Origin: Kutzneria buriramensis
GTDB lineage: Bacteria > Actinomycetota > Actinomycetes > Mycobacteriales > Pseudonocardiaceae
DNA length: 64,000 bases
NCBI RefSeq assembly: GCF_003387475.1
Contig: NZ_QUNO01000018.1
Location: 186,001-250,000 of the forward strand
Reading direction: 5' to 3'
Shown one piece after another: positions 1 to 64,000 of this stretch. Under the pieces are notes generated by a model. It was not told the DNA's origin, searched no databases, and saw only the letters and a program-made list of their open reading frames with translations. How positions within the stretch are numbered: the stretch's first letter is position 1; each line of letters starts with the position of its first letter. The position numbers were made by a program, and so were the translations under genes.

Positions 1-681
1 CTGCTCGGCAAGCTGCTCAAGGTCGGCACGGACACGAAGACCCTGATCGGCGTCGGCACCGGCATCTGCGGCGCGTCGGCGATCGCCGCCACCACGGCCG
101 TGATCAAGCCGAAGGACACCGAGGTCGCGTACGCGATCGGCACGATCTTCACCTTCAACATCGCGGCGGTGCTGCTCTTCCCGCCGCTGGGCCACCTGCT
201 CGGCCTGAGCCCGCACGCCTTCGGCCTGTGGGCCGGCACCGCCGTCAACGACACGAGCTCCGTGGTCGCCGCGGCCTATGCCTACGGCGGCGACGCCGGT
301 CCGTACGCGGTCGTGGTCAAGCTGACCCGCAGCCTGATGATCATCCCGATCGTCATCGCCCTCGCCTTCCTCAAGGCCCGCCGCGAGGACGCCAAGGAAC
401 AGCGGGAGGTGCACCTGCCCTGGCACCGCATCGTGCCGCTGTTCCTGATCGGCTTCGTCGTCGCGGCGGCCACCGACACCGCCGGCCTGATCCCGGACAG
501 CTGGCACCCCGTGCTGTCCACGCTCGGCACCTTCCTGATCACCACCGCGCTGGCGGGCATCGGCCTGTCGCTGCGCTTCGCCGACATGCGCAAGGCCGGT
601 GCCCGCCCGCTGCTGCTGGGCGGCCTGCTCTGGATCGCGGTGGCCGCCAGCAGCCTCGGCCTTCAGGCCCTCACCAGCTAG
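1..681 (+). CDS. YeiH/UPF0324-type integral membrane protein, 5' end missing
   Basis: The frame is open from the first base, so the N-terminus lies outside the window; 226 residues are visible. They contain several hydrophobic segments, the small-residue stretch GTGICGASAIAATTAV and the motif GTAVNDTSSVVAAAY, both characteristic of the YeiH/UPF0324 family of putative sulfate- or anion-type transporters. It ends with TAG and overlaps by 4 nt the end of the convergent synthetase gene. Transport substrate cannot be told from sequence. Confidence 0.85.
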   Translation: MLGKLLKVGTDTKTLIGVGTGICGASAIAATTAVIKPKDTEVAYAIGTIFTFNIAAVLLFPPLGHLLGLSPHAFGLWAGTAVNDTSSVVAAAYAYGGDAGPYAVVVKLTRSLMIIPIVIALAFLKARREDAKEQREVHLPWHRIVPLFLIGFVVAAATDTAGLIPDSWHPVLSTLGTFLITTALAGIGLSLRFADMRKAGARPLLLGGLLWIAVAASSLGLQALTS

Positions 682-1886
682 GACCAGAGCTCCAGCGACC
701 GCGAGCCGACCAAGCCGCCGATACGGCCGAGTGCCTCGTCGACGGGCATCGGATCCAGCCGCCGGCCGTCCCGCAGCCGCAGCGCCAGCTCCTCGTTGGC
801 GACCTCCTTGGCGCCGATCACGGCCTGGTACGGGGCCAAGCGTGACTCCCGGATCCGAGCGCCGAGCGAACCCCGTTCCACGCCGACGACTTCCGCCCGC
901 AGCCCGAGATCCAAACAGCGCTGCGCCGCCGAACGGGCCGCCGCCCACTCGTCCTCCGACACGGGCAGGATCACCACCTGCACCGGCGCGAACCACACCG
1001 GGAACGCGCCGCCGTGCACCTCGATCAGGTGCGCCACAACGCGTTCCATGCTGCCGATCAGGCTGCGGTGCAGCATCACGGGCCGGTGCCGCGCCGAATC
1101 CGCCCCGATGTAGCTGAGGTCGAACTGCGACGGCTGGTGGAAGTCGACCTGCACGGTGGAAAGGGTGGACTCCCGCTCCGAGCTGTCGGCGACCTGGACG
1201 TCGATCTTCGGCCCGTAGAAGGCGGCCTCGCCGGGCACCTCCTCGTGGTCGACGCCGGACAGCACCTCCCGCAGCAACGCCTCGGATCGTTGCCACGCCT
1301 CGGGATTGTCGACGTACTTGCCGCCGTCGCCCCGCAGCGACAGCCGATACCGCACGCGCTCGATGCCGAGATCCCGGTGCGCCCGCTGGATCAGCGCCAG
1401 CGCGGCGTGCGCCTCGGCGGCCACCTGGTCGGGGGTGCAGAACACGTGCGCGTCGTTGAGCTGGATGGACCGCACCCGCGACAGTCCGCCCAGGACGCCG
1501 GAGAGCTCGGCCCGGTACATGCCGCCGATTTCGGCCATGCGCAAGGGAAGTTCCCGGTAGCTGTGCGCCCGTGACCGGTAGATCAGCGCGTGGTGCGGGC
1601 AGAGGCTGGGGCGCAGCACCATCTGCTCGCCGCCGACGTCCATCGGCGGGAACATGTCGTGGTTGTAGTGCGACCAGTGCCCGGACTGCTCGTACAGCGC
1701 GCGTTTGCCCATGACGGGCGAGTACACGTGCCGGTAGCCGGCGCGGCGTTCCAGGTCGCGGACGTACTCCTCCAGCACGTGCCGGATGGTCGCGCCGTCG
1801 GGCAGCCAGTACGGCAGGCCGGCGCCCATCAGCGGGTCGGTGTCGAACAGCTCGAGCTCACGGCCGAGTTTGCGGTGGTCCTGCAT
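678..1886 (-). CDS. thrS2: Threonyl-tRNA synthetase, short form without TGS/editing domains
   Basis: Class II synthetase of 402 aa that would charge tRNA(Thr). It starts directly at the catalytic core; the usual N-terminal TGS and editing domains (over 200 residues) are absent. The catalytic core is complete: the three zinc ligands sit in LRPSLCPHH, DAHVFCT and VMLHRSLIGSMER, and the anticodon-binding domain (APVQVVILPVSE onwards) follows. ATG at 1886 is chosen because GAGGAGACC lies just upstream; an in-frame start further up would run through a hairpin. By my alignment to E. coli ThrRS the borrelidin-pocket segment FSLPSRL reads FHQPSQF here, so Leu489 and Leu493 are replaced by Gln and Phe. 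A short second ThrRS behind an attenuator fits an inhibitor-resistant or backup copy; this is inference, and the housekeeping copy is not in view. Confidence 0.9.
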   Translation of the reverse strand: MQDHRKLGRELELFDTDPLMGAGLPYWLPDGATIRHVLEEYVRDLERRAGYRHVYSPVMGKRALYEQSGHWSHYNHDMFPPMDVGGEQMVLRPSLCPHHALIYRSRAHSYRELPLRMAEIGGMYRAELSGVLGGLSRVRSIQLNDAHVFCTPDQVAAEAHAALALIQRAHRDLGIERVRYRLSLRGDGGKYVDNPEAWQRSEALLREVLSGVDHEEVPGEAAFYGPKIDVQVADSSERESTLSTVQVDFHQPSQFDLSYIGADSARHRPVMLHRSLIGSMERVVAHLIEVHGGAFPVWFAPVQVVILPVSEDEWAAARSAAQRCLDLGLRAEVVGVERGSLGARIRESRLAPYQAVIGAKEVANEELALRLRDGRRLDPMPVDEALGRIGGLVGSRSLELWS

Positions 1887-1925
1887 GGTGGTCTCCTCGT
1901 CATCAGGGAGGCGAGTGACCACAAA

Positions 1926-1961
1926 GCAAGAGCCCCGGGGCACTCGCCCCGGGGCTCTTGC
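1926..1961 (-). terminator. Attenuator/terminator hairpin upstream of short thrS
   Basis: Perfect 16-bp stem (1946-1961 pairs with 1926-1941) with a 4-nt loop, followed on the minus strand by TTTG. It lies between the leader ORF and the synthetase start, and also right after the ggt gene, so it can act as attenuator for the synthetase, terminator for ggt, or both. Confidence 0.8.
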
Positions 1962-1970
1962 GGCAAAGGA

Positions 1971-2024
1971 TCAGCGCGGCGCCGGGACTGTGTCCGGCGT
2001 CGTCGTGACGATTGCGCGCTGCAT
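1971..2024 (-). CDS. Putative threonine-rich leader peptide of the short thrS
   Basis: A 17-codon ORF, MQRAIVTTTPDTVPAPR, with three consecutive Thr codons (ACG ACG ACG) and a fourth shortly after. Its stop lies 9 nt before the attenuator hairpin. The RNA just after the Thr run can fold as GCCGG/CCGGC (1981-1998); the segment UCCCGG can instead pair with CCGGGG in the terminator's 5' arm. This is the layout of ribosome-mediated attenuation: stalling at uncharged Thr codons would free the antiterminator. The start lies one base after the ggt stop (TGACATG) and has no good Shine-Dalgarno, so translation by coupling or from a leaderless transcript would be needed. Too short for ordinary gene calling. 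Confidence 0.55.
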   Translation of the reverse strand: MQRAIVTTTPDTVPAPR

Positions 2025-2025
2025 G

Positions 2026-3870
2026 TCAGTCACAGTAGCACGTCGGCAGCACGACCTGGGCCGCACTTCCGCCGCGTCGGGAGGGCTCGCCGGCCGCGAT
2101 CACCCGGCCGCCGGGCTTGAACTCCAGGCCCGACGCCACGCCGATGGTCGGCGCGATCTTGATGGTCGGGTCCAGCGGTGACGTGTCGTTGACGGCGAAC
2201 GTCTGGCCCAGCGCCTGGAGCCCCGGCGTGGTCGGCAACGCGATGAACGCCGGCTCCGCCGTGGTGGTCGCGGAATTGCGCTGCGACGCCCGCGGCGCGG
2301 CGATGGCGTCCTCCAGGTTCATGCCGAAGTCGATCCGGTTGACCAGGATCTGGAGCACGGTGGTGATGATCGTGGAGCCGCCGGGGGAGCCGACCGCGAG
2401 GAACGGCTTCCCGTGCTGCAACACGATCGTCGGCGACATGCTGGACCGCGGCCGCTTGCCCGCGGCGGGCAGGTTCGGGTCGGGCGCGGTGCCCTGAGTG
2501 GGCGTGAAGTTGAAGTCGGTCAGCTCGTTGTTGAGCAGGAAGCCGCGGCCCGGCACGACGATGCCGCTGCCGCCCAGCTCCTCGATGGTGTTGGTGTAGG
2601 ACACCACGTTGCCGTAGGCGTCGGAGACCACGAAGTGGTTGGTGTGGTTCTCGTTGTCGCTGGTGGACGCGGCCGGCGTGGTGGCGCAGCTGCCCGGCGA
2701 GGCCGGGTTGCCCGGCGCGACCGGGCTGGTGCCGGCCTTGGCCGGGTCGATCAGGCACGCCCGGCTCGCGCCGAACTGCGGCGACAGCAGTTGCTGCTGC
2801 GGCACGTTGACGAACCGCGCGTCGCCGATGTAGCGGTTGCGGTCGGCGAAGGCCAGCCGGGTCGACTCCAGGTAGTGGTGCAGCGCCTGGACCCGGTCCA
2901 TGTCCTTGAGGTCGAAGTTCGACAGGATGTTCAGCGACTCGCCGACCGTGATGCCGCCGCTGGAGGACGGGGCCATGCCGTACACGTCGTAGCCGCGGTA
3001 GTTCACGTGGGTGGGCGCGGTGTCCAGCGCCTGGTACGAGCTGAGGTCGGACAACTGCATCGGGCCGGTGATCGGCTTGAGCGTGGCGTTCGGGGCCAGC
3101 GGCAGGTGCTGCACGGTGTTCACCACGTCGCGGCCGATGTCGCCGCCGTAGAGCGCGCCGACGCCCTTGCGGCCGAGCTCGCGGTACGTGGCGGCCAGGT
3201 CCGGGTTGCGCAGGGTGGAGCCGACCACCGGCAGGTCGCCGCCGGGCAGGAACTGCTTGGAGGTGGAGGAGAACTGCGCGAACCGGGAAGCGTTCTCCCT
3301 GGTCAGTTCCCGGAACGTGGTGTCAACTGTGAATCCCTGGTCCGCCACCTGCTCGGCCGGCCGCAGGTCGTCGGCGAGGCCGAACCGGCCCCAGCGCTGC
3401 AGCGCCCGCTGCCAGATGGCCACGTTGCCCGGCACGCCAACGGAAAGGCCGCTGGTGACGGCGGTCGGGAAAGCGTAGGGCTTGCCCGTCGCCGGATCGA
3501 CGAACATGGTCTGGCCGTCGGCCGCGGGCGTGGTCTCGCGGCCGTCTATTGTGGACACCTGGCGGGTACGGGCGTCGTAGTACACCAGGTATCCGCCGGC
3601 GCCCGGGCCTGCCACGTACGGGTCGGTGACGCCGAGCGTGGCGGCCACCGCCACGGCGGCGTCGGCGGCGGTGCCGCCACGGCGCAGCACGTCGATACCG
3701 GCCTGGGTGGATTCGGGCGTGTCCGAGACGACCGCGCCGAGGAAGCCCTGCGCGACCGGGTGCTTCACCGGCGCAGGACGGGCCGCGCCCGGCGTCGCGC
3801 CGGCCACGAGGGTGAGGCCGGCCATGACCCCTACCGACAGTACCGAGCCGACGCTGCGGCGTAGTCGCAT
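2026..3870 (-). CDS. ggt: Gamma-glutamyltransferase (secreted)
   Basis: 614-aa Ntn-hydrolase that cleaves or transfers gamma-glutamyl groups (glutathione and related peptides). The start at 3870 gives a clean signal peptide beginning MRLRRSVGSVL with a hydrophobic core and AxA-type cleavage near residue 30, and has GGAAGGG upstream. The large subunit carries GGTAADAAVAVAATLGV; autoprocessing is expected before the Thr of HTNHFVVSD, giving the small subunit with nucleophilic Thr; MSPTIV and GSPGGSTIITTV are the usual substrate-pocket motifs. Length and order match bacterial GGTs. The stop is one base from the threonine leader ORF. Confidence 0.93.
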   Translation of the reverse strand: MRLRRSVGSVLSVGVMAGLTLVAGATPGAARPAPVKHPVAQGFLGAVVSDTPESTQAGIDVLRRGGTAADAAVAVAATLGVTDPYVAGPGAGGYLVYYDARTRQVSTIDGRETTPAADGQTMFVDPATGKPYAFPTAVTSGLSVGVPGNVAIWQRALQRWGRFGLADDLRPAEQVADQGFTVDTTFRELTRENASRFAQFSSTSKQFLPGGDLPVVGSTLRNPDLAATYRELGRKGVGALYGGDIGRDVVNTVQHLPLAPNATLKPITGPMQLSDLSSYQALDTAPTHVNYRGYDVYGMAPSSSGGITVGESLNILSNFDLKDMDRVQALHHYLESTRLAFADRNRYIGDARFVNVPQQQLLSPQFGASRACLIDPAKAGTSPVAPGNPASPGSCATTPAASTSDNENHTNHFVVSDAYGNVVSYTNTIEELGGSGIVVPGRGFLLNNELTDFNFTPTQGTAPDPNLPAAGKRPRSSMSPTIVLQHGKPFLAVGSPGGSTIITTVLQILVNRIDFGMNLEDAIAAPRASQRNSATTTAEPAFIALPTTPGLQALGQTFAVNDTSPLDPTIKIAPTIGVASGLEFKPGGRVIAAGEPSRRGGSAAQVVLPTCYCD

Positions 3871-3990
3871 GGCGATCCCTTCCGCTCTTTCCGCGAACAG
3901 ACCCCCATGTTCTACTCGCACCCGCGCGGTGCTGACCAGGCTTGCGCCCGGGTCGCACTCGCCCGCCGGCAGGGTGTATGACCGTCCATT

Positions 3991-4779
3991 TCAGACTGAC
4001 GCGCGGAGGATATCGGCGAATCGTTCGGGCTGCTCCAGGTTCAGCACGTGTCCGGCGTCGGCCACGGTCACGAGCTCGGCCTGCTTCGCCTCGCGGACCA
4101 GGCTCTCCGCCACCTGGGCGATGTCGGACGAGTCGAGATCGCCGAGCGCGACGGTGATCGGCATGGTCAGTTCGGCCAGCCGGTCGATCGCCCCGGCCTC
4201 CACCGGCTCGATCCCCATACTCCGGGCGTGCCGGGTCACGGTGTCGGCCATGACCCGCTCGCAGAACGCCCGCAGCTCCGGGTCGAGCTGCTCCGGCGTG
4301 CGGCGCGGGCCGTCCACCCACATCCGCAGCAGGGGATTCACCACGCCGGCGACGTCCCGCGCGGCCGGCAGGAGCGCCAGCTGTTCGAGAATGAACGGGT
4401 CCCGGTGCTCCATGCCGCTCACGCCGGGCGCGCCCAGCAGCAGCCGGTGCACCCGGTCCGGCCTGGTCAGCGCGAAGTCGACGGACGTCCGCGAGCCGAG
4501 CGACAGGCCGACCAGGCTCGCTCGGTCGATGCCGAGCTCGTCGAGCAGCAACCGCAGGTCGCCGTGGTGGGACCACGGCTCGGTGGCCGCGGACGACGAC
4601 TTCCCGTGGTTGCGCGCGTCGTACCGGACGACCGTGTGCCCGGTCACCAGCGCGGCGAACTCGCGATCCCAGACCGCCGCGCTGAGCACCCCGGGGTGCA
4701 GCAGCACGACCGCCGGGCCGGCGCCCGCGACTTCGTAGTGGATTTCCCCGCCGTCAACTGTGATCCGCCCCAGTGTCAC
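3991..4779 (-). CDS. Alpha/beta-fold hydrolase
   Basis: 262 aa. Shows the oxyanion stretch LLHPGVLSAAVWD, the nucleophile elbow GLSLGS with Ser, a likely acidic residue in VALGDLDSSD, and the terminal His in DAGHVLNLEQP. No signal peptide, so probably cytoplasmic. It resembles the 3-oxoadipate enol-lactonase/haloperoxidase-like group, but no aromatic-degradation genes surround it, so the substrate is unknown. The 120 nt between it and ggt (3871-3990) holds no recognisable signal. Confidence 0.85.
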   Translation of the reverse strand: MTLGRITVDGGEIHYEVAGAGPAVVLLHPGVLSAAVWDREFAALVTGHTVVRYDARNHGKSSSAATEPWSHHGDLRLLLDELGIDRASLVGLSLGSRTSVDFALTRPDRVHRLLLGAPGVSGMEHRDPFILEQLALLPAARDVAGVVNPLLRMWVDGPRRTPEQLDPELRAFCERVMADTVTRHARSMGIEPVEAGAIDRLAELTMPITVALGDLDSSDIAQVAESLVREAKQAELVTVADAGHVLNLEQPERFADILRASV

Positions 4780-4879
4780 CAGATCAGGTTAGACCTGGAA
4801 CCGGTTCCCGATCGGGCTGAACCGAGGCGCACTCCCGTACGTAACCCCTGGTAACACGGACTACCGAGAGGGCGCACCA

Positions 4880-5284
4880 GTGAGTCGGGCCGCGAGTACC
4901 CCGTTCGACCGCGTGATGAGCGCGAGCACCGCGGTCGTGGTGTCCGCGATCGCGGGCGTGGTGCTGGGCATGACGTTCATCAAGATGCCGATGCCGACCA
5001 CCACCGACTTCCAGGGGCAGCCGGCTCCCGCGCAGACCACTACCACCACTCCGGACCGCGTGGTCCCCGTGCCCGTGACGACCCGGACCCGAACCACTCG
5101 TCCCGACCAGACCTCGTCGCGGCCCACCACCACGACGACGACCACGCCGAGTGCGACCACCACGACCACCTCGACCAGTCGTCCGACGAAGCCGTCGAAA
5201 CCGCCGAAGCCGACGACCACCGGGACGACCACCACGACCACCACCGACGACGGCGGCCTACTCGGTCCGATCCTCGGCGGCTGA
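4880..5284 (+). CDS. Small membrane-anchored Thr/Pro-rich protein
   Basis: 134 aa starting with GTG. Residues about 12-36 form one hydrophobic segment ([18 protein letters not shown]); the rest is low-complexity Thr/Pro/Ser/Lys with long Thr runs, ending [10 protein letters not shown]. This looks like a single-pass protein with an extracytoplasmic disordered stalk of the kind actinomycetes often O-mannosylate. Function unknown. Its last 27 nt overlap the end of the convergent zinc-finger gene. Confidence 0.7.
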
Positions 5285-5623
5285 CTCCTCCGCCGGCCTG
5301 GTGAACCGCTCCCAGGCGGACTGCCTGGTCATGCTCAGCTTCTCGCCGATCCGGACCCAGGTCACGCCCCGTCGGCGCAGTTCGCCGACCCACTGGTCCA
5401 GGCCGTTCTCGACCTGTGCCACCGTGCCGGCGATGCGAGGGAGCTTGGTCAACATCTCCTCGTCGGTCAGCTCGGCCCACTCCGGCACCCGTCCCGGCGA
5501 CTTCTCGTGGGCGATGATCTTCACGCACAGGTCGACGCAGTTGTTGCAGATGTAGACGCCGGGCCCGGCGACCAGTTTCTCGATCTCGTTCTCGGACTTG
5601 GCGCAGAACGAACAGCTCAGCAC
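5258..5623 (-). CDS. ClpX-type C4 zinc-finger protein with C-terminal helix-turn-helix
   Basis: 121 aa. Residues 4-32 have the ClpX zinc-binding pattern CSFC...CNNC, the only part of ClpX present: there is no AAA+ ATPase. The C-terminal half ([22 protein letters not shown]) reads as a helix-turn-helix typical of small actinobacterial DNA-binding proteins. GTG start behind GAGGAGG. Two palindromes lie immediately upstream, so autoregulation is plausible. Confidence 0.8.
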
Positions 5624-5634
5624 GATCCCTCCTC

Positions 5635-5653
5635 TGTCAGGCAGTGCCTGACA
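5635..5653. promoter_or_regulatory. Operator 1: perfect 19-bp palindrome
   Basis: TGTCAGGCAGTGCCTGACA, a perfect 9-1-9 inverted repeat 11 bp upstream of the zinc-finger gene start, overlapping the expected promoter/5' UTR. Confidence 0.75.
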
Positions 5654-5676
5654 CGCTAGCGCATGACGGGGCTCCG

Positions 5677-5695
5677 TGTCAGGCGCTGCCTGACA
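5677..5695. promoter_or_regulatory. Operator 2: near-perfect 19-bp palindrome
   Basis: TGTCAGGCGCTGCCTGACA, same half-site as operator 1 with one mismatched pair. Centre-to-centre distance is 42 bp, four helical turns, so two dimers would sit on the same DNA face. It lies between the zinc-finger gene and the end of the FUSC gene. Confidence 0.75.
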
Positions 5696-5701
5696 AATTT
5701 T

Positions 5702-7534
5702 CTAGGCGAGCGCCGCCCGGGCGTGCTGGATGCGCAGCAGATCCGCGATGACCATGTCGGCGATCAGCTGCTGCTCGTCGTCCAGGCCGGCCGGCGGCCG
5801 CGGCGACTCGACGCCGTCGTCCAGGGCACGGGCGGCGGCCTCGGTGAAGTCGGCCAACGCGGGGGCGCTGTTGCCGAGCCGGAACAGCGCCAGCGACGAG
5901 CCGGCCAGGCCGCGCAGGCCCTCGCCGGCCTCGTCCAGGGCCTCCTGCTGGTCCGCGGTCGGCGGCTTGCTGCCGGGTTCGGGCGAGACCAGGTTCTGGT
6001 GCGCCCTCGAGGCGTCACGGAATCGGGCGCCGATCGCGCGGCCGAGCACCTCGTCGCCACGCAGCAGCGACGACACCATGCGCAGCAGGCGTTGGAGTTC
6101 GGCGGTTGCGTCGGCGAATCGCCGGCTCAGCGGCGGTCGTGGCACGCCCGGCACGGCAAGGAAGCCGAACAGCAGGCCGATCGCCACCGCGCCGGCCATC
6201 AGCAGCACGTACTCGATGAGCGTGGCGTCCGGGTCGAGGTGCTTGGTGGACGCGTTCAGACCGACGCTCAGGAACACCATGCAGCCGTTGAACACCATCG
6301 GCTGCGTCTGCATGAGCGGGAAGCCGATCAGCAGTGCCACCAGGGCGATCGGCAGCAGCGCGGACTGCGGCAGCAGCCACAGCACCAGCGCCAGCACCGC
6401 CGCGCCGGCGAGCGCGCCGCCGACCCGTTGCCACGCCTTGGCGAGCGTGTCCCGCCACTCCGGCTGCATGATCGCGAACGTCGTCATCAGGAACGACACG
6501 GTCAGCGGGTCGCCCGGCCGGAAGGATGCCACCGTCAGGGCGATGATCATGCCGATGGCGCAACGGATCGCGTGTCGCAGCAGCGCGGACTGCCAGGAGA
6601 AGACGCCCTCCATCTCGCGCCGGACGAGCGCCCGTACGAAGTAGGGCGGGAAGTTCGCGGTGGACCGGTCGCGAGTGGTGACGGCCTCGTGCACCGTGTC
6701 GGTCATGCGCCACAGGTCGTCGACGAGACGCTCCGTCGCACCGGGCAAGGAAATTCTTGCCGTGGCGCGGGAAACCGGCGGCAGATCGTCCGGAGTGGAC
6801 TTCGCCTTGACGGCCTCGGCCAGCGTCGCCATCTGCTGCTGGGCCGCGTCGAGGACCTCGGTCAGCGTCTCGGCCTGCTCGGCCGGCAGCGCCTTCGCAC
6901 GTCCTCTGAGGACGCCCATGGTGGCCTGGAACCGGGCGCCGGCACCGAGAACTCGGGACTGCCACACGCGCGGGCGGTCGGACAGCCACGCGCGGGCGGC
7001 GCGCTCCGCCGTGCCGGCGCCGCCGACGAGCGCGGCGGCCAGCGCGACGCGCGTCGGCTTGTCCGGGTCGGCGGCGCCCATCAGCGTGCGGAGGACGATC
7101 ACGATGGCGACCGCGATCGCCGGCGCGGCGATGATCCGCCACACGTTCGCGCCGCCGGTGAGCTGATAGCCGTACCCGAAGACCGAGGCCATGCCCAGGC
7201 CGAGACCGACGGTGACGAACCGGGTGCCCAGCACCGGCAACAGGGCGGCGACGAACACGATCACCACCAGCGCGGCGATCGCCGCGACCTGCGAGACCTG
7301 GCCCAGCAGCCGCGGCAGCGCGCCGCCGATCACCACCGCCGGCGCGAAACCGGCCAGCAGCTTGAGATCCGCGCGCAGCGGGCCGCCGTTGGCCGCGATG
7401 AAGCAGAACAGCGCCGTCAGTCCGGCGAGGATCGTCACGCTGCCCAGGCCCAGCGCGGCCCCGATGCCGGCGGTGCCGCCGACGACGATCACGATCACCA
7501 CGAGCAGGCTCGCGCCCCGGGCCAGTGCCTTCAC
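5702..7534 (-). CDS. FUSC-family inner-membrane protein (aromatic-acid exporter-like)
   Basis: 610 aa, GTG start. Two blocks of about five to six hydrophobic helices (residues ~5-170 and ~345-480) separated and followed by soluble helical regions, the duplicated layout of the fusaric-acid-resistance/YccC/AaeB family. The second block carries the family-like segment SFRPGDPLTVSFLMTTFAIMQPEWRDTLAKAWQRVGGAL, here cited by its place near residues 375-410. Likely efflux of aromatic acids or similar; substrate unknown. Confidence 0.8.
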   Translation of the reverse strand: MKALARGASLLVVIVIVVGGTAGIGAALGLGSVTILAGLTALFCFIAANGGPLRADLKLLAGFAPAVVIGGALPRLLGQVSQVAAIAALVVIVFVAALLPVLGTRFVTVGLGLGMASVFGYGYQLTGGANVWRIIAAPAIAVAIVIVLRTLMGAADPDKPTRVALAAALVGGAGTAERAARAWLSDRPRVWQSRVLGAGARFQATMGVLRGRAKALPAEQAETLTEVLDAAQQQMATLAEAVKAKSTPDDLPPVSRATARISLPGATERLVDDLWRMTDTVHEAVTTRDRSTANFPPYFVRALVRREMEGVFSWQSALLRHAIRCAIGMIIALTVASFRPGDPLTVSFLMTTFAIMQPEWRDTLAKAWQRVGGALAGAAVLALVLWLLPQSALLPIALVALLIGFPLMQTQPMVFNGCMVFLSVGLNASTKHLDPDATLIEYVLLMAGAVAIGLLFGFLAVPGVPRPPLSRRFADATAELQRLLRMVSSLLRGDEVLGRAIGARFRDASRAHQNLVSPEPGSKPPTADQQEALDEAGEGLRGLAGSSLALFRLGNSAPALADFTEAAARALDDGVESPRPPAGLDDEQQLIADMVIADLLRIQHARAALA

Positions 7535-7551
7535 GAGGCGAAATCTAGCGG

Positions 7552-7586
7552 TGCCGGCGGGCGGTGCGAGGCGCCACCCGCCGGCA
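7552..7586 (-). terminator. Hairpin downstream of the G1-type peptidase gene
   Basis: TGCCGGCGGG (7552-7561) pairs perfectly with CCCGCCGGCA (7577-7586), 15-nt loop, in the 98-nt gap after the peptidase stop. Weak T tract, so a probable rather than certain terminator. Confidence 0.5.
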
Positions 7587-7632
7587 GTGGATCAGTCGGC
7601 CGCGCGGCTCTGCCCGGCCGGCGGCTCCTTGA

Positions 7633-8349
7633 TCAGCTCGTGGCCAGCCAGGTGTTGCTGAACCGCGTGCCGCCGCTGATCGCCGACGTGGTGTCGATGG
7701 TCCGGCCGTGCCGGGCCATGTTGATCGCCTGCGGGCCGGCGCTGCTCAGCGGCTGCCCGTCGATCGTGACGTTGGTGTACGTCACCGTGCCGAAGTCGGC
7801 CAGCGCGGACGGGCCGTTGGAGTACTCCGGCGTCTCGGTGATCACCTCCGCCGACACGTCGCCCGCGCCCGAGCAGGCCCGCTTGTTCGGCTGCTCGATC
7901 CAGCCCTGCGTCTCGTCACGCAGATACAACTGGTAGGTGCCGTCGCCGTTGTCGGTGACCGTGGCGTCGATCTTGTCGCCGGCCCGCACGGTGTGGCCGT
8001 AGTCGATGATGTTGTAGCAGGGGAAGGTCTCCCACCAGCCGGTGTGGACGGCGCGGCCGTTGCGGCACAACACATGCGTGCCGGTCTGCTCGACGTTGTC
8101 GTTGCCGTCGCCGTCGAGGCCGACCCAGAACACGACCTCGCCGCCGGTGCTGCAGTCGACCGACGGCTCGGTCCAGCTCGCCGAGACCGAGCTGTAGGTG
8201 TCGGAGTGGGCGGAGTAGCCGCTCCAGTGGTCGTTGGTGCGGGTGGCGCCGGTGCCGTCGGTGTGGCCGGCGGCCGCGCCGGCGGGGCCGGCCTGGGTTG
8301 GCACGAGCAGGGACGCGCCCAGGAACAGTGCGATCAGGGGTACTCGCAT
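7633..8349 (-). CDS. Secreted G1/A4 family (eqolisin-like) peptidase
   Basis: 238 aa. N-terminal signal peptide (MRVPLIALFLGASLLVPTQA) then a beta-rich domain starting HWSGYSAHS. Family hallmarks are visible: SASWTEPSV, the Gln region VFWVGLDGDG...VEQTG and the Glu region VSAEVITETPE, corresponding to the catalytic Gln/Glu pair of glutamic endopeptidases. These enzymes are secreted acid proteases. Four Cys fit disulfides. Its promoter region carries an AAAGCGCTTT palindrome. Confidence 0.8.
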   Translation of the reverse strand: MRVPLIALFLGASLLVPTQAGPAGAAAGHTDGTGATRTNDHWSGYSAHSDTYSSVSASWTEPSVDCSTGGEVVFWVGLDGDGNDNVEQTGTHVLCRNGRAVHTGWWETFPCYNIIDYGHTVRAGDKIDATVTDNGDGTYQLYLRDETQGWIEQPNKRACSGAGDVSAEVITETPEYSNGPSALADFGTVTYTNVTIDGQPLSSAGPQAINMARHGRTIDTTSAISGGTRFSNTWLATS

Positions 8350-8393
8350 GACAGGGAACTCTCCGTCCGGGAGATGCAGGGAATACGGACGGT

Positions 8394-8403
8394 AAAGCGC
8401 TTT
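8394..8403. promoter_or_regulatory. LacI-type operator candidate
   Basis: AAAGCGCTTT, a perfect 10-bp palindrome 45 bp upstream of the peptidase start. This is the core of LacI/catabolite-type operators. No LacI gene is in the window, so the regulator would act in trans. Confidence 0.4.
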
Positions 8404-8479
8404 CTCGAATCAGCTCAAGCGCGGCTTCCGCATTGCGGGAAACAGTGTTTCGGGCGCTTCCCGACTCTGTTCGAAACTG

Positions 8480-9475
8480 TTAGTCCCATTCCCAGCGCAG
8501 GCCGTGGATGCCCGGCTCGACGTCGAACAACGCCAGGTGGGCGTGCGGGGCGCCGCCCAGCGACAACTCGCCGGTGTCGCGGCGGGCGTGCTCGATGGTC
8601 GGCCGGGTGGTGGTGTGACAGCGGACCGGCAGCGCCGCCGGGTGGAATTCCAGTTCGAGCAGATAACTGCGGGTCGCATACGGCAGGCGGCGGTCGTAGT
8701 CGGTCATCGGCTCGGACTGTCCGCCGTACTGGAGGGCGCATTCGATGACGGCCGTCTCGTTGCGGTCGAGGATGCGGTCGAGCATCACCTCGGCGACGAG
8801 GAAGCCGGCCTTCTCGTCGGTGCGGACCCGGCCCGGCCAGCCGCCGCGGACCACGGTGAGCCTCGGCGTGCAGCCCAGCTCCCGGCCCTGGAAGATCACC
8901 AGCGCCCGGTCGACGCGGTCCCGTTGCGCCCGGAGCACCTCCGTGATCGACAGTCGGGCCGGACGGCGGCGCTCGTCCAGCTGGAAGCGGTCGTGCACGG
9001 ACAGCAGGCACAGGCGCTCGTCGTCGAGCGTGCCCATCTGCGCCATCATCCGGTCCAGGCGGTGCGGCTCGTCCCACAGCCGACGGCGGTCGATGCTCAC
9101 CGCCACATGCGCGCGGCGCGGACCACGGGGGCGAGGCGGCGCGAGCAGCGCCGTCAGCGAGCCGGACGGCGTGTCCAGGATGGTCTCCAGCAGCTTGACA
9201 GCCTTGATCGACTGGACGCGTTCCGGCTGGCTGCGTCCGCGGCTCCAGTACGACAGCGTCACCGAGCTGACGGTGACACCCCGGTCGGCGAGCTCGTGCT
9301 GCACCTGTTCCAACGTCAGGCCGCGCATCCGAATCGCCGTCCGCAACCCGTGCGCGAACGACCCCGACTCCAGCGCGGCGGCCAGCTGGCGGTCCATCCG
9401 CCGACGGTAATTCCGCGCGAGCCCCACTGACCAGGGCCGACCGTCGGGTTCAGTCAGTTCACCACCGTGAACCAT
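8480..9475 (-). CDS. XRE-like helix-turn-helix regulator with unknown C-terminal domain
   Basis: 331 aa if the ATG at 9475 is used; an alternative ATG at 9397 begins MDRQLAAALESG. Neither has a clear Shine-Dalgarno, so it may be leaderless. The N-terminal part (LRTAIRMRGLTLEQVQHEL...VSSVTLSYWSRGRSQPER) fits a lambda-repressor-like HTH. The remaining ~200 residues are not recognised. It is divergent from the chitosanase gene across about 70 bp and might regulate it, although the operator there looks like the ROK-type CsnR box. Confidence 0.65.
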   Translation of the reverse strand: MVHGGELTEPDGRPWSVGLARNYRRRMDRQLAAALESGSFAHGLRTAIRMRGLTLEQVQHELADRGVTVSSVTLSYWSRGRSQPERVQSIKAVKLLETILDTPSGSLTALLAPPRPRGPRRAHVAVSIDRRRLWDEPHRLDRMMAQMGTLDDERLCLLSVHDRFQLDERRRPARLSITEVLRAQRDRVDRALVIFQGRELGCTPRLTVVRGGWPGRVRTDEKAGFLVAEVMLDRILDRNETAVIECALQYGGQSEPMTDYDRRLPYATRSYLLELEFHPAALPVRCHTTTRPTIEHARRDTGELSLGGAPHAHLALFDVEPGIHGLRWEWD

Positions 9476-9505
9476 CGGCGGTCGTACGGCGTAGTCCTCC
9501 GGCAG

Positions 9506-9522
9506 ATAGGAAACCTTCCTTA
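9506..9522. promoter_or_regulatory. Chitosanase operator (csn-box-like palindrome)
   Basis: ATAGGAAACCTTCCTTA, with arms AGGAA/TTCCT. It closely resembles the AGGAAA-TTTCCT palindromes in front of actinomycete chitosanase genes bound by CsnR-type repressors. Position 24 bp upstream of the chitosanase start fits repression. Confidence 0.6.
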
Positions 9523-9545
9523 CGATTACGGCGCTGGAGGCAAGG

Positions 9546-10406
9546 GTGGAGAAACGCACGATCCGGGTCCTGCTGGGCGTCGGACTGGCCGCCGTCGCCG
9601 GCGTCGCGATCACCGCGCCCGGCCTGCTCACCGCGACGGACTCGCACGCCAGCACCGCGCACGCGACCACCCTCGACCCGAAGACCGTGGCCACGATGGA
9701 CGACATCACCGCCGTATTCGAACAGGGCGCGAGCTCGCCGCAGTACGCCAACATCGAGAACGATCAGGACGGCTGCGGCTTCACGGCCGGCTGGATCGGG
9801 TTCTGCACCCAGTCCGGCGACATGCTCGACCTGGTCAAGCAGTACAACGCCGCCGAGCCCGACAACGTGCTGGCGAAGTACACCGCGACCCTCCAGAAAC
9901 TGGCCGACACCAGCAGCGACGACGTGACGGCGCTCGGCGCCGCCTTTCCGTCCGACTGGAAGAAGGCGGCCGCCGACCCGGTGTTCGTGCAGACCCAGCT
10001 CAAGGTCGGCCACGACACCTACCTGACGCCCGCGCTCGCGCAGGCCGACCAGGCCGGCGTCAAGACCAATCTGGGCATCGAGAACTTCTTCGACACCGCG
10101 CTGATGATGGGGCCGGGCGAGACCGACTGCGACGGTCTGCCCAAGCTGGTCAGGGAGACCACCACCGCGGCCGGCGGCACACCGGCGTCCGGCGTCGACG
10201 AGAAGACCTGGCTCAAGGCGTTCAACCAGGTCCGCGCCAAGCACATGAAGAACCCGTGCACGCCGGGGCGGCAGGCGGACTGGCCGCAGGCGGTCGACCG
10301 CACGACCGCGCTCCAGAAGCTGGCCGACGACGGCAATCTGGACCTGACCACGCCGCTGACCATCGCCGCCGACTTCGGCATCACGATCAGCAACCCGCAC
10401 GACTGA
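9546..10406 (+). CDS. csn: Secreted GH46-type chitosanase
   Basis: 286 aa, GTG start with GGAGGCAAGG upstream. Signal peptide of about 36 residues (MEKRTIRVLLGVGLAAVAGV...HAS). The mature part matches Streptomyces N174 chitosanase: Glu in AVFEQGASSP aligns with catalytic Glu22 and Asp in DQDGCGFTAGWIGFCTQSGDM with Asp40, followed by EPDNVLAKY and GNLDLTTPLTI. It would hydrolyse chitosan outside the cell. The last 20 nt overlap the convergent PPTase gene. Confidence 0.85.
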   Translation: MEKRTIRVLLGVGLAAVAGVAITAPGLLTATDSHASTAHATTLDPKTVATMDDITAVFEQGASSPQYANIENDQDGCGFTAGWIGFCTQSGDMLDLVKQYNAAEPDNVLAKYTATLQKLADTSSDDVTALGAAFPSDWKKAAADPVFVQTQLKVGHDTYLTPALAQADQAGVKTNLGIENFFDTALMMGPGETDCDGLPKLVRETTTAAGGTPASGVDEKTWLKAFNQVRAKHMKNPCTPGRQADWPQAVDRTTALQKLADDGNLDLTTPLTIAADFGITISNPHD

Positions 10407-11115
10407 GCGGCGCCTCCAGTTCGTCGAGGCTGGCGGCGCGAACCGTCAGCAGCGGCACGGTGGTCGCCAACGCGGCGAGATGCCCCTCGGGGGCATCGAT
10501 GTCGTACAGGTGGACCGCGGCCGACGGCCACCGCGGCACGGCGGTGGCGACGACGGGGCCGCTGACTTCGAGCCGCTTGGGCGGGGCGCGCAGGCCGAGT
10601 CCGGTGAGTTTCATGGCGGCCTCCTTGCGTGTCCACGCCGACACCAGCCACGACGCCCGCTCCGACGTTGGCAGGGCGTCGAAGTGCTGGCGCTCGTCGG
10701 CGGTGAGGCAGGCGCGGGCGAGGCCGTCCGGATCGGGGGCGGCGCGCAGGTCCTCGATGTCGACGCCGACGAGCCCACTGCCGGTGACAGCCATGATCAC
10801 CCAGTGCTCGGTGTGGGAGACCGAGTAGTCGATGGCGCCCCCGTCGATCGTCGCTGTGCGGAAGCGGGGCCGCCCGTGCCGCGCACCGGTGTCGCAGTGG
10901 TTGCAGGTGCGGTCGGTGACGATGTCGCTGGGCGGAATCCCCAGGTAGTGCGCGCCGACCAGCCGCTGCGTGGCCCGGGACGTGACGAAGGTGTCGCCGG
11001 CGGGGGTGCTGGCGAGCTTGGCGGCCCGCTGCCGTTCCTCGTCGTCCAGCATGGCCAGCCAGCCGGCGCGGGGACGCACCGGCACCAGCCAGACCTCGAC
11101 CTCGCCCGGGTTCAC
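10387..11115 (-). CDS. Sfp-type 4'-phosphopantetheinyl transferase
   Basis: 242 aa. Signature motifs GLVGVDIEDL and WTRKEAAMKLTGLGL identify the Sfp class, which converts apo carrier domains to holo form with CoA. The GTG start at 11115 overlaps the tricorn stop (GTGA), so it ends the leftward operon that begins with the VKQS peptide. It would serve the free ACPs and PKS carriers here; a second, AcpS-type transferase is in the divergent operon. Confidence 0.9.
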   Translation of the reverse strand: MNPGEVEVWLVPVRPRAGWLAMLDDEERQRAAKLASTPAGDTFVTSRATQRLVGAHYLGIPPSDIVTDRTCNHCDTGARHGRPRFRTATIDGGAIDYSVSHTEHWVIMAVTGSGLVGVDIEDLRAAPDPDGLARACLTADERQHFDALPTSERASWLVSAWTRKEAAMKLTGLGLRAPPKRLEVSGPVVATAVPRWPSAAVHLYDIDAPEGHLAALATTVPLLTVRAASLDELEAPLSRAGC

Positions 11116-14084
11116 GGCGTCAGCTGGGGGATCGGGGCGAGCGCCGCCACGGCTGCGGTGAGCTGGCGGTCCTCGTCGTCGACGGTGATGTCCGGTGTCA
11201 CACCACGGTTCTCCAGCACCTGGCCGTCCAGCACGTACCGGAACTCGGGCTGCGTGGTGACGCTGCCGTCCACCAGCCCGTGCCGGGGCCAGGTCGCGAT
11301 GACCCCGCCCCACGTCCGCCGGCCGACGATCGGGCCCAGCCGGAGGGTGCGGAAGCCCTGCGCGAAGATCTCGGCGTTGGAACCGGTGTGCTCGTTGACC
11401 AGCAGTGCCATCGGGCCGTTCGGCGCCTCCGGCGGGTACGCCGTCGACACGGCCCAGCGGCCGGTCTCGGCGCCGAAACGCCTGCGCGCCAGGCGATCCA
11501 GCAGCATCGGGGCGATCTGGCCGCCGCCGTTGAACCGGACGTCCACGATCAGCCCCTCGCGGTCCAGCTCGGTGAGGAAGCCCCTGGTGAACTCGGCGTA
11601 GCCGGCGGCGTTCATGTCCGGCACGTGCACGTAGCCGAGCCGGCCGCCGGACAGTTCCCGGACCAGGGCACGGTTTCCGTCGACCCAGTCCCGGTAGCGG
11701 GCGGCGGACTCGCTGGCCAGGGCGGTCACCGTGACCTTGCGCTCGGCGCCGTCGCGGACGAGGGTCAGCTCGACGTCACGATTCGCCTGCCCGACAAGGA
11801 GTTCGCCGGACATCGGCTGGCCGTTGACGGCGGTGACCCGGTCGCCCGGTCGAATGTCCGCGCCCAGTCGGTTGCACGGCGAGGTGGCGCGTGGATTCCA
11901 CGGGTCGCCGCGCAGGATGTTGCCGATGCGCCAACCGGGTTCCCAGTCCACGCCGAGGAAACCCTGGCCGTGGTAGGGGACCTGGCGGTACTCGCCGCCG
12001 TTCTCGTACGTGTGCGATGTGCCGAGCTCGGCCTGCAACTCCCACAACAGGTCAGACAGCTCCGCCCGCGTGGCCACGCGGTCCAGCAGCGCGGCATACC
12101 GGTCGTGCATGATCTCCCAGTCCACGCCGTTCATGCCGGCGTCCCAGAAACCCTCGCGCTGGAGCCGCCACGTCTCCCGGAACATCTGCCGCCACTCGGA
12201 TTCCGGCCGCACGGACACCTTGACCCGGGACAGGTCGAGCTTCTTGGGCTCGTCCTCGTCGATGTCCTCGGACTTCAGCAGCCGCAGCGTGCCGTCGTGG
12301 CGGTAGAGCAGGGTTTCGCCGCGGGCATCGGTGCACAGCTCGTCGACGGGGCTGAGCACGTCCTGGTCGACCTCGCCGGTGACGAGGTCGACCAGCGTGG
12401 CGATGCCGTCCGGCTCCGCGTCGGGCTGGGTGACGTCGGGGGCGGCCAGCGGCACGGAGTGCAGCAACACCTTGCCGGGCAGGCCGACGATCGCCGCGTA
12501 CCGGCCCTCCGGCACGGGAAACGGCAGCACGCGCCGCTCGATGCCGTCGAAGTCGATCTCCACCCGGGCCAGGGGTTCCGGGGTCCGGTGCTCGAACGGC
12601 GGCGGCTCGTCGGCGTCGAGCGTGACCAGGTAGGGCCGGCCGGCGTAGGGGAAGCCGAAGTCGAACTGCACCTGGTCGTGATCGACGACCAGGTCCCGCT
12701 GCCCGACGAAGTACAGGTACCGGCCGTTCGGGTCGAAGGCCGGCTTCGAGTCCCGCAGCACCGGCTCGGTGACCGCGAAGGTGCTGCCGCGCAAGGGATC
12801 CGCAACCTTGATCGCCGATGTTCGCGGCGCGGTGGGGAGCGTGTACGCCAGCCACCGGCCGTCCGGGGACCAGGCGAGATCCTCGATCCGCTCGTGCGGC
12901 GAGGAGTCGAGGAGCCGGGGGCGCAGGGGCGTCGAGGTGGTGTCGACGGCCCAGAGCTGCTGACGGTTGGTGGCAAAGGCGACCCAGCCGCCGGCGGGCG
13001 CGGCGGCGAGCTCCGTGACGGTGCCGGCGATCGGCGCGTCATCGGCGTCCAGGACGACGAGCCGCTCGTCCGGGCCGGTGTCTCCGGCGACCGCGACGAG
13101 ACGGCCGTCGGAAAGCCAGTCCAGCAGCCGATAGCGGATGCCGTCGGCCGCGCCGTGCTGGCGGACCGGGCCGGTCCACGGGGCCATGGTGAACGCCTTG
13201 CCGCGTACGCTGATCGCCACGGACTTGCCGTCCGGGCTGAGGCGGGCGTCGTCGAGGTGGTCCGCCGCCGGCACGATTCGGCGGGCGCACTGCGACCGCG
13301 AGCCCGCGACCGACACCGGGATCTCCGTGTCCAGCATGAAAAGCCTCGCGCCGGCGTGGTGCACCAGGCGGCGGCCGTCGGTCGTGAGGTTGCGGGCGTA
13401 GTACTCGCGGTGGTCGGTGTGCCGGTGCAGGTCGGTGCCGTCGGGCTGGCACGAGTACACGTTGCCGGTGCCCTCGTGGTCGCTGATGAAGAAGATCCGG
13501 TCACCTACCCAGCACGGGCTGGCCAGGTTCCCCGGCAGCGACAGCAGCTTCGTCAGGTCTCCATCCACAGTGGACGCCGTGTACAGCTCGCCGGCCAGGC
13601 CGCCGCGATAGTGCTTCCACCGCGCGGGATCGGCGGTGTTCAGGCCGATCACCACCCGGCCGTCCGAGGCGAAGGAGACGACGTCGGCCCGGCCCGGGCG
13701 CAGCAGCCGGGGGAGTCCGCCGGACGGCGACACCGCGAACAGCCGGAAGCCGAAGCCGGCGGGCTGCTCGGCGGCGGAGGCGTAGACGATCTCGCCGGTG
13801 GTGGGGTGCCAGCCGACCGTCACGCACCGCGTCGCCTGGTACGTCAGACGCCGTGCGGTGCCGCCGGCAACCGGCATCACGTACAGCTCGGACGGCCCGT
13901 CGTCAGAGCCGACGAACGCCACCATCGACCCGTCCGGCGACAGCCGGGGCCGACTGGCCTCCGACACGCCGGCGGTCAGCCGCCGCGCGCTTCCGCCGCC
14001 TGCCGGCACCGACCACAGATCGTCCTCGCAGGTGAAGACGACGGTGTCGCCGGCGATGGTCGGGAACCGCAGGTATCCGGTCAC
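11112..14084 (-). CDS. Tricorn-type protease (peptidase S41 family)
   Basis: 990 aa, no signal peptide, so cytoplasmic. Order as in tricorn: beta-propellers with repeated SPDG motifs (about residues 1-620), a C1 helical domain with the catalytic His region ELGTSHTYENGGEY, a PDZ domain (IRPGDRVTAVNGQPM) and the C2 domain with nucleophile Ser in NEHTGSNAEIF. Tricorn enzymes trim oligopeptides of roughly 6-20 residues. GTG start overlapping the upstream GNAT stop (GTGA). Its place in an operon led by a repetitive peptide suggests processing of that peptide, which is inference; a general housekeeping role is also possible. Confidence 0.85.
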   Translation of the reverse strand: MTGYLRFPTIAGDTVVFTCEDDLWSVPAGGGSARRLTAGVSEASRPRLSPDGSMVAFVGSDDGPSELYVMPVAGGTARRLTYQATRCVTVGWHPTTGEIVYASAAEQPAGFGFRLFAVSPSGGLPRLLRPGRADVVSFASDGRVVIGLNTADPARWKHYRGGLAGELYTASTVDGDLTKLLSLPGNLASPCWVGDRIFFISDHEGTGNVYSCQPDGTDLHRHTDHREYYARNLTTDGRRLVHHAGARLFMLDTEIPVSVAGSRSQCARRIVPAADHLDDARLSPDGKSVAISVRGKAFTMAPWTGPVRQHGAADGIRYRLLDWLSDGRLVAVAGDTGPDERLVVLDADDAPIAGTVTELAAAPAGGWVAFATNRQQLWAVDTTSTPLRPRLLDSSPHERIEDLAWSPDGRWLAYTLPTAPRTSAIKVADPLRGSTFAVTEPVLRDSKPAFDPNGRYLYFVGQRDLVVDHDQVQFDFGFPYAGRPYLVTLDADEPPPFEHRTPEPLARVEIDFDGIERRVLPFPVPEGRYAAIVGLPGKVLLHSVPLAAPDVTQPDAEPDGIATLVDLVTGEVDQDVLSPVDELCTDARGETLLYRHDGTLRLLKSEDIDEDEPKKLDLSRVKVSVRPESEWRQMFRETWRLQREGFWDAGMNGVDWEIMHDRYAALLDRVATRAELSDLLWELQAELGTSHTYENGGEYRQVPYHGQGFLGVDWEPGWRIGNILRGDPWNPRATSPCNRLGADIRPGDRVTAVNGQPMSGELLVGQANRDVELTLVRDGAERKVTVTALASESAARYRDWVDGNRALVRELSGGRLGYVHVPDMNAAGYAEFTRGFLTELDREGLIVDVRFNGGGQIAPMLLDRLARRRFGAETGRWAVSTAYPPEAPNGPMALLVNEHTGSNAEIFAQGFRTLRLGPIVGRRTWGGVIATWPRHGLVDGSVTTQPEFRYVLDGQVLENRGVTPDITVDDEDRQLTAAVAALAPIPQLTP

Positions 14085-14656
14085 GACAGGCCCTGCACTC
14101 CCGCTCGGACCCGGTCGGCGATCTCCTGCCGGCGCGCCTGTTCACGCTGCTTGCGGCCGCGCACGTCGTCTCGCGTCACCGTCCAGTAGCAGGCCGTGCG
14201 CCACTGGCCGACGGTGTAGGAGTCGTACTCCGCGCGGATCTGCGCGTGCGCGTCCAGCTCGGCCGCGGACAGCATCATCGTGTTGTGCGACAGCACCTGG
14301 TTGATGATCACGTCCATGTGCAGCTGCTCGCGCAGGTACTCGTGCGCCGCCTCGACCGCCTTGAAGCCGAAACCGCTGCGGTAGCGGGGAAGCACCGCGA
14401 ACGACAGCTCGCAGGTCTGGCTGCGCCAGTCGATGGAGGTGATCCACGAGAAGCCGACCACCTGGCCCTTCGAGCCGCACATGGTGAACAGCCGCTTGAC
14501 GTGGTGGCCGGACTCGATCGTCCGCCGCATGCCGTCGGCCAGCTCGAGGTCGGCCGCCGACATCGCGAAGTCGTTCAGGTTGGTCTGGTACTTGTTCTCC
14601 CGCAGCAACTCCGTGCGGACCGGGATGTCCGCCTCGGTGAAGTGCCGGACCGTCAT
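14081..14656 (-). CDS. GNAT-family N-acyltransferase (fourth of four)
   Basis: 191 aa. Core GNAT signals: CELSFAVLPRYRSGFGFKAVEAAHEYL (acyl-CoA pyrophosphate loop, cited for its RSGFGF core) and INQVLSHNTMML. The ATG at 14656 overlaps the upstream stop (ATGA) and is preferred to an earlier in-frame start. It transfers an acyl group from CoA or a carrier to an amine; the acceptor is unknown. Part of a run of four dissimilar GNATs. Confidence 0.8.
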   Translation of the reverse strand: MTVRHFTEADIPVRTELLRENKYQTNLNDFAMSAADLELADGMRRTIESGHHVKRLFTMCGSKGQVVGFSWITSIDWRSQTCELSFAVLPRYRSGFGFKAVEAAHEYLREQLHMDVIINQVLSHNTMMLSAAELDAHAQIRAEYDSYTVGQWRTACYWTVTRDDVRGRKQREQARRQEIADRVRAGVQGLS

Positions 14657-15102
14657 GAACGGCACGAGTCCGCCCTCCCCACGTAGACCAGGACGTCCTG
14701 CCAATCGTAGTTCTGCCAGCGGTGCCTTGGCAGCACGCCCACCTGCTCGAAGCCGCAGTCCGCGAAGCAGTTCTCCACGCCGTCGGGCACCATCGCCACG
14801 AAGGTGGTGCAGCGCTGGTACGTCGTCAGGAACTCCAGCAGCGCCCGCAGCGGCTCCGGGTCCGCCGAGGTGCTGGCGACGTACGCCTGGCGCGGCTGGT
14901 CGGTGTTGGGGGCGAAGCCGACCACCGTCTCGCCAGCGCTGAACAGCTGCGCCTGCAGGGACTTCAACTCGGCGGCGAGCAGGGAGTCGTTCTGGGTGAC
15001 GGGATCGAGGCCGAGGAAGCCGCGGGCGGCACCACCACAGGACTTCAATTCGGCGATCGCCATGTCGGTGTCGAGGCGCTGGAGGCTCAGAATCTCAGTC
15101 AT
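14653..15102 (-). CDS. GNAT-like acyltransferase (third of four)
   Basis: 149 aa starting at MTEILSLQRLD. The C-terminal half (VPDGVENCFADCGFEQVGVLPRHRWQNYDWQDVLVY, cited by its GFEQVGVLP core) has the typical ending of GNAT folds; the N-terminal half is divergent. Start overlaps the preceding gene by 8 nt and the stop overlaps the next start (ATGA). Function is inferred only from fold and neighbours. Confidence 0.65.
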   Translation of the reverse strand: MTEILSLQRLDTDMAIAELKSCGGAARGFLGLDPVTQNDSLLAAELKSLQAQLFSAGETVVGFAPNTDQPRQAYVASTSADPEPLRALLEFLTTYQRCTTFVAMVPDGVENCFADCGFEQVGVLPRHRWQNYDWQDVLVYVGRADSCRS

Positions 15103-15550
15103 TGCGCACAACTCCCCAGATCTCGCGGTCAATCGGCCGCCCGTCCAGCCACGTGGCCTCCGGCAGCACCGCTTCCCGCTGGAAGCCGACGTCGGCCAGT
15201 AGACCGATCGGTGGATCCACCAGCGGCGTCACCCAGCCGTGGATCCGGCTCAGGTTCAGGGTGAGGAACCCGTGCGCCACCACGGTCTTCAGCAGCACGT
15301 CCAGCCCGTCGACACCGTGCAGGCCGATCTCGACCCGCGCCCGGCGGTGCACCCAGTCCAGCTCGGTGTACCGGACGAAGCCCAGCCCCGGCGCGATGCA
15401 CAGCTCCTGGCCGGGGTCGGCCGGGGGCGGCACGGTGGTCGGCGCGGCCAGCGGCGGCCAGTCGGCCAACGGCAGCCCGAGCAGCTCGCCGGGCAGCCAC
15501 GGGCCGGCGAGCAGATCAGCGTCGCTGCCCCGGTATCCACGCAGTCTCAT
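15095..15550 (-). CDS. GNAT-family acyltransferase (second of four)
   Basis: 151 aa starting MRLRGYRGSDADLL. RimJ/RimL-like order: RRARVEIGLHG, LKTVVAHGFLTLNLSRIHGWV, and GFQREAVLPEATWLDGRPID, which matches the GF.REG.L.......G...D end of the family. ATGA overlap with the upstream gene. Substrate unknown. Confidence 0.75.
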   Translation of the reverse strand: MRLRGYRGSDADLLAGPWLPGELLGLPLADWPPLAAPTTVPPPADPGQELCIAPGLGFVRYTELDWVHRRARVEIGLHGVDGLDVLLKTVVAHGFLTLNLSRIHGWVTPLVDPPIGLLADVGFQREAVLPEATWLDGRPIDREIWGVVRND

Positions 15551-16041
15551 GAGATCGGCTCCCAGATTCGGGCGAACGACACGTATCCGTGGCGGCGGCC
15601 CTCGTGCACCGTCACCGCGCCCAACGTTCCCTCCTCGCGCAGGCCGGCGGAGCGTGCGAAGGCCAGGCCGCGGTAGTCGAACTCGTCGAAGCGCAGCGCC
15701 AATCGCACGACCTCGCGCCGCCATGTGTTGGCACGCAACAGCTCGCCGAACGCCGACTGCCACCACGCCGGCGGCGCGGACGCGCGCAGGCGCAGCTGCA
15801 TGCTGTAGTGGCAGGCGTTGTTGGCCTCGGACTCGACGGCGTACAGGCCGACCACCTCGCCGTCGGCGAGCAGCACGTGCGTGTCCTCGTCGATCAGCTC
15901 CAGGATCTCCCACTCCGGGCGGGTGTCCGGGTCGCCGGTGCGGAAGTAGAAGTCCGGCTCGGTGTAGAGGGCCAGCACGGCGTCGCGGTCGGCGTCCGAG
16001 TACGGCCGGCTCGACCAGCGTGGCGTCTCAGTTGTCGTCAT
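15547..16041 (-). CDS. GNAT-family acyltransferase (first of four)
   Basis: 164 aa. RimJ-like GNAT: RPYSDADRDAVLALY at the N-terminus, then FDYRGLAFARSAGLREEGTLGAVTVHEGRRHGYVSFARIW at the end (the AGLREEGTL core is diagnostic). Its start lies 14 nt inside the acyl-CoA dehydrogenase gene, so translation is coupled. Confidence 0.78.
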   Translation of the reverse strand: MTTTETPRWSSRPYSDADRDAVLALYTEPDFYFRTGDPDTRPEWEILELIDEDTHVLLADGEVVGLYAVESEANNACHYSMQLRLRASAPPAWWQSAFGELLRANTWRREVVRLALRFDEFDYRGLAFARSAGLREEGTLGAVTVHEGRRHGYVSFARIWEPIS

Positions 16042-17107
16042 GGCCCGTCCCGATGGTGAGGCGTTGGATGTTGCTGGTGCCGTCCATGAACTCGAACGCG
16101 TGCACGTCCCGGCACCACTTCTCCAGCAGCGGGTGCTCCAGCAGCCCGCCGGGCGTCAGTGCCGCCTCGGCCCAGCGCGCGGTCTCCACGGCGAGGTGGG
16201 TGGCGTGCAGCTTGCCGATCGACGGGGCGCGCCGGTCGTCCGGGTTGTTGTCGACGTCGTGGGCGCAGTCGAGCAGCAGTTCCCTTGCCGCTTCGAGTCT
16301 CGTCGCCATCAGCGGCTTCCACTGTGGACGGAGCTGGTGCACGTAGTCGGCGATGGCCAGTGCCACGCCGAGCGCCTGGGCGCCGATCTGCAGCCGCATG
16401 ATGTTGAAAGTCCTGGCCGCTCCCCAGAGCCCGCGCCGCGACGCCGGCAGGTGCGCCCCCAGCAGGCAGGTGCGGGGGATCTCGATGCCGTCGAAGGTCA
16501 TCTCGCCGAGGGCGGCCCCGCGCAGGCCGAACATCGTCAGCGCGCGGCCGCTGTAGCCGGGGCTCGGGTTGCGGACGATCACCGCGCGGATCGACAGGGG
16601 AGTGGGACCCGTGCGCGCGAACACCACGCCGATGCCGCCGCGTTCGGCGTTGGCGACGTAGCGCTTGCCGCCGTGCAGGCGGAAGTCCTTGTCCAGGCGC
16701 GTCTGCATGGCGGTGGCGTCGCTGCCGACCGACGGCTCGGTCATGCCGAAGAACGTCCACGGGCGCTCGTCGGCCAGCACGCGGTAGAACGCCTCCTGCT
16801 GCTCGGCGCTGCCGAGGGCGTCGACGGCCAGGCCGGCGAGCGACGGGGCGCGGCAGATGTTCAGCACGCCGGCGTCGCCGCGTGAGAGCTCGATGTTGGC
16901 GGCCGTCCGCGCGAGGCACGTCTCCGTGTACAGCTGGGCGCATTTGGGCAGGTCAGAGGTTCGAAAGTCGGGTGGGGTGGCGATGTCGCGGATGATGTCG
17001 AGCGCCGGGATCTCCGGCACCTCGCCGGCGTCGACCGCCAGCGCGTGCGGGCGCAGCGACGTCGCCAGTTCCGCCGACAGGCCCTGAAGTTCGTCCACAG
17101 TGTTCAT
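16028..17107 (-). CDS. Acyl-CoA dehydrogenase-type flavoprotein, large partner A
   Basis: 359 aa. Middle-domain FAD motif WTFFGMTEPSVGSDAT and C-terminal FEFMDGTSNIQRLTI place it in the acyl-CoA dehydrogenase superfamily. The usual catalytic Glu in the (E)GTS.IQR motif is Asp here. ATG at 17107 overlaps the stop of its half-size partner (ATGA). It is a clear paralogue of the enzyme at 24084-25220. With a free ACP and carrier-loading enzymes nearby, an acyl- or aminoacyl-ACP substrate is more likely than a fatty acyl-CoA; that is inference. Confidence 0.85.
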   Translation of the reverse strand: MNTVDELQGLSAELATSLRPHALAVDAGEVPEIPALDIIRDIATPPDFRTSDLPKCAQLYTETCLARTAANIELSRGDAGVLNICRAPSLAGLAVDALGSAEQQEAFYRVLADERPWTFFGMTEPSVGSDATAMQTRLDKDFRLHGGKRYVANAERGGIGVVFARTGPTPLSIRAVIVRNPSPGYSGRALTMFGLRGAALGEMTFDGIEIPRTCLLGAHLPASRRGLWGAARTFNIMRLQIGAQALGVALAIADYVHQLRPQWKPLMATRLEAARELLLDCAHDVDNNPDDRRAPSIGKLHATHLAVETARWAEAALTPGGLLEHPLLEKWCRDVHAFEFMDGTSNIQRLTIGTGHDDN

Positions 17108-17676
17108 GCGGCACCGATCCAGCAGTGGGCGGTGAGCCGGGACAGGTGAACCTCGAACATGGCGCCTGTCCCAGATGAATCGACACTGACGAAACCGCTG
17201 GCCCCCAACAGCTTGGCCAGCTCCCAGTCCACTGTGGTCAGACAGTGGTGCACGTCGGCGACGGCCTCGGGGCAGTCGCCGGCGACGGTCAGGGTGCGCC
17301 GGGCCGCCTCGGTCGCGACGTGCGCGTCGGCAAGGGCGCCCTGCACGAGCTGCTTGCCGATGGTCGGCTCGCCGCCGACCTTGCGCGCGGACAGGTGCTC
17401 GACGACCCGCTCGGCGAGCCGCCGGGTCAGCCCGAGGCGGACCGCCGCCAGCCGTGCGGCGATCTCCGGATCGGCCGGGCCGGCCTCGGTGCGGACGAAA
17501 CTGACGCCCCGCTCCTCGCGGACCACGGTCGCGCCCGAGGGGATGCCGGATGTCGGCCACGCCGCGACGCGGCCCGGCGCCTGCGCCGTCTCCGCGCCGG
17601 CCAGGGCCATGGCCAGCCCGACGGAAAGGCCGTGCTCGTGGCCGGCCCGTTCGCATTCCGCGATGGTGTGCCGCAT
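17104..17676 (-). CDS. Half-size acyl-CoA dehydrogenase-like subunit, small partner A
   Basis: 190 aa, start MRHTIAECERAG with GGGAGGATCC upstream. The second half (TIGKQLVQGALADAHVATEAARRTL...LLGASGF) matches the C-terminal helical bundle of acyl-CoA dehydrogenases; N-terminal and beta domains are missing. Together with the overlapping large partner it looks like a heteromeric dehydrogenase, as known for alpha/beta FadE pairs in mycobacteria. Paralogue of 23491-24084. Confidence 0.7.
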   Translation of the reverse strand: MRHTIAECERAGHEHGLSVGLAMALAGAETAQAPGRVAAWPTSGIPSGATVVREERGVSFVRTEAGPADPEIAARLAAVRLGLTRRLAERVVEHLSARKVGGEPTIGKQLVQGALADAHVATEAARRTLTVAGDCPEAVADVHHCLTTVDWELAKLLGASGFVSVDSSGTGAMFEVHLSRLTAHCWIGAA

Positions 17677-17699
17677 CGGATCCTCCCGACGGAAGTATT

Positions 17700-17738
17700 C
17701 GGGGGAATGCGCCGGTTGCAACTCGGCGCATTCCCCCG
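17700..17738 (-). promoter_or_regulatory. 15-bp perfect inverted repeat just before small dehydrogenase partner
   Basis: Arms 17700-17714 and 17724-17738 are perfectly complementary with a 9-nt loop, ending 24 nt upstream of the start codon. On the transcript it forms a strong hairpin in the intercistronic leader; it could be an operator, an RNA processing/stability element or a second attenuator. Confidence 0.6.
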
Positions 17739-17751
17739 GGAACTGTGCTAT

Positions 17752-17765
17752 TTCCCAATTGGGAA
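17752..17765. promoter_or_regulatory. 14-bp palindrome TTCCCAATTGGGAA
   Basis: Perfect palindrome with an A/T-rich centre between the peptide gene's hairpin and the dehydrogenase gene. TTTCCCGG occurs twice more in the divergent promoter region (near 17990 and 18079). Possible protein-binding site. Confidence 0.4.
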
Positions 17766-17775
17766 GAAATGAGAT

Positions 17776-17816
17776 CGGCGGTGCGACGAGCGGGAGTCTC
17801 ACCCGCCGCACCGCCG
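17776..17816 (-). terminator. Hairpin directly after the VKQS peptide gene
   Basis: CGGCGGTGCG/CGCACCGCCG (17776-17785 with 17807-17816), an inner CGGG/CCCG pairing, then on the minus strand ATCTCATTTCTT. It starts 4 nt after the peptide stop. Partial termination here would give more peptide than enzyme mRNA, the common arrangement after RiPP precursor genes. Confidence 0.65.
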
Positions 17817-17820
17817 TGTA

Positions 17821-17952
17821 TCACGACTGCTTCACGCTCTGCTTCACGGACTGCTTGACCGACTGCTTCACGCTCTGCTTGACCGACTGCTTGACGGACT
17901 GCTTCACGCTCTGCTTGACGGACTGCTTGACCGCGGCCTTGGTGTTCGGCAT
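17821..17952 (-). CDS. Repeat peptide MPNTKAA(VKQS)9, putative precursor or scaffold peptide
   Basis: 43 codons plus TGA: seven residues MPNTKAA, then nine perfect tandem copies of Val-Lys-Gln-Ser. Repeat units use different synonymous codons (Ser as TCC, AGC or TCG; Val as GTC or GTG), so the peptide rather than the DNA repeat seems to be under selection. GAGGCG lies about 10 nt upstream of the ATG. It is the first gene of the leftward operon, followed by a hairpin, then the dehydrogenase pair, four GNATs, tricorn protease and PPTase. Ten lysines make it strongly basic. No known family; the arrangement suggests a ribosomal precursor or an acyl-acceptor scaffold. Too short for standard gene calling. 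Confidence 0.75.
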   Translation of the reverse strand: MPNTKAAVKQSVKQSVKQSVKQSVKQSVKQSVKQSVKQSVKQS

Positions 17953-18175
17953 CGTGCTCACGCCTCATTCCTTGGTGGTGTGAATTGATTTCCCGGCTTC
18001 GCCTCGGTGCTGCTCCGCCGGGGGTGCCAAAAGATTCGCCTGTCGACCCGGCCGGTGTCAACGGCTCGTGCTGACAGCTATTTCCCGGAAACAACATGAC
18101 ACCGTCGAACACTGCCGCGGCGGCTTTTTCGGGGTCACTATCTGGCTACTCGCACGAACGGTTTCGGAGGTCACG
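17953..18175. promoter_or_regulatory. Divergent promoter region of the two operons
   Basis: 223 bp between the VKQS peptide start and the condensation/ATP-grasp start. It must hold both promoters; I see no convincing -35/-10 pair. Two copies of TTTCCCGG (near 17990 and 18079) are the only repeated element noticed. Confidence 0.4.
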
Positions 18176-21022
18176 ATGGTCGCGAAGAGCGCGGACCTGT
18201 GCTGGGGGCAGCGGCACCACGTGCTGCACTACCTCCAGACGCCGGCCGATGCCCGGCTCGACATGCACATCGCGATCAACCACCCGGTGCCGGCCGGCGC
18301 CACCGTCGCGAACGTGCGGTCCGCGCTGACCTACCTGGTCCGGCGGCACGAGATCCTGCGTACGGTATACAACCTGCTGGCGCGGCCCTGGCCGCAGCAG
18401 GAGGTGCAGCCGCCGGCGGAGCCGCCGCTGCACGTGGTCGGCGTCGACGACAAGCCGGCGGAGCTGATCAAGCGGCTGACCGAGGAACCGTTCGACATCA
18501 CCACGGAATGGCCGTTCCGCGCCTGCGTGATCGCCGCCGGCGACACCGTGCGCCGGCTGCACCTCGTCTTCAACCACCTGTCGCTGGACGACGTCAGCCT
18601 CGGCACGCTGCTCGGCGAGCTGGACACGGTGCTGGCCGCGCGGATCGCGCGCCGCCCGATCCAGCTGCCGCCGGTCGTGTACCAACCGGTCGATCTCGCC
18701 CGGCACGAGGCGACGCTCTCCCCGGACAAGGCCCTGGACCACTGGCGCCGCACGGCCGCCGAGCTGCCCCAGGACATCTACGCGAACCGCCGCACCGGCG
18801 CCAAGGGCTCCTTCGCCGCCTCCTTCACGGTGCCGGAACTGCTCGCCACCGCGCGGGTGATCGCCAGTGAGCACAAGGTCTGGCCGTCGGCGGTGCACCT
18901 CGCCACCTACGCGATCACCATGGCCGCCTTCACGGGCGAGCGGCGGATCGCCTTCCGGATGTACACCAGCCAGCGGGAATCCAGCGGCTACGAGCAGGTC
19001 CTGGGCTGCGCCTCGTATCCGACGCTGGTCACCATCGACACCGCCGGCAGCTTCGCGGAGGTCCTGAAGCAGGCCGCGGCCCGCGTCGAGGAAGCGATGG
19101 CGTACGCGCACGTGCCCTACGACCTGGTGGTCGAGCTCGTGGCCGCGGCCGGCGAGCCGCGCGTGGAGTCGGAGCTGAACTTCCTCAACTACGCGCCGAG
19201 ATCCTGCCGCACCAGGCGCGATCGGTTCGTGTGGAACGCGGAACCGGTCAGCTGGGCCAAGTCCGGCGGCGACACCTACTTCCGCGTCTACGAGTGGTGC
19301 GACGGCACGACCCTGGCGTTGCAGGCGACGGCCGACGTGATGAGCCGCGACGACGTGGAGCGCTTCCTTCGTGGCTACGCGGACGTGCTCCGGTCCGGCG
19401 GGGAGCCGGTCTTCTCCGCTCCGGCGGGCGGACGCGTGGCCACGAAGGAACTCGCCCGTCCCGACCCGGGGGCGGAACGGGCTCTGCTCGAGGCCGTTGC
19501 CGAGGTCAACGGCCTCGGGCAGGTCGACCCCCAAGTCAGCTACCTGGCGGCCGGGGGCCGCGCGCTGCTGCTGCCGCGGGTGGCGCAGGCGTTGCGGGAC
19601 AAGGGATGGGACGACGTGTCGCTCGGCCACCTCGCCAGCGCGCGGCCCCTGCGGACGATCGCCGACGAACTGAGGAGAGCGATGAATTTCGTCGAACGAC
19701 TGAAGAAGGACCTGACCGGCGACGAACACGCCCGCTTCGTGTTCGTGAACAACTTCGAGGTGGAGCGGAGCTGGGCGGTCGGCGAGCCGAAGCTGCCCGG
19801 CGCCGGCATCGCGTTCGCCGGCGCGACCGTGAACCGCATGGAGGAGATGGGCGCGCTGCTGGCCGACACCGGCGACGTGGTCGTGCTCAAGGCCGCGATG
19901 GACGACGAGTTCGCCGCCTACCTCGCCCGCCTCGGCGCGGCCGCCGGCACCACGCTCGCCGCCGAGAACAGCAGCCCCGAGCTGATGGTCACCGAGGACG
20001 CGCTCAACTCCCCGGCGCTGCTGGACGAGTTGCGCAAGCTGGCCGACGGCCGTACCTACCTGATGCCGCTGGGCATCTCCGCGGCCGAGGAGGAACTGGC
20101 CAAGGAGACCGGGCTGCCGCTGGCCGGCACCACGGCGCAGACCTGCAAGGCGGTCAACGGCAAGATCTTCAGCCGCCAGCTGGTGGAAGCCGTCGGCATC
20201 CGGGAGGTTCCGGGCCGGATCGTGCGCACGGTCGGCGAGCTCCGGCCGGTGCTGACCGAGCTGCTCGCCGAGGGCGGGCGGGTCGTCGTGAAGGAATCCC
20301 TCGGCGTGTCGGGGCGCGGCATGGTCGTCGTCGCCGACGAGCAGGCCGCCAACCGGCTGCTGCGGCTGATCGAGCGCCGTGGCCCGGACGCGCCGGCCAA
20401 CCTCGTCGTCGAGACGTGGATCGAGCACGCCCAGGACCTCAACTACCAGTTCGTGGTGTCCCGCACCGGAAACGTGCGGTTCGAGACCGTCAAGGCGGCC
20501 GTGCTCTCCGACGGTGTGCACCAGGGCCACCGCTTCCCGGTGGAGCTGCCGCCGGTCGCCGCCGCCGAGCTCCAGGACGCCGTCGAGAAGATCGGCAGGG
20601 CGCTGCACGCCGAGGGCTTCTTCGGACTCGTCGGCGTGGACGCGATGCTGGCCACCGACGGCACGCTGTACCCGTGCCTGGAGATCAACGCCAGGTTCAA
20701 CATGTCGACCTACCAGAGCCGGATCGCGGAGCGCTTCATCCCCGAGGGCGCGCACGCCATCGCCGCCCAGTTCGCGCTGCGGCCGTCCCGGGTGCACTCC
20801 TTCGGCGAGGTCGAGGCGGCGCTCGGCGAGCTGCTGCTGGACGCGGGCCGCCGCACCGGCGTGCTGGTCAACAACTACGCGACGCTCAACGCCGCCGCCA
20901 CCGACGGCAGCTTCCACGGTCGTTTGTATGCGATCTGCGTCGCCGACACCGCCGAGGCCGCGCTGGAACTGCGCCAGGAAGCCGACGCACGTCTCCAGAG
21001 AATGGTGGGAAACCAGTCATGA
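18176..21022 (+). CDS. Condensation domain - inactive carrier - ATP-grasp ligase fusion
   Basis: 948 aa; ATG at 18176 has GGAGGTCACG upstream. Residues ~1-430 are an NRPS condensation-type domain (WGQRHHVLHYL; active-site variant NHLSLDD at ~134, keeping His and first Asp of HHxxxDG). Residues ~435-500 look like a carrier domain, but the pantetheine site GG(D/H)S reads GGRA, so it cannot be primed. Residues 503-948 are an ATP-grasp ligase with a pre-ATP-grasp part, most like butirosin BtrJ (VVVKESLGVSGRGM, GLVGVDAMLATDG, LEINARFNMSTY). It probably loads an amino acid on the neighbouring ACP or forms an amide with it. A good internal RBS and ATG occur at 19682, at the ATP-grasp boundary. Confidence 0.82.
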   Translation: MVAKSADLCWGQRHHVLHYLQTPADARLDMHIAINHPVPAGATVANVRSALTYLVRRHEILRTVYNLLARPWPQQEVQPPAEPPLHVVGVDDKPAELIKRLTEEPFDITTEWPFRACVIAAGDTVRRLHLVFNHLSLDDVSLGTLLGELDTVLAARIARRPIQLPPVVYQPVDLARHEATLSPDKALDHWRRTAAELPQDIYANRRTGAKGSFAASFTVPELLATARVIASEHKVWPSAVHLATYAITMAAFTGERRIAFRMYTSQRESSGYEQVLGCASYPTLVTIDTAGSFAEVLKQAAARVEEAMAYAHVPYDLVVELVAAAGEPRVESELNFLNYAPRSCRTRRDRFVWNAEPVSWAKSGGDTYFRVYEWCDGTTLALQATADVMSRDDVERFLRGYADVLRSGGEPVFSAPAGGRVATKELARPDPGAERALLEAVAEVNGLGQVDPQVSYLAAGGRALLLPRVAQALRDKGWDDVSLGHLASARPLRTIADELRRAMNFVERLKKDLTGDEHARFVFVNNFEVERSWAVGEPKLPGAGIAFAGATVNRMEEMGALLADTGDVVVLKAAMDDEFAAYLARLGAAAGTTLAAENSSPELMVTEDALNSPALLDELRKLADGRTYLMPLGISAAEEELAKETGLPLAGTTAQTCKAVNGKIFSRQLVEAVGIREVPGRIVRTVGELRPVLTELLAEGGRVVVKESLGVSGRGMVVVADEQAANRLLRLIERRGPDAPANLVVETWIEHAQDLNYQFVVSRTGNVRFETVKAAVLSDGVHQGHRFPVELPPVAAAELQDAVEKIGRALHAEGFFGLVGVDAMLATDGTLYPCLEINARFNMSTYQSRIAERFIPEGAHAIAAQFALRPSRVHSFGEVEAALGELLLDAGRRTGVLVNNYATLNAAATDGSFHGRLYAICVADTAEAALELRQEADARLQRMVGNQS

Positions 21023-22293
21023 AGATCCAGGGCATCGAGTACGAGGAGCTGGCGCAGGAGTTCGGCACGCCACTCTACGTCTACGACGGCGACGTCCTGT
21101 ACGACACGATCGCCGGGCTGCGCAACGCGTTGCACCCCAAGCTGGAGATCTTCTACTCGCTCAAGGCGAACCCGAACGTCAGCGTGTTCGCCGCGCTGCG
21201 CGCCGGCGGGGCCCGCGCCGAGGTCTCGTCGCTGGTGGAGCTGCGCACCGTGCTCCAGGCCGGCACGCCGCCGGAGGACATCATCTTCCTCGGCCCCGGC
21301 AAGAGCGAGCGGGAGCTGCGCGCCTGCATGGAGACCGGCGTCTACGCCATCGTCTGCGAGTCCTTCGCGGAGCTCGACCACATCGAGCGGATCGCCGGCC
21401 AATGGGGCATGTCGCAGAAGGTGTTGCTGCGCATCAACCCCACCTGCGCGATCAGCGGCTCGCGGCTGACCATGGGCGGCAAGCCCCGCCAGTTCGGCAT
21501 CGACGAGGCGCAGGTGCTGGCCGCCGGCGACCTGAGCGTGAAGTACCTGCACGCGGACGTGGCCGGCATCCAGGTGTACATGGGCACCCGCATCCTGGAC
21601 GCGGAGGTGGTGGGCAAGAACACCCGCTACATCCTCGACCTGGCCGAGCGGGTCGCCGCGACGTGCAACATCCGGCTGGACACCGTGGACATCGGCGGCG
21701 GCCTCGGCGTGGCCTACTTCGACGGCGAGCAGGACATCGACGCCGTGGACGTGGCCACCGAGATCAACCCGCTGCTGGACAAGTTCGTCGGCGCGCACCC
21801 GGAGACCCGGCTGATCATGGAGTCCGGGCGCTTCCTGGCCGGCCGCGCCGGCGTCTACGTGATGGGCGTGCGGTACGTCAAGGAGTCGATGGGCGAGAAG
21901 TTCGCCATCGCCGACGGCGGCACGCACCACCACATGGCGGCGGTCGGCATCGGCTCGTTCGTCAAGCGCAACTTCCCGGCGGCGCTGCTGTCCAGCCGCG
22001 AGGACGTGGGCGAGGCGGAGCCGTGGAACGTCACCGGCCCGTTGTGCACCCCCAACGACTCGGTGCTCAAGCACGCCGAGCTGCCGGCGCTCCGGCCCGG
22101 CGACCTGATCGGCATTCTCAACTCCGGCGCGTACGGGCCGACGGCCTCGCCCGGCCTGTTCCTCAGCCACGGCTACCCGGCCGAGGTCCTGGTCTCCGAC
22201 GGCAAGGCGCACCTGGTGCGTCGCCGTGACGAGCCCGAGGACCTGCTGGAGCCGCAGATTCTGGTCAACCCCACTGAAAGGCAGTCCCGATGA
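21019..22293 (+). CDS. PLP-dependent fold-type III decarboxylase (BtrK-like)
   Basis: 424 aa of the ornithine/diaminopimelate decarboxylase family. The PLP lysine is in IFYSLKANPN, the glycine loop in DIGGGLGVAY, phosphate contacts in MESGRFLAG, and the catalytic Cys in GPLCTPNDS. ATGA overlap with the ATP-grasp gene and with the ACP gene. In butirosin, BtrK decarboxylates glutamyl-ACP to 4-aminobutyryl-ACP; the same trio (ligase, decarboxylase, ACP) here suggests decarboxylation of a carrier-bound amino acid, most simply Glu. The residue is not proven. Confidence 0.88.
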   Translation: MKIQGIEYEELAQEFGTPLYVYDGDVLYDTIAGLRNALHPKLEIFYSLKANPNVSVFAALRAGGARAEVSSLVELRTVLQAGTPPEDIIFLGPGKSERELRACMETGVYAIVCESFAELDHIERIAGQWGMSQKVLLRINPTCAISGSRLTMGGKPRQFGIDEAQVLAAGDLSVKYLHADVAGIQVYMGTRILDAEVVGKNTRYILDLAERVAATCNIRLDTVDIGGGLGVAYFDGEQDIDAVDVATEINPLLDKFVGAHPETRLIMESGRFLAGRAGVYVMGVRYVKESMGEKFAIADGGTHHHMAAVGIGSFVKRNFPAALLSSREDVGEAEPWNVTGPLCTPNDSVLKHAELPALRPGDLIGILNSGAYGPTASPGLFLSHGYPAEVLVSDGKAHLVRRRDEPEDLLEPQILVNPTERQSR

Positions 22294-22550
22294 ACCGCGA
22301 AGAGATCGTCGCGCACCTGCGTGTCGCCCTGTCGGCCGTGCTGAACAAGGAGGTCGGCGAGCTGTCGCCCACCTCGCGCCTGTTCGAGGACCTCGCGCTG
22401 GACTCCACGAGCGTGATCGAGCTGCTGATGTCGCTGGAGGACACCATCGGCCTGGAGATCGACCCGGACGAGCTGGGCCCCGAGGTGTTCCAGACCGTGG
22501 GCAGCCTGACCGACTACATCGAGCACGGCTTCGCCAAGGCCGCGGTCTGA
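22290..22550 (+). CDS. Acyl carrier protein
   Basis: 86 aa. Pantetheine attachment Ser in LALDSTSVIEL, acidic helix II (ELLMSLEDTIGLEIDPDEL). It overlaps the decarboxylase stop (ATGA). As the only free, primable carrier in this operon it is the likely hub for the ATP-grasp ligase, decarboxylase, dehydrogenases and KAS III-like enzymes. Confidence 0.92.
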   Translation: MNREEIVAHLRVALSAVLNKEVGELSPTSRLFEDLALDSTSVIELLMSLEDTIGLEIDPDELGPEVFQTVGSLTDYIEHGFAKAAV

Positions 22551-22552
22551 CG

Positions 22553-23494
22553 ATGCCGATCGGACTGTCCACAGTGGCCGTCCAGCTGCCCGGACGGTCC
22601 GAGCCGGTTCAGGACATCCTGCAACGCGCCGGGCGGGACGCCATGGAGCGCAAGATGTTCGCGAAGATCCACGGCTTGCGGGAGAGCCCGACGCTGGCCG
22701 ACCACGAGCGCATGGAGGATCTGTTCGTGGCGGCCGGCCGGGCGGCGCTTGCCGGCGGCACGGCGGGGCTGGTGCTCTACGGGCACACGATGCTCACCCA
22801 GGAGTTCGGGCTGCGCGGCGGGTTCCCGGACCGGGTCCGCGCCCGGCTGGGCCTGTCCGGCAGCCGGTTCTTCGGGCTGTCGCACGTGAACTGCACGTCG
22901 GTGCTGCGCTGCCTGGACTTCGCCCGGCGGTACCTGGCCCGGCACCCCGAGGAGCGGGTGCTGGTGCTCGGCGGTGATCACGGCAGCGTGCACGACGTGG
23001 CGCGGGTGATCCCCGGCATCGCCATCGGCGGCGACGGGGTCGTCGGCCTCACGGCCACCGCCTCGGGCCGGTGCCGCTACCGCTACCTCACCGGTGTCAG
23101 CACCCGTGACCTGCGGTTCCACCGCAACATGCGGATGTCGCCGAGGGAGGCCGAGGAGTTCAGCCGGGTCTGCTGCGACGAGACCGTGCGGTCCCTGCAC
23201 CGGGCCGCCGAGTCGGCCGGCATGACCGTGGACGAGCTGGACTGGGTGCTGCCGCACCTGTCCAACCGGATGTTCTGGGGCAGCGTGAGCCGCCGCGCCG
23301 GGATTCCGCGGGAGAAGGTCCTGCTGGACCTGATCCCATTGTGCGGGCACAACTTCGGCGCGGACGCGCTGATGGCGCTGGACCACGCCGACCGCACCGG
23401 CCGGCTGCGCCCCGGTGACCGCTGCGCCCTGGTCTCGGTGGCCCAGGGCGCCTACTTCCACACCGCGATCGTCGAAGTCGAGGAGGACTCATGA
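22553..23494 (+). CDS. KAS III-like acyltransferase/condensing enzyme 1
   Basis: 313 aa. Thiolase-fold enzyme with Cys nucleophile in HVNCTSVLRCLDFA and His in LPHLSNRMFW (PHQAN position). At the third triad position, usually GNTSAAS, the sequence reads GHNFGAD, so Asn is replaced by His in my alignment. KAS III relatives with altered triads (CerJ, CloN2) transfer acyl groups instead of condensing malonyl-ACP. Close paralogue of 27814-28767. Confidence 0.85.
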   Translation: MPIGLSTVAVQLPGRSEPVQDILQRAGRDAMERKMFAKIHGLRESPTLADHERMEDLFVAAGRAALAGGTAGLVLYGHTMLTQEFGLRGGFPDRVRARLGLSGSRFFGLSHVNCTSVLRCLDFARRYLARHPEERVLVLGGDHGSVHDVARVIPGIAIGGDGVVGLTATASGRCRYRYLTGVSTRDLRFHRNMRMSPREAEEFSRVCCDETVRSLHRAAESAGMTVDELDWVLPHLSNRMFWGSVSRRAGIPREKVLLDLIPLCGHNFGADALMALDHADRTGRLRPGDRCALVSVAQGAYFHTAIVEVEEDS

Positions 23495-24084
23495 GCACTG
23501 TTCTCGAGCAGTGCGAGCGGATCGCGCGGGACGAGGGCCTGGCCGCCGGCCTGGCCGCCGCGCTGTCGGGCACCGAGGTCACCGCCGCCGCACCCGGAAG
23601 CTACGCCGCCGTGCCGGCGTCCGATGTACCCGAGGGCGCCGAGGTCCGCACGCACAGCCTGGCCAACCGCGAGGAGATCGTGTTCCTGGCGTGCCCGGGC
23701 GAGCGGCCGGCCGCGGACTACACGCTCGCCGAGATCGGCCGGCTGCTCGCGGCGGTGCGCATCGGCACCGTGCGGCGGCTGCTGGACGAGGCCGTGGCCT
23801 ACCTGTCGGAGCGGACGGTCGGCGACGAGCCGCTGATCCGCAAGCAGCTGATCACCGGCACCGTCGGCGACGTCGCCGCCGAGCTGGAGATGGCGCGGGC
23901 GTACGCGTCGAACCCGTTGTCCCCCGAGGCTCTGGCCGACCTGCACACCAAGTTGGACGACCTGGGCTGGCAGGTGACGCAGCTGTTCGGCGCGTCCGGC
24001 TACATCGCCGACCACCCGGTGCGGGCGCTGTACGTCTCGGCGCTGGTGGCCAACACCTGGATCGACCGGAAGGGAGCGGCGTGA
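23491..24084 (+). CDS. Half-size acyl-CoA dehydrogenase-like subunit, small partner B
   Basis: 197 aa. Paralogue of 17104-17676: N-terminal VLEQCERIARDEGLAAGLAAALSG parallels AECERAGHEHGLSVGLAMALAG, and the helical bundle RKQLITGTVGDVAAELEMARAY aligns with the partner-A bundle. No FAD-binding middle domain. ATGA overlap with the KAS III gene, TGATG overlap with its large partner. Confidence 0.7.
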   Translation: MSTVLEQCERIARDEGLAAGLAAALSGTEVTAAAPGSYAAVPASDVPEGAEVRTHSLANREEIVFLACPGERPAADYTLAEIGRLLAAVRIGTVRRLLDEAVAYLSERTVGDEPLIRKQLITGTVGDVAAELEMARAYASNPLSPEALADLHTKLDDLGWQVTQLFGASGYIADHPVRALYVSALVANTWIDRKGAA

Positions 24085-25220
24085 TGATCGAGCTCGACGA
24101 GCGGCTGCGGGCCGTGCGCGACGACTGCCGGGACGCGGTCGAGGACATGCGCGCCCGTGCCCTGCCCATCGACGCCGACCCGGACGACATGGAGCAGCAC
24201 TTCAACTCGCCGGTGTACACCATGATCCGGCTCTCCAACACCCCTCCGGAGTATCGCGAGTCGGTGGCCGGCGGGTACCGGCTGATGAAGGCGAAGTCCG
24301 TGCTGGAGGACATCGTCGGCATGGTCGAGCTGGCCCGCGGCGACATGTCCACCATGTTCGCCTGCCCGTGCCCGGCGCTGGCCGGCGTCTACGTCAGCCT
24401 GTTGGGCAACCCGGCGCAGCAGGAGAAGTTCTACACCCGCCTGCACGGCGGCCGGACCTGGACGTTCTTCGCGATGAGCGAGCCGGGGCACGGCAGCGAC
24501 GCCACGAACATGCAGACCCGGCTGGAGAAGGACGGCAACGGCGGCTACCTGATGTACGGCGCCAAGCGGTACATCGGCCACGGTGCCCGCGGCGGCATCG
24601 GCCTGGTCTTCGCCCGTACCGGCCGGTCCGCGCTGTCCATCCGCGCGGCGATGGTCGAGGTGCCGTCTGAAGGCTGGAGTGCGCAGCGGCTCAACACCGT
24701 CGGCCTGCGCGGCGCGTATCTGTCCGAGCTCCAGTTCGACGGCGTACCGGTGGCGGCGGACATGCTGCTGGGCGAGCACCTGCCGGTCACCCGGCGTGGC
24801 ATCTGGGGTGCGGTCAAGACGTTGAACAACATGCGGATCCAGATCTCCGCCAGCGCCGTGGGAACCGCCATGGCCATCACGGAATACGTTGCCGAGCACC
24901 GGAAGAACGCCCCCGGCGTGGACCTGGCGCTGGCCCGCGCGGAGGCCGGCAAGCAGCTGATCTTCCAGGCCGCGGCCAAGCTCGACGCCGACCCGGAGCG
25001 CGGCTACTTCGCCAGCGCGTCCAAGCTGAGCGCGGTGCGGATGGCCCAGCAGACGGCCCAGTGGGCGATCACGTCCATCGGCCCGGCCGGCCTGATCGAG
25101 CACCCGCTGCTGGAGAAGTGGACCCGGGACGTGCGGGCCTTCGAGTTCATGGACGGCACCAGCAACATCCAGCGGCTGCACGTGGCCCGCGGCTACCAGT
25201 CGGGAGACGCAGATGGCTGA
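24084..25220 (+). CDS. Acyl-CoA dehydrogenase-type flavoprotein, large partner B
   Basis: 378 aa starting MIELDERLRAVRD. FAD motif WTFFAMSEPGHGSDATNMQTRLEKD (core EPGHGSDAT), C-terminal FEFMDGTSNIQRLHV with Asp in place of the catalytic Glu, exactly as in partner A. Likely forms a heteromer with the small partner encoded just upstream and oxidises an ACP-bound substrate. Close relationship to 16028-17107 implies duplication of the pair across the divergent promoter. Confidence 0.85.
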   Translation: MIELDERLRAVRDDCRDAVEDMRARALPIDADPDDMEQHFNSPVYTMIRLSNTPPEYRESVAGGYRLMKAKSVLEDIVGMVELARGDMSTMFACPCPALAGVYVSLLGNPAQQEKFYTRLHGGRTWTFFAMSEPGHGSDATNMQTRLEKDGNGGYLMYGAKRYIGHGARGGIGLVFARTGRSALSIRAAMVEVPSEGWSAQRLNTVGLRGAYLSELQFDGVPVAADMLLGEHLPVTRRGIWGAVKTLNNMRIQISASAVGTAMAITEYVAEHRKNAPGVDLALARAEAGKQLIFQAAAKLDADPERGYFASASKLSAVRMAQQTAQWAITSIGPAGLIEHPLLEKWTRDVRAFEFMDGTSNIQRLHVARGYQSGDADG

Positions 25221-25941
25221 CCTGAGCATCTCCAAGCTGTGCGTCGCCGTGCGCACGCACACGGATTACCTTCCCCTGACGGCGTTTCCGGACGACCTGC
25301 TGCCCAAGCAGCGGGTGGAGGCGGCGATCCAGGAGGGCATCCCGCTGGAGCACCTGATCGTCGTGAACCCGGCCGACTCCGACCGGCCCGAGCTGAGCGA
25401 CCTGGCGCTGGCCGCGGTCGGCGTGCCGGACGACGACCAGCCGCTGTTCCTGATCCGCTCCGGCCCGCTGCGCGACCCGATGGTCACGCTGCTGGCGCGG
25501 ATGGTGCTGAAGTTCGGCTGGCGCGGCGACGACATCGGCATCACGCACCTGGACGAACTCGGCGGCACCGTGGGATTCGAGCTGCTGGACTGGGCGGTGC
25601 CGGCCGAGGCGACGGTGCTGATCTGCGACGAGCCCGTGTTCGCGGACGCCCGCGTCGGCACCGGCCGCTTCGCCACCGTGTCGATGCGCGTGCACCAGGG
25701 CCCCGGTCCGCTGCGCGTGCTGGACGCCGGCGAGGGCGCCCCGGGCCCGTATCCGGACGTCGAGTGGACGTTCACCGGCGCCGGCGCGTGCGACGGCTGG
25801 CTGGACGTGCACGCCGCGCTGTCCGCCGGCGACGTCGCCGACGGCGACCGGATCCTGTTGCACACCAAGGGCCCGCTGCGCGAGGGCTGGCTGCTCGCGC
25901 AGGCCGTCGACGCCGGCGGCGTAGAGCTGGGCGCCGGCTGA
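25213..25941 (+). CDS. Unidentified protein, possibly a degenerate KAS III-like subunit
   Basis: 242 aa, not recognised with confidence. The end (AALSAGDVADGDRILLHTKGPLREGWLLAQAV) resembles the last strand and loop of KAS III enzymes (GD.VLL..G.G..WG..L), and ELSDLALAAVG resembles a helix before the active site, but neither a nucleophile Cys in context nor a PHxxN motif is visible. It overlaps the dehydrogenase gene by 8 nt and the AcpS gene by TGATG, so it belongs to the pathway. It could be a partner of the two complete KAS III-like proteins. Confidence 0.6.
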   Translation: MADLSISKLCVAVRTHTDYLPLTAFPDDLLPKQRVEAAIQEGIPLEHLIVVNPADSDRPELSDLALAAVGVPDDDQPLFLIRSGPLRDPMVTLLARMVLKFGWRGDDIGITHLDELGGTVGFELLDWAVPAEATVLICDEPVFADARVGTGRFATVSMRVHQGPGPLRVLDAGEGAPGPYPDVEWTFTGAGACDGWLDVHAALSAGDVADGDRILLHTKGPLREGWLLAQAVDAGGVELGAG

Positions 25942-26324
25942 TGAAGATCGCCGTCGACCTGCTCTCGGTGAGCCGCTTCAGCAAGGTCGCCGAGCACCAC
26001 CGCTACCGCCGACTCGTGTTCACCGAGGCCGAGCTGGCGCAGGCGGGGGAGCCCGGCACGGCGCGGCACGCCGAGCGGCTGGCCGGCCGGTTCTGCGTCA
26101 AGGAGGCCACCTGCAAGCTGCTCGGCCGCGGCTTCGGGCAGGGCCTGCGCTGGCGCGACATCGAGGTCACCTCCGACGAGTGGGGAGCGCCCGAGGTGAC
26201 CCTGCACGGCGGGGCCCGGCGGTTGGCCGAGCGGGCCGGCCTCGGCGACATCGCCGTCTCCATCACCCATCAAGTCGATCTTGTCGTCGCGGTGGCCGCT
26301 GCCGTGCGGAAGGGAACGTCATGA
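25941..26324 (+). CDS. AcpS-type holo-ACP synthase
   Basis: 127 aa. AcpS motifs: VDLLSVSRF near the N-terminus and RFCVKEATCKLLGRGFGQGLRWRDIEV (core KEATCKLLG). Attaches phosphopantetheine to an ACP. Its place inside the operon, with an Sfp-type enzyme in the divergent operon, suggests a dedicated partner for the free ACP. Confidence 0.85.
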   Translation: MKIAVDLLSVSRFSKVAEHHRYRRLVFTEAELAQAGEPGTARHAERLAGRFCVKEATCKLLGRGFGQGLRWRDIEVTSDEWGAPEVTLHGGARRLAERAGLGDIAVSITHQVDLVVAVAAAVRKGTS

Positions 26325-27817
26325 CCACGAGCATCGCCACCGAAGGCGTCCTGCACGGCTGGTTCCTGCGCAGTCTGCGCCGGGACCCGGCGGCGGTCGC
26401 GCTGCGGGTGGCCGGAGAGTCCTACACGTACCAACAGATCCACGACCACGCGCTGGCCCTGGCCGGCGAGTTGGTGGCCCGCCTGGGTTCCAGACCTCGC
26501 CGGGTCGGCCTGCTGGCCAGCCGCAGCGAGCTGGCCTACGCCGGCATCCTGGCCGCCGGCTACGCCGGCGCCGCGGCGGTGCCGCTGAACCCGGACTTCC
26601 CGGCCGAGCGCACCCAGGGCATGATCGCCGCCGCCGACGTCGACGCGGTGATCGCCGACGACAACGGCCTTCCCCTGCTGCCGGTGCTGGAGCTGGGCGG
26701 CAGGCCGGTGATCACCGAGACCGCCGCGCCGCCGCTGGAGCATCCGTACTCGGCCGAGCCGGACGACATCGCGTACATCATGTTCACGTCCGGCTCCACC
26801 GGGCGGCCCAAGGGCGTGCCGGTGCGGCACCGCAACGTCGAGTTCTACCTGCGTTTCGTGCACGACCGCTACGGCTTCGGCCCGGACGATGTGTTCTCGC
26901 AGACCGGCGAGCTGACGTTCGACCTCGCCATGTTCGACATCTTCAGCGCCTGGGGCAGCGGCGGGACGCTGGTGTGCATGCCGCCGCAGGCGTTCGCCGC
27001 CGTGCCGCAGTTCGTGCGCAAGCACGGCATCACCGTCTGGTGTTCGTCGCCGAGTGTCATCTCCTTGGTGCGGCGCATGGGAAAGCTGACGCCGGGATGC
27101 ATGCCGTCCATGCGGATGGCGGTGTTCTGCGGAGAGCCGCTGCTGCGTGAGGACGCCGCCCAGTGGCAGGCCGCGACCGGCGGGCTGGTGGAGAACCTCT
27201 ACGGTCCCACCGAGCTGACCATCTCGTGCAGCGTGCACAAGTGGGACCCGGCGACCTCGCCGTCCCTGTGCGTCAACGACATCGTGCTGATCGGCACCAT
27301 GCACCCGGGCCTGGACCACGTGCTCGTCGACTCGGAGGGGGTCGTCGGCGCGGCGTCGGGCGAGCTGTGCGTGACCGGTCCGCAGATGTTCCCCGGCTAC
27401 CTGGATCCCCGTGACGACGCCGGGCGGTTCCTGGAGCACGACGGCCGCCGCTGGTACCGCACCGGCGACCTGGCGACGTTGCAGCCCAACGGGGAGCTGG
27501 CCTTCCTCGGCCGCCGCGACCACCAGGTCAAGATCCACGGCGTGCGGGTCGAACTGTCCGAAGTGGAGAGTGGCCTGCGCCGGCTGGGGAGCGTGACCGA
27601 CGCGGTGGCGATCGCCCTGGACGGCGAGCTGTACGCGTTCTACCTGGGGGAGGAGCGGGCCGCCGCCGACCTCATGGAGGAGATGGGCACGTTCTTCCCA
27701 CGCTACCTGATCCCGCTGCACTACCAGCACCTGGCGGAGTTCCCGCTGAACAGCAACCGCAAGACCGACCGGCCCGTGCTGACCGCGCGGATCCTGGCCG
27801 CCAGGAGCGAATCGTGA
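26321..27817 (+). CDS. Stand-alone amino acid adenylation enzyme
   Basis: 498 aa AMP-forming enzyme with all A-domain cores: MFTSGSTGRPKGV (A3), FDLAMFDIF (A4), NLYGPTELT (A5), YRTGDL (A7), GRRDHQVKIHG (A8) and terminal Lys in NSNRKTDR (A10). Asp at the start of A4 indicates an alpha-amino acid substrate. By hand alignment to GrsA the pocket reads D-L-F-C-V-C-L-I, not a code I recognise; it shares D-L-F and L with alanine-type codes and D-L...L with prolyl enzymes such as PltF. No carrier or condensation domain is fused. Overlaps its neighbours by ATGA and GTGA. Confidence 0.87.
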   Translation: MTTSIATEGVLHGWFLRSLRRDPAAVALRVAGESYTYQQIHDHALALAGELVARLGSRPRRVGLLASRSELAYAGILAAGYAGAAAVPLNPDFPAERTQGMIAAADVDAVIADDNGLPLLPVLELGGRPVITETAAPPLEHPYSAEPDDIAYIMFTSGSTGRPKGVPVRHRNVEFYLRFVHDRYGFGPDDVFSQTGELTFDLAMFDIFSAWGSGGTLVCMPPQAFAAVPQFVRKHGITVWCSSPSVISLVRRMGKLTPGCMPSMRMAVFCGEPLLREDAAQWQAATGGLVENLYGPTELTISCSVHKWDPATSPSLCVNDIVLIGTMHPGLDHVLVDSEGVVGAASGELCVTGPQMFPGYLDPRDDAGRFLEHDGRRWYRTGDLATLQPNGELAFLGRRDHQVKIHGVRVELSEVESGLRRLGSVTDAVAIALDGELYAFYLGEERAAADLMEEMGTFFPRYLIPLHYQHLAEFPLNSNRKTDRPVLTARILAARSES

Positions 27818-28767
27818 CCGCTGTGGGCCTGTCCAAGGTGGCGGTGTCGCTGCCGAGCTGGATGGAGCCCGTCGAGGACATCATGGTGCGCGCCAACCGG
27901 CCCGCGACGGAACGCAAGATGTTCACCAAGGTGTACGGGCTGCGGGACATTCCCTCGCTGGCGCCCGGTGAGCTGTACGAGGACGTGCTGGTTTCCGCCG
28001 GTTCCAAGGCTTTGGACGGTGGCACGGCGTCGCTCGTGTTGTACGGGCACACCATGCTCATGGCGGAGACCAACCTGTGCGCGGAGTTCCCCGACCGGCT
28101 GCGCGCTCGACTGGGGCTCGGCGACAGCCGGTTCTACGGCTTGTCGCACATCAACTGCGCGTCGGTGCTGCGGTGTGTGGAGTACGCGCGGCGGTATCTG
28201 GGCCGGCCCGGGGCGTCCGACGACGAGCGGGTGCTGGTGCTCGGGGGCGACCAGGGCAGCGTCGGCGACGATGCTCGGGTCATCGCCGGGACGACCGTCA
28301 GTGGCGACTGCGCCGCCGGCGTGATGGTGCAGCGGCTGACGGCGTCCTCGCGGTACCGGTACCTGGGCGGGGCCGGCGGGCGGGATGCCCGGTTCCATCG
28401 GAACATCCGGATGACCGCCGAGGAGAACGCCCTGTTCGCCAAGGTCTGCTCGGCCCAGGTCGTGGAGACCTTGGAGCGGGCGGCGGCGTCGGCGGGCCTG
28501 CGGCTCGACGAGTTGGACTGGGTGCTGCCGCACCTGAACAACAAGATGTTCTGGCGGACGTTCAGCAGCCAGGCGGGGATTCCGCGGGAGCGGATCTGCC
28601 TGGACCTGATGCCCGAGACCGGGCACAGCTTCGGCGCCGACGCGTTGATGGCGATGGAGCACGCGGACCGCGTCGGCCGGCTCCAGCCCGGCGACCGCTG
28701 CGCGCTGGTGGCCATCGGCCAGGGCGCGTACTTCCAGGCCATGATCATCGAGGTCCAGGAGGACTGA
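27814..28767 (+). CDS. KAS III-like acyltransferase/condensing enzyme 2
   Basis: 317 aa, GTG start overlapping the adenylation gene stop. Cys in HINCASVLRCVEYA, His in LPHLNNKMFW, and GHSFGAD where GN(T)S is usual. Paralogous to 22553-23494 along its whole length. Ends the rightward operon; a strong terminator follows. Confidence 0.85.
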   Translation: MTAVGLSKVAVSLPSWMEPVEDIMVRANRPATERKMFTKVYGLRDIPSLAPGELYEDVLVSAGSKALDGGTASLVLYGHTMLMAETNLCAEFPDRLRARLGLGDSRFYGLSHINCASVLRCVEYARRYLGRPGASDDERVLVLGGDQGSVGDDARVIAGTTVSGDCAAGVMVQRLTASSRYRYLGGAGGRDARFHRNIRMTAEENALFAKVCSAQVVETLERAAASAGLRLDELDWVLPHLNNKMFWRTFSSQAGIPRERICLDLMPETGHSFGADALMAMEHADRVGRLQPGDRCALVAIGQGAYFQAMIIEVQED

Positions 28768-28771
28768 CGGC

Positions 28772-28800
28772 AGGGGCCACCCCGGTGCGGGGTGGCCCCT
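28772..28800 (+). terminator. Terminator between convergent operons
   Basis: Perfect 13-bp stem AGGGGCCACCCCG/CGGGGTGGCCCCT with a 3-nt loop, in the 41-bp gap between the convergent KAS III-like and hydrolase genes. It can work in both directions. Confidence 0.8.
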
Positions 28801-28808
28801 CTGCGGCG

Positions 28809-29507
28809 TCAGCGGGCGGCAGCGGCGATGAGGTCGGCGACCTTGTCGGGCCGGGAGACCAGCACGGCGTGCGAGGCGTCGGCGACCTTGACCACCTCGG
28901 CGTCGGCGCGCTGGGCCATGAACTCCTGCGCGGCCAGCGGGATGTTCTTGTCGCCGGTGGGGATCAGCGACCACGCCGGCACGGTCCGCCAGGCCGGGAC
29001 GCCGGAGGTCTCGGTCAGCGCAGCCTCGGTGACGGGGCGCTGGGTGACGGCCATCAGCGCGGCCTGCGCCTCGGGGACGTCGGCGGCGAACTGGTTGCGG
29101 AACAGCTCCTGGCGCACGTAGAAGTCGGTGTTGCCGTCGGCGAGCTTGACCGTCTGGAGGGTCTCGCCGAGCGTGGCGCCGGGGAACTTGTTGGTCAGCT
29201 CGAGCGCGGACTCGCCCTCGTCGGGGAGGAAGCCGGCGACGTAGACCAGGGCCTTGACGTTCGGCTCGCCCGCGGCGGCGTTGGTGATGACGGCGCCGCC
29301 GTAGGAGTGGCCGGCCAGGACGACCGGGCCGTCGATGCTCTGCACCAGGGCCTTGACGGCGGCGGAGTCGGAGCCGAGGCCGCGCAGCGGGTTGGCGGCG
29401 GCGATGACGTGGAAGCCGCGGCCGGCGAGGTCGGCGGCGACGCCGTTCCAGCTGGACGAGTCGGCGAACGCGCCGTGCACCAGGACGACGGTCGGCTGGG
29501 TGCTCAT
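28809..29507 (-). CDS. Alpha/beta hydrolase (EstC/salicylate-esterase-like)
   Basis: 232 aa. Oxyanion motif VLVHGAFADSSSW, nucleophile elbow AGHSYGGAV, acid around SLIPTGDKNIP, and His in DASHAVLVSRPD. GAAGGAGACC precedes the start. This group is common as stand-alone stress-type hydrolases in actinomycetes; a role in the cluster is not evident. Confidence 0.85.
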   Translation of the reverse strand: MSTQPTVVLVHGAFADSSSWNGVAADLAGRGFHVIAAANPLRGLGSDSAAVKALVQSIDGPVVLAGHSYGGAVITNAAAGEPNVKALVYVAGFLPDEGESALELTNKFPGATLGETLQTVKLADGNTDFYVRQELFRNQFAADVPEAQAALMAVTQRPVTEAALTETSGVPAWRTVPAWSLIPTGDKNIPLAAQEFMAQRADAEVVKVADASHAVLVSRPDKVADLIAAAAR

Positions 29508-29610
29508 CTCGGGTCTCCTTCGGTCTGTCGTGCTGATGAAGTGGACCGTAGACGATTACATCGTGCACAATCAAGTTGCCAACGATGTGACCCGGCCCAC
29601 CTCACCCCCG

Positions 29611-29973
29611 CGAGTCGCGCTCTCAGGCACACCGAATGTGTGTTTCGGGCAGAGACGCGACCCTGAGCTCGGGCGATGCGGCAGACGGTATGCGGGGTGT
29701 GGCCCCCGTGGCGGCCCCGCATCGGGACAGAACCCCGACCGATGTGGACATTGGCGCGATCTGTGGCCTCGCCGACCGGACGTGCGAACTGAGACCCAAG
29801 GCTCGTTTCTGCCTGAGACCTACACTCGGTGTGTCTGTGCTTGTGCCGCGTGTTCCGCGCGGGGTGAGGTCGCTCGCGCCGGTCTCTTCCCTTGTCTCAG
29901 CTCGATCGATGAACAGACTCGATCGAGCTGAGCCTGCGGTCCTTCAGACCGGCGCGACCTCACGCGCGACTCG
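29611..29973. repeat. Structured non-coding region with nested inverted repeats
   Basis: The 473-nt gap 29508-29980 holds no convincing gene. It contains an imperfect inverted repeat of about 37 nt (29625-29662 versus 29800-29836, most positions complementary), an outer perfect 10-bp pair CGAGTCGCGC/GCGCGACTCG (29611-29620 and 29964-29973), and the nested hairpin at 29864-29963. Several copies of GTCTCAG occur. It may be a structured RNA or the remains of a small mobile element. Confidence 0.45.
29864..29963 (-). terminator. Nested hairpins downstream of the LuxR-type regulator
   Basis: Inner perfect 13-bp stem (29897-29909 with 29919-29931, 9-nt loop) inside outer arms 29864-29885 and 29946-29963 that pair with a 4-nt bulge. 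It begins 18 nt after the regulator stop, so it is probably its terminator. Confidence 0.55.
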
Positions 29974-29980
29974 CCGGGAT

Positions 29981-30985
29981 TCAGGCGGGGATGGTGAGGC
30001 GGGAGGCGGCCAGGACGCCGGCTTGGAAGCGGCTGACGGCGTCGAGGTTGGCCAGGAGGGCCGCGATGTGGCGGCGGCAGGTGCGCACGGACATGCCAAG
30101 GCGGCGGGCCACCACCTCGTCGGTCAGGCCCTGCGCCATCAGGCGGGCGACGCTCTGCTGGAGGTCGTCGATGGCGTCGGCGTAGCCGGTGTCGTCGGCG
30201 GCGAACGGCGTGGCGCTGTCCCAGAGCTGCCCGAACATGTCCAGCAGGAACCGCACCACGTTGCGGTCCCGCACCCGCCGCGCGACCGGCATGTCGTCGT
30301 CGAAGCTGAACATGACGGCCAGCGACCGGTCGAAGACCACAGCCGCCTGCGGGACCTGCGCGAGGGTGCGGATCTCCGCGCCGTCGGCGATCAGGCGCTT
30401 GGCCTTGGCGCGGGTGGCGAAGCCGGCGCGGCTGCGGTGCGGGCACACGACCCGCACGGACACCGACCGCTCCAGCACCGAGTAGCACGGCGCGAGCAGG
30501 TCGTCGAGCAACTCGTCGTCCTCGTGGCCGGGCCGCAGCACGACCATCTCGTCCCGGCACACCTCGGCGGCCAGCTTGAACAGCCCGCGGATCTCGGCGA
30601 CGCCTTCCAGGCTGTCGATGGCGCCGACGGGCTCGGACACGTCGACGGCGGGCCGGGTGATCGAGTCGATCCGGTCCCGCAGCCGGTCGGCCAGCTCCCG
30701 CCGCTGGTACATCGCCCGCTCGATGGGGGAGATCAGCAGCGTGGCGGCGACCTCGGGATCCATCGGCAGGTAGCGGCCGGTGAGGCCGTCGGTCCGCAGC
30801 AGGTGCAGCTCGACCAGCCGGGTGACGGCGGCGAACACCTCGCCGGCGGGCAGCCCGAGGTCGGCGGCGGCGCGCTCCGGCGAGGCGATCTCGCCCAGGC
30901 GCGCGGCGTAGCGGTAGACCTCGGCCTCACGGTCGTCGCCCAAACCGTCCACAGTGGGCAGTGACCCGATGGTGACCACGGACAT
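29981..30985 (-). CDS. LuxR-type (TrmB/LuxR-like) cluster regulator
   Basis: 334 aa; ATG at 30985 with TGGGAGGCGTC upstream. N-terminal winged-helix-like segment (YRYAARLGEIASPERAAADLG...) and a C-terminal LuxR HTH (LTDEVVARRLGMSVRTCRRHIAALLANL). No receiver domain or P-loop. The middle (about residues 100-240) has the TrmB/phospholipase-D-like fold common in such actinobacterial regulators. It is divergent from the ACP/ligase/ABC operon across a 23-bp perfect inverted repeat, its likely operator. Confidence 0.83.
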   Translation of the reverse strand: MSVVTIGSLPTVDGLGDDREAEVYRYAARLGEIASPERAAADLGLPAGEVFAAVTRLVELHLLRTDGLTGRYLPMDPEVAATLLISPIERAMYQRRELADRLRDRIDSITRPAVDVSEPVGAIDSLEGVAEIRGLFKLAAEVCRDEMVVLRPGHEDDELLDDLLAPCYSVLERSVSVRVVCPHRSRAGFATRAKAKRLIADGAEIRTLAQVPQAAVVFDRSLAVMFSFDDDMPVARRVRDRNVVRFLLDMFGQLWDSATPFAADDTGYADAIDDLQQSVARLMAQGLTDEVVARRLGMSVRTCRRHIAALLANLDAVSRFQAGVLAASRLTIPA

Positions 30986-31043
30986 GACGCCTCCCAGCCA
31001 GCAGTCCTTGTGCTCAGCGGTGTCCACGGTGGCAAACGGCCTT

Positions 31044-31101
31044 CTCACGTCACTACTGCCGCGCCACCGGACCCGTGATGGCGCGGCAGTAGTGACGTGA
31101 G
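31044..31101. promoter_or_regulatory. 23-bp perfect inverted repeat in the divergent promoter region
   Basis: Arm 31044-31066 (starting CTCACGTCACTACTGCC) is the exact reverse complement of 31079-31101, with a 12-bp spacer. It lies 58 bp before the regulator gene and 61 bp before the ACP gene, the place for a shared operator; in RNA it would be a very stable hairpin. Confidence 0.7.
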
Positions 31102-31162
31102 GGGGCCGGGTGGTCTGCTCGGCGAAGCGTCCGCCCCGACACCGCAGCCGAGTGAGGAACCC

Positions 31163-31438
31163 ATGGACATACCGCGCTCCTTCCGCAAGACCCTGCTGGC
31201 CCACCTGCCCTACGCGGTGAACGAGGACTTCACCGCCGCCGACGACCTGGCCGCGCTCGGCCTGAACTCGATGGGCCTGGTGCAGCTGCTGACCGATCTG
31301 GAGGAGACCTTCGGCCTGGAGCTGCCGGACGAGCTGATCACGGAGGAGACCTTCGCGACGGCCGGCTCGCTGTGGGCCACGGTGGCCGACCTGGTCCCGG
31401 CGGGGCGGTTCCCCCAAGAGGAAGTCAGCAATGCGTGA
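31163..31438 (+). CDS. Acyl carrier protein
   Basis: 91 aa starting MDIPRSFRKTLLAH; GTGAGGAAC precedes the ATG. Attachment Ser in LGLNSMGLVQLL, followed by acidic helix LLTDLEETFGLELPDEL. Overlaps the ligase gene by 8 nt. ACP, ligase and the decarboxylase at 55.8 kb resemble a three-gene set that also travels with exosortase-type systems. Confidence 0.88.
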   Translation: MDIPRSFRKTLLAHLPYAVNEDFTAADDLAALGLNSMGLVQLLTDLEETFGLELPDELITEETFATAGSLWATVADLVPAGRFPQEEVSNA

Positions 31439-32933
31439 GATCCGCGTCGACGAGCTGATCGGCCGCGGCGACCCGGACCGGCCGGCGCTGACGTTCAAGG
31501 ACGTCACGCTGAGCTACCGGGAGCTGGCCGACCGGGTCGCGCGGCTGGCGGCCGGCCTGCGCGGGCTGGGGGTGCGGCGGGGCGACCGGGTCGCGGTGTA
31601 CGCCGAGAAGCGGATCGACACGGTGGTCGCACTCATGGCGATCTCCGCGGCGGGGGCCGCCTTCGTGCCGGTCAACCCGCTGTTCAAGGCGCGGCACCTG
31701 GGGCACGTCATCGCCGACTGCACGCCGCGGGTGGTGCTGACGACCGCCGAGCGGATGGACACGGTCCGTGACTCGCTGCCGCTGGACACCTCCGTCGAAC
31801 ACGTCGTGGAGTTCGGTTCCGAGCAGTGGCGGACGCTGAGCGAGACCGACCCGATCACGGGCCCGAGCACCGTGATCGACCAGGACGTCGCCGCGGTCAT
31901 GTACACGAGTGGCAGCACCGGCGGCCCCAAGGGCGTGGTGCTCTCGCACCGCAACATCCTCGTCGGCGCGGAGAGCGTGGCGAGCTACCTCGATCAGCGC
32001 GAGGACGACGTCGTGCTGGCGGCGCTGCCGCTGAGCTTCGACGCCGGCTTCAGCCAGCTCACCACGTCTTTCCTCGTCGGCGCGCACGTGGTGCTGGTGA
32101 ACTACCTGCTGCCCAAGGAGATCGTGCGGCTCTGCGCCAGGCACGGCGTCACCGGGCTGACCTGCGTGCCGCCGCTGTGGCTGCAACTCGTGACGCAGAA
32201 CTGGCCGGCCGAGTCGACCGCGTCGCTGCGGTACTTCGCCAACACCGGCGGCCGCATGCCGCGCGCCACCCTGGCCCGGCTGCGGGAGATCTTCCCGCAG
32301 GCCCGGCCGTTCCTCATGTACGGGCTGACCGAGGCGTTCCGCTCCACCTATCTCGACCCGGCCGAGGCGGACAACCGGCCCGACTCCATCGGCAAGGCGA
32401 TCCCCAACGCCGAGATCCTCGTCGTCCGACCGGACGGCGCCCCGTGCGACCCGGGCGAGCACGGCGAGCTCGTGCACCGCGGAGCCCTTGTCGCGCAGGG
32501 GTACTGGCGTGACCCGAAGCGCACCGCGGAACGCTTCCGCCCGCTGCCCACCAGTTACGGCGAGGAGATCGCGGTCTGGTCGGGCGACACCGTGTACGCC
32601 GACGCGGACGGCTTCCTCTACTTCGTCGGCCGCGGCGACGACATGATCAAGACCTCCGGCTACCGGGTGAGCCCGACCGAGTTGGAGGAGGCCGCCTACG
32701 CCACCGGACTGGTCGGCGAGGCGGTCGCGCTCGGCGTCGAGGACGAGCGGCTCGGCCAGCACATCGTGCTGGTCGCGACGCTGCTCGGCGACGTGGACGA
32801 GCTCGGGCGAGCGCTCGCCGAGGCGCTGCCGGCGTACATGCTGCCGCACCGCGTCGAGGTGCGGGACCAGCTGCCCAGGTCGGTCAACGGCAAGTTCGAC
32901 CGGCACCTACTGGCCAAGGAGCTGTCGTGTTAG
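31431..32933 (+). CDS. AMP-forming acyl ligase
   Basis: 500 aa ANL-superfamily enzyme: MYTSGSTGGPKGVVLSH, MYGLTEAFRSTYL, WSGDTVYADADGFLYFVGRGDDMIKTSGYRV (core GRGDDMIKTSGYRV) and catalytic Lys in NGKFDR. There is no amino-acid-type Asp in the A4 region (PLSFDAGFSQL has Asp, but context differs), and it is closest to acyl-CoA/acyl-ACP ligases. It probably activates a carboxylic acid and loads it on the ACP encoded just upstream. Overlaps the ABC ATPase gene by 7 nt. Confidence 0.85.
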   Translation: MREIRVDELIGRGDPDRPALTFKDVTLSYRELADRVARLAAGLRGLGVRRGDRVAVYAEKRIDTVVALMAISAAGAAFVPVNPLFKARHLGHVIADCTPRVVLTTAERMDTVRDSLPLDTSVEHVVEFGSEQWRTLSETDPITGPSTVIDQDVAAVMYTSGSTGGPKGVVLSHRNILVGAESVASYLDQREDDVVLAALPLSFDAGFSQLTTSFLVGAHVVLVNYLLPKEIVRLCARHGVTGLTCVPPLWLQLVTQNWPAESTASLRYFANTGGRMPRATLARLREIFPQARPFLMYGLTEAFRSTYLDPAEADNRPDSIGKAIPNAEILVVRPDGAPCDPGEHGELVHRGALVAQGYWRDPKRTAERFRPLPTSYGEEIAVWSGDTVYADADGFLYFVGRGDDMIKTSGYRVSPTELEEAAYATGLVGEAVALGVEDERLGQHIVLVATLLGDVDELGRALAEALPAYMLPHRVEVRDQLPRSVNGKFDRHLLAKELSC

Positions 32934-33760
32934 AAGCGGTCGACCTGACCAAGAAGTACGACGAGGTGCAGGCGCTGGCCGGGTTCAGCCTGACCGTGGC
33001 CGCCGGCGAGATCTGCGGGCTGGTCGGCCACAACGGCGCCGGCAAGACCACCTTCGTGGACATGGTGTCCGGGCTGCTCAGGCCGGACACCGGCACCGTG
33101 CTCGTGGACGGCGTGCCGCCGCACGAGACCCGCGGCGCGATCGGCATCTCGCCGCAGCACATCGCGCTGTACCGGCCGCTGACCGTCCGCGAGCACCTGG
33201 AGCTGTACGGGCGACTGTCCGGCCTGCGCCGCAAGGCGCTCAAGTCGGAGATCGAGGAGCTGGCCACGGCCATGCAGCTCACCGGTTTCCTGGAGCGCCG
33301 CGCCGGCCTGCTCTCCGGCGGCCAGCAGCGCCGCACCCAGGCCGCGACCGCGCTGATCCACCGGCCCAAGCTGCTGCTGATGGACGAGCCGACCGCCGGC
33401 GCCGACCCCGAGACCCGGCAGGCGCTGCTGGACGTCGTCAAGCAGCGGGCCGGCGAGGGCGCGGCCGTCGTCTACACCACGCACTACCTCACCGAACTGG
33501 CCGACCTGAAGGCCAGCATCGCCGTCGCCTCGCACGGCAAGGTGATCGCCCGCGGCAGCAGCGCCGAGCTGTTGGACGGCCTGCCCGGCGAGGTGCGCGT
33601 GCGCACCACCGATCACGAATACCACCGCGCCACCACGGATCCCACCGCCGCGCTGCTCGAGCTGCTCGCCGAGTCGCGGGGCACCGTCGAGTCCGTGGAG
33701 CTGCGCAACCCCGACCTTGACGACCTCTACCGTTCGCTGGCGGTCTCCGATGTCCATTGA
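32927..33760 (+). CDS. ABC transporter ATP-binding protein
   Basis: 277 aa, GTG start. Walker A GHNGAGKTT, Q-loop ISPQH, signature LLSGGQQRR, Walker B LLLMDEPTAGAD, switch His in YTTHYL. DrrA/NodI-type exporter ATPase. Overlaps the permease gene by 11 nt; probably exports the product and can give self-resistance. Confidence 0.93.
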   Translation: MLEAVDLTKKYDEVQALAGFSLTVAAGEICGLVGHNGAGKTTFVDMVSGLLRPDTGTVLVDGVPPHETRGAIGISPQHIALYRPLTVREHLELYGRLSGLRRKALKSEIEELATAMQLTGFLERRAGLLSGGQQRRTQAATALIHRPKLLLMDEPTAGADPETRQALLDVVKQRAGEGAAVVYTTHYLTELADLKASIAVASHGKVIARGSSAELLDGLPGEVRVRTTDHEYHRATTDPTAALLELLAESRGTVESVELRNPDLDDLYRSLAVSDVH

Positions 33761-34523
33761 CACCCTGCGCGTGCCCGAGCCGCTGATCCGGGCGGGCGCG
33801 CTGATCAAGTACAACTCGCTGCTGCGGCTGCGCGATCCGTCCCAGCTGATCAGCTACCTGGTCGCGCCGATGGTGTTCATGGTGATGTTCCAGCCGCTGT
33901 ACACCAAGGCGCTGAGCTACGGCTCGATCCAGGCGGTCACCGGGCAGCTGATGATGTTCTCCGTGTTCGCCATGTCGATCGTGGCCAACTCGATCTTCGT
34001 CGAGCGGGAGTGGCTGACCTGGGACCGGCTGCGCGCCAGCCGCGCCGCCCGCGCCGAGCTGCTGATCGGCAAGGCGCTGCCGGTGTTCGTGGTGCTGCTC
34101 ATCCAGCAGGCCGTGCTGATCGTCTTCGGCTGGGCCGTGGTCGGCATGCCGTTCCCGAAGTCGCTGTGGCTGCTCACCTTCGCCATGTGCGTGTGGGGAT
34201 TCGCCCTGCTGGGCATGGGCGCGATGCTGGCGACGATCGTGCGCAGCCGCGGCGACCTGTTCGTCGCCTGCGACGTCGGCGCGCTGCTGATCAGCTCCAT
34301 CGGCGGCGCCATCCTGCCGGTCGACCTGATGCCGTCCTGGGCGCAGGCCGTGACGAAGTTCTCGCCCGGCACCTACGGCCTGTCCATGCTGCGCTCGGCC
34401 GTGCAGGGCGACTTCGCCGGCACCTGGCAGCCGGCGCTGATCTGCCTGGCCATCGGCCTGGTCTGCGGCACGGTGGCGACGTTCCGCCTGGCCCACGGCT
34501 GGGGTCGCAGCCACCTGGTGTGA
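33750..34523 (+). CDS. ABC-2 type transporter permease
   Basis: 257 aa starting MSIDTLRVPEPL. Six predicted membrane segments (around residues 25-45, 60-80, 105-130, 140-165, 175-195, 225-245) and the ABC-2 element FVEREWLTWDRLRASRA after the second helix, ending DLMPSWAQAVTKFSP. Partner of the ATPase upstream. Confidence 0.9.
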   Translation: MSIDTLRVPEPLIRAGALIKYNSLLRLRDPSQLISYLVAPMVFMVMFQPLYTKALSYGSIQAVTGQLMMFSVFAMSIVANSIFVEREWLTWDRLRASRAARAELLIGKALPVFVVLLIQQAVLIVFGWAVVGMPFPKSLWLLTFAMCVWGFALLGMGAMLATIVRSRGDLFVACDVGALLISSIGGAILPVDLMPSWAQAVTKFSPGTYGLSMLRSAVQGDFAGTWQPALICLAIGLVCGTVATFRLAHGWGRSHLV

Positions 34524-34535
34524 CCGCCGCCGCCG

Positions 34536-34566
34536 ACGCGCGCTCCCCGGTTCGGGGAGCGCGCGT
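34536..34566 (+). terminator. Terminator of the ACP/ligase/ABC operon
   Basis: Perfect 14-bp stem ACGCGCGCTCCCCG/CGGGGAGCGCGCGT with a 3-nt loop, followed by TTGACCTTG, 12 nt after the permease stop. Confidence 0.8.
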
Positions 34567-34604
34567 TTGACCTTGTCGTAGCGACATGGTGCAGCGTTGG
34601 CGGC

Positions 34605-35198
34605 ATGAAAAGAACCCTGCTGTCCGAGGCGCGTGGGCTGGCGTGCCTGGCGCGGTGGATCCTGCGCCGACATCCGGGCCGCTCGCCCGGCCACTTCGCG
34701 TACAACCGCGAGAAGAAGCCGCTGATCATCGTGTTCATCACGCTGCTGGTGTTCGAGTCGGCCGGCACGCACGCGGTGCTGCTGGCGATCTTCGGCAGCC
34801 GGTGGTGGCTCTGGGTGCTGTTCGCCCTCGACCTGTACACGGTGCTGTGGGCATTCGGCTACTACGCGTCGATGGTCGTGCTGCCGCACCGGATCGACGA
34901 CACGGAACTGCGGCTGCGCTACGGCTGTCTCGCCGAACTGGTGGTGCCGCGGGAGGCCATCCGGTCCGCGCGGCCGAGCCGACGGCCGGGGGCCAAGCCT
35001 GGCAAGGTGATCGTCGACGGCGACGAGGCGACCTTCTGCTGCGGCGAGACGACCGTGACCCTGGAGCTGGATCCGGCCGTCGAACTGTCCTTTCGGGACG
35101 AACATGTGGGGCACGTCGGCCGGCTGCATGTGACGGCCGACGACCCGCGCGCGTTCGTCACCGCGCTCACGACACGTGCGGCGCCAGCGCCTCGCTGA
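34605..35198 (+). CDS. Small membrane protein of unknown function
   Basis: 197 aa. Two or three membrane helices at about residues 45-65 and 67-95 (LLIIVFITLLVFESAG-like and WWLWVLFALDLYTVLWAFGYY), then a soluble beta-rich domain with REAIRSARPSRRPG, which resembles a PH-like domain after paired helices. Not identified. The final 32 nt overlap the end of the convergent thioesterase. Confidence 0.65.
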   Translation: MKRTLLSEARGLACLARWILRRHPGRSPGHFAYNREKKPLIIVFITLLVFESAGTHAVLLAIFGSRWWLWVLFALDLYTVLWAFGYYASMVVLPHRIDDTELRLRYGCLAELVVPREAIRSARPSRRPGAKPGKVIVDGDEATFCCGETTVTLELDPAVELSFRDEHVGHVGRLHVTADDPRAFVTALTTRAAPAPR

Positions 35199-35949
35199 TC
35201 GCGGCCAGCGTCTCGTCGGACCGCTCCAGCACGGCGAAGTGCCCACCGGCCAGGGGATGCAGCCGGAAGCCGGCGGTGGTCTGGGCGCCCCAGCCGCGCA
35301 TCGAGTCGAACTCGGCCTGGCGGTCCTCGATGCCGCCCAGCGCCAGGATCGGCACGTCCAGTTCCGGGCGGGGCATGTAGCGGTAGGCGACCTTGGCGGT
35401 CAGGTCGGCCCGCAGCGGCGGCATGATCATCTTCAGGATCCTCCGGTCCGTGAGGTACTGCTCGGGCGTGCCGCCGAGGTCCCGCAGCAGCGCGATGATC
35501 TCCTCGTCGGTCACGGCGTCGTCGGCGAAGTCCTCGGCCTGCGGCGCCGAGAATCCCGACACCACCAGGTGCACGGGCATCGGGCCGCCGAGCGAGCGGA
35601 TCACGTGCATTAGCTCGAACGCGGTCAGTGCGCCGAAGCTGTGCCCGTACACGGCGTACGGCGCGTCCTGGGCGTCCGCGAGCAGCGCCTCGGCGAGCTC
35701 GGCGGCCAGCTCGGGAATGCGGCTGTGCGGCGTCTCCCGCAGCCGGGTCTCCCGCCCGGGATACTGCACCGGCAGCACGCTGACGCCCGGGATCCGGCCG
35801 ATCCACGGCCGGAACGCGGACGCCGAGCCGCCGGCGTGCGGCAGGCAGTACAGCCGAAGGCCGCCCTCCGCGTCGGCGAAGGGCAGCCAGCGACTGTGAC
35901 CGAGCTCGCGAGGGAACCGTTCAGCGCAGAGACCGACCGTGGCGGTCAC
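35167..35949 (-). CDS. Discrete (type II-like) thioesterase
   Basis: 260 aa. LYCLPHAGGSASAFRPW, nucleophile Ser in VYGHSFGALTAFEL, acid near LALGGIEDRQ and His in LAGGHFAVLE. This is the GrsT/RifR family that removes stalled chains from PKS/NRPS carriers. Because none of the three PKS proteins has a terminal thioesterase, it may also release the product. GTGA overlap with the FkbH-like gene. Confidence 0.92.
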   Translation of the reverse strand: MTATVGLCAERFPRELGHSRWLPFADAEGGLRLYCLPHAGGSASAFRPWIGRIPGVSVLPVQYPGRETRLRETPHSRIPELAAELAEALLADAQDAPYAVYGHSFGALTAFELMHVIRSLGGPMPVHLVVSGFSAPQAEDFADDAVTDEEIIALLRDLGGTPEQYLTDRRILKMIMPPLRADLTAKVAYRYMPRPELDVPILALGGIEDRQAEFDSMRGWGAQTTAGFRLHPLAGGHFAVLERSDETLAAISEALAPHVS

Positions 35950-37001
35950 CGGACCACCTCCATCGTGACGTAGCCGGGCGGCGGCTGGATCTGGTCCAGG
36001 TCGGCGGCCAGCACCACGTGCTTGCCGTCCCGCGCGGCCTCCCGGAAACCGCTGAACGCGTAGGTGATCTGCATCATCCGGTTGCGGCCGGTCTCCACGA
36101 AGTCGGCCCGCAGCCCGGCACCGGCCTCCCGTGCCAGGCCCATGATGTGTCCCAACAGGACGGTGCCGACGCCGCGGGACATCACCCGGCAGGACATCAG
36201 CATCATGTTCAGCCGCCAGTCCGGGGCGCCCTTCTCCACCAGCGCGAGGCCGATCTTCCCGTACGAGCCGAACCGGTCGGTCAGCGAGGCCACCAGCAGC
36301 AGGTGGTCCGGCGACTCCCGCAACGCGTCCAGCTCGTCGTACGAGTACGTGCGGCCGGTGGAGTTGAGCTGGTTGGTGCGCACGGTCAGCTCCTCGGCCC
36401 GCTGGAGGTCCTCCCGCCGCGCCGGCGCGATGGTGAACGTCATCTCCAGGCTGGCCAGGAACTCCTCGCTGGTGCCGACGAAGTCGGACTCGATCTCGTC
36501 ACGGGCGAGCTGGCTCTGGTACATGCCGCGCCGCTGCGCCGACTCGTCGGTGACGAACCGCGGCCGGAACTCCTGGCGCTGCAACACCTCGTCCATCACG
36601 GCACTGTCCACGCAGGTCACCTGCGGCAGCGCGTGCCCGACCTCGGCCAGCTCGAACTCCTGGTCGTCGACGAACGCGAAGGCGTCCAGCCCGAGGTTGA
36701 GCCTGGCGGCGATGCGCTCGATCGACGAGGACTTGGCGTTCCACGAGATCTGCGGGAACAGGAACAGGTCGGCCAGGCCCAGTTCGGCCAGCTTGGCCAT
36801 GGCCGCCTCGTGGTCGTTCTTGCTGGCCACGGAGTGCAGCACGCCCATCGCGTCCAGCCGCCGGATGTGGGCCACGACGGCCGGCCGCACCGCGACCGCG
36901 CCGTCCTCCAGCAGCACGCCGTCCCACAGCGTGTTGTCCAGGTCCCACACGACACACTTGATCTTGCCCTGGGCCGGCTTGGCCAGCACCTCTGCGGTCA
37001 C
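35946..37001 (-). CDS. FkbH-like HAD protein (glyceryl-ACP forming)
   Basis: 351 aa. N-terminal HAD phosphatase motif VVWDLDNTLWDG, then SKNDHEAA and FVDDQEFELAEV, with a C-terminal GNAT-like part (LTVRTNQLNSTGRTYSYDEL). In FK520 and zwittermicin pathways this enzyme dephosphorylates 1,3-bisphosphoglycerate and loads a glyceryl unit on the ACP. GTG at 37001 overlaps the dehydrogenase stop (GTGA) and is chosen as start. Confidence 0.9.
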   Translation of the reverse strand: MTAEVLAKPAQGKIKCVVWDLDNTLWDGVLLEDGAVAVRPAVVAHIRRLDAMGVLHSVASKNDHEAAMAKLAELGLADLFLFPQISWNAKSSSIERIAARLNLGLDAFAFVDDQEFELAEVGHALPQVTCVDSAVMDEVLQRQEFRPRFVTDESAQRRGMYQSQLARDEIESDFVGTSEEFLASLEMTFTIAPARREDLQRAEELTVRTNQLNSTGRTYSYDELDALRESPDHLLLVASLTDRFGSYGKIGLALVEKGAPDWRLNMMLMSCRVMSRGVGTVLLGHIMGLAREAGAGLRADFVETGRNRMMQITYAFSGFREAARDGKHVVLAADLDQIQPPPGYVTMEVVR

Positions 37002-38131
37002 GACTCCCACTTCCGGTAGGCCTCGGCGGCGATGGTCATCCGCTGGATCTCGGTGCTGCCCTCGATGATCTCCATGACCTTGGCGTCCCGGTAGAACCGC
37101 CCGACCGGGAACTCCGGGCTGCACCCGTTGGCGCCGTGGATCTGCACCGCCTCGGACGCGTGCCGCGCGGCGGCCGTGGACGCGAAGTACTTCGCGATCC
37201 AGGTGGCCATGATCGTGGCGGCGTCGCCGCGGTCCTTGAGCCGGCCGGCCTCGGCCAACAGCAGCCGGGCCGCGCGGACGTCGGTGACCATGTCCGACAG
37301 CTTGGCCTGGATCAGCGGCAGGTCCCGCAGCGGCGTGCCGCCGACGCGGCGCTGCGCCGCATACGAGGAACAGGCGTCGACGCAGGCCTGGATGATGCCG
37401 ACCGAGCCGGCGGCCACGCTGTAGCGGCCGAGGTCCAGCGTCCCGGTCAGCACCATGCCGGAGGCGAAACCGCTGGGCCCCAACAGGGCGTCCGGCCCGA
37501 GCGCCACGTCCGAGAACGCGATCTCGGCCAGCATCGACGAGCGGGTGCCGAGCATGTCGTCGATCGGGTTCACCAGCACGCCGGGGGCGTTGCTGGGCAC
37601 CAGCAGCGCGATGGTGCTGGTCGGTCCCTTGGCGAACACCAGGAACAGGTCGGCGCGCTGGCCGTTGGTGGTCCACTTCTTGACGCCGTTGAGCAGCCAG
37701 CCGCCGTTGTGCGGCACGGCAGTGGTGGTGATGGCGGCGGTGTCGCTGCCCGCGCCCGGCTCGGACAGGCAGAACGCGCCGAGCGTGCGGCCGGTGGCCA
37801 GCTCCGGCCCCCACTGCTGGATCTGGGCGTCGGTGCCGAAGCGCTGCAGCGCCCAGGACAGCATGGTGTGAACGGTGAGCAGGCTGCGCACCGACGAGCA
37901 GCCGCGGCCCACCTCCTCGTGGATCTCGCCGAGTGTCACCATGTCGATGCCGGCGCCGCCGAGCTCGGACGGCAGGAACGGCGCCCACAGGCCGGCGCCG
38001 GCGATCCGGTCCAGCAGGTCCTCGGGGATGGCGCCGGCCCGGTCCCAGGTGTCCGCCTCGGGCCGGATCGCGTCGTCCACGAAGGACCGCGCGTAGGCCC
38101 GGTCGATGGTGGGGGCCAGTTGCTGGGTCAT
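36998..38131 (-). CDS. FkbI-like acyl-ACP dehydrogenase
   Basis: 377 aa acyl-CoA dehydrogenase family: LGAFCLSEPGAGSDTAAI, SVAAGSVGIIQA, and catalytic Glu present in IIEGSTEIQRMTI. In the methoxy/hydroxymalonyl-ACP pathway it oxidises the 2-hydroxy-3-oxo intermediate. Unlike the two split enzymes elsewhere in the window it keeps Glu. 10 nt after the ACP gene. Confidence 0.9.
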   Translation of the reverse strand: MTQQLAPTIDRAYARSFVDDAIRPEADTWDRAGAIPEDLLDRIAGAGLWAPFLPSELGGAGIDMVTLGEIHEEVGRGCSSVRSLLTVHTMLSWALQRFGTDAQIQQWGPELATGRTLGAFCLSEPGAGSDTAAITTTAVPHNGGWLLNGVKKWTTNGQRADLFLVFAKGPTSTIALLVPSNAPGVLVNPIDDMLGTRSSMLAEIAFSDVALGPDALLGPSGFASGMVLTGTLDLGRYSVAAGSVGIIQACVDACSSYAAQRRVGGTPLRDLPLIQAKLSDMVTDVRAARLLLAEAGRLKDRGDAATIMATWIAKYFASTAAARHASEAVQIHGANGCSPEFPVGRFYRDAKVMEIIEGSTEIQRMTIAAEAYRKWES

Positions 38132-38141
38132 GTCACGCTCC

Positions 38142-38384
38142 TCAGACGACCGCGGACCGCAGGCCGTCCACCAGCTCGGTCATCGCCTTGGCGGTGCGGA
38201 AGTTGTCGATGCGCAGCTCGTCGTTGGGGATGGTGATGGTGAACTCCTTCTCGATGAACATGACCAGCTCCATGGCGAACAGGGAGTTGATGTAGCCCAG
38301 CGAGAAGATGTCCTCGACGTCGCTGATCTCCGCCTGCGGGAAGCGGTTGGTGATGAACGCGAGAATGCGATCCGTGGTGGTCAT
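38142..38384 (-). CDS. FkbJ-like acyl carrier protein
   Basis: 80 aa. Attachment Ser in LGYINSLFAMELVMFIE, the NSLFAM variant typical of FkbJ/ZmaD carriers that hold the glycerate-derived extender. Lies between the FkbK- and FkbI-like genes, 9-10 nt gaps on both sides. Confidence 0.92.
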   Translation of the reverse strand: MTTTDRILAFITNRFPQAEISDVEDIFSLGYINSLFAMELVMFIEKEFTITIPNDELRIDNFRTAKAMTELVDGLRSAVV

Positions 38385-38393
38385 TGCTGCCCC

Positions 38394-39239
38394 TCAGCTG
38401 TTGTAGGTGTAGAAGCCACGACCGCTCTTGCGGCCGTGCAGTCCGGCGTCGGTCATCTGCTTGAGCAGCGGGCACGGCCGGTACTTGCTGTCCGCGTAGT
38501 GCTCGTAGAGCACCTCGACGCTGTACAGGATGGTGTCCACGCCGATCAGGTCGGCGGTCTCCAGCGGCCCCATCGGGTGGCCGAAGCAGCCGCGGAACAC
38601 CTCGTCCACCGACTCGGCGGTGGCCACGCCCTCGTGCACCAGGTAGGCCGCCTCGTTGATGGTCAGCATCAGCACCCGGTTGGACACGAAGCCGGACGCG
38701 TCCTTCACGTCCACCCAGCGCTTGCCCATGCTGGCCAACAGGTCCCGGGTGCGCTCGAGCGTCTCCGGCGTGGTGTGGAAGCCGGGGATCAGCTCCACCA
38801 CCGGCTTGGCCGGCACCGGGTTCATGAAGTGCACGCCGACGACCCGCTCCGGGTGGCTGCCGACGGAGGCGATCCGGGTGATCGGGATGGCGGAGGTGTT
38901 GGCCACCACCACGGTGTCGGCCGGCAGCACGCGGTCCAGCTCGGCGTGCACCTCGCGCTTGATCTCCCAGTTCTCGGTGACGTTCTCGATCACCAGCTCC
39001 GCCTTGGCCAGCGCGTCCAGGCCGACGGCGGTGGTGACGCGGGCCAGGATCTCGTCCGGGTCCAGGGTGGGGCCGCCCATCATGCGGGACATGCGGCAGT
39101 TGCGGTAGATCGCGGCCCGCGCGTCCGCGAGGATCTCCTCGCTGGTGTCGACGAGCACGACGTCGTGCCCGCCGGTGGCCACGCTCTGCGCGACGCCGAT
39201 GCCCATCACACCCGCGCCCACCACGCCGATCACTGCCAT
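38394..39239 (-). CDS. FkbK-like 3-hydroxyacyl dehydrogenase
   Basis: 281 aa. NAD-binding GVVGAGVMGIGVAQ, ENVTENWEIK, NTSAIPITRIAS, HFMNPVPAKPVVELIPG: the 3-hydroxybutyryl-CoA dehydrogenase family. It oxidises the glyceryl-ACP hydroxyl in extender-unit synthesis. Start overlaps the PKS3 stop by 10 nt, tying this cassette to the PKS operon. Confidence 0.92.
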   Translation of the reverse strand: MAVIGVVGAGVMGIGVAQSVATGGHDVVLVDTSEEILADARAAIYRNCRMSRMMGGPTLDPDEILARVTTAVGLDALAKAELVIENVTENWEIKREVHAELDRVLPADTVVVANTSAIPITRIASVGSHPERVVGVHFMNPVPAKPVVELIPGFHTTPETLERTRDLLASMGKRWVDVKDASGFVSNRVLMLTINEAAYLVHEGVATAESVDEVFRGCFGHPMGPLETADLIGVDTILYSVEVLYEHYADSKYRPCPLLKQMTDAGLHGRKSGRGFYTYNS

Positions 39240-42200
39240 GACTGCTCCGTTTCCGTGTTGATGAGGACCTGTGCGGCGAGCGCCCGCACGGTGGGCAGCT
39301 CGAACAGCGTCGCGGTGGGGACCGCCACGCCCAGGCGTTCCCTGACCAGCGCCAGCATGTGCAGCGCGATCAGCGAGTTGCCCCCGAGGTCGAAGAAGTT
39401 GTCGCGGGACCCGACCGGGGCCACGCCGAGCACGGACGACCAGATGTCGGCCAGCGCGCGCTCGTTGTCGTCGCCGGGCGCCACAAACGGTTGCGGCAGC
39501 TCGGGGCGCGGGTATCGCGTTGTTGCGGTCTCCTGCTTCGGTGCGGCCGCCGTGGCGGTCCTCGCCGGCAGACGGTCGTGGAGACCGCCGGCCGCGACGA
39601 CCAGCCGGCCGCCGTGCGCGACCACCCGGTCGAAGGCTCCCAAAGCCTCGGCGCGGGTCATCGCGTGCCTGGCCATGGTGGCGCCGATCCGGCCGTCCAG
39701 CCGGTCGAGGGTGCCGGGCCAGGTGTCCCAGGCGGCGCAGGCCCAGTTCTCGTTGCGGGCCAACGCCATCAGCGCGGCGTTGGCGGCCGCGTACGCGCCG
39801 AGCGTGATGCCGCCGAGCACGGCCGAGGTGGACGAGAACAGCACGCACCAGTCGGGGCGGTCCGCCTCGGGCAGCGTCGCGATCACCGTCGCCAGCACCC
39901 GTGCGCCCTCGACCTTAGCACCGAAGTGCCGCGCCACAACGGATTCGCCGCTTTGTGCCAACGGGCGCAGCGAGTCCGGATCCGACGCGGCCGCGGCGTG
40001 CACCACGCCGTCGATCCGGCCCTCCTCGAACAGCGCGCGCATGGCATCGACGTCGGTGACGTCGATCTGCCGAACCTCCGCGCCCTCGACCTCGCCACCG
40101 CCGCGGGTGGTGAGGATGATCCGGCCAGCACCGGCGTCGGCAAGGTGTTGCGCCAGTTGACGTCCGACCGTGCCGAGTCCGCCGGTGATCAGGTAGGTGC
40201 CGCCCGGCTTCACCACAGTCGTGGTGCCGGGGGTGAGGGGTTCGTAGGTGGGGGAGTGGGGGCGCCCGCCGCGGTGCGCCACCAGCACGGCGTCCGACGG
40301 CTGGGTCAGTTCGGTGGCAAGCGCTTGCGCTGCCTCGGAAACCGTGTAGGCGGGGTCGAGATCGACGCCGCGAGCCTCCAGGTTGAGGTACTCCTGGTTC
40401 GCGACCACGGGAAGCGCCGCGACCGCCGCCTGGATCGGCGACACCGACTCGTTTCCGACGGCCTGGCCGCCGCGCGTCACGATGAGCACGCTCAGGTCGC
40501 TGCCGGTGCTCAGCGTGCGGGAAGCGCTTGCGACAGCGGTGACCTCGTCGACGGCGTCCACAGCGGACAGATCGACGACGGTGCCGTAGAGGTCGCCGCA
40601 GCTCAGCTCCGCGTCGAAGCCCTGCTGGCACAGGAGCTCCACCAGCGCCTCGCCGACACCGCCGGCGTCGGGGATGACCACGAACTGCGTCGGCTCGCCC
40701 GCCTCGCCCGGCCGCGCCGGAATCCAGCGCTGGGAGAGGAGTTCCACGTTGTCGCGGACGACCGGCTTCGGCGCGTCGATCCAGTACCGCTCGCGCTGGA
40801 ACGGGTACGTCGGCAGCCCGACCCGGCCCAGCTCGCGGTCGCCCTGGTAGCCGGCCCAGTCGATGGCCACGCCGGCCAGCCACAGCCGGCCCGCGGCCTC
40901 GGCGAGCACGCCGGCGCGGCGGTCGTCGGCGGCCGGCAGCGTGGAGATGATCAGCGGCCAGCGGTCGGGCTCGCAGTCGCGGTGCCCGCGGACCATGGCG
41001 CCCAGCGACTGGCCGGGGCCGATCTCCAGCAGCGCCAGGTCGCCCTGCGCCAGCACGGTTTCGATGGCGGTGTCGAACTGGACCGGAGCGCACATGTGCT
41101 CCGCCCAGTACTCGGGCTCCGGCGCGGCGGTGATCAGCTTGCCGGTGACGTTGGAGACGTACGGGATGGTCGGCGCGTTGAGGGTGATGTTCGCCTTGAT
41201 CCACTCGGTCAGCTCGTCCCTGATCGGTGCCAGCATGCGGGAGTGGAACGCGTGCGTGGTGGCCAGCGGACGGCACGGGATCGAATCGGCTGCCAGCTTC
41301 TCGCGAAGTTCGGCGAGGGCCTGAATGTCGCCGGAGACGACCGTCAGCTGCGGGCCGTTGACCGCCGCGATGTCCACACCGTCGAGGCGGTCCCGCAGCT
41401 CGTCGGCGGAACGGGGAATCGCCGCCATCCCGCCGCCGGGCAACGCGTTGATCAACCGGGCCCGGTGCTGGACCAGCCGCAGCGCGTCCTCCAGCGACAA
41501 CACGCCGGACAGGCAGGCCGCGACGTACTCGCCGAGGCTGTAGCCGACCAGCACGGACGGCTCCACCCCCCAGGACCGGATCAGCTGCGCCAGCGCGTAC
41601 TCGACGGCGAACAGGGCCGGGTGCAGGCGATCGGTCGCCTCGGCGGAGGCGTCGGCGGAGCGACCCAGCAACTGGACGAGGCCGTTCGAGGTGGCCCGGC
41701 GCGGCTTGAGCATGTCCTGCAACGGTTCGAGGCCGACGATCTCCAGGCAGGCGTCGATCGCCATGGCGAAGACCGGCTCGGTCTCGTACAGGTGCCGGGC
41801 CATGCCGGGGTACTGCTCGCCCGCGCCGGACAGCAGGAAGCCGACGCCACGGTCGGTCTGGCCGTCGTGACGGGTGAGGTAGTCGCCGTCGCGGACCTTC
41901 TTGGCGGCTTCGGCGGCGGTGTCGGCGACGACGATCCGGCGGTGCGGAAACACCGACCGGCCGCGCTGCAACGTGTTCGCCACGTCCGCGAGGGCATCCT
42001 CCGTGACGGCAAGGTGATCCGCGAGGCGCTGCCCCTGCTCGTCGGCGGCCTTGGCCGATCGCGCCGACCACACCAGCAGTTCCTGCCGCTCGGACGGCTC
42101 CCGGCTGGTGACCGGCGCTTCCTCGACGATCACGTGCGCGTTGGTGCCGCCGATGCCGAAGGCACTCACGCCGGCCCGCCGCTTGCGGTCGCCGCGCGGC

Positions 42201-43402
42201 CACGCCTGCGGCGACGTCACCACCGACAGGTCGGCGGAACCGGCCGCCAGCTGGGGATTCGGCGTGTCCAGGTTGAGCGTCGGCGGGATCTCCTCGCGGT
42301 GCAGGGACAGTGCCGCCTTGATCAACCCGGTGACGCCGGCAGCCCGGTCGAGGTGGCCCACGTTCGTCTTGATGGACCCGATGCGCAGCGACTCGCCGTG
42401 GAAGACCCGTTGCAGGGCGGCGATCTCGGCGGCGTCGCCGAGGGCGGTGCCGGTGCCGTGCGCCTCGACGTAGTCGATGTCCGACGGCGCCAACCCGGCC
42501 GCCGCCAGCGCCTCCGCGATGACTGCCGCCTGGCCCTCGACGCCCGGCGCGGTGAAGCCGACCTTGCGGCCGGCGTCGTTGTTGACGGCCCAGCCGCGCA
42601 GCACCGCATACACCCGGTCGCCGTCGGCCAGCGCGTCTTCCAGGCGCCGCAAGGCAACCACGCCAACGCCGCCACCCAGCGGCGCGCCGAGGCCGGCGGC
42701 ATCGAACGCCCGGCACTGGCCGTCCGGCGGCGCGATGCCGCCCTGCTGGTACAGGTAGCCGACCTGGTGCGGCACCGCGAGCGACACACCGCCGGCCAAA
42801 GCCAGATCGCACTCGAAGTTGGCGAGGCTGCTCGCCGCCACGCACACCGCCACCAGCGACGTCGAGCAGGCGCTCTGGATCGCGAACGCCGGTCCGGACA
42901 GCCCGAGCAGGTGCGCGACGCGGGTGGCGAGCGTGTCCTTCTCATTGGCCAGGGCCAGGGCCATGTCGCCCATCTCGCGGGCGGTGCCGGCCGGCGCCAG
43001 GTTGTTGATCAGGTACGTGCTCCAGGCCGTGCCCGCGAACACCCCGACCGCCCCGTCGAACCGCGCCGGGTCGCAGTTGGCGTCCTCCAGGGCGTGCCAG
43101 CAGTGTTCGAGCAGCAGCCGGTGCTGCGGGTCGAGGATCTGCGCCTCTTTCGGGTTGATGCCGAAGAAGCCGGCGTCGAACTGCTCGATGCCGTCGATCA
43201 CCGCGCCCGCCTTGACGTAGGCGGGGTCGTCGAGCAGCTCGGGGGACACGCCGTTGGCCAGCAGGTGCTCGTCGGTGAACCGGCGGATGCCGGACCGGCC
43301 GGCCCGGACCGTGGCCCACAGCTCCTCGACGTCCGTCGCGCCCGGGAAGCGGCCGGCCATGCCGACGAGGGCGATGTCGGTGCTCTGGATCTCCTCGGTC
43401 AT
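39230..43402 (-). CDS. Type I PKS protein 3: KS-AT-KR-ACP
   Basis: 1390 aa. KS with Cys179 (QSACSTSL), [11 protein letters not shown] and NVGHLDRAAG; AT with GYSLGEYVA and HAFHS, the malonyl-type motif; KR with TGGLGTVG, catalytic Ser (LFSSTSAVLGG) and Tyr (LGAYAAAN) but no LDD motif; ACP with DLGGNSLIAL. No DH, ER or thioesterase. The AT and ACP are of the kind found in hybrid PKS/NRPS systems and differ from those of PKS1. No obvious docking helix at its N-terminus (MTEEIQSTDIALVG). As the last PKS gene it should carry the full chain; release would need the discrete thioesterase or transfer to another enzyme. Confidence 0.9.
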   Translation of the reverse strand: MTEEIQSTDIALVGMAGRFPGATDVEELWATVRAGRSGIRRFTDEHLLANGVSPELLDDPAYVKAGAVIDGIEQFDAGFFGINPKEAQILDPQHRLLLEHCWHALEDANCDPARFDGAVGVFAGTAWSTYLINNLAPAGTAREMGDMALALANEKDTLATRVAHLLGLSGPAFAIQSACSTSLVAVCVAASSLANFECDLALAGGVSLAVPHQVGYLYQQGGIAPPDGQCRAFDAAGLGAPLGGGVGVVALRRLEDALADGDRVYAVLRGWAVNNDAGRKVGFTAPGVEGQAAVIAEALAAAGLAPSDIDYVEAHGTGTALGDAAEIAALQRVFHGESLRIGSIKTNVGHLDRAAGVTGLIKAALSLHREEIPPTLNLDTPNPQLAAGSADLSVVTSPQAWPRGDRKRRAGVSAFGIGGTNAHVIVEEAPVTSREPSERQELLVWSARSAKAADEQGQRLADHLAVTEDALADVANTLQRGRSVFPHRRIVVADTAAEAAKKVRDGDYLTRHDGQTDRGVGFLLSGAGEQYPGMARHLYETEPVFAMAIDACLEIVGLEPLQDMLKPRRATSNGLVQLLGRSADASAEATDRLHPALFAVEYALAQLIRSWGVEPSVLVGYSLGEYVAACLSGVLSLEDALRLVQHRARLINALPGGGMAAIPRSADELRDRLDGVDIAAVNGPQLTVVSGDIQALAELREKLAADSIPCRPLATTHAFHSRMLAPIRDELTEWIKANITLNAPTIPYVSNVTGKLITAAPEPEYWAEHMCAPVQFDTAIETVLAQGDLALLEIGPGQSLGAMVRGHRDCEPDRWPLIISTLPAADDRRAGVLAEAAGRLWLAGVAIDWAGYQGDRELGRVGLPTYPFQRERYWIDAPKPVVRDNVELLSQRWIPARPGEAGEPTQFVVIPDAGGVGEALVELLCQQGFDAELSCGDLYGTVVDLSAVDAVDEVTAVASASRTLSTGSDLSVLIVTRGGQAVGNESVSPIQAAVAALPVVANQEYLNLEARGVDLDPAYTVSEAAQALATELTQPSDAVLVAHRGGRPHSPTYEPLTPGTTTVVKPGGTYLITGGLGTVGRQLAQHLADAGAGRIILTTRGGGEVEGAEVRQIDVTDVDAMRALFEEGRIDGVVHAAAASDPDSLRPLAQSGESVVARHFGAKVEGARVLATVIATLPEADRPDWCVLFSSTSAVLGGITLGAYAAANAALMALARNENWACAAWDTWPGTLDRLDGRIGATMARHAMTRAEALGAFDRVVAHGGRLVVAAGGLHDRLPARTATAAAPKQETATTRYPRPELPQPFVAPGDDNERALADIWSSVLGVAPVGSRDNFFDLGGNSLIALHMLALVRERLGVAVPTATLFELPTVRALAAQVLINTETEQSWQ

Positions 43403-43410
43403 GTCAGTCC

Positions 43411-46400
43411 TCACTTCTGCCGCGCGCGGCGACGCCGCTCGCCACGGGACACGCCTACAACGGGTTTGGGCTGGTCCGGCTCCGTCAGCTCGGCGGCGAA
43501 CGCGGCCACCGTGGGGTGCGCGAACAGCACGGCCGGGGCGATCGGGCGACCGACGACCTTCTCGATGGCGGTCACCATCGCCATCCCGACCAGCGACGTG
43601 CCGCCGAGGTCGAAGAACGGGTCGTTCACGCCGATCCGGTCGATGCCGAGGAACTCGCCCCAGATCTCGGCGATGGTGGTCTCCAGGTCGCCGCGCGGCG
43701 GGGCGTAGTCGGTGCGCAGCGGCGGCCGCGGGAAGCGGGCGGTGGTCTCGGGAGTCGCGGCGGTCTCGACGAGCTCGGCAAGGTTGCTCAGCGCGGTCCA
43801 CTCCCGTTGCGCCGCCGGGAGTTCCTGGCGCATGGCCACGACGGTGCCGTGCACGCCGCCGACGATGCGGTCCAGCATGGCGAGCCCGGCGGCGTCGCTG
43901 AAGCCGTTGCGCCGGCGGTAGGCGGCGCGGTCGGCGGTGGCCTCGCTGCCGTCCTGCCACGCGTCGTACTGCCAGTGGCCCCACACGACCGTGACGACCT
44001 GGGTGTCCGAAGTGGACGCCAGCGCGGTGCCGTAGGCGTCGAGGACAGTGTTCGCGGCGCAGTAGTCGCCTTCGCCGAGGCCACCGAGCACAGTGGACAC
44101 GGACGAGTAGAGGATCACCCTGCGCGGCGGGGTCTCCGACGCGATCAACTCCGCGATCGGGTCCAGGGCGCGGACCTTCGGGGCCAGCACGGCGTGCGCG
44201 TCGGCCAGGGTCTGGCGCTGGGCCAGGCCGCTGCCGGGGACGCCGGCGGCGTGCACGATGCCGTCGATGCGGCCGAACCGTTCCTGGGCCTGCGCGATCG
44301 CCGACCGGAACTGGTCCGGGTCGCCGACATCGGCCTTGATCACCAGGGCGTCGGGCAGCTCCGGGACCTCGCCGCCGCCACGGCTGACCAGCGCCAACTT
44401 GCTGACGCCCTGGCCGGCGAGGTGCTTGGCCAGTAGTAGGCCGAGGCCCCGCGTGCCGCCGGTGATCAGGTAGGTGCCGGCCCAGTCGGGCTCGCTGGCA
44501 GGGGTGATCTCGGCGTACCCCTTGAGCCAGCGGCGGCCGTTGCGCCAGCCGACCAGCGCGGGCTCGGCGGCGGCGTCCTCGTAACTCCAGGGCCCGCGCC
44601 GGAGTTCCTCCGCCAGCCGCCGCGCCGACTCGAGCGGGTCGGCGTCCGGCTGGAGGTCGACGCCCCGCCAGGTCAGGCCCGGGTACTCGGCGCGGACGCC
44701 ACGGCCGAGGCCGTGCACGATCGACCGATACGGGGTGGAGGTATCGCCGCCGACGATCTCCGACGACCCGGAGCTGACGGTCAGCAGCCGCACGCCGTGC
44801 TCCTTCGCGGTGCCGGCGAGGGCCTGCACGGTCAGCAGCAGGGTGTCGAAGCCACTGGCGATGGCGGTGTCGGGGGAGTCGGCGAGCAGGCTCCACAGGT
44901 GCACGACCTGCACCGGCCCGTCGGCGGCAAGGATCTCCCGGTACAGCTCAGGCACGGTCGGGTCGATCACCACGCGCCGGCCGTCGCGCCGCCGGCCGGT
45001 GCCGGGGGCGACCTCGACGACCCGCATGCCGGCGGCCTCGGCGATGTCCGCGAGCCGGCCGCCGACGCCGCTGTCGTCCGCGAACACGACCAGCGTGCCG
45101 GCGAGTTCGCCCAGCTCGGCCCGGGTGAGGTCGGTGCGCCAGATCGGGCTGTACAGCAGGCCGCCGCTGGGAACAGCCTGGGCCTTCTCGGTCGCCTGAG
45201 GCCAGTAGCGGGTGCGCTGGAACGGGTACGGCGGCAGCGACACGAGCCGGCCGCCGCGCCGGAACGCCGACCAGTCGAGGTCGACGCCGATCTCCCACAG
45301 CCGGCCGCACGTCTCCAGCACGCTGACGTTCTCGTCCGGCCGGTCGACGGCCGGCCACGGGGCCGGCAGCGTGCCGAGGACCGTCGGGCGGCCGGTGATG
45401 TTCTGTCGCACGAGGCCGCCGAGGGTCTGACCCGGGCCGAGTTCCACGTACGTGTCGGCGGCGAAGTTCTGGACGCTCTCGGCAAAACGGACCGGCTTGC
45501 ACAGGTGATCGGCCCAGTACTGGGGATCCGTGGCCTGGCCCGCAGTCAGTACCGTGCCGGTGGCGTTGGAAATGATCGAGATCCGGGGAGCACGGCGCTC
45601 GACGGTGGCGATCAAAGCCGCCAACTTGTCCTGCATCGGCTGGAGCAGAGTGGAGTGGAACGGGTGCGCGCTGCGCAGCACGCGGGCCGCGATCCCGTTG
45701 GCACGCAGGTGCTGCGAGACGACGTCGATGTCCGTCGGCGATCCACTGAGGACGGTCATCTGCGGGCCGTTCAGCGCGGCGATGTCGACCGGAACGGGCA
45801 GGTCGGTGAGCTGGTCCGGGCCGGCCGCCGCGGCGAGCATCCGCCCGGCCGGGGCGGACTCGATCAGCCGCGCCCGCTCGGTGACCACCCAGAGCGCGTC
45901 GGAGAGCGTGAACACGCCGGCGATGCAGGCCGCCACGTACTCGCCGAGGCTGTAGCCGACGAGCAGATCCGGCTTGACGCCACGGTGTTCGAGCAGCTTG
46001 GCCAGCGCGTATTCGATCGTGAACAGGAACGGGTGCGCGATCTCGGCGTGGTCCATGACGTCGTCCGAGGGGCCGCCGCCGAACAGCGACGGCACCTGCA
46101 CCTCGGCCGGCGGCTCGGCGAAGAACATCTCGCGCAGGTCCACCCCGCACCGGTCGCCGGCGATCGCCAGGCACTCGTCCACGGTGGCGGCGAACACCGG
46201 TTCGTGTTGGTAGAGCGCTCTGCCCAGGCCTCGGTACTGGTCGCCGACGCCCGGCAGCAGGAACGCCACCTTCGGCTTCTCGTGCCCCGCCCGCACCGCG
46301 GGCTCGGCCATCGCGAACCGCGCCTTGGCGTCCGCCGCGTCGGTGGCCACGACCGCCCGGCGATATTCGTGATGCGTGCGGGCGACCTGGAGCGTATTCG

Positions 46401-47874
46401 CCAGGTCCGCCAGCTGGACGTCTTGGCCGCTCAGCGCGTCGAGGCGGTCTCGGAGGGCGTTCTCCGACGCTCCTGTCACCGGAAGCAGTTCCAGGCCCTC
46501 GACCTCGGTGCGCGCGGGTGCCTCGGCCGCTTCAAGGATCACGTGGGCGTTGGTGCCGGACCAGCCGAAGGAGCTCACCCCGGCGATCGCCTTGTCCGGC
46601 AGCTCGGTGAGAGCGGTGGCCGGCCGCACGGTCTCGCTGGCCGCCACGGCCTCCGCCGGCTCGGACATGTTGAGGTTCGGCGGCACCTGCCGGTTCTCGA
46701 GCACGAGGATGGTCTTGATCAGGCCCGCGATGCCGGCGGCGGTGTGCGTGTGGCCGACGTTGGTCTTCACCGCGCCGACCTGCACCGGGCTGGTCCGCTT
46801 GCCGAACACGTCGTTCAGCGCGCCGAGTTCGATCTCGTCGCCGAGCGCGGTGCCGGAGCCGTGCGCCTCCACGAAGGCGATGTCGTCCGCGGTGACCTGC
46901 GCGGCCGCGTGGGCCCGGCGGATCACGTCCACCTGCGCGCTGCGGTTCGGCGCGGTCAGGCCGTTGCTCCGGCCGTCCTGGTTGACCGCGGTGCCGCGGA
47001 TGACCGCCCGCACCCGATGGCCGTGGCGCTCGGCGTCGGAGAGGCGGGTCAGCAGCACCATGCCGCCGCCCTCGCCCATCATGTAGCCGTTGGCGCCGGC
47101 GTCGAACGTGTTGCACCGGTCGGCGAGCAGGGCGTTCGAGCAGCTGTAGATGTACAGGAATTCGTGCAGCGCCAGGTATCCACCGCCGACCAGCACGTAG
47201 TCGCACTCGTTGTTGCGCAGCGCCTGCACCGCCAGGTGCACCGCCACCAGCGACGACGAGCAGGCGGTGTCCAGCGAGAACGTCGGCCCGTGCAGATCGA
47301 AGTGGTACGCGATGCGGCCGGCGACGACGCTGCCCAGGCTGCCCTGGCCCATGTACGGATCGGTGTAGACGGCGTCGCCCTCGCGGTCGTGCTCCAACTG
47401 TCCATATTGGAACGCGTCGGAGAAGCCCAGCAGCACACCGGTTCGGCTGCCCGCAAGCGTTTTCGGGGGCGTGCCGGCGTCCTCCATCGCCTCCCACGCC
47501 AGCTCCATCAGCATGCGCTGCTGCGGGTCCATGCGCAGCGCCTCGCGCGGCGGGAAGCCGAAGAACTCCGCGTCCCAGCCGGCGACATCGGGCAGGAACG
47601 CCCCGGTCTTCGGCGTGTAGAGCGTGTTGTCGTCGGCGCCCGGGTCGTGGTCGAACCGCCCGCGCGGGAAGTCGGTGATCTCCGCCGCCCGCCCGGCCCG
47701 CAGCATGTCCCAGTACGCGGCCACGTCCGGCGCGTCCGGGAAGCGGCAGGACATGCCGATCACGGCGACGGGCTCGTGCGCCCGCGCGTCGGCGTCCGCC
47801 ATCCGGCGGCGCGCGGTCGCCAGGTCAACGGTCACCCGCTTGAGATACTCGCGGAGCTTGTCCTCGCCGGCCAT
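43411..47874 (-). CDS. Type I PKS protein 2: KS-AT-KR-ACP
   Basis: 1487 aa. N-terminal docking-type coiled coil (about residues 1-32, MAGEDKLREYLKRVTVDLA). KS with Cys205 (LDTACSSSL), EAHGSGT and NVGHTHTAAG; AT with GYSLGEYVA and AHPFHS, a variant of the malonyl motif; KR with TGGTRGLG, Ser and Tyr (YSSVSTVLGGLGEGDYCAAN); ACP with DLGGTSLVGM. Basic C-terminal tail RGERRRRARQK without a docking helix. It lies 23 nt after PKS1 and 8 nt before PKS3. Its unusual AT makes it one candidate for use of hydroxymalonyl-ACP; that is inference. Confidence 0.9.
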   Translation of the reverse strand: MAGEDKLREYLKRVTVDLATARRRMADADARAHEPVAVIGMSCRFPDAPDVAAYWDMLRAGRAAEITDFPRGRFDHDPGADDNTLYTPKTGAFLPDVAGWDAEFFGFPPREALRMDPQQRMLMELAWEAMEDAGTPPKTLAGSRTGVLLGFSDAFQYGQLEHDREGDAVYTDPYMGQGSLGSVVAGRIAYHFDLHGPTFSLDTACSSSLVAVHLAVQALRNNECDYVLVGGGYLALHEFLYIYSCSNALLADRCNTFDAGANGYMMGEGGGMVLLTRLSDAERHGHRVRAVIRGTAVNQDGRSNGLTAPNRSAQVDVIRRAHAAAQVTADDIAFVEAHGSGTALGDEIELGALNDVFGKRTSPVQVGAVKTNVGHTHTAAGIAGLIKTILVLENRQVPPNLNMSEPAEAVAASETVRPATALTELPDKAIAGVSSFGWSGTNAHVILEAAEAPARTEVEGLELLPVTGASENALRDRLDALSGQDVQLADLANTLQVARTHHEYRRAVVATDAADAKARFAMAEPAVRAGHEKPKVAFLLPGVGDQYRGLGRALYQHEPVFAATVDECLAIAGDRCGVDLREMFFAEPPAEVQVPSLFGGGPSDDVMDHAEIAHPFLFTIEYALAKLLEHRGVKPDLLVGYSLGEYVAACIAGVFTLSDALWVVTERARLIESAPAGRMLAAAAGPDQLTDLPVPVDIAALNGPQMTVLSGSPTDIDVVSQHLRANGIAARVLRSAHPFHSTLLQPMQDKLAALIATVERRAPRISIISNATGTVLTAGQATDPQYWADHLCKPVRFAESVQNFAADTYVELGPGQTLGGLVRQNITGRPTVLGTLPAPWPAVDRPDENVSVLETCGRLWEIGVDLDWSAFRRGGRLVSLPPYPFQRTRYWPQATEKAQAVPSGGLLYSPIWRTDLTRAELGELAGTLVVFADDSGVGGRLADIAEAAGMRVVEVAPGTGRRRDGRRVVIDPTVPELYREILAADGPVQVVHLWSLLADSPDTAIASGFDTLLLTVQALAGTAKEHGVRLLTVSSGSSEIVGGDTSTPYRSIVHGLGRGVRAEYPGLTWRGVDLQPDADPLESARRLAEELRRGPWSYEDAAAEPALVGWRNGRRWLKGYAEITPASEPDWAGTYLITGGTRGLGLLLAKHLAGQGVSKLALVSRGGGEVPELPDALVIKADVGDPDQFRSAIAQAQERFGRIDGIVHAAGVPGSGLAQRQTLADAHAVLAPKVRALDPIAELIASETPPRRVILYSSVSTVLGGLGEGDYCAANTVLDAYGTALASTSDTQVVTVVWGHWQYDAWQDGSEATADRAAYRRRNGFSDAAGLAMLDRIVGGVHGTVVAMRQELPAAQREWTALSNLAELVETAATPETTARFPRPPLRTDYAPPRGDLETTIAEIWGEFLGIDRIGVNDPFFDLGGTSLVGMAMVTAIEKVVGRPIAPAVLFAHPTVAAFAAELTEPDQPKPVVGVSRGERRRRARQK

Positions 47875-47897
47875 GTGCCTGCAACCCCAATCCGTCT

Positions 47898-55517
<7,620 letters not shown>

Positions 55518-55791
55518 TCGCTCACCGCCGTCACGAGAAGGGAAATTCGCTGCCGATCGTGCGGTGTGCGGAATGGGCCGGGCAAGGCGGCGACGGTGGC
55601 AGGAATTGCTCGGCAACAACCGGACACCGACGGCTCACGCGCGAAATAACGCACCGCCCCCGCCGGCGTCAACACCCCGCCCCACCCCCTACGGGTCCGG
55701 CGAATATGGGGGACCGGCACCCATGTGGGTAGTGGGGGGCGCTTGACAGAGTTCGGCGGGAAGTTGAGGGGGCAAGTGATCGAGGGGTGCC
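55518..55791. promoter_or_regulatory. Divergent promoter region, PKS operon and decarboxylase/SARP operon
   Basis: 274 bp without a gene. Contains TTGACAG (55744) and TTGAGGG about two helical turns further on, resembling the spaced heptamers bound by SARP regulators, and the SARP gene is in the operon starting here. The match is weak and no clear -10 is visible. Confidence 0.4.
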
Positions 55792-57030
55792 ATGTCGAAC
55801 ACGACGGAGCCGTTCCCCCGGGTGAACGGCGTGCTGACGGTGGGTGGTGTGCCGGTGGACCGGCTGGCGGCCCGCGTCGGCGGCACGCCGTTCTTCGCCT
55901 ACGACCGCGACCTGCTCAGCCGGCGGGTCGCGGCGGTGCGGGCCGCGCTGCCGGCGGAGATCTCGCTGAGCTACGCGGTCAAGGCCAACCCGATGCCGGC
56001 GGTGCTGCACCACATGAGCGGCGAGGTGGACGGCTTCGACGTCGCCTCGGCCGGGGAGTTGCAGAAGGCCCTGGACACGACGATGCCGGCCGACCGGATC
56101 AGCTTCGCCGGCCCCGGCAAGACCACCGACGAGCTGGTCCAGGCCGTCGCGGCGGGCGTCACCGTGGAGCTGGAGTCGGCGGGTGAGCTGACTCGCGTGC
56201 GGGAAGTGGGGGAGCGGCTGGGTATCCGGCCGCGGGTGGCCCTGCGCGTGAACCCGGATTTTTCGGTGCGCGGCTCGGGCATGACGCTCGGCGGCGGCGC
56301 GCAGCAGTTCGGCATCGACGCCGAGCAGGTGCCGGCGGTGCTGGCGCGGCTCGGTGACCTGGACTTTCACGGCTTCCACGTGTTCGCCGGCTCGCAGAAC
56401 CTGCGTGCCGACAGCATCTGCGAGGCCCAGCGGGCGACCGTCGACCTGGTGCTCAAGCTCGCGGAGCTGGTGCCCGTCCGGTACGTCAATCTGGGCGGCG
56501 GCTTCGGCATCCCGTACTCGGCCCGGGACGCCGCCCTGGACCTCGGGCCGATCGGCGAGAACCTGGCCAAGCTCGTCGACACGCAGTTGCGCCAGCTGGA
56601 CGCCCGCGTGGTGATCGAGCTCGGCCGCTACCTCGTCGGGGAGGCGGGGATCTACGTGACGCGGGTGGTGGACCGCAAGCACTCGCGAGGCACGACGTTC
56701 CTCGTCGTGGACGGGGGCCTGCACCACCAGCTCGCGGCGTCCGGCAACTTCGGCCAGAAGATCCGCCGCAACTACCCGCTGACGGTGGCCACGTCGGAGT
56801 CCGCAGTGGAGACCGTGACCGTCGTCGGCTGCCTGTGCACGCCGTTGGACCTGTTGGGCGACAAGGTCGAGCTGGCCCGCGCGGACGTCGGCGACCTGAT
56901 CGCGATCTTCCAGGCCGGCGCGTACGGGCTGACCGCCAGCCCCACCGCGTTCCTCGGCCATCCGTCGCCGCGCGAGGTGCTCGTCGGCGGCACCGCACCA
57001 GTCTCGGGGGAGAACCAGTGCAGACAATAG
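55792..57030 (+). CDS. PLP-dependent decarboxylase 2 (exosortase-system-like type III)
   Basis: 412 aa. PLP Lys in LSYAVKANPMP, glycine loop NLGGGFGIPY, IELGRYLVGEAG, and Cys in VGCLCTPLDLLG. Same family as the BtrK-like enzyme but a different branch, close to decarboxylases that accompany an ACP and acyl ligase in exosortase-type loci; such an ACP and ligase are at 31.2-32.9 kb. It probably decarboxylates an amino acid, perhaps carrier-bound. The stop lies 13 nt inside the SARP gene. Confidence 0.85.
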   Translation: MSNTTEPFPRVNGVLTVGGVPVDRLAARVGGTPFFAYDRDLLSRRVAAVRAALPAEISLSYAVKANPMPAVLHHMSGEVDGFDVASAGELQKALDTTMPADRISFAGPGKTTDELVQAVAAGVTVELESAGELTRVREVGERLGIRPRVALRVNPDFSVRGSGMTLGGGAQQFGIDAEQVPAVLARLGDLDFHGFHVFAGSQNLRADSICEAQRATVDLVLKLAELVPVRYVNLGGGFGIPYSARDAALDLGPIGENLAKLVDTQLRQLDARVVIELGRYLVGEAGIYVTRVVDRKHSRGTTFLVVDGGLHHQLAASGNFGQKIRRNYPLTVATSESAVETVTVVGCLCTPLDLLGDKVELARADVGDLIAIFQAGAYGLTASPTAFLGHPSPREVLVGGTAPVSGENQCRQ

Positions 57031-59291
57031 CTTTCCGAGTGTTAGGCCTACTTCAGGTCAACGCCGTGCCGGTCACCGCCCGCCGACAGCAGGTGGTGCT
57101 GGCCATGCTGCTGCTCAACGCGAACCGGGTGGTGCCGCTGGACGGCCTGGTCGACGCGCTGTGGGGCAGCAACCCGCCGGCCACCGCGCGGGCCCAGATC
57201 CAGACCAGCATCTCCGCGCTGCGCCGGCTGCTGGTCACCGCCGGCGTCGGCGAGCGGATCCGGGTGCGTGGCCTCGGGTACACGATCGAGCTGGCCCCTG
57301 CCGAGCTCGATCTGCACGTGTTCGAGGACCTCGTCGGCCGGGGCCGGGCGGCGCAGCGGCCGGACTGCGCGCGGGAGGCCTTCCGGACGGCGCTGGAGCT
57401 GTGGCGTGGGGAGCCGCTGACCGGCGTGGACAGCACGGTCGTGCGGGCCAACCAGGTTCGCATCGCCGAGCGCCGGGTGGAGGCGTTCGAGGAGTGCTTC
57501 GACGCCGAGCTGCGGCTCGGCCTGCACCGCGAGATCGTCGGCGAGATCTCCAGGCTGGTGGAGGAATTCCCGCTGCGGGAGCGGTTCGTGGGCCAGCTGA
57601 TGACCGCGCTGCACCGGTGCGGGCGGCGCGTCGAGGCGCTGTCGGCGTACCGGGACGTGCGGCAGACGCTGGTGGACGAACTCGGTCTGGAACCGGGCCC
57701 CGACCTCCAGCGGCTGCACCAGGACATCCTCAACGGCCAGGTCGTGAAGCCGGTGGCCGCAAGCGTTTCCGCGCCGCGCATGCTGCCGGCGCGGGTGCCG
57801 TACTTCACCGGGAACGGTTCGTTGCTGGACGCCGTGCGCGCGCAGCTGACCGACGACAACGGGCCGTTGGTCGCCGTGATCACCGGCCGTGGCGGCGTCG
57901 GCAAGTCCACTGTGGCCATTGAAGCCGCGCACCGGCTCGCGTCCGAATTCCCGGACGGCCAGCTGTACGCGCGGATGACCGAGGACACCGCGGATGTGCT
58001 GGAGCGGTTCCTGCTGGCGCTGGGCTTCACGGCGATCCCCGCCGACGTCGAGGGTCGGGCGGCCCTGTACCGCAGCGCGATCGCCGGCCGGCGGGTGCTG
58101 ACTATCGTCGAGGACGCCGCCGATCTCGCGCAGATCCGGTCGCTGGTGCCGGGCACCGCGTCCAGCCGGCTGATCATGACCACCCGGGCGCGGACCGCGC
58201 CGCTGCCCGGCTCGACCGTGTTCGAGCTGGACGCGTTGGACGGTCAGGACGGCATCGAGCTGCTGTCGGCGATGGTCGGCGGCGAGCGGGTATGGGCGGA
58301 GCTGCCCGCCGCGGGTGAGCTCGTCGAGCTGTGCGGCGGGTTGCCGCTGGCGTTGAGCGCGGCGGCGTCGATGCTCGCTGCGCGTCCACATTGGACGTTC
58401 ACCACCGTGGTGTGTCGGCTTCGCAACTCCCTCGACCACCAGGTGCGGGCCAGCTTCGAGCGAACCGTGCGCGCGTTGCCGCCGGTGTCGCGGAAGTTGT
58501 TCGCACGGCTGGGTTCGCTGGAGACCGTCAGCTTCGCCTCCTGGGTGGCCGCGCCACTGCTGGACATGGACGCCGCCACGGCCGCCGACGCGTTGGAGGG
58601 GCTCGTCGACGCCCGGCTGGTGGACGTGGCCGGCGCCGGTATGGCCGCGCGCTACCGCATGGACAAGCTGGCGCGGGTCTACGCCCGGGAACTCCTTGCC
58701 ACGCAGGACTATGACGGCTTCCTGACCAGGCTTTTCGGCGCCTGGCTGCGGCTGGCCGACGAGGCCAGGCTGCGGCAGGGCTTCGGCACCCGCGGCGACG
58801 CCTCGCGCTGGCCGCTCGCTGACGTCGACGAGCTGCTGGCCGACCCGGCCGCCTGGTACAAGCAGGAATCCGGCGCGCTGCTCGCGACCGTGCGGCACGC
58901 CGCTTCCATTGACGCCGTGGAACATTGCTGGAATCTCGCCGTCGCTGTCGCCGATCTCGCCGGCGCTCAGGGGAAGTTCGCCGACTGGCGGGAGAGCGTC
59001 GAGTGCGCCCTGCGGGCCGCGCTGCGCGCGGGCGACCGGCTCGGCGAGGCGGCCATGCAGTACCTGTTGGGGGAGTTGGACGTTCGGGAGCACCGCTACT
59101 CCCAGGCGTCTGCCCGGATCCGGCTGGCGCTGGGCATGTTCGACCGCCTCGACCAGCCCGGCTGGCAGGGGCTGGCGGAGCGCTCCCTCGCCGTCGTCGA
59201 ATGGTCCACCCGGTCGCGGCGGCAGGTCGCCCTCGTCGGCGCGCCCCGGCTGCCGCGGCCCGCGCCGCTGAAGTACCTGGAGGAACGATGA
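57018..59291 (+). CDS. SARP/AfsR-type transcriptional activator with NB-ARC ATPase domain
   Basis: 757 aa, GTG start with GGGGGAG upstream. N-terminal OmpR-like DNA-binding domain (VLGLLQVNAVPVTARRQQ...VDALWGSNPPATARAQIQTSISALRR), bacterial transcriptional-activation domain (about residues 100-250, ending LVDELGLEPGPDLQRLHQDIL), then an NB-ARC domain with P-loop GRGGVGKST at ~295 and GGLPLALS. Such regulators switch on antibiotic clusters; it probably activates the PKS operon. ATGA overlap with the next gene. Confidence 0.93.
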   Translation: MQTIAFRVLGLLQVNAVPVTARRQQVVLAMLLLNANRVVPLDGLVDALWGSNPPATARAQIQTSISALRRLLVTAGVGERIRVRGLGYTIELAPAELDLHVFEDLVGRGRAAQRPDCAREAFRTALELWRGEPLTGVDSTVVRANQVRIAERRVEAFEECFDAELRLGLHREIVGEISRLVEEFPLRERFVGQLMTALHRCGRRVEALSAYRDVRQTLVDELGLEPGPDLQRLHQDILNGQVVKPVAASVSAPRMLPARVPYFTGNGSLLDAVRAQLTDDNGPLVAVITGRGGVGKSTVAIEAAHRLASEFPDGQLYARMTEDTADVLERFLLALGFTAIPADVEGRAALYRSAIAGRRVLTIVEDAADLAQIRSLVPGTASSRLIMTTRARTAPLPGSTVFELDALDGQDGIELLSAMVGGERVWAELPAAGELVELCGGLPLALSAAASMLAARPHWTFTTVVCRLRNSLDHQVRASFERTVRALPPVSRKLFARLGSLETVSFASWVAAPLLDMDAATAADALEGLVDARLVDVAGAGMAARYRMDKLARVYARELLATQDYDGFLTRLFGAWLRLADEARLRQGFGTRGDASRWPLADVDELLADPAAWYKQESGALLATVRHAASIDAVEHCWNLAVAVADLAGAQGKFADWRESVECALRAALRAGDRLGEAAMQYLLGELDVREHRYSQASARIRLALGMFDRLDQPGWQGLAERSLAVVEWSTRSRRQVALVGAPRLPRPAPLKYLEER

Positions 59292-60196
59292 CCATCGGAG
59301 CCGCGCTGCCCGCCGGGGATGCCGGGCACGCCAAGAACATCGTCGACGAGCTGGTCGCCCAGACGCGACAGGCCGCCGACGCGGGCCTGTCGTCCGTCTG
59401 GTTCACCCAGCTGTTCGACCACGACGCCATCAGCCTCGCCGCGCTGGCCGGGCGAGCCGTGCCCGGCATCGAGGTCGGCACCGCCGCGGTGCCGCTCTAC
59501 TCGCGGCACCCGCTCGTCATCGCCTCGCTGGCGCAGACCGCCCAGGCCGCGACCGACGGCCGGTTCACGCTCGGCGTCGGCCTCGGCGTGCGCGGCCTGC
59601 TCGAACCGGCGTACGGGCTGCCGTATCCGCCGCCGATCCGCCTGCTGCGGGAGTCCCTGGAGGTGCTCAACCAGGCCCTCGACGGTGACCGGGTCTCCTT
59701 CACGGGGTCATCCGTCGTCGCCCGGCCGTCGCTGTCCACCACCGTCGCCGGCGGGGAAGGCGTGCAGCTGCTCGTCGCGGCGATGGGGCCGCAAGCCCTG
59801 CGCGCCACCGCCGAGTTCGCAGACGGCACCATTCCCTTCCTCGCCGGCCCCCGCGCCCTCGAACGCCAGATCGTCCCCGCCTTCGCCGGCTCCTTCGAAC
59901 CCCGCATCGTGGCGGCCGTGCCGGCTGTGGTCACCGACGACGTCGATGCCGTCCGCGCCATCGCCACCGTCAACCTCGGCTACTACGCCGACATCCCCTC
60001 CTACCGTCAGATCCTCGACGTCGAGGGCGTCACCCACCCCGCCGACCTCGCGCTGATCGGATCCGAAGCGGAGGTGGCGAAAGGCATCCGGCGCTACTTC
60101 GACGCCGGCGCCACCGACGTCGTGCTGATCCAGTCCGGCATGCGCTCGACCGCGGACCGCCTCCGCACGTGGCAGCTGGCGGGCTCCCTGATGTGA
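59288..60196 (+). CDS. LLM-class flavin (F420)-dependent oxidoreductase
   Basis: 302 aa luciferase-like TIM-barrel protein: MTIGAALPAG, GLSSVWFTQLFDHDA, TDGRFTLGVGLG and IGSEAEVAKGIRRYFDAGATDVV. The family uses F420 or FMN. Co-transcribed with the SARP, so a tailoring step on the polyketide is possible; substrate unknown. Confidence 0.88.
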   Translation: MTIGAALPAGDAGHAKNIVDELVAQTRQAADAGLSSVWFTQLFDHDAISLAALAGRAVPGIEVGTAAVPLYSRHPLVIASLAQTAQAATDGRFTLGVGLGVRGLLEPAYGLPYPPPIRLLRESLEVLNQALDGDRVSFTGSSVVARPSLSTTVAGGEGVQLLVAAMGPQALRATAEFADGTIPFLAGPRALERQIVPAFAGSFEPRIVAAVPAVVTDDVDAVRAIATVNLGYYADIPSYRQILDVEGVTHPADLALIGSEAEVAKGIRRYFDAGATDVVLIQSGMRSTADRLRTWQLAGSLM

Positions 60197-60200
60197 GGAA

Positions 60201-61022
60201 TCACCGGAACCGTTCCGCATTGGCGATCGCCCAGTCCGCGAACGTCCGCGGCGGGCGGCCGGTGATCTCCGCGACCGTCGGGTGGACCGTCGCCTCGTCG
60301 AGCGTTCCGTCGGAGTAGAAGCTGAAGAACGCGTCGACGTACTCGGCCGGCATCTGCGCTTGCATCTCGGCGCGGGCCTCGTCGTCGGGCTGGGCCTCGT
60401 ACCGCAGTTCCCGGCCCAGCGCCGCGCCGAGGATGCGTACGCGGTCGCTCGGCCGCAGCGCCTCGGGCCCGGTCACCGGGTACTCGCGACCCTCGTGCTC
60501 GGCCGACACCAGCGCCTGCACCGCGACGGCCGCGATATCGGCCGGGTCGACGACCGCCGACGGCACGTCCGCCCACGGCGCCCGCACCACGCCCGCCCTG
60601 ATCTGCGCTGCCCACTGCAACGCGTTGGTCATGAACATCCGTGGCCGCACCATCGTCCACGCGAGCCCTGACGCCCGCAGCGCCTCCTCGGTGTCGATCA
60701 TGTAGCGGGCGACGGCGTTGGTGCGGTCGCCCGTCTCGGCCGAGCCGCCGGACAGCAGCACGACCCGCCGCACCCCGGCCTTCTCCGCCTCGCTGAAGAC
60801 GTCCGGCGAGTAGCCGCTGAGCAGGAACAATGCGCCGGCGCCGGTCAGCGCCGGGCCCAGCGTCGACGGGTTTGTCAGGTCAGCGGCCACGGCGGTCGCG
60901 CCGGCCGGCACCGCTGATTTCGCCGGATCCCGCGTCAGAGCGGTCACGGCTTCGCCCACTTCGAGCAGTTGGCGAACGACTTCACGGCCCACGTTGCCGG
61001 TCCCCCCGGCCACAACGATCAT
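60201..61022 (-). CDS. NmrA-like NAD(P)-binding protein
   Basis: 273 aa. N-terminal Rossmann motif VVAGGTGNVGREVV, then VVLLSGGSA and WTMVRPRMFMTNAL in place of the SDR Tyr-Lys pair, typical of NmrA/atypical short-chain dehydrogenases (redox sensor or quinone-reductase-like). Convergent with the oxidoreductase gene across 4 bp. Likely outside the cluster. Confidence 0.87.
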   Translation of the reverse strand: MIVVAGGTGNVGREVVRQLLEVGEAVTALTRDPAKSAVPAGATAVAADLTNPSTLGPALTGAGALFLLSGYSPDVFSEAEKAGVRRVVLLSGGSAETGDRTNAVARYMIDTEEALRASGLAWTMVRPRMFMTNALQWAAQIRAGVVRAPWADVPSAVVDPADIAAVAVQALVSAEHEGREYPVTGPEALRPSDRVRILGAALGRELRYEAQPDDEARAEMQAQMPAEYVDAFFSFYSDGTLDEATVHPTVAEITGRPPRTFADWAIANAERFR

Positions 61023-61049
61023 GCGCCCATGCTAGCCAGTCGCGCGCGG

Positions 61050-61691
61050 CTAGCCCTTGAGAAATCGGAGAACTGCCAGCACTCGGCGGTGGTCGCTGTC
61101 GGCCGGCGGCAGGTCGAGCTTGCTGAAGATGTTGTTGACGTGCTTGGCGACCGCGCTCTCGGAGACGACGAGGGCGTCGGCGACGCCGGCGTTGGAGCGG
61201 CCCTCCGCCATCAAGCCCAGGACCTGTCGCTCACGGGGGCTGAGGCGTGTGAGCGGATCGCTGCGCTTGCGGAGCAGGAGCTGGGAGACGGCCTCGGGAT
61301 CGAGGGCGGTGCCGCCGTCGGCGACACGGCGCAAGGCCGCGAGGAACTCGCCGACGTCGGCGACGCGATCCTTCAGCAGGTAGCCGATGCCGCTGGTCTC
61401 GGTGGCGAGCAGCTCGCTGGCGTAGCGCTCCTCGACGTACTGGGAGAGCACGAGAACCGCCATGGTGGGCCACTGGCGGCGGATGACCAGCGCGGCCCGG
61501 AGGCCCTCGTCGGTGTGGGTGGGCGGCATGCGGACGTCCAGCAGCACCAGGTCGGGCTCGTGGTCGGCGACGGCGCGGAGCAACTCGTCGGCGTCGCCGA
61601 CAGCCTCGACGACCTGGATGCCGGCGCCGTCGAGCAGCCGGACGAGGCCCTCGCGCAGCAGGACGGAGTCCTCGGCGATCACGACACGCAT
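61050..61691 (-). CDS. NarL/LuxR-family response regulator
   Basis: 213 aa. Receiver domain with phospho-acceptor Asp in LVLLDVRMPP, Thr/Ser and Lys in VLSQY and YLLKDRV, and LuxR HTH (LSPRERQVLGLMAEGRSNAGVADAL). Overlaps the kinase gene by 13 nt; the pair is a typical actinobacterial two-component system of unknown signal. Confidence 0.94.
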   Translation of the reverse strand: MRVVIAEDSVLLREGLVRLLDGAGIQVVEAVGDADELLRAVADHEPDLVLLDVRMPPTHTDEGLRAALVIRRQWPTMAVLVLSQYVEERYASELLATETSGIGYLLKDRVADVGEFLAALRRVADGGTALDPEAVSQLLLRKRSDPLTRLSPRERQVLGLMAEGRSNAGVADALVVSESAVAKHVNNIFSKLDLPPADSDHRRVLAVLRFLKG

Positions 61692-62956
61692 GGCAACTCC
61701 GCGGTGAGAACGGTGGGACCGCCGACGGGGCTCTCGACGTGCAGCGTGCCGTCGATGGAGCCGACGCGCTGCGCGAGCCCGAGCAGGCCGGCGCCGGCGA
61801 CCTCGGCCCCGCCGCGGCCGTCGTCGGCGACGACAACGGTGATCATGTTGTCACGGCGGCTGACCCGCACGTCGACGCGGGACGCCCCCGAGTGCTTGGC
61901 GACGTTGGCCAGCGCCTCGGACACCACGAAGTAGGCGACGGCCTCGGTGGTCCGGGACGCGCGGCCCGACAGGTCGACGGTGAGCGTCACCGGAACGGGC
62001 GACCGCGCGGAGATGCCGGACAGGGCGGCGTCGAGACCCCGTTCGTCCAGGACGGCCGGATAGAGCCCGCGCACGAGGTCCCGGAGCTCGGTCAGCGCCT
62101 GCTTGGCCTCCTCGTGGGCCTCCTCGATGGCCCGGCGCGCATGGTCGGGCACGTCGTCGAGGTCGAGGCGGGCCATGCCGAGGTTCATGGCCAGCGACAC
62201 CAGCCGCTGCTGGGCGCCGTCGTGCAGGTCCCGCTCGATACGCCGGCGTTCGGCGTCGGCCGCGGCGATCACGTCGGCCCGGCTGTGCACCACGGTCTCC
62301 ACCTGCGCGGACAGCGCGGCGAGCTGGTGTCGGCGGCTCGGCCCGAGCAGGGTGACGGCCCGCGCCAGGTCCAGCCGGACGGTCCCGACGGCCACCCACG
62401 GCGCCAGGTGGAACGCCACCACGCCAAGGAGCATGAGCAGCGGCACCTCCGGCCACGGCGCCCAGAACACGGACAGCAGCAGCGCCGGCCCGCCCAGCCA
62501 CAACCCGACCGTCACGGTGAAGCCGACCGCGGCGAAGAAGCCCTCGAAGAGGTGATAGACCAGCTGCCGCCAGGTGGATTCCCGGCCGGCGAGGCCGAAC
62601 ACGAGCGTGGGCCGGCTCCACGGCGGGCTCGGCACGCTCGTGCCGAGCAGCACCCGCACCCGCCACCGCTGCACGGCCGTGCACGGCACGGTGCACCACA
62701 GCAACGCGCTGAACAGCGGAATCGTCAGCACGAGGGTCCAGCCGCGCAGCGGACCCGTGAGGTTCAGGGCGGGGATCAGCAGGCCGAGGAAACTCGAGCC
62801 GGCCAGCGTCGAGAAGATGGCCATCAGGGCGACGAGCCCGAGCACGACGGCCGAGGCGACCAGCCCGATGAGCACGTCCACCGCCAGGTTGGTGGTGGCC
62901 CGCCACGGGCGAGCCGTCCACGGTTCCCGCAGCACCCGGCTGACCAGCGTCGACAT
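61679..62956 (-). CDS. Sensor histidine kinase (HisKA_3 type)
   Basis: 425 aa from ATG 62956 (no clear Shine-Dalgarno, possibly leaderless). About four membrane helices in the first 200 residues, the phospho-acceptor His in RRIERDLHDGAQQRLV, and the ATPase domain with VVADDGRGGAEVAGAGLLGLAQRV (core DDGRGG...GLGL-type). Cognate of the response regulator downstream. Similar in form to kinases of cell-envelope stress systems. Confidence 0.9.
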   Translation of the reverse strand: MSTLVSRVLREPWTARPWRATTNLAVDVLIGLVASAVVLGLVALMAIFSTLAGSSFLGLLIPALNLTGPLRGWTLVLTIPLFSALLWCTVPCTAVQRWRVRVLLGTSVPSPPWSRPTLVFGLAGRESTWRQLVYHLFEGFFAAVGFTVTVGLWLGGPALLLSVFWAPWPEVPLLMLLGVVAFHLAPWVAVGTVRLDLARAVTLLGPSRRHQLAALSAQVETVVHSRADVIAAADAERRRIERDLHDGAQQRLVSLAMNLGMARLDLDDVPDHARRAIEEAHEEAKQALTELRDLVRGLYPAVLDERGLDAALSGISARSPVPVTLTVDLSGRASRTTEAVAYFVVSEALANVAKHSGASRVDVRVSRRDNMITVVVADDGRGGAEVAGAGLLGLAQRVGSIDGTLHVESPVGGPTVLTAELPCVS

Positions 62957-63117
62957 GCGGACAACGGTAGTGATCGCCGGCGGGCCCGGCCATGTCGCCA
63001 GCATCCGGCCGGACCTGTACCTAGCACCACCCCAAAGACGGATGTCCGCGCCACCGACGCGGGCCGCCCGATGGGGCATGCTTGCACTGTCCACTCCGGA
63101 CGAAGGAGCTGAGCAAG

Positions 63118-63315
63118 ATGACGTTCACTCACCTGCTGATCGTGCTGCCGCTGTTCGTGCTGGACGTCGCGGCGATCGTCGACGTGCTCCGCCGCGACTT
63201 GCCCGGCGGCACCAAGTACGGCTGGGTCGTCGTCGACCTGTGCCTGCCGTATGTCGGCGCGCTGGCCTGGTTCGTGTACGGGCGGCGGTCCAAGGCCGTG
63301 CGGGCCTCGGCCTGA
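63118..63315 (+). CDS. Small membrane protein with PLDc_N-type domain
   Basis: 65 aa; ATG at 63118 with AAGGAG upstream. Two membrane helices (THLLIVLPLFVLDVAAIVDVL and VVVDLCLPYVGALAWFVYG) ending in basic residues, as in the phospholipase-D N-terminal-like small membrane proteins of actinobacteria. Function unknown. Too close to the next gene (1 bp, convergent) to have its own terminator. Confidence 0.8.
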   Translation: MTFTHLLIVLPLFVLDVAAIVDVLRRDLPGGTKYGWVVVDLCLPYVGALAWFVYGRRSKAVRASA

Positions 63316-63316
63316 G

Positions 63317-64000
63317 TCACTCCTTGCCGGCGATGACCTCCAGGTCGGCGTTGAGGCCGGTGCACGACTGGCGGGCGGAGTTGAGCATGGACTCCAGCAG
63401 GTGCAGGCGCATCAGCTCGGGGGAGCCGCGACCGGCGGGACCGCGCAGGGTCTCGTAGGTGCGCTGCGTGACGTGCGGCTGGAGGATCACCACGCGCATG
63501 TCGTCGGTGGCCACCCGCGCGTCGAGCTGGCGCAGGAACTCCCGCCGACCCCGCACCCGCTGGCCGTCGATCCACGACGCGGGGCTGCGCACGGGCGGGC
63601 GGGACAGCTGGGGCCGGAGGTGGCCGCGGCTGATGTAGATGAGGTTCTTCACGGCCTGGCTGACGACGACCTCGTACGCGGCGGCCGAGACGTCCCGGTC
63701 CCGGGAGTCGCTCTTGGCCGCCTTCACGTGGATCAGGCTCAGCACCCGGCTCGCGGAGACGTGCAGGAAGTCGGCGACCTCGCCGGGGCCGTCGTCGCAG
63801 ATCAGCCAGCCGTGCGCATAGTGGCGGGCGACCCAGTCGAACAGGGACGTGTCGCTGCCGATGTGGTCGTGGATCTGCTGCGGGCTGTCGGCGCGGGGCT
63901 TCTCGCGGCGGATGTCCCAGCCCCGGAAGTCCTCGAACCGCCAGTTGCGAAAGGGGTATTCGGGGGCCCGTGCCTGCCAGAAGCGGCCGCGGCTGTAGGA
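63317..64000 (-). CDS. Unidentified protein, 5' end missing
   Basis: 227 residues visible; the frame stays open to the window edge. Reads SYSRGRFWQARAPEYPFRNW at the visible start, later DFLHVSASRVLSLIHVKAAKSDSRDRDVSA, YEVVVSQAVKNLIYISR, and ends LEVIAGKE. The pattern of an H-V-K-A segment followed by S-A-A-x-x-E-V-V-V-S-Q-A is seen in some restriction or DEAD-helicase-associated proteins, but I do not recognise the family. Confidence 0.7.
   Translation of the reverse strand, partial: SYSRGRFWQARAPEYPFRNWRFEDFRGWDIRREKPRADSPQQIHDHIGSDTSLFDWVARHYAHGWLICDDGPGEVADFLHVSASRVLSLIHVKAAKSDSRDRDVSAAAYEVVVSQAVKNLIYISRGHLRPQLSRPPVRSPASWIDGQRVRGRREFLRQLDARVATDDMRVVILQPHVTQRTYETLRGPAGRGSPELMRLHLLESMLNSARQSCTGLNADLEVIAGKE

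Follow-up and report, generated by a model that had tools for sequence, protein, structure and literature searches.

A conserved gene for a lysine-periodic peptide beside four GNAT-type genes in Kutzneria and other actinomycetes: a possible scaffold for acylation

The stretch of DNA analysed in this study, the window, comprises 64,000 nucleotides from Kutzneria buriramensis. A small gene lies on its minus strand at 17821..17952, with the ATG at 17952 and the stop codon at 17823-17821. Translation confirmed what an earlier note on this DNA had read: the whole product of 43 amino acids is MPNTKAA followed by nine perfect VKQS units, MPNTKAA(VKQS)9. The varied synonymous codons described in that note were found for Val (GTC or GTG) and Ser (TCC, TCG, or AGC), but not for Lys and Gln, which are encoded by AAG and CAG throughout. 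Tandem Repeats Finder detected a 36-base period of three units in the VKQS array (93% matches) in addition to the 12-base unit (77% matches). This higher-order period makes it probable that the array expanded by duplication of three-unit blocks. A probable ribosome-binding site, GAGG (17963..17966, minus strand), is located about 10 nt upstream of the ATG, in line with the earlier note. An in-frame GTG occurs at 17961, three codons upstream of the ATG, and is GCG in G222 and L033. The ATG was kept in all four Kutzneria copies, whereas the upstream GTG was not conserved. The hairpin that had been noticed directly after the stop codon was also found. It begins 5 nt past the stop (17776..17816, minus strand), has 17 bp and no T run, and folds at -41.7 kcal/mol (z -6.5 against 200 dinucleotide shuffles). 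Folding of 26 loci showed a strong hairpin 3' of the peptide stop in 24 (z -3.0 or lower against single-base shuffles), shifted 17 and 23 nt farther downstream in L071 and L048, respectively. The window peptide had no Pfam match at E<=0.001.

Eight enzyme genes follow on the same strand from 17676 to 10387, and the peptide gene is the first of the operon, as the earlier note had stated. The fold or family of most of these enzymes was recognised. The first two genes encode a small acyl-CoA-dehydrogenase-like protein, sACD1 (17104..17676; Pfam Acyl-CoA_dh_1, 5.9e-7), and a protein of the acyl-CoA-dehydrogenase family, ACD1 (16028..17107; Pfam, 4.2e-17). Four GNAT-type genes come next. GNAT1 (15547..16041) is GNAT-like by weak profile matches to one acetyltransferase and two helicase chains (E 0.15-0.44), and Acetyltransf_1 of Pfam matched one of the 13 members of its family at E 0.12. 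GNAT2 (15095..15550), the only GNAT that was modelled, has a predicted structure with the GNAT fold, closest to spermidine (polyamine, SpeG) acetyltransferases. Spermidine acetyltransferases acylate primary amines. GNAT3 (14653..15102) is GNAT-like by 15 weak matches, all to acetyltransferases (E 0.04-0.82), and Pfam gave no GNAT match for it. GNAT4 (14081..14665; Pfam Acetyltransf_3, 1.7e-8) is likely the catalytic acyltransferase. Of the GNAT4 copies tested, the two from Amycolatopsis have the canonical P-loop; it was not seen in the two from Kutzneria or in that of Actinophytocola. Since it was seen only in the Amycolatopsis copies, donor binding by GNAT4 remains putative. Profile comparison of GNAT1 with GNAT4 and with GNAT2 gave no match, and that of GNAT2 with GNAT4 gave a weak one (match probability 25.6%). 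The operon continues with a tricorn-type S41 protease in which the Ser and His motifs are present (11112..14084; Pfam and motif check) and a 4'-phosphopantetheinyl transferase (PPTase, 10387..11100; Pfam ACPS, 5e-16).

A divergent plus-strand operon and a polyketide synthase (PKS) part reaching to ~57 kb, both absent from the earlier note, belong with the peptide because conservation ties them to it. The first plus-strand gene (18176..21022) encodes a condensation (C) domain fused to a PGM1-like PreATP-grasp/ATP-grasp part (Pfam PreAtp-grasp, 4.7e-19; ATP-grasp, 1.2e-7). In its C domain motif, NHLSLDD, the first His is replaced by Asn. It is followed by a PLP decarboxylase whose nearest solved relative is BtrK (21016..22293; structure-chain match, 301 bits), an acyl carrier protein (ACP, 22290..22550), a KAS III-like protein with Cys and His present (KS1, 22553..23494; Pfam and motif check), the small ACAD-like protein sACD2 (23491..24084), the ACAD ACD2 (24084..25220), a thiolase-fold KAS III-like partner (25213..25941), a stand-alone adenylation domain (26321..27817), a second KAS III-like protein (27814..28767), the AMP-dependent ligase A2 (31431..32933), and an ABC-2 type transporter of two genes (32927..34523). 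A possible LuxR-type regulator is encoded at 29981-30964 (GerE, 2.9e-5); several Streptomyces loci have a counterpart of it close to the C domain. The minus strand then carries a thioesterase, type II by our reading (35167..35949), an ACAD and ACP pair that we read as extender-unit type (36998..38384), and three type I PKS proteins (39230..55541), the first with an uncertain start codon near 55517. The last PKS protein ends in a carrier domain and has no thioesterase domain. Genes related to this PKS were also seen in Amycolatopsis and in several Streptomyces that bear the lysine peptide. A second BtrK-like decarboxylase lies at 55792..57030 on the plus strand. One cluster thus holds two different PLP decarboxylases, both nearest to BtrK among solved structures, and the solved-structure entry of BtrK is annotated as L-glutamyl-ACP decarboxylase.

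We investigated how widely the peptide occurs. The earlier note had named related loci with an absent or broken repeat as the finding that would speak against it; we found intact counterparts in 27 genomes, four of Kutzneria and 23 of other actinomycetes, with 24 distinct peptide sequences. A family search with the C/ATP-grasp protein (390 genomes, E<=1e-60) gave matches in 62 genomes, and 20 regions around such matches were fetched. A lysine-repeat ORF was in the same place in all 16 regions having the ATP-grasp part of the system; the other four, which matched in the C domain only, had neither the GNATs nor the lysine peptide. A second search, with motifs from the GNAT4 alignment against a collection of the genomes of 84,980 species, gave 20 loci, nine of them in genomes already in the family search. 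The repeat was inside the locus in 17 of the 20. For L072, the peptide of that genome had already been found just outside, at L048, and L068 starts at GNAT1, so that the peptide position falls outside the sequence. In XM83C (L070), the GNAT4 contig has no peptide; it was located via GNAT2 on another contig, beside GNAT1-3. The rule that the GNATs imply the peptide therefore held in this genome as well. The system is rare: of the 396 genomes sampled from the phylum and the 394 from the class, the GNAT4 profile matched only its own.

These results demonstrated that the peptide gene is a real, conserved gene. A meaningless repeat ORF would be short and of low complexity, as this one is, and lysine-rich repeats do occur elsewhere: a raw 8-lysine DNA pattern was present in 68 of the 390 family genomes, system genomes included, and the reversed control matched in some too. 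The raw pattern is unspecific outside the own genome and also matches other lysine-rich places, such as those in G042 and G149. In G201, which had no C/ATP-grasp match, another period-4 lysine repeat (KDSA/KDSV/KESA) was seen at C25:14165-14299. However, the gene is conserved in place in 27 genomes, and in Kutzneria, the genus to which G223 also belongs, the lysine pattern was found in 4/4 genomes with the cluster and 0/3 without it. Among the 41 Kutzneria units only three amino-acid changes occur, all at Q; V, K, and S are invariant, even though Ser uses both TCN and AGC codons. The comparison refutes the meaningless ORF, and the probability left to it is negligible. Seven AAG codons at 12-base spacing were found at a single site in the own genome (11.97 Mb), the peptide gene, and the reversed pattern gave no match there. 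A chance repeat was ruled out by this count, the Kutzneria comparison, and the family pattern survey. Coding on the opposite strand was rejected too: those readings are entirely different from genus to genus, being Cys-rich in Kutzneria and ASLDATFDA-like in Amycolatopsis, whereas the lysine frame is retained.

We next compared the peptides. With the phase of the count fixed on the first periodic lysine, Lys was every fourth residue in 249/249 units of 21 distinct peptides. It was every fifth residue in 37/37 units of three peptides, those of S. radicis, S. sp. YIM 98790, and S. aidingensis; in two of these the first gap is 4, and the count starts at the second lysine. In the GNAT4 tree, the period-5 peptides make up a single clade with support of 99/97. 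The peptides have 7 to 24 lysines, the first at residue 3 to 7 in those examined, and the TBY4 peptide has three additional lysines off phase. For the L063 and L069 peptides, the start codon is uncertain. Outside Kutzneria, units such as SKEA, SKVA, VKEA, ATKAV, and AVKAA were found. At period 4 the residue following Lys is the most variable (2.47 bits), and small residues (A, S, V, T) predominate at the other positions. VKQS was therefore ruled out as the conserved unit; what is conserved is Lys at exact spacing, with varying neighbours. An argument from one helix face was also dropped, as spacings of 4 and 5 fit no single face. To judge from these peptides, selection has kept the lysine and its spacing and little else.

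It seems unlikely that the peptide is an unmodified cationic helper that serves the polyketide as a sink, as a counter-ion, or in self-protection, while the GNATs act on a small molecule. The peptide is regular and cationic, the hairpin after its stop suggests high expression of the first gene, and GNATs can serve self-resistance, according to the accessible part of PMC13060382. However, an exact, concerted spacing of 4, or of 5 in one clade bar the first gap in two peptides, exceeds what charge needs, and the four GNAT-type genes share the operon with the peptide.

The partners of the peptide were surveyed in the 27 genomes (6.8 to 94 kb fetched from each). GNAT1-4 and the tricorn protease lie beside the peptide in 26 of them; in the exception, G184, the peptide is at the end of a 6.8-kb contig. 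The repeat ORFs that the earlier note proposed to look for beside the same GNAT/dehydrogenase set were likewise found in 26 genomes, where the contig extends far enough. In the DNA fetched, the C domain was found in 26/27 genomes, the PPTase in 25/27, and the ATP-grasp gene in 20/27. The ATP-grasp gene was not found in six streptomycete-family genomes and one MAG that have the peptide and the GNATs (20 to ~60 kb fetched). A type I PKS was present in 13 of the 14 genomes with more than ~20 kb fetched, the other 13 genomes having been read less far. The fourteenth, Actinophytocola, had type II-like ketosynthases and a dehydratase in place of the type I PKS; no C domain was seen in the 40 kb fetched, and no acyl ligase A2 in the genome at E<=1e-60. 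The acyl machinery thus varies, being type I PKS in Kutzneria, Amycolatopsis, and Streptomyces and type II-like in Actinophytocola, but the peptide and the GNATs stay. In five streptomycetes (ICBB 8177, Streptantibioticus, CBMA29, A. alni, and TBY4), neither the ATP-grasp nor the KAS III set was found in the DNA fetched, and the ACP, dehydrogenases, GNATs, and protease were retained. Since they persist in these loci, the peptide, the dehydrogenase pair, the four GNAT-type genes, and the protease form the core.

The ATP-grasp part was our first lead from Pfam, and it is now the basis of a rival reading only. The peptide would be a multi-core precursor like that of pheganomycin, from which the protease frees tetra- or pentapeptides, and the PGM1-like ATP-grasp enzyme would add a non-proteinogenic acyl unit to their N-termini. 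Both loci have a PreAtp-grasp/ATP-grasp protein and a repeated ribosomal peptide; in the accessible parts of the sources, PGM1 joins the core peptide to an unusual amino acid (PMC8939145) and the precursor has two cores (PMC9484694). However, the gene was missing from the DNA fetched for 7/27 genomes, PGM1_C stayed under the Pfam cut-off (20.9 vs 22.5 bits), and the Kutzneria ATP-grasp is fused to a condensation domain and adjoins the BtrK-like decarboxylase and ACP, as for ACP loading. No core residue is conserved except Lys. The multi-core VKQS peptide of the earlier note is weakened as well, because VKQS occurs only in Kutzneria among the 27 genomes and the residues between lysines vary between and within peptides elsewhere. 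We consider such a precursor improbable.

Among the three readings offered in the earlier note, the lysine-rich scaffold for acylation is the best match: no residue other than lysine is invariant, four GNAT-type genes adjoin the peptide in the 26 genomes that could be judged, and the modelled GNAT is nearest to polyamine acetyltransferases. Selection keeps the lysine and its spacing next to amine-acylating enzymes irrespective of how the acyl chain is made, and this is most simply explained if the lysines serve as acceptor sites. We therefore propose, at somewhat less than even confidence, that the peptide is a scaffold without a leader: the GNATs would acylate its lysine amines, and the tricorn protease would then cut it. 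The lysine acylation, its donor, the order of the steps, the cutting, and the export are what we infer. The peptide would be the substrate, a "lysine comb," of a hybrid ribosomal-peptide/polyketide pathway in which carrier proteins bear the acyl groups during their assembly. The ATP-grasp or adenylation enzymes may load amino acids; the BtrK-like enzymes would then decarboxylate these, and the dehydrogenase pairs would oxidise them. The polyketide chain, from a synthase that ends without a thioesterase domain, would probably be transferred by way of the condensation domain. The GNAT set would move the acyl groups onto the evenly spaced lysine side-chain amines, GNAT4 probably being catalytic and GNAT1-3 probably structural or peptide-binding. 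The tricorn-type protease would turn the loaded peptide into short acyl-lysine fragments, and the ABC transporter would export them.

Several results count against this scaffold. GNAT1 and GNAT3 are weakly assigned as GNATs, the canonical P-loop was not seen in the Kutzneria and Actinophytocola copies of GNAT4 tested, and the hairpin is weak in two of the 26 loci (L063 and L069). Tricorn-type proteases are also housekeeping enzymes. Moreover, the lysines do not fall on a single helix face, and at least nine lysines for a small product lack a reason in it. The number of lysines, which varies freely as a polymer-like product would allow, and the ABC transporter would also suit a brush-like lipopeptide with 7 to 24 side chains, in which the intact acylated peptide is the product and the protease serves turnover or self-protection. 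There is little to expect from this alternative, as a dedicated protease is conserved in 26/27 genomes and the repeats of this short peptide begin at once, leaving no room for an export signal. For the acylated scaffold, release by cutting with the dedicated protease is likely. A further proposal, for which we have distinctly limited confidence, is a new class of ribosomal carrier: a disposable comb bearing 7 to 24 acyl chains at once on side-chain amides, possibly while they are still being processed. Its spacing, not its sequence, would be inherited, with a spacing of 5 in one streptomycete clade, and the same comb-and-GNAT module would serve type I and type II-like polyketide pathways.

We compared the locus with known systems. 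In goadvionins and lipoavitides, the acceptor is the acylated N-terminus of a class III lanthipeptide, whereas the lysine-peptide locus has a lysine-only comb. The adjacent ATP-grasp, BtrK-like decarboxylase, and ACP genes of the window resemble the butirosin pathway (BtrI/J/K), and the ATP-grasp presumably parallels BtrJ; unlike in butirosin, the proposed acceptor here is a peptide lysine. Goadvionin and lipoavitide clusters combine a GNAT and polyketide or fatty-acid machinery with a ribosomal peptide (PMC13060382). Selidamides (phaeornamide, kamptornamide, and nostolysamides) also have a ribosomal peptide encoded beside a GNAT, and lysine or ornithine side chains are acylated (PMC13060382, PMC9505594). 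During the maturation of nostolysamide, a lysine side chain is acylated by a tandem GNAT, of which one domain has a P-loop and the other does not, and related GNAT clusters do not always encode a lanthionine synthetase (PMC13060382). Phaeornamide and nostolysamides are described with a leader and a lanthionine synthetase, whereas the lysine peptide has no N-terminal leader of the NHLP/Nif11-like kind, given the early first lysine and the lack of a Pfam match for the window peptide. It further differs from selidamides in its 7 to 24 lysines, putatively acylated, its four separate GNAT-type genes, the ACP/PKS machinery, and the tricorn protease. PEARL scaffold peptides (3-thiaglutamate, ammosamide) share the concept, in that a small molecule is assembled on a peptide that is later discarded (PMC10880893, PMC9505594). 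There, a tRNA-dependent LanB-like enzyme adds one residue at the C-terminus; none was found among the window genes scanned with Pfam, nor was the type III PKS or the amidinotransferase of pheganomycin-type (guanidinotide) clusters. The earlier note knew of no peptide family like the VKQS repeat, and our literature searches, from which subscription papers were mostly out of reach, also met no paper seeming to describe such lysine-periodic peptides.

If the acylated scaffold is true, a peptide can be reduced to a lysine ruler and still be strictly selected, with enzymes that acylate it repeatedly in register. A peptide lysine would then be a new type of acceptor in polyketide release, as opposed to a thioesterase or an amine small molecule. 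The scaffold would also indicate that Kutzneria, Amycolatopsis, and Streptomyces make a so far unknown family of acyl-lysine products, and it would provide a genetically simple system for altering freely how many modification sites there are and how far apart they stand.

Variants of the cluster were also seen. Related clusters at L049, L051, and L052 have the C domain, acyl ligase, and BtrK-like decarboxylase, with PKS matches in L051 and L052; in the 20 kb read, they contain neither the lysine peptide nor GNATs and represent a comb-less version of the cluster. Two adjacent, parallel cassettes occur in S. radicis (L088-L089), each with a loader, an ACP, a KAS III, a dehydrogenase, and a thiolase-fold protein.
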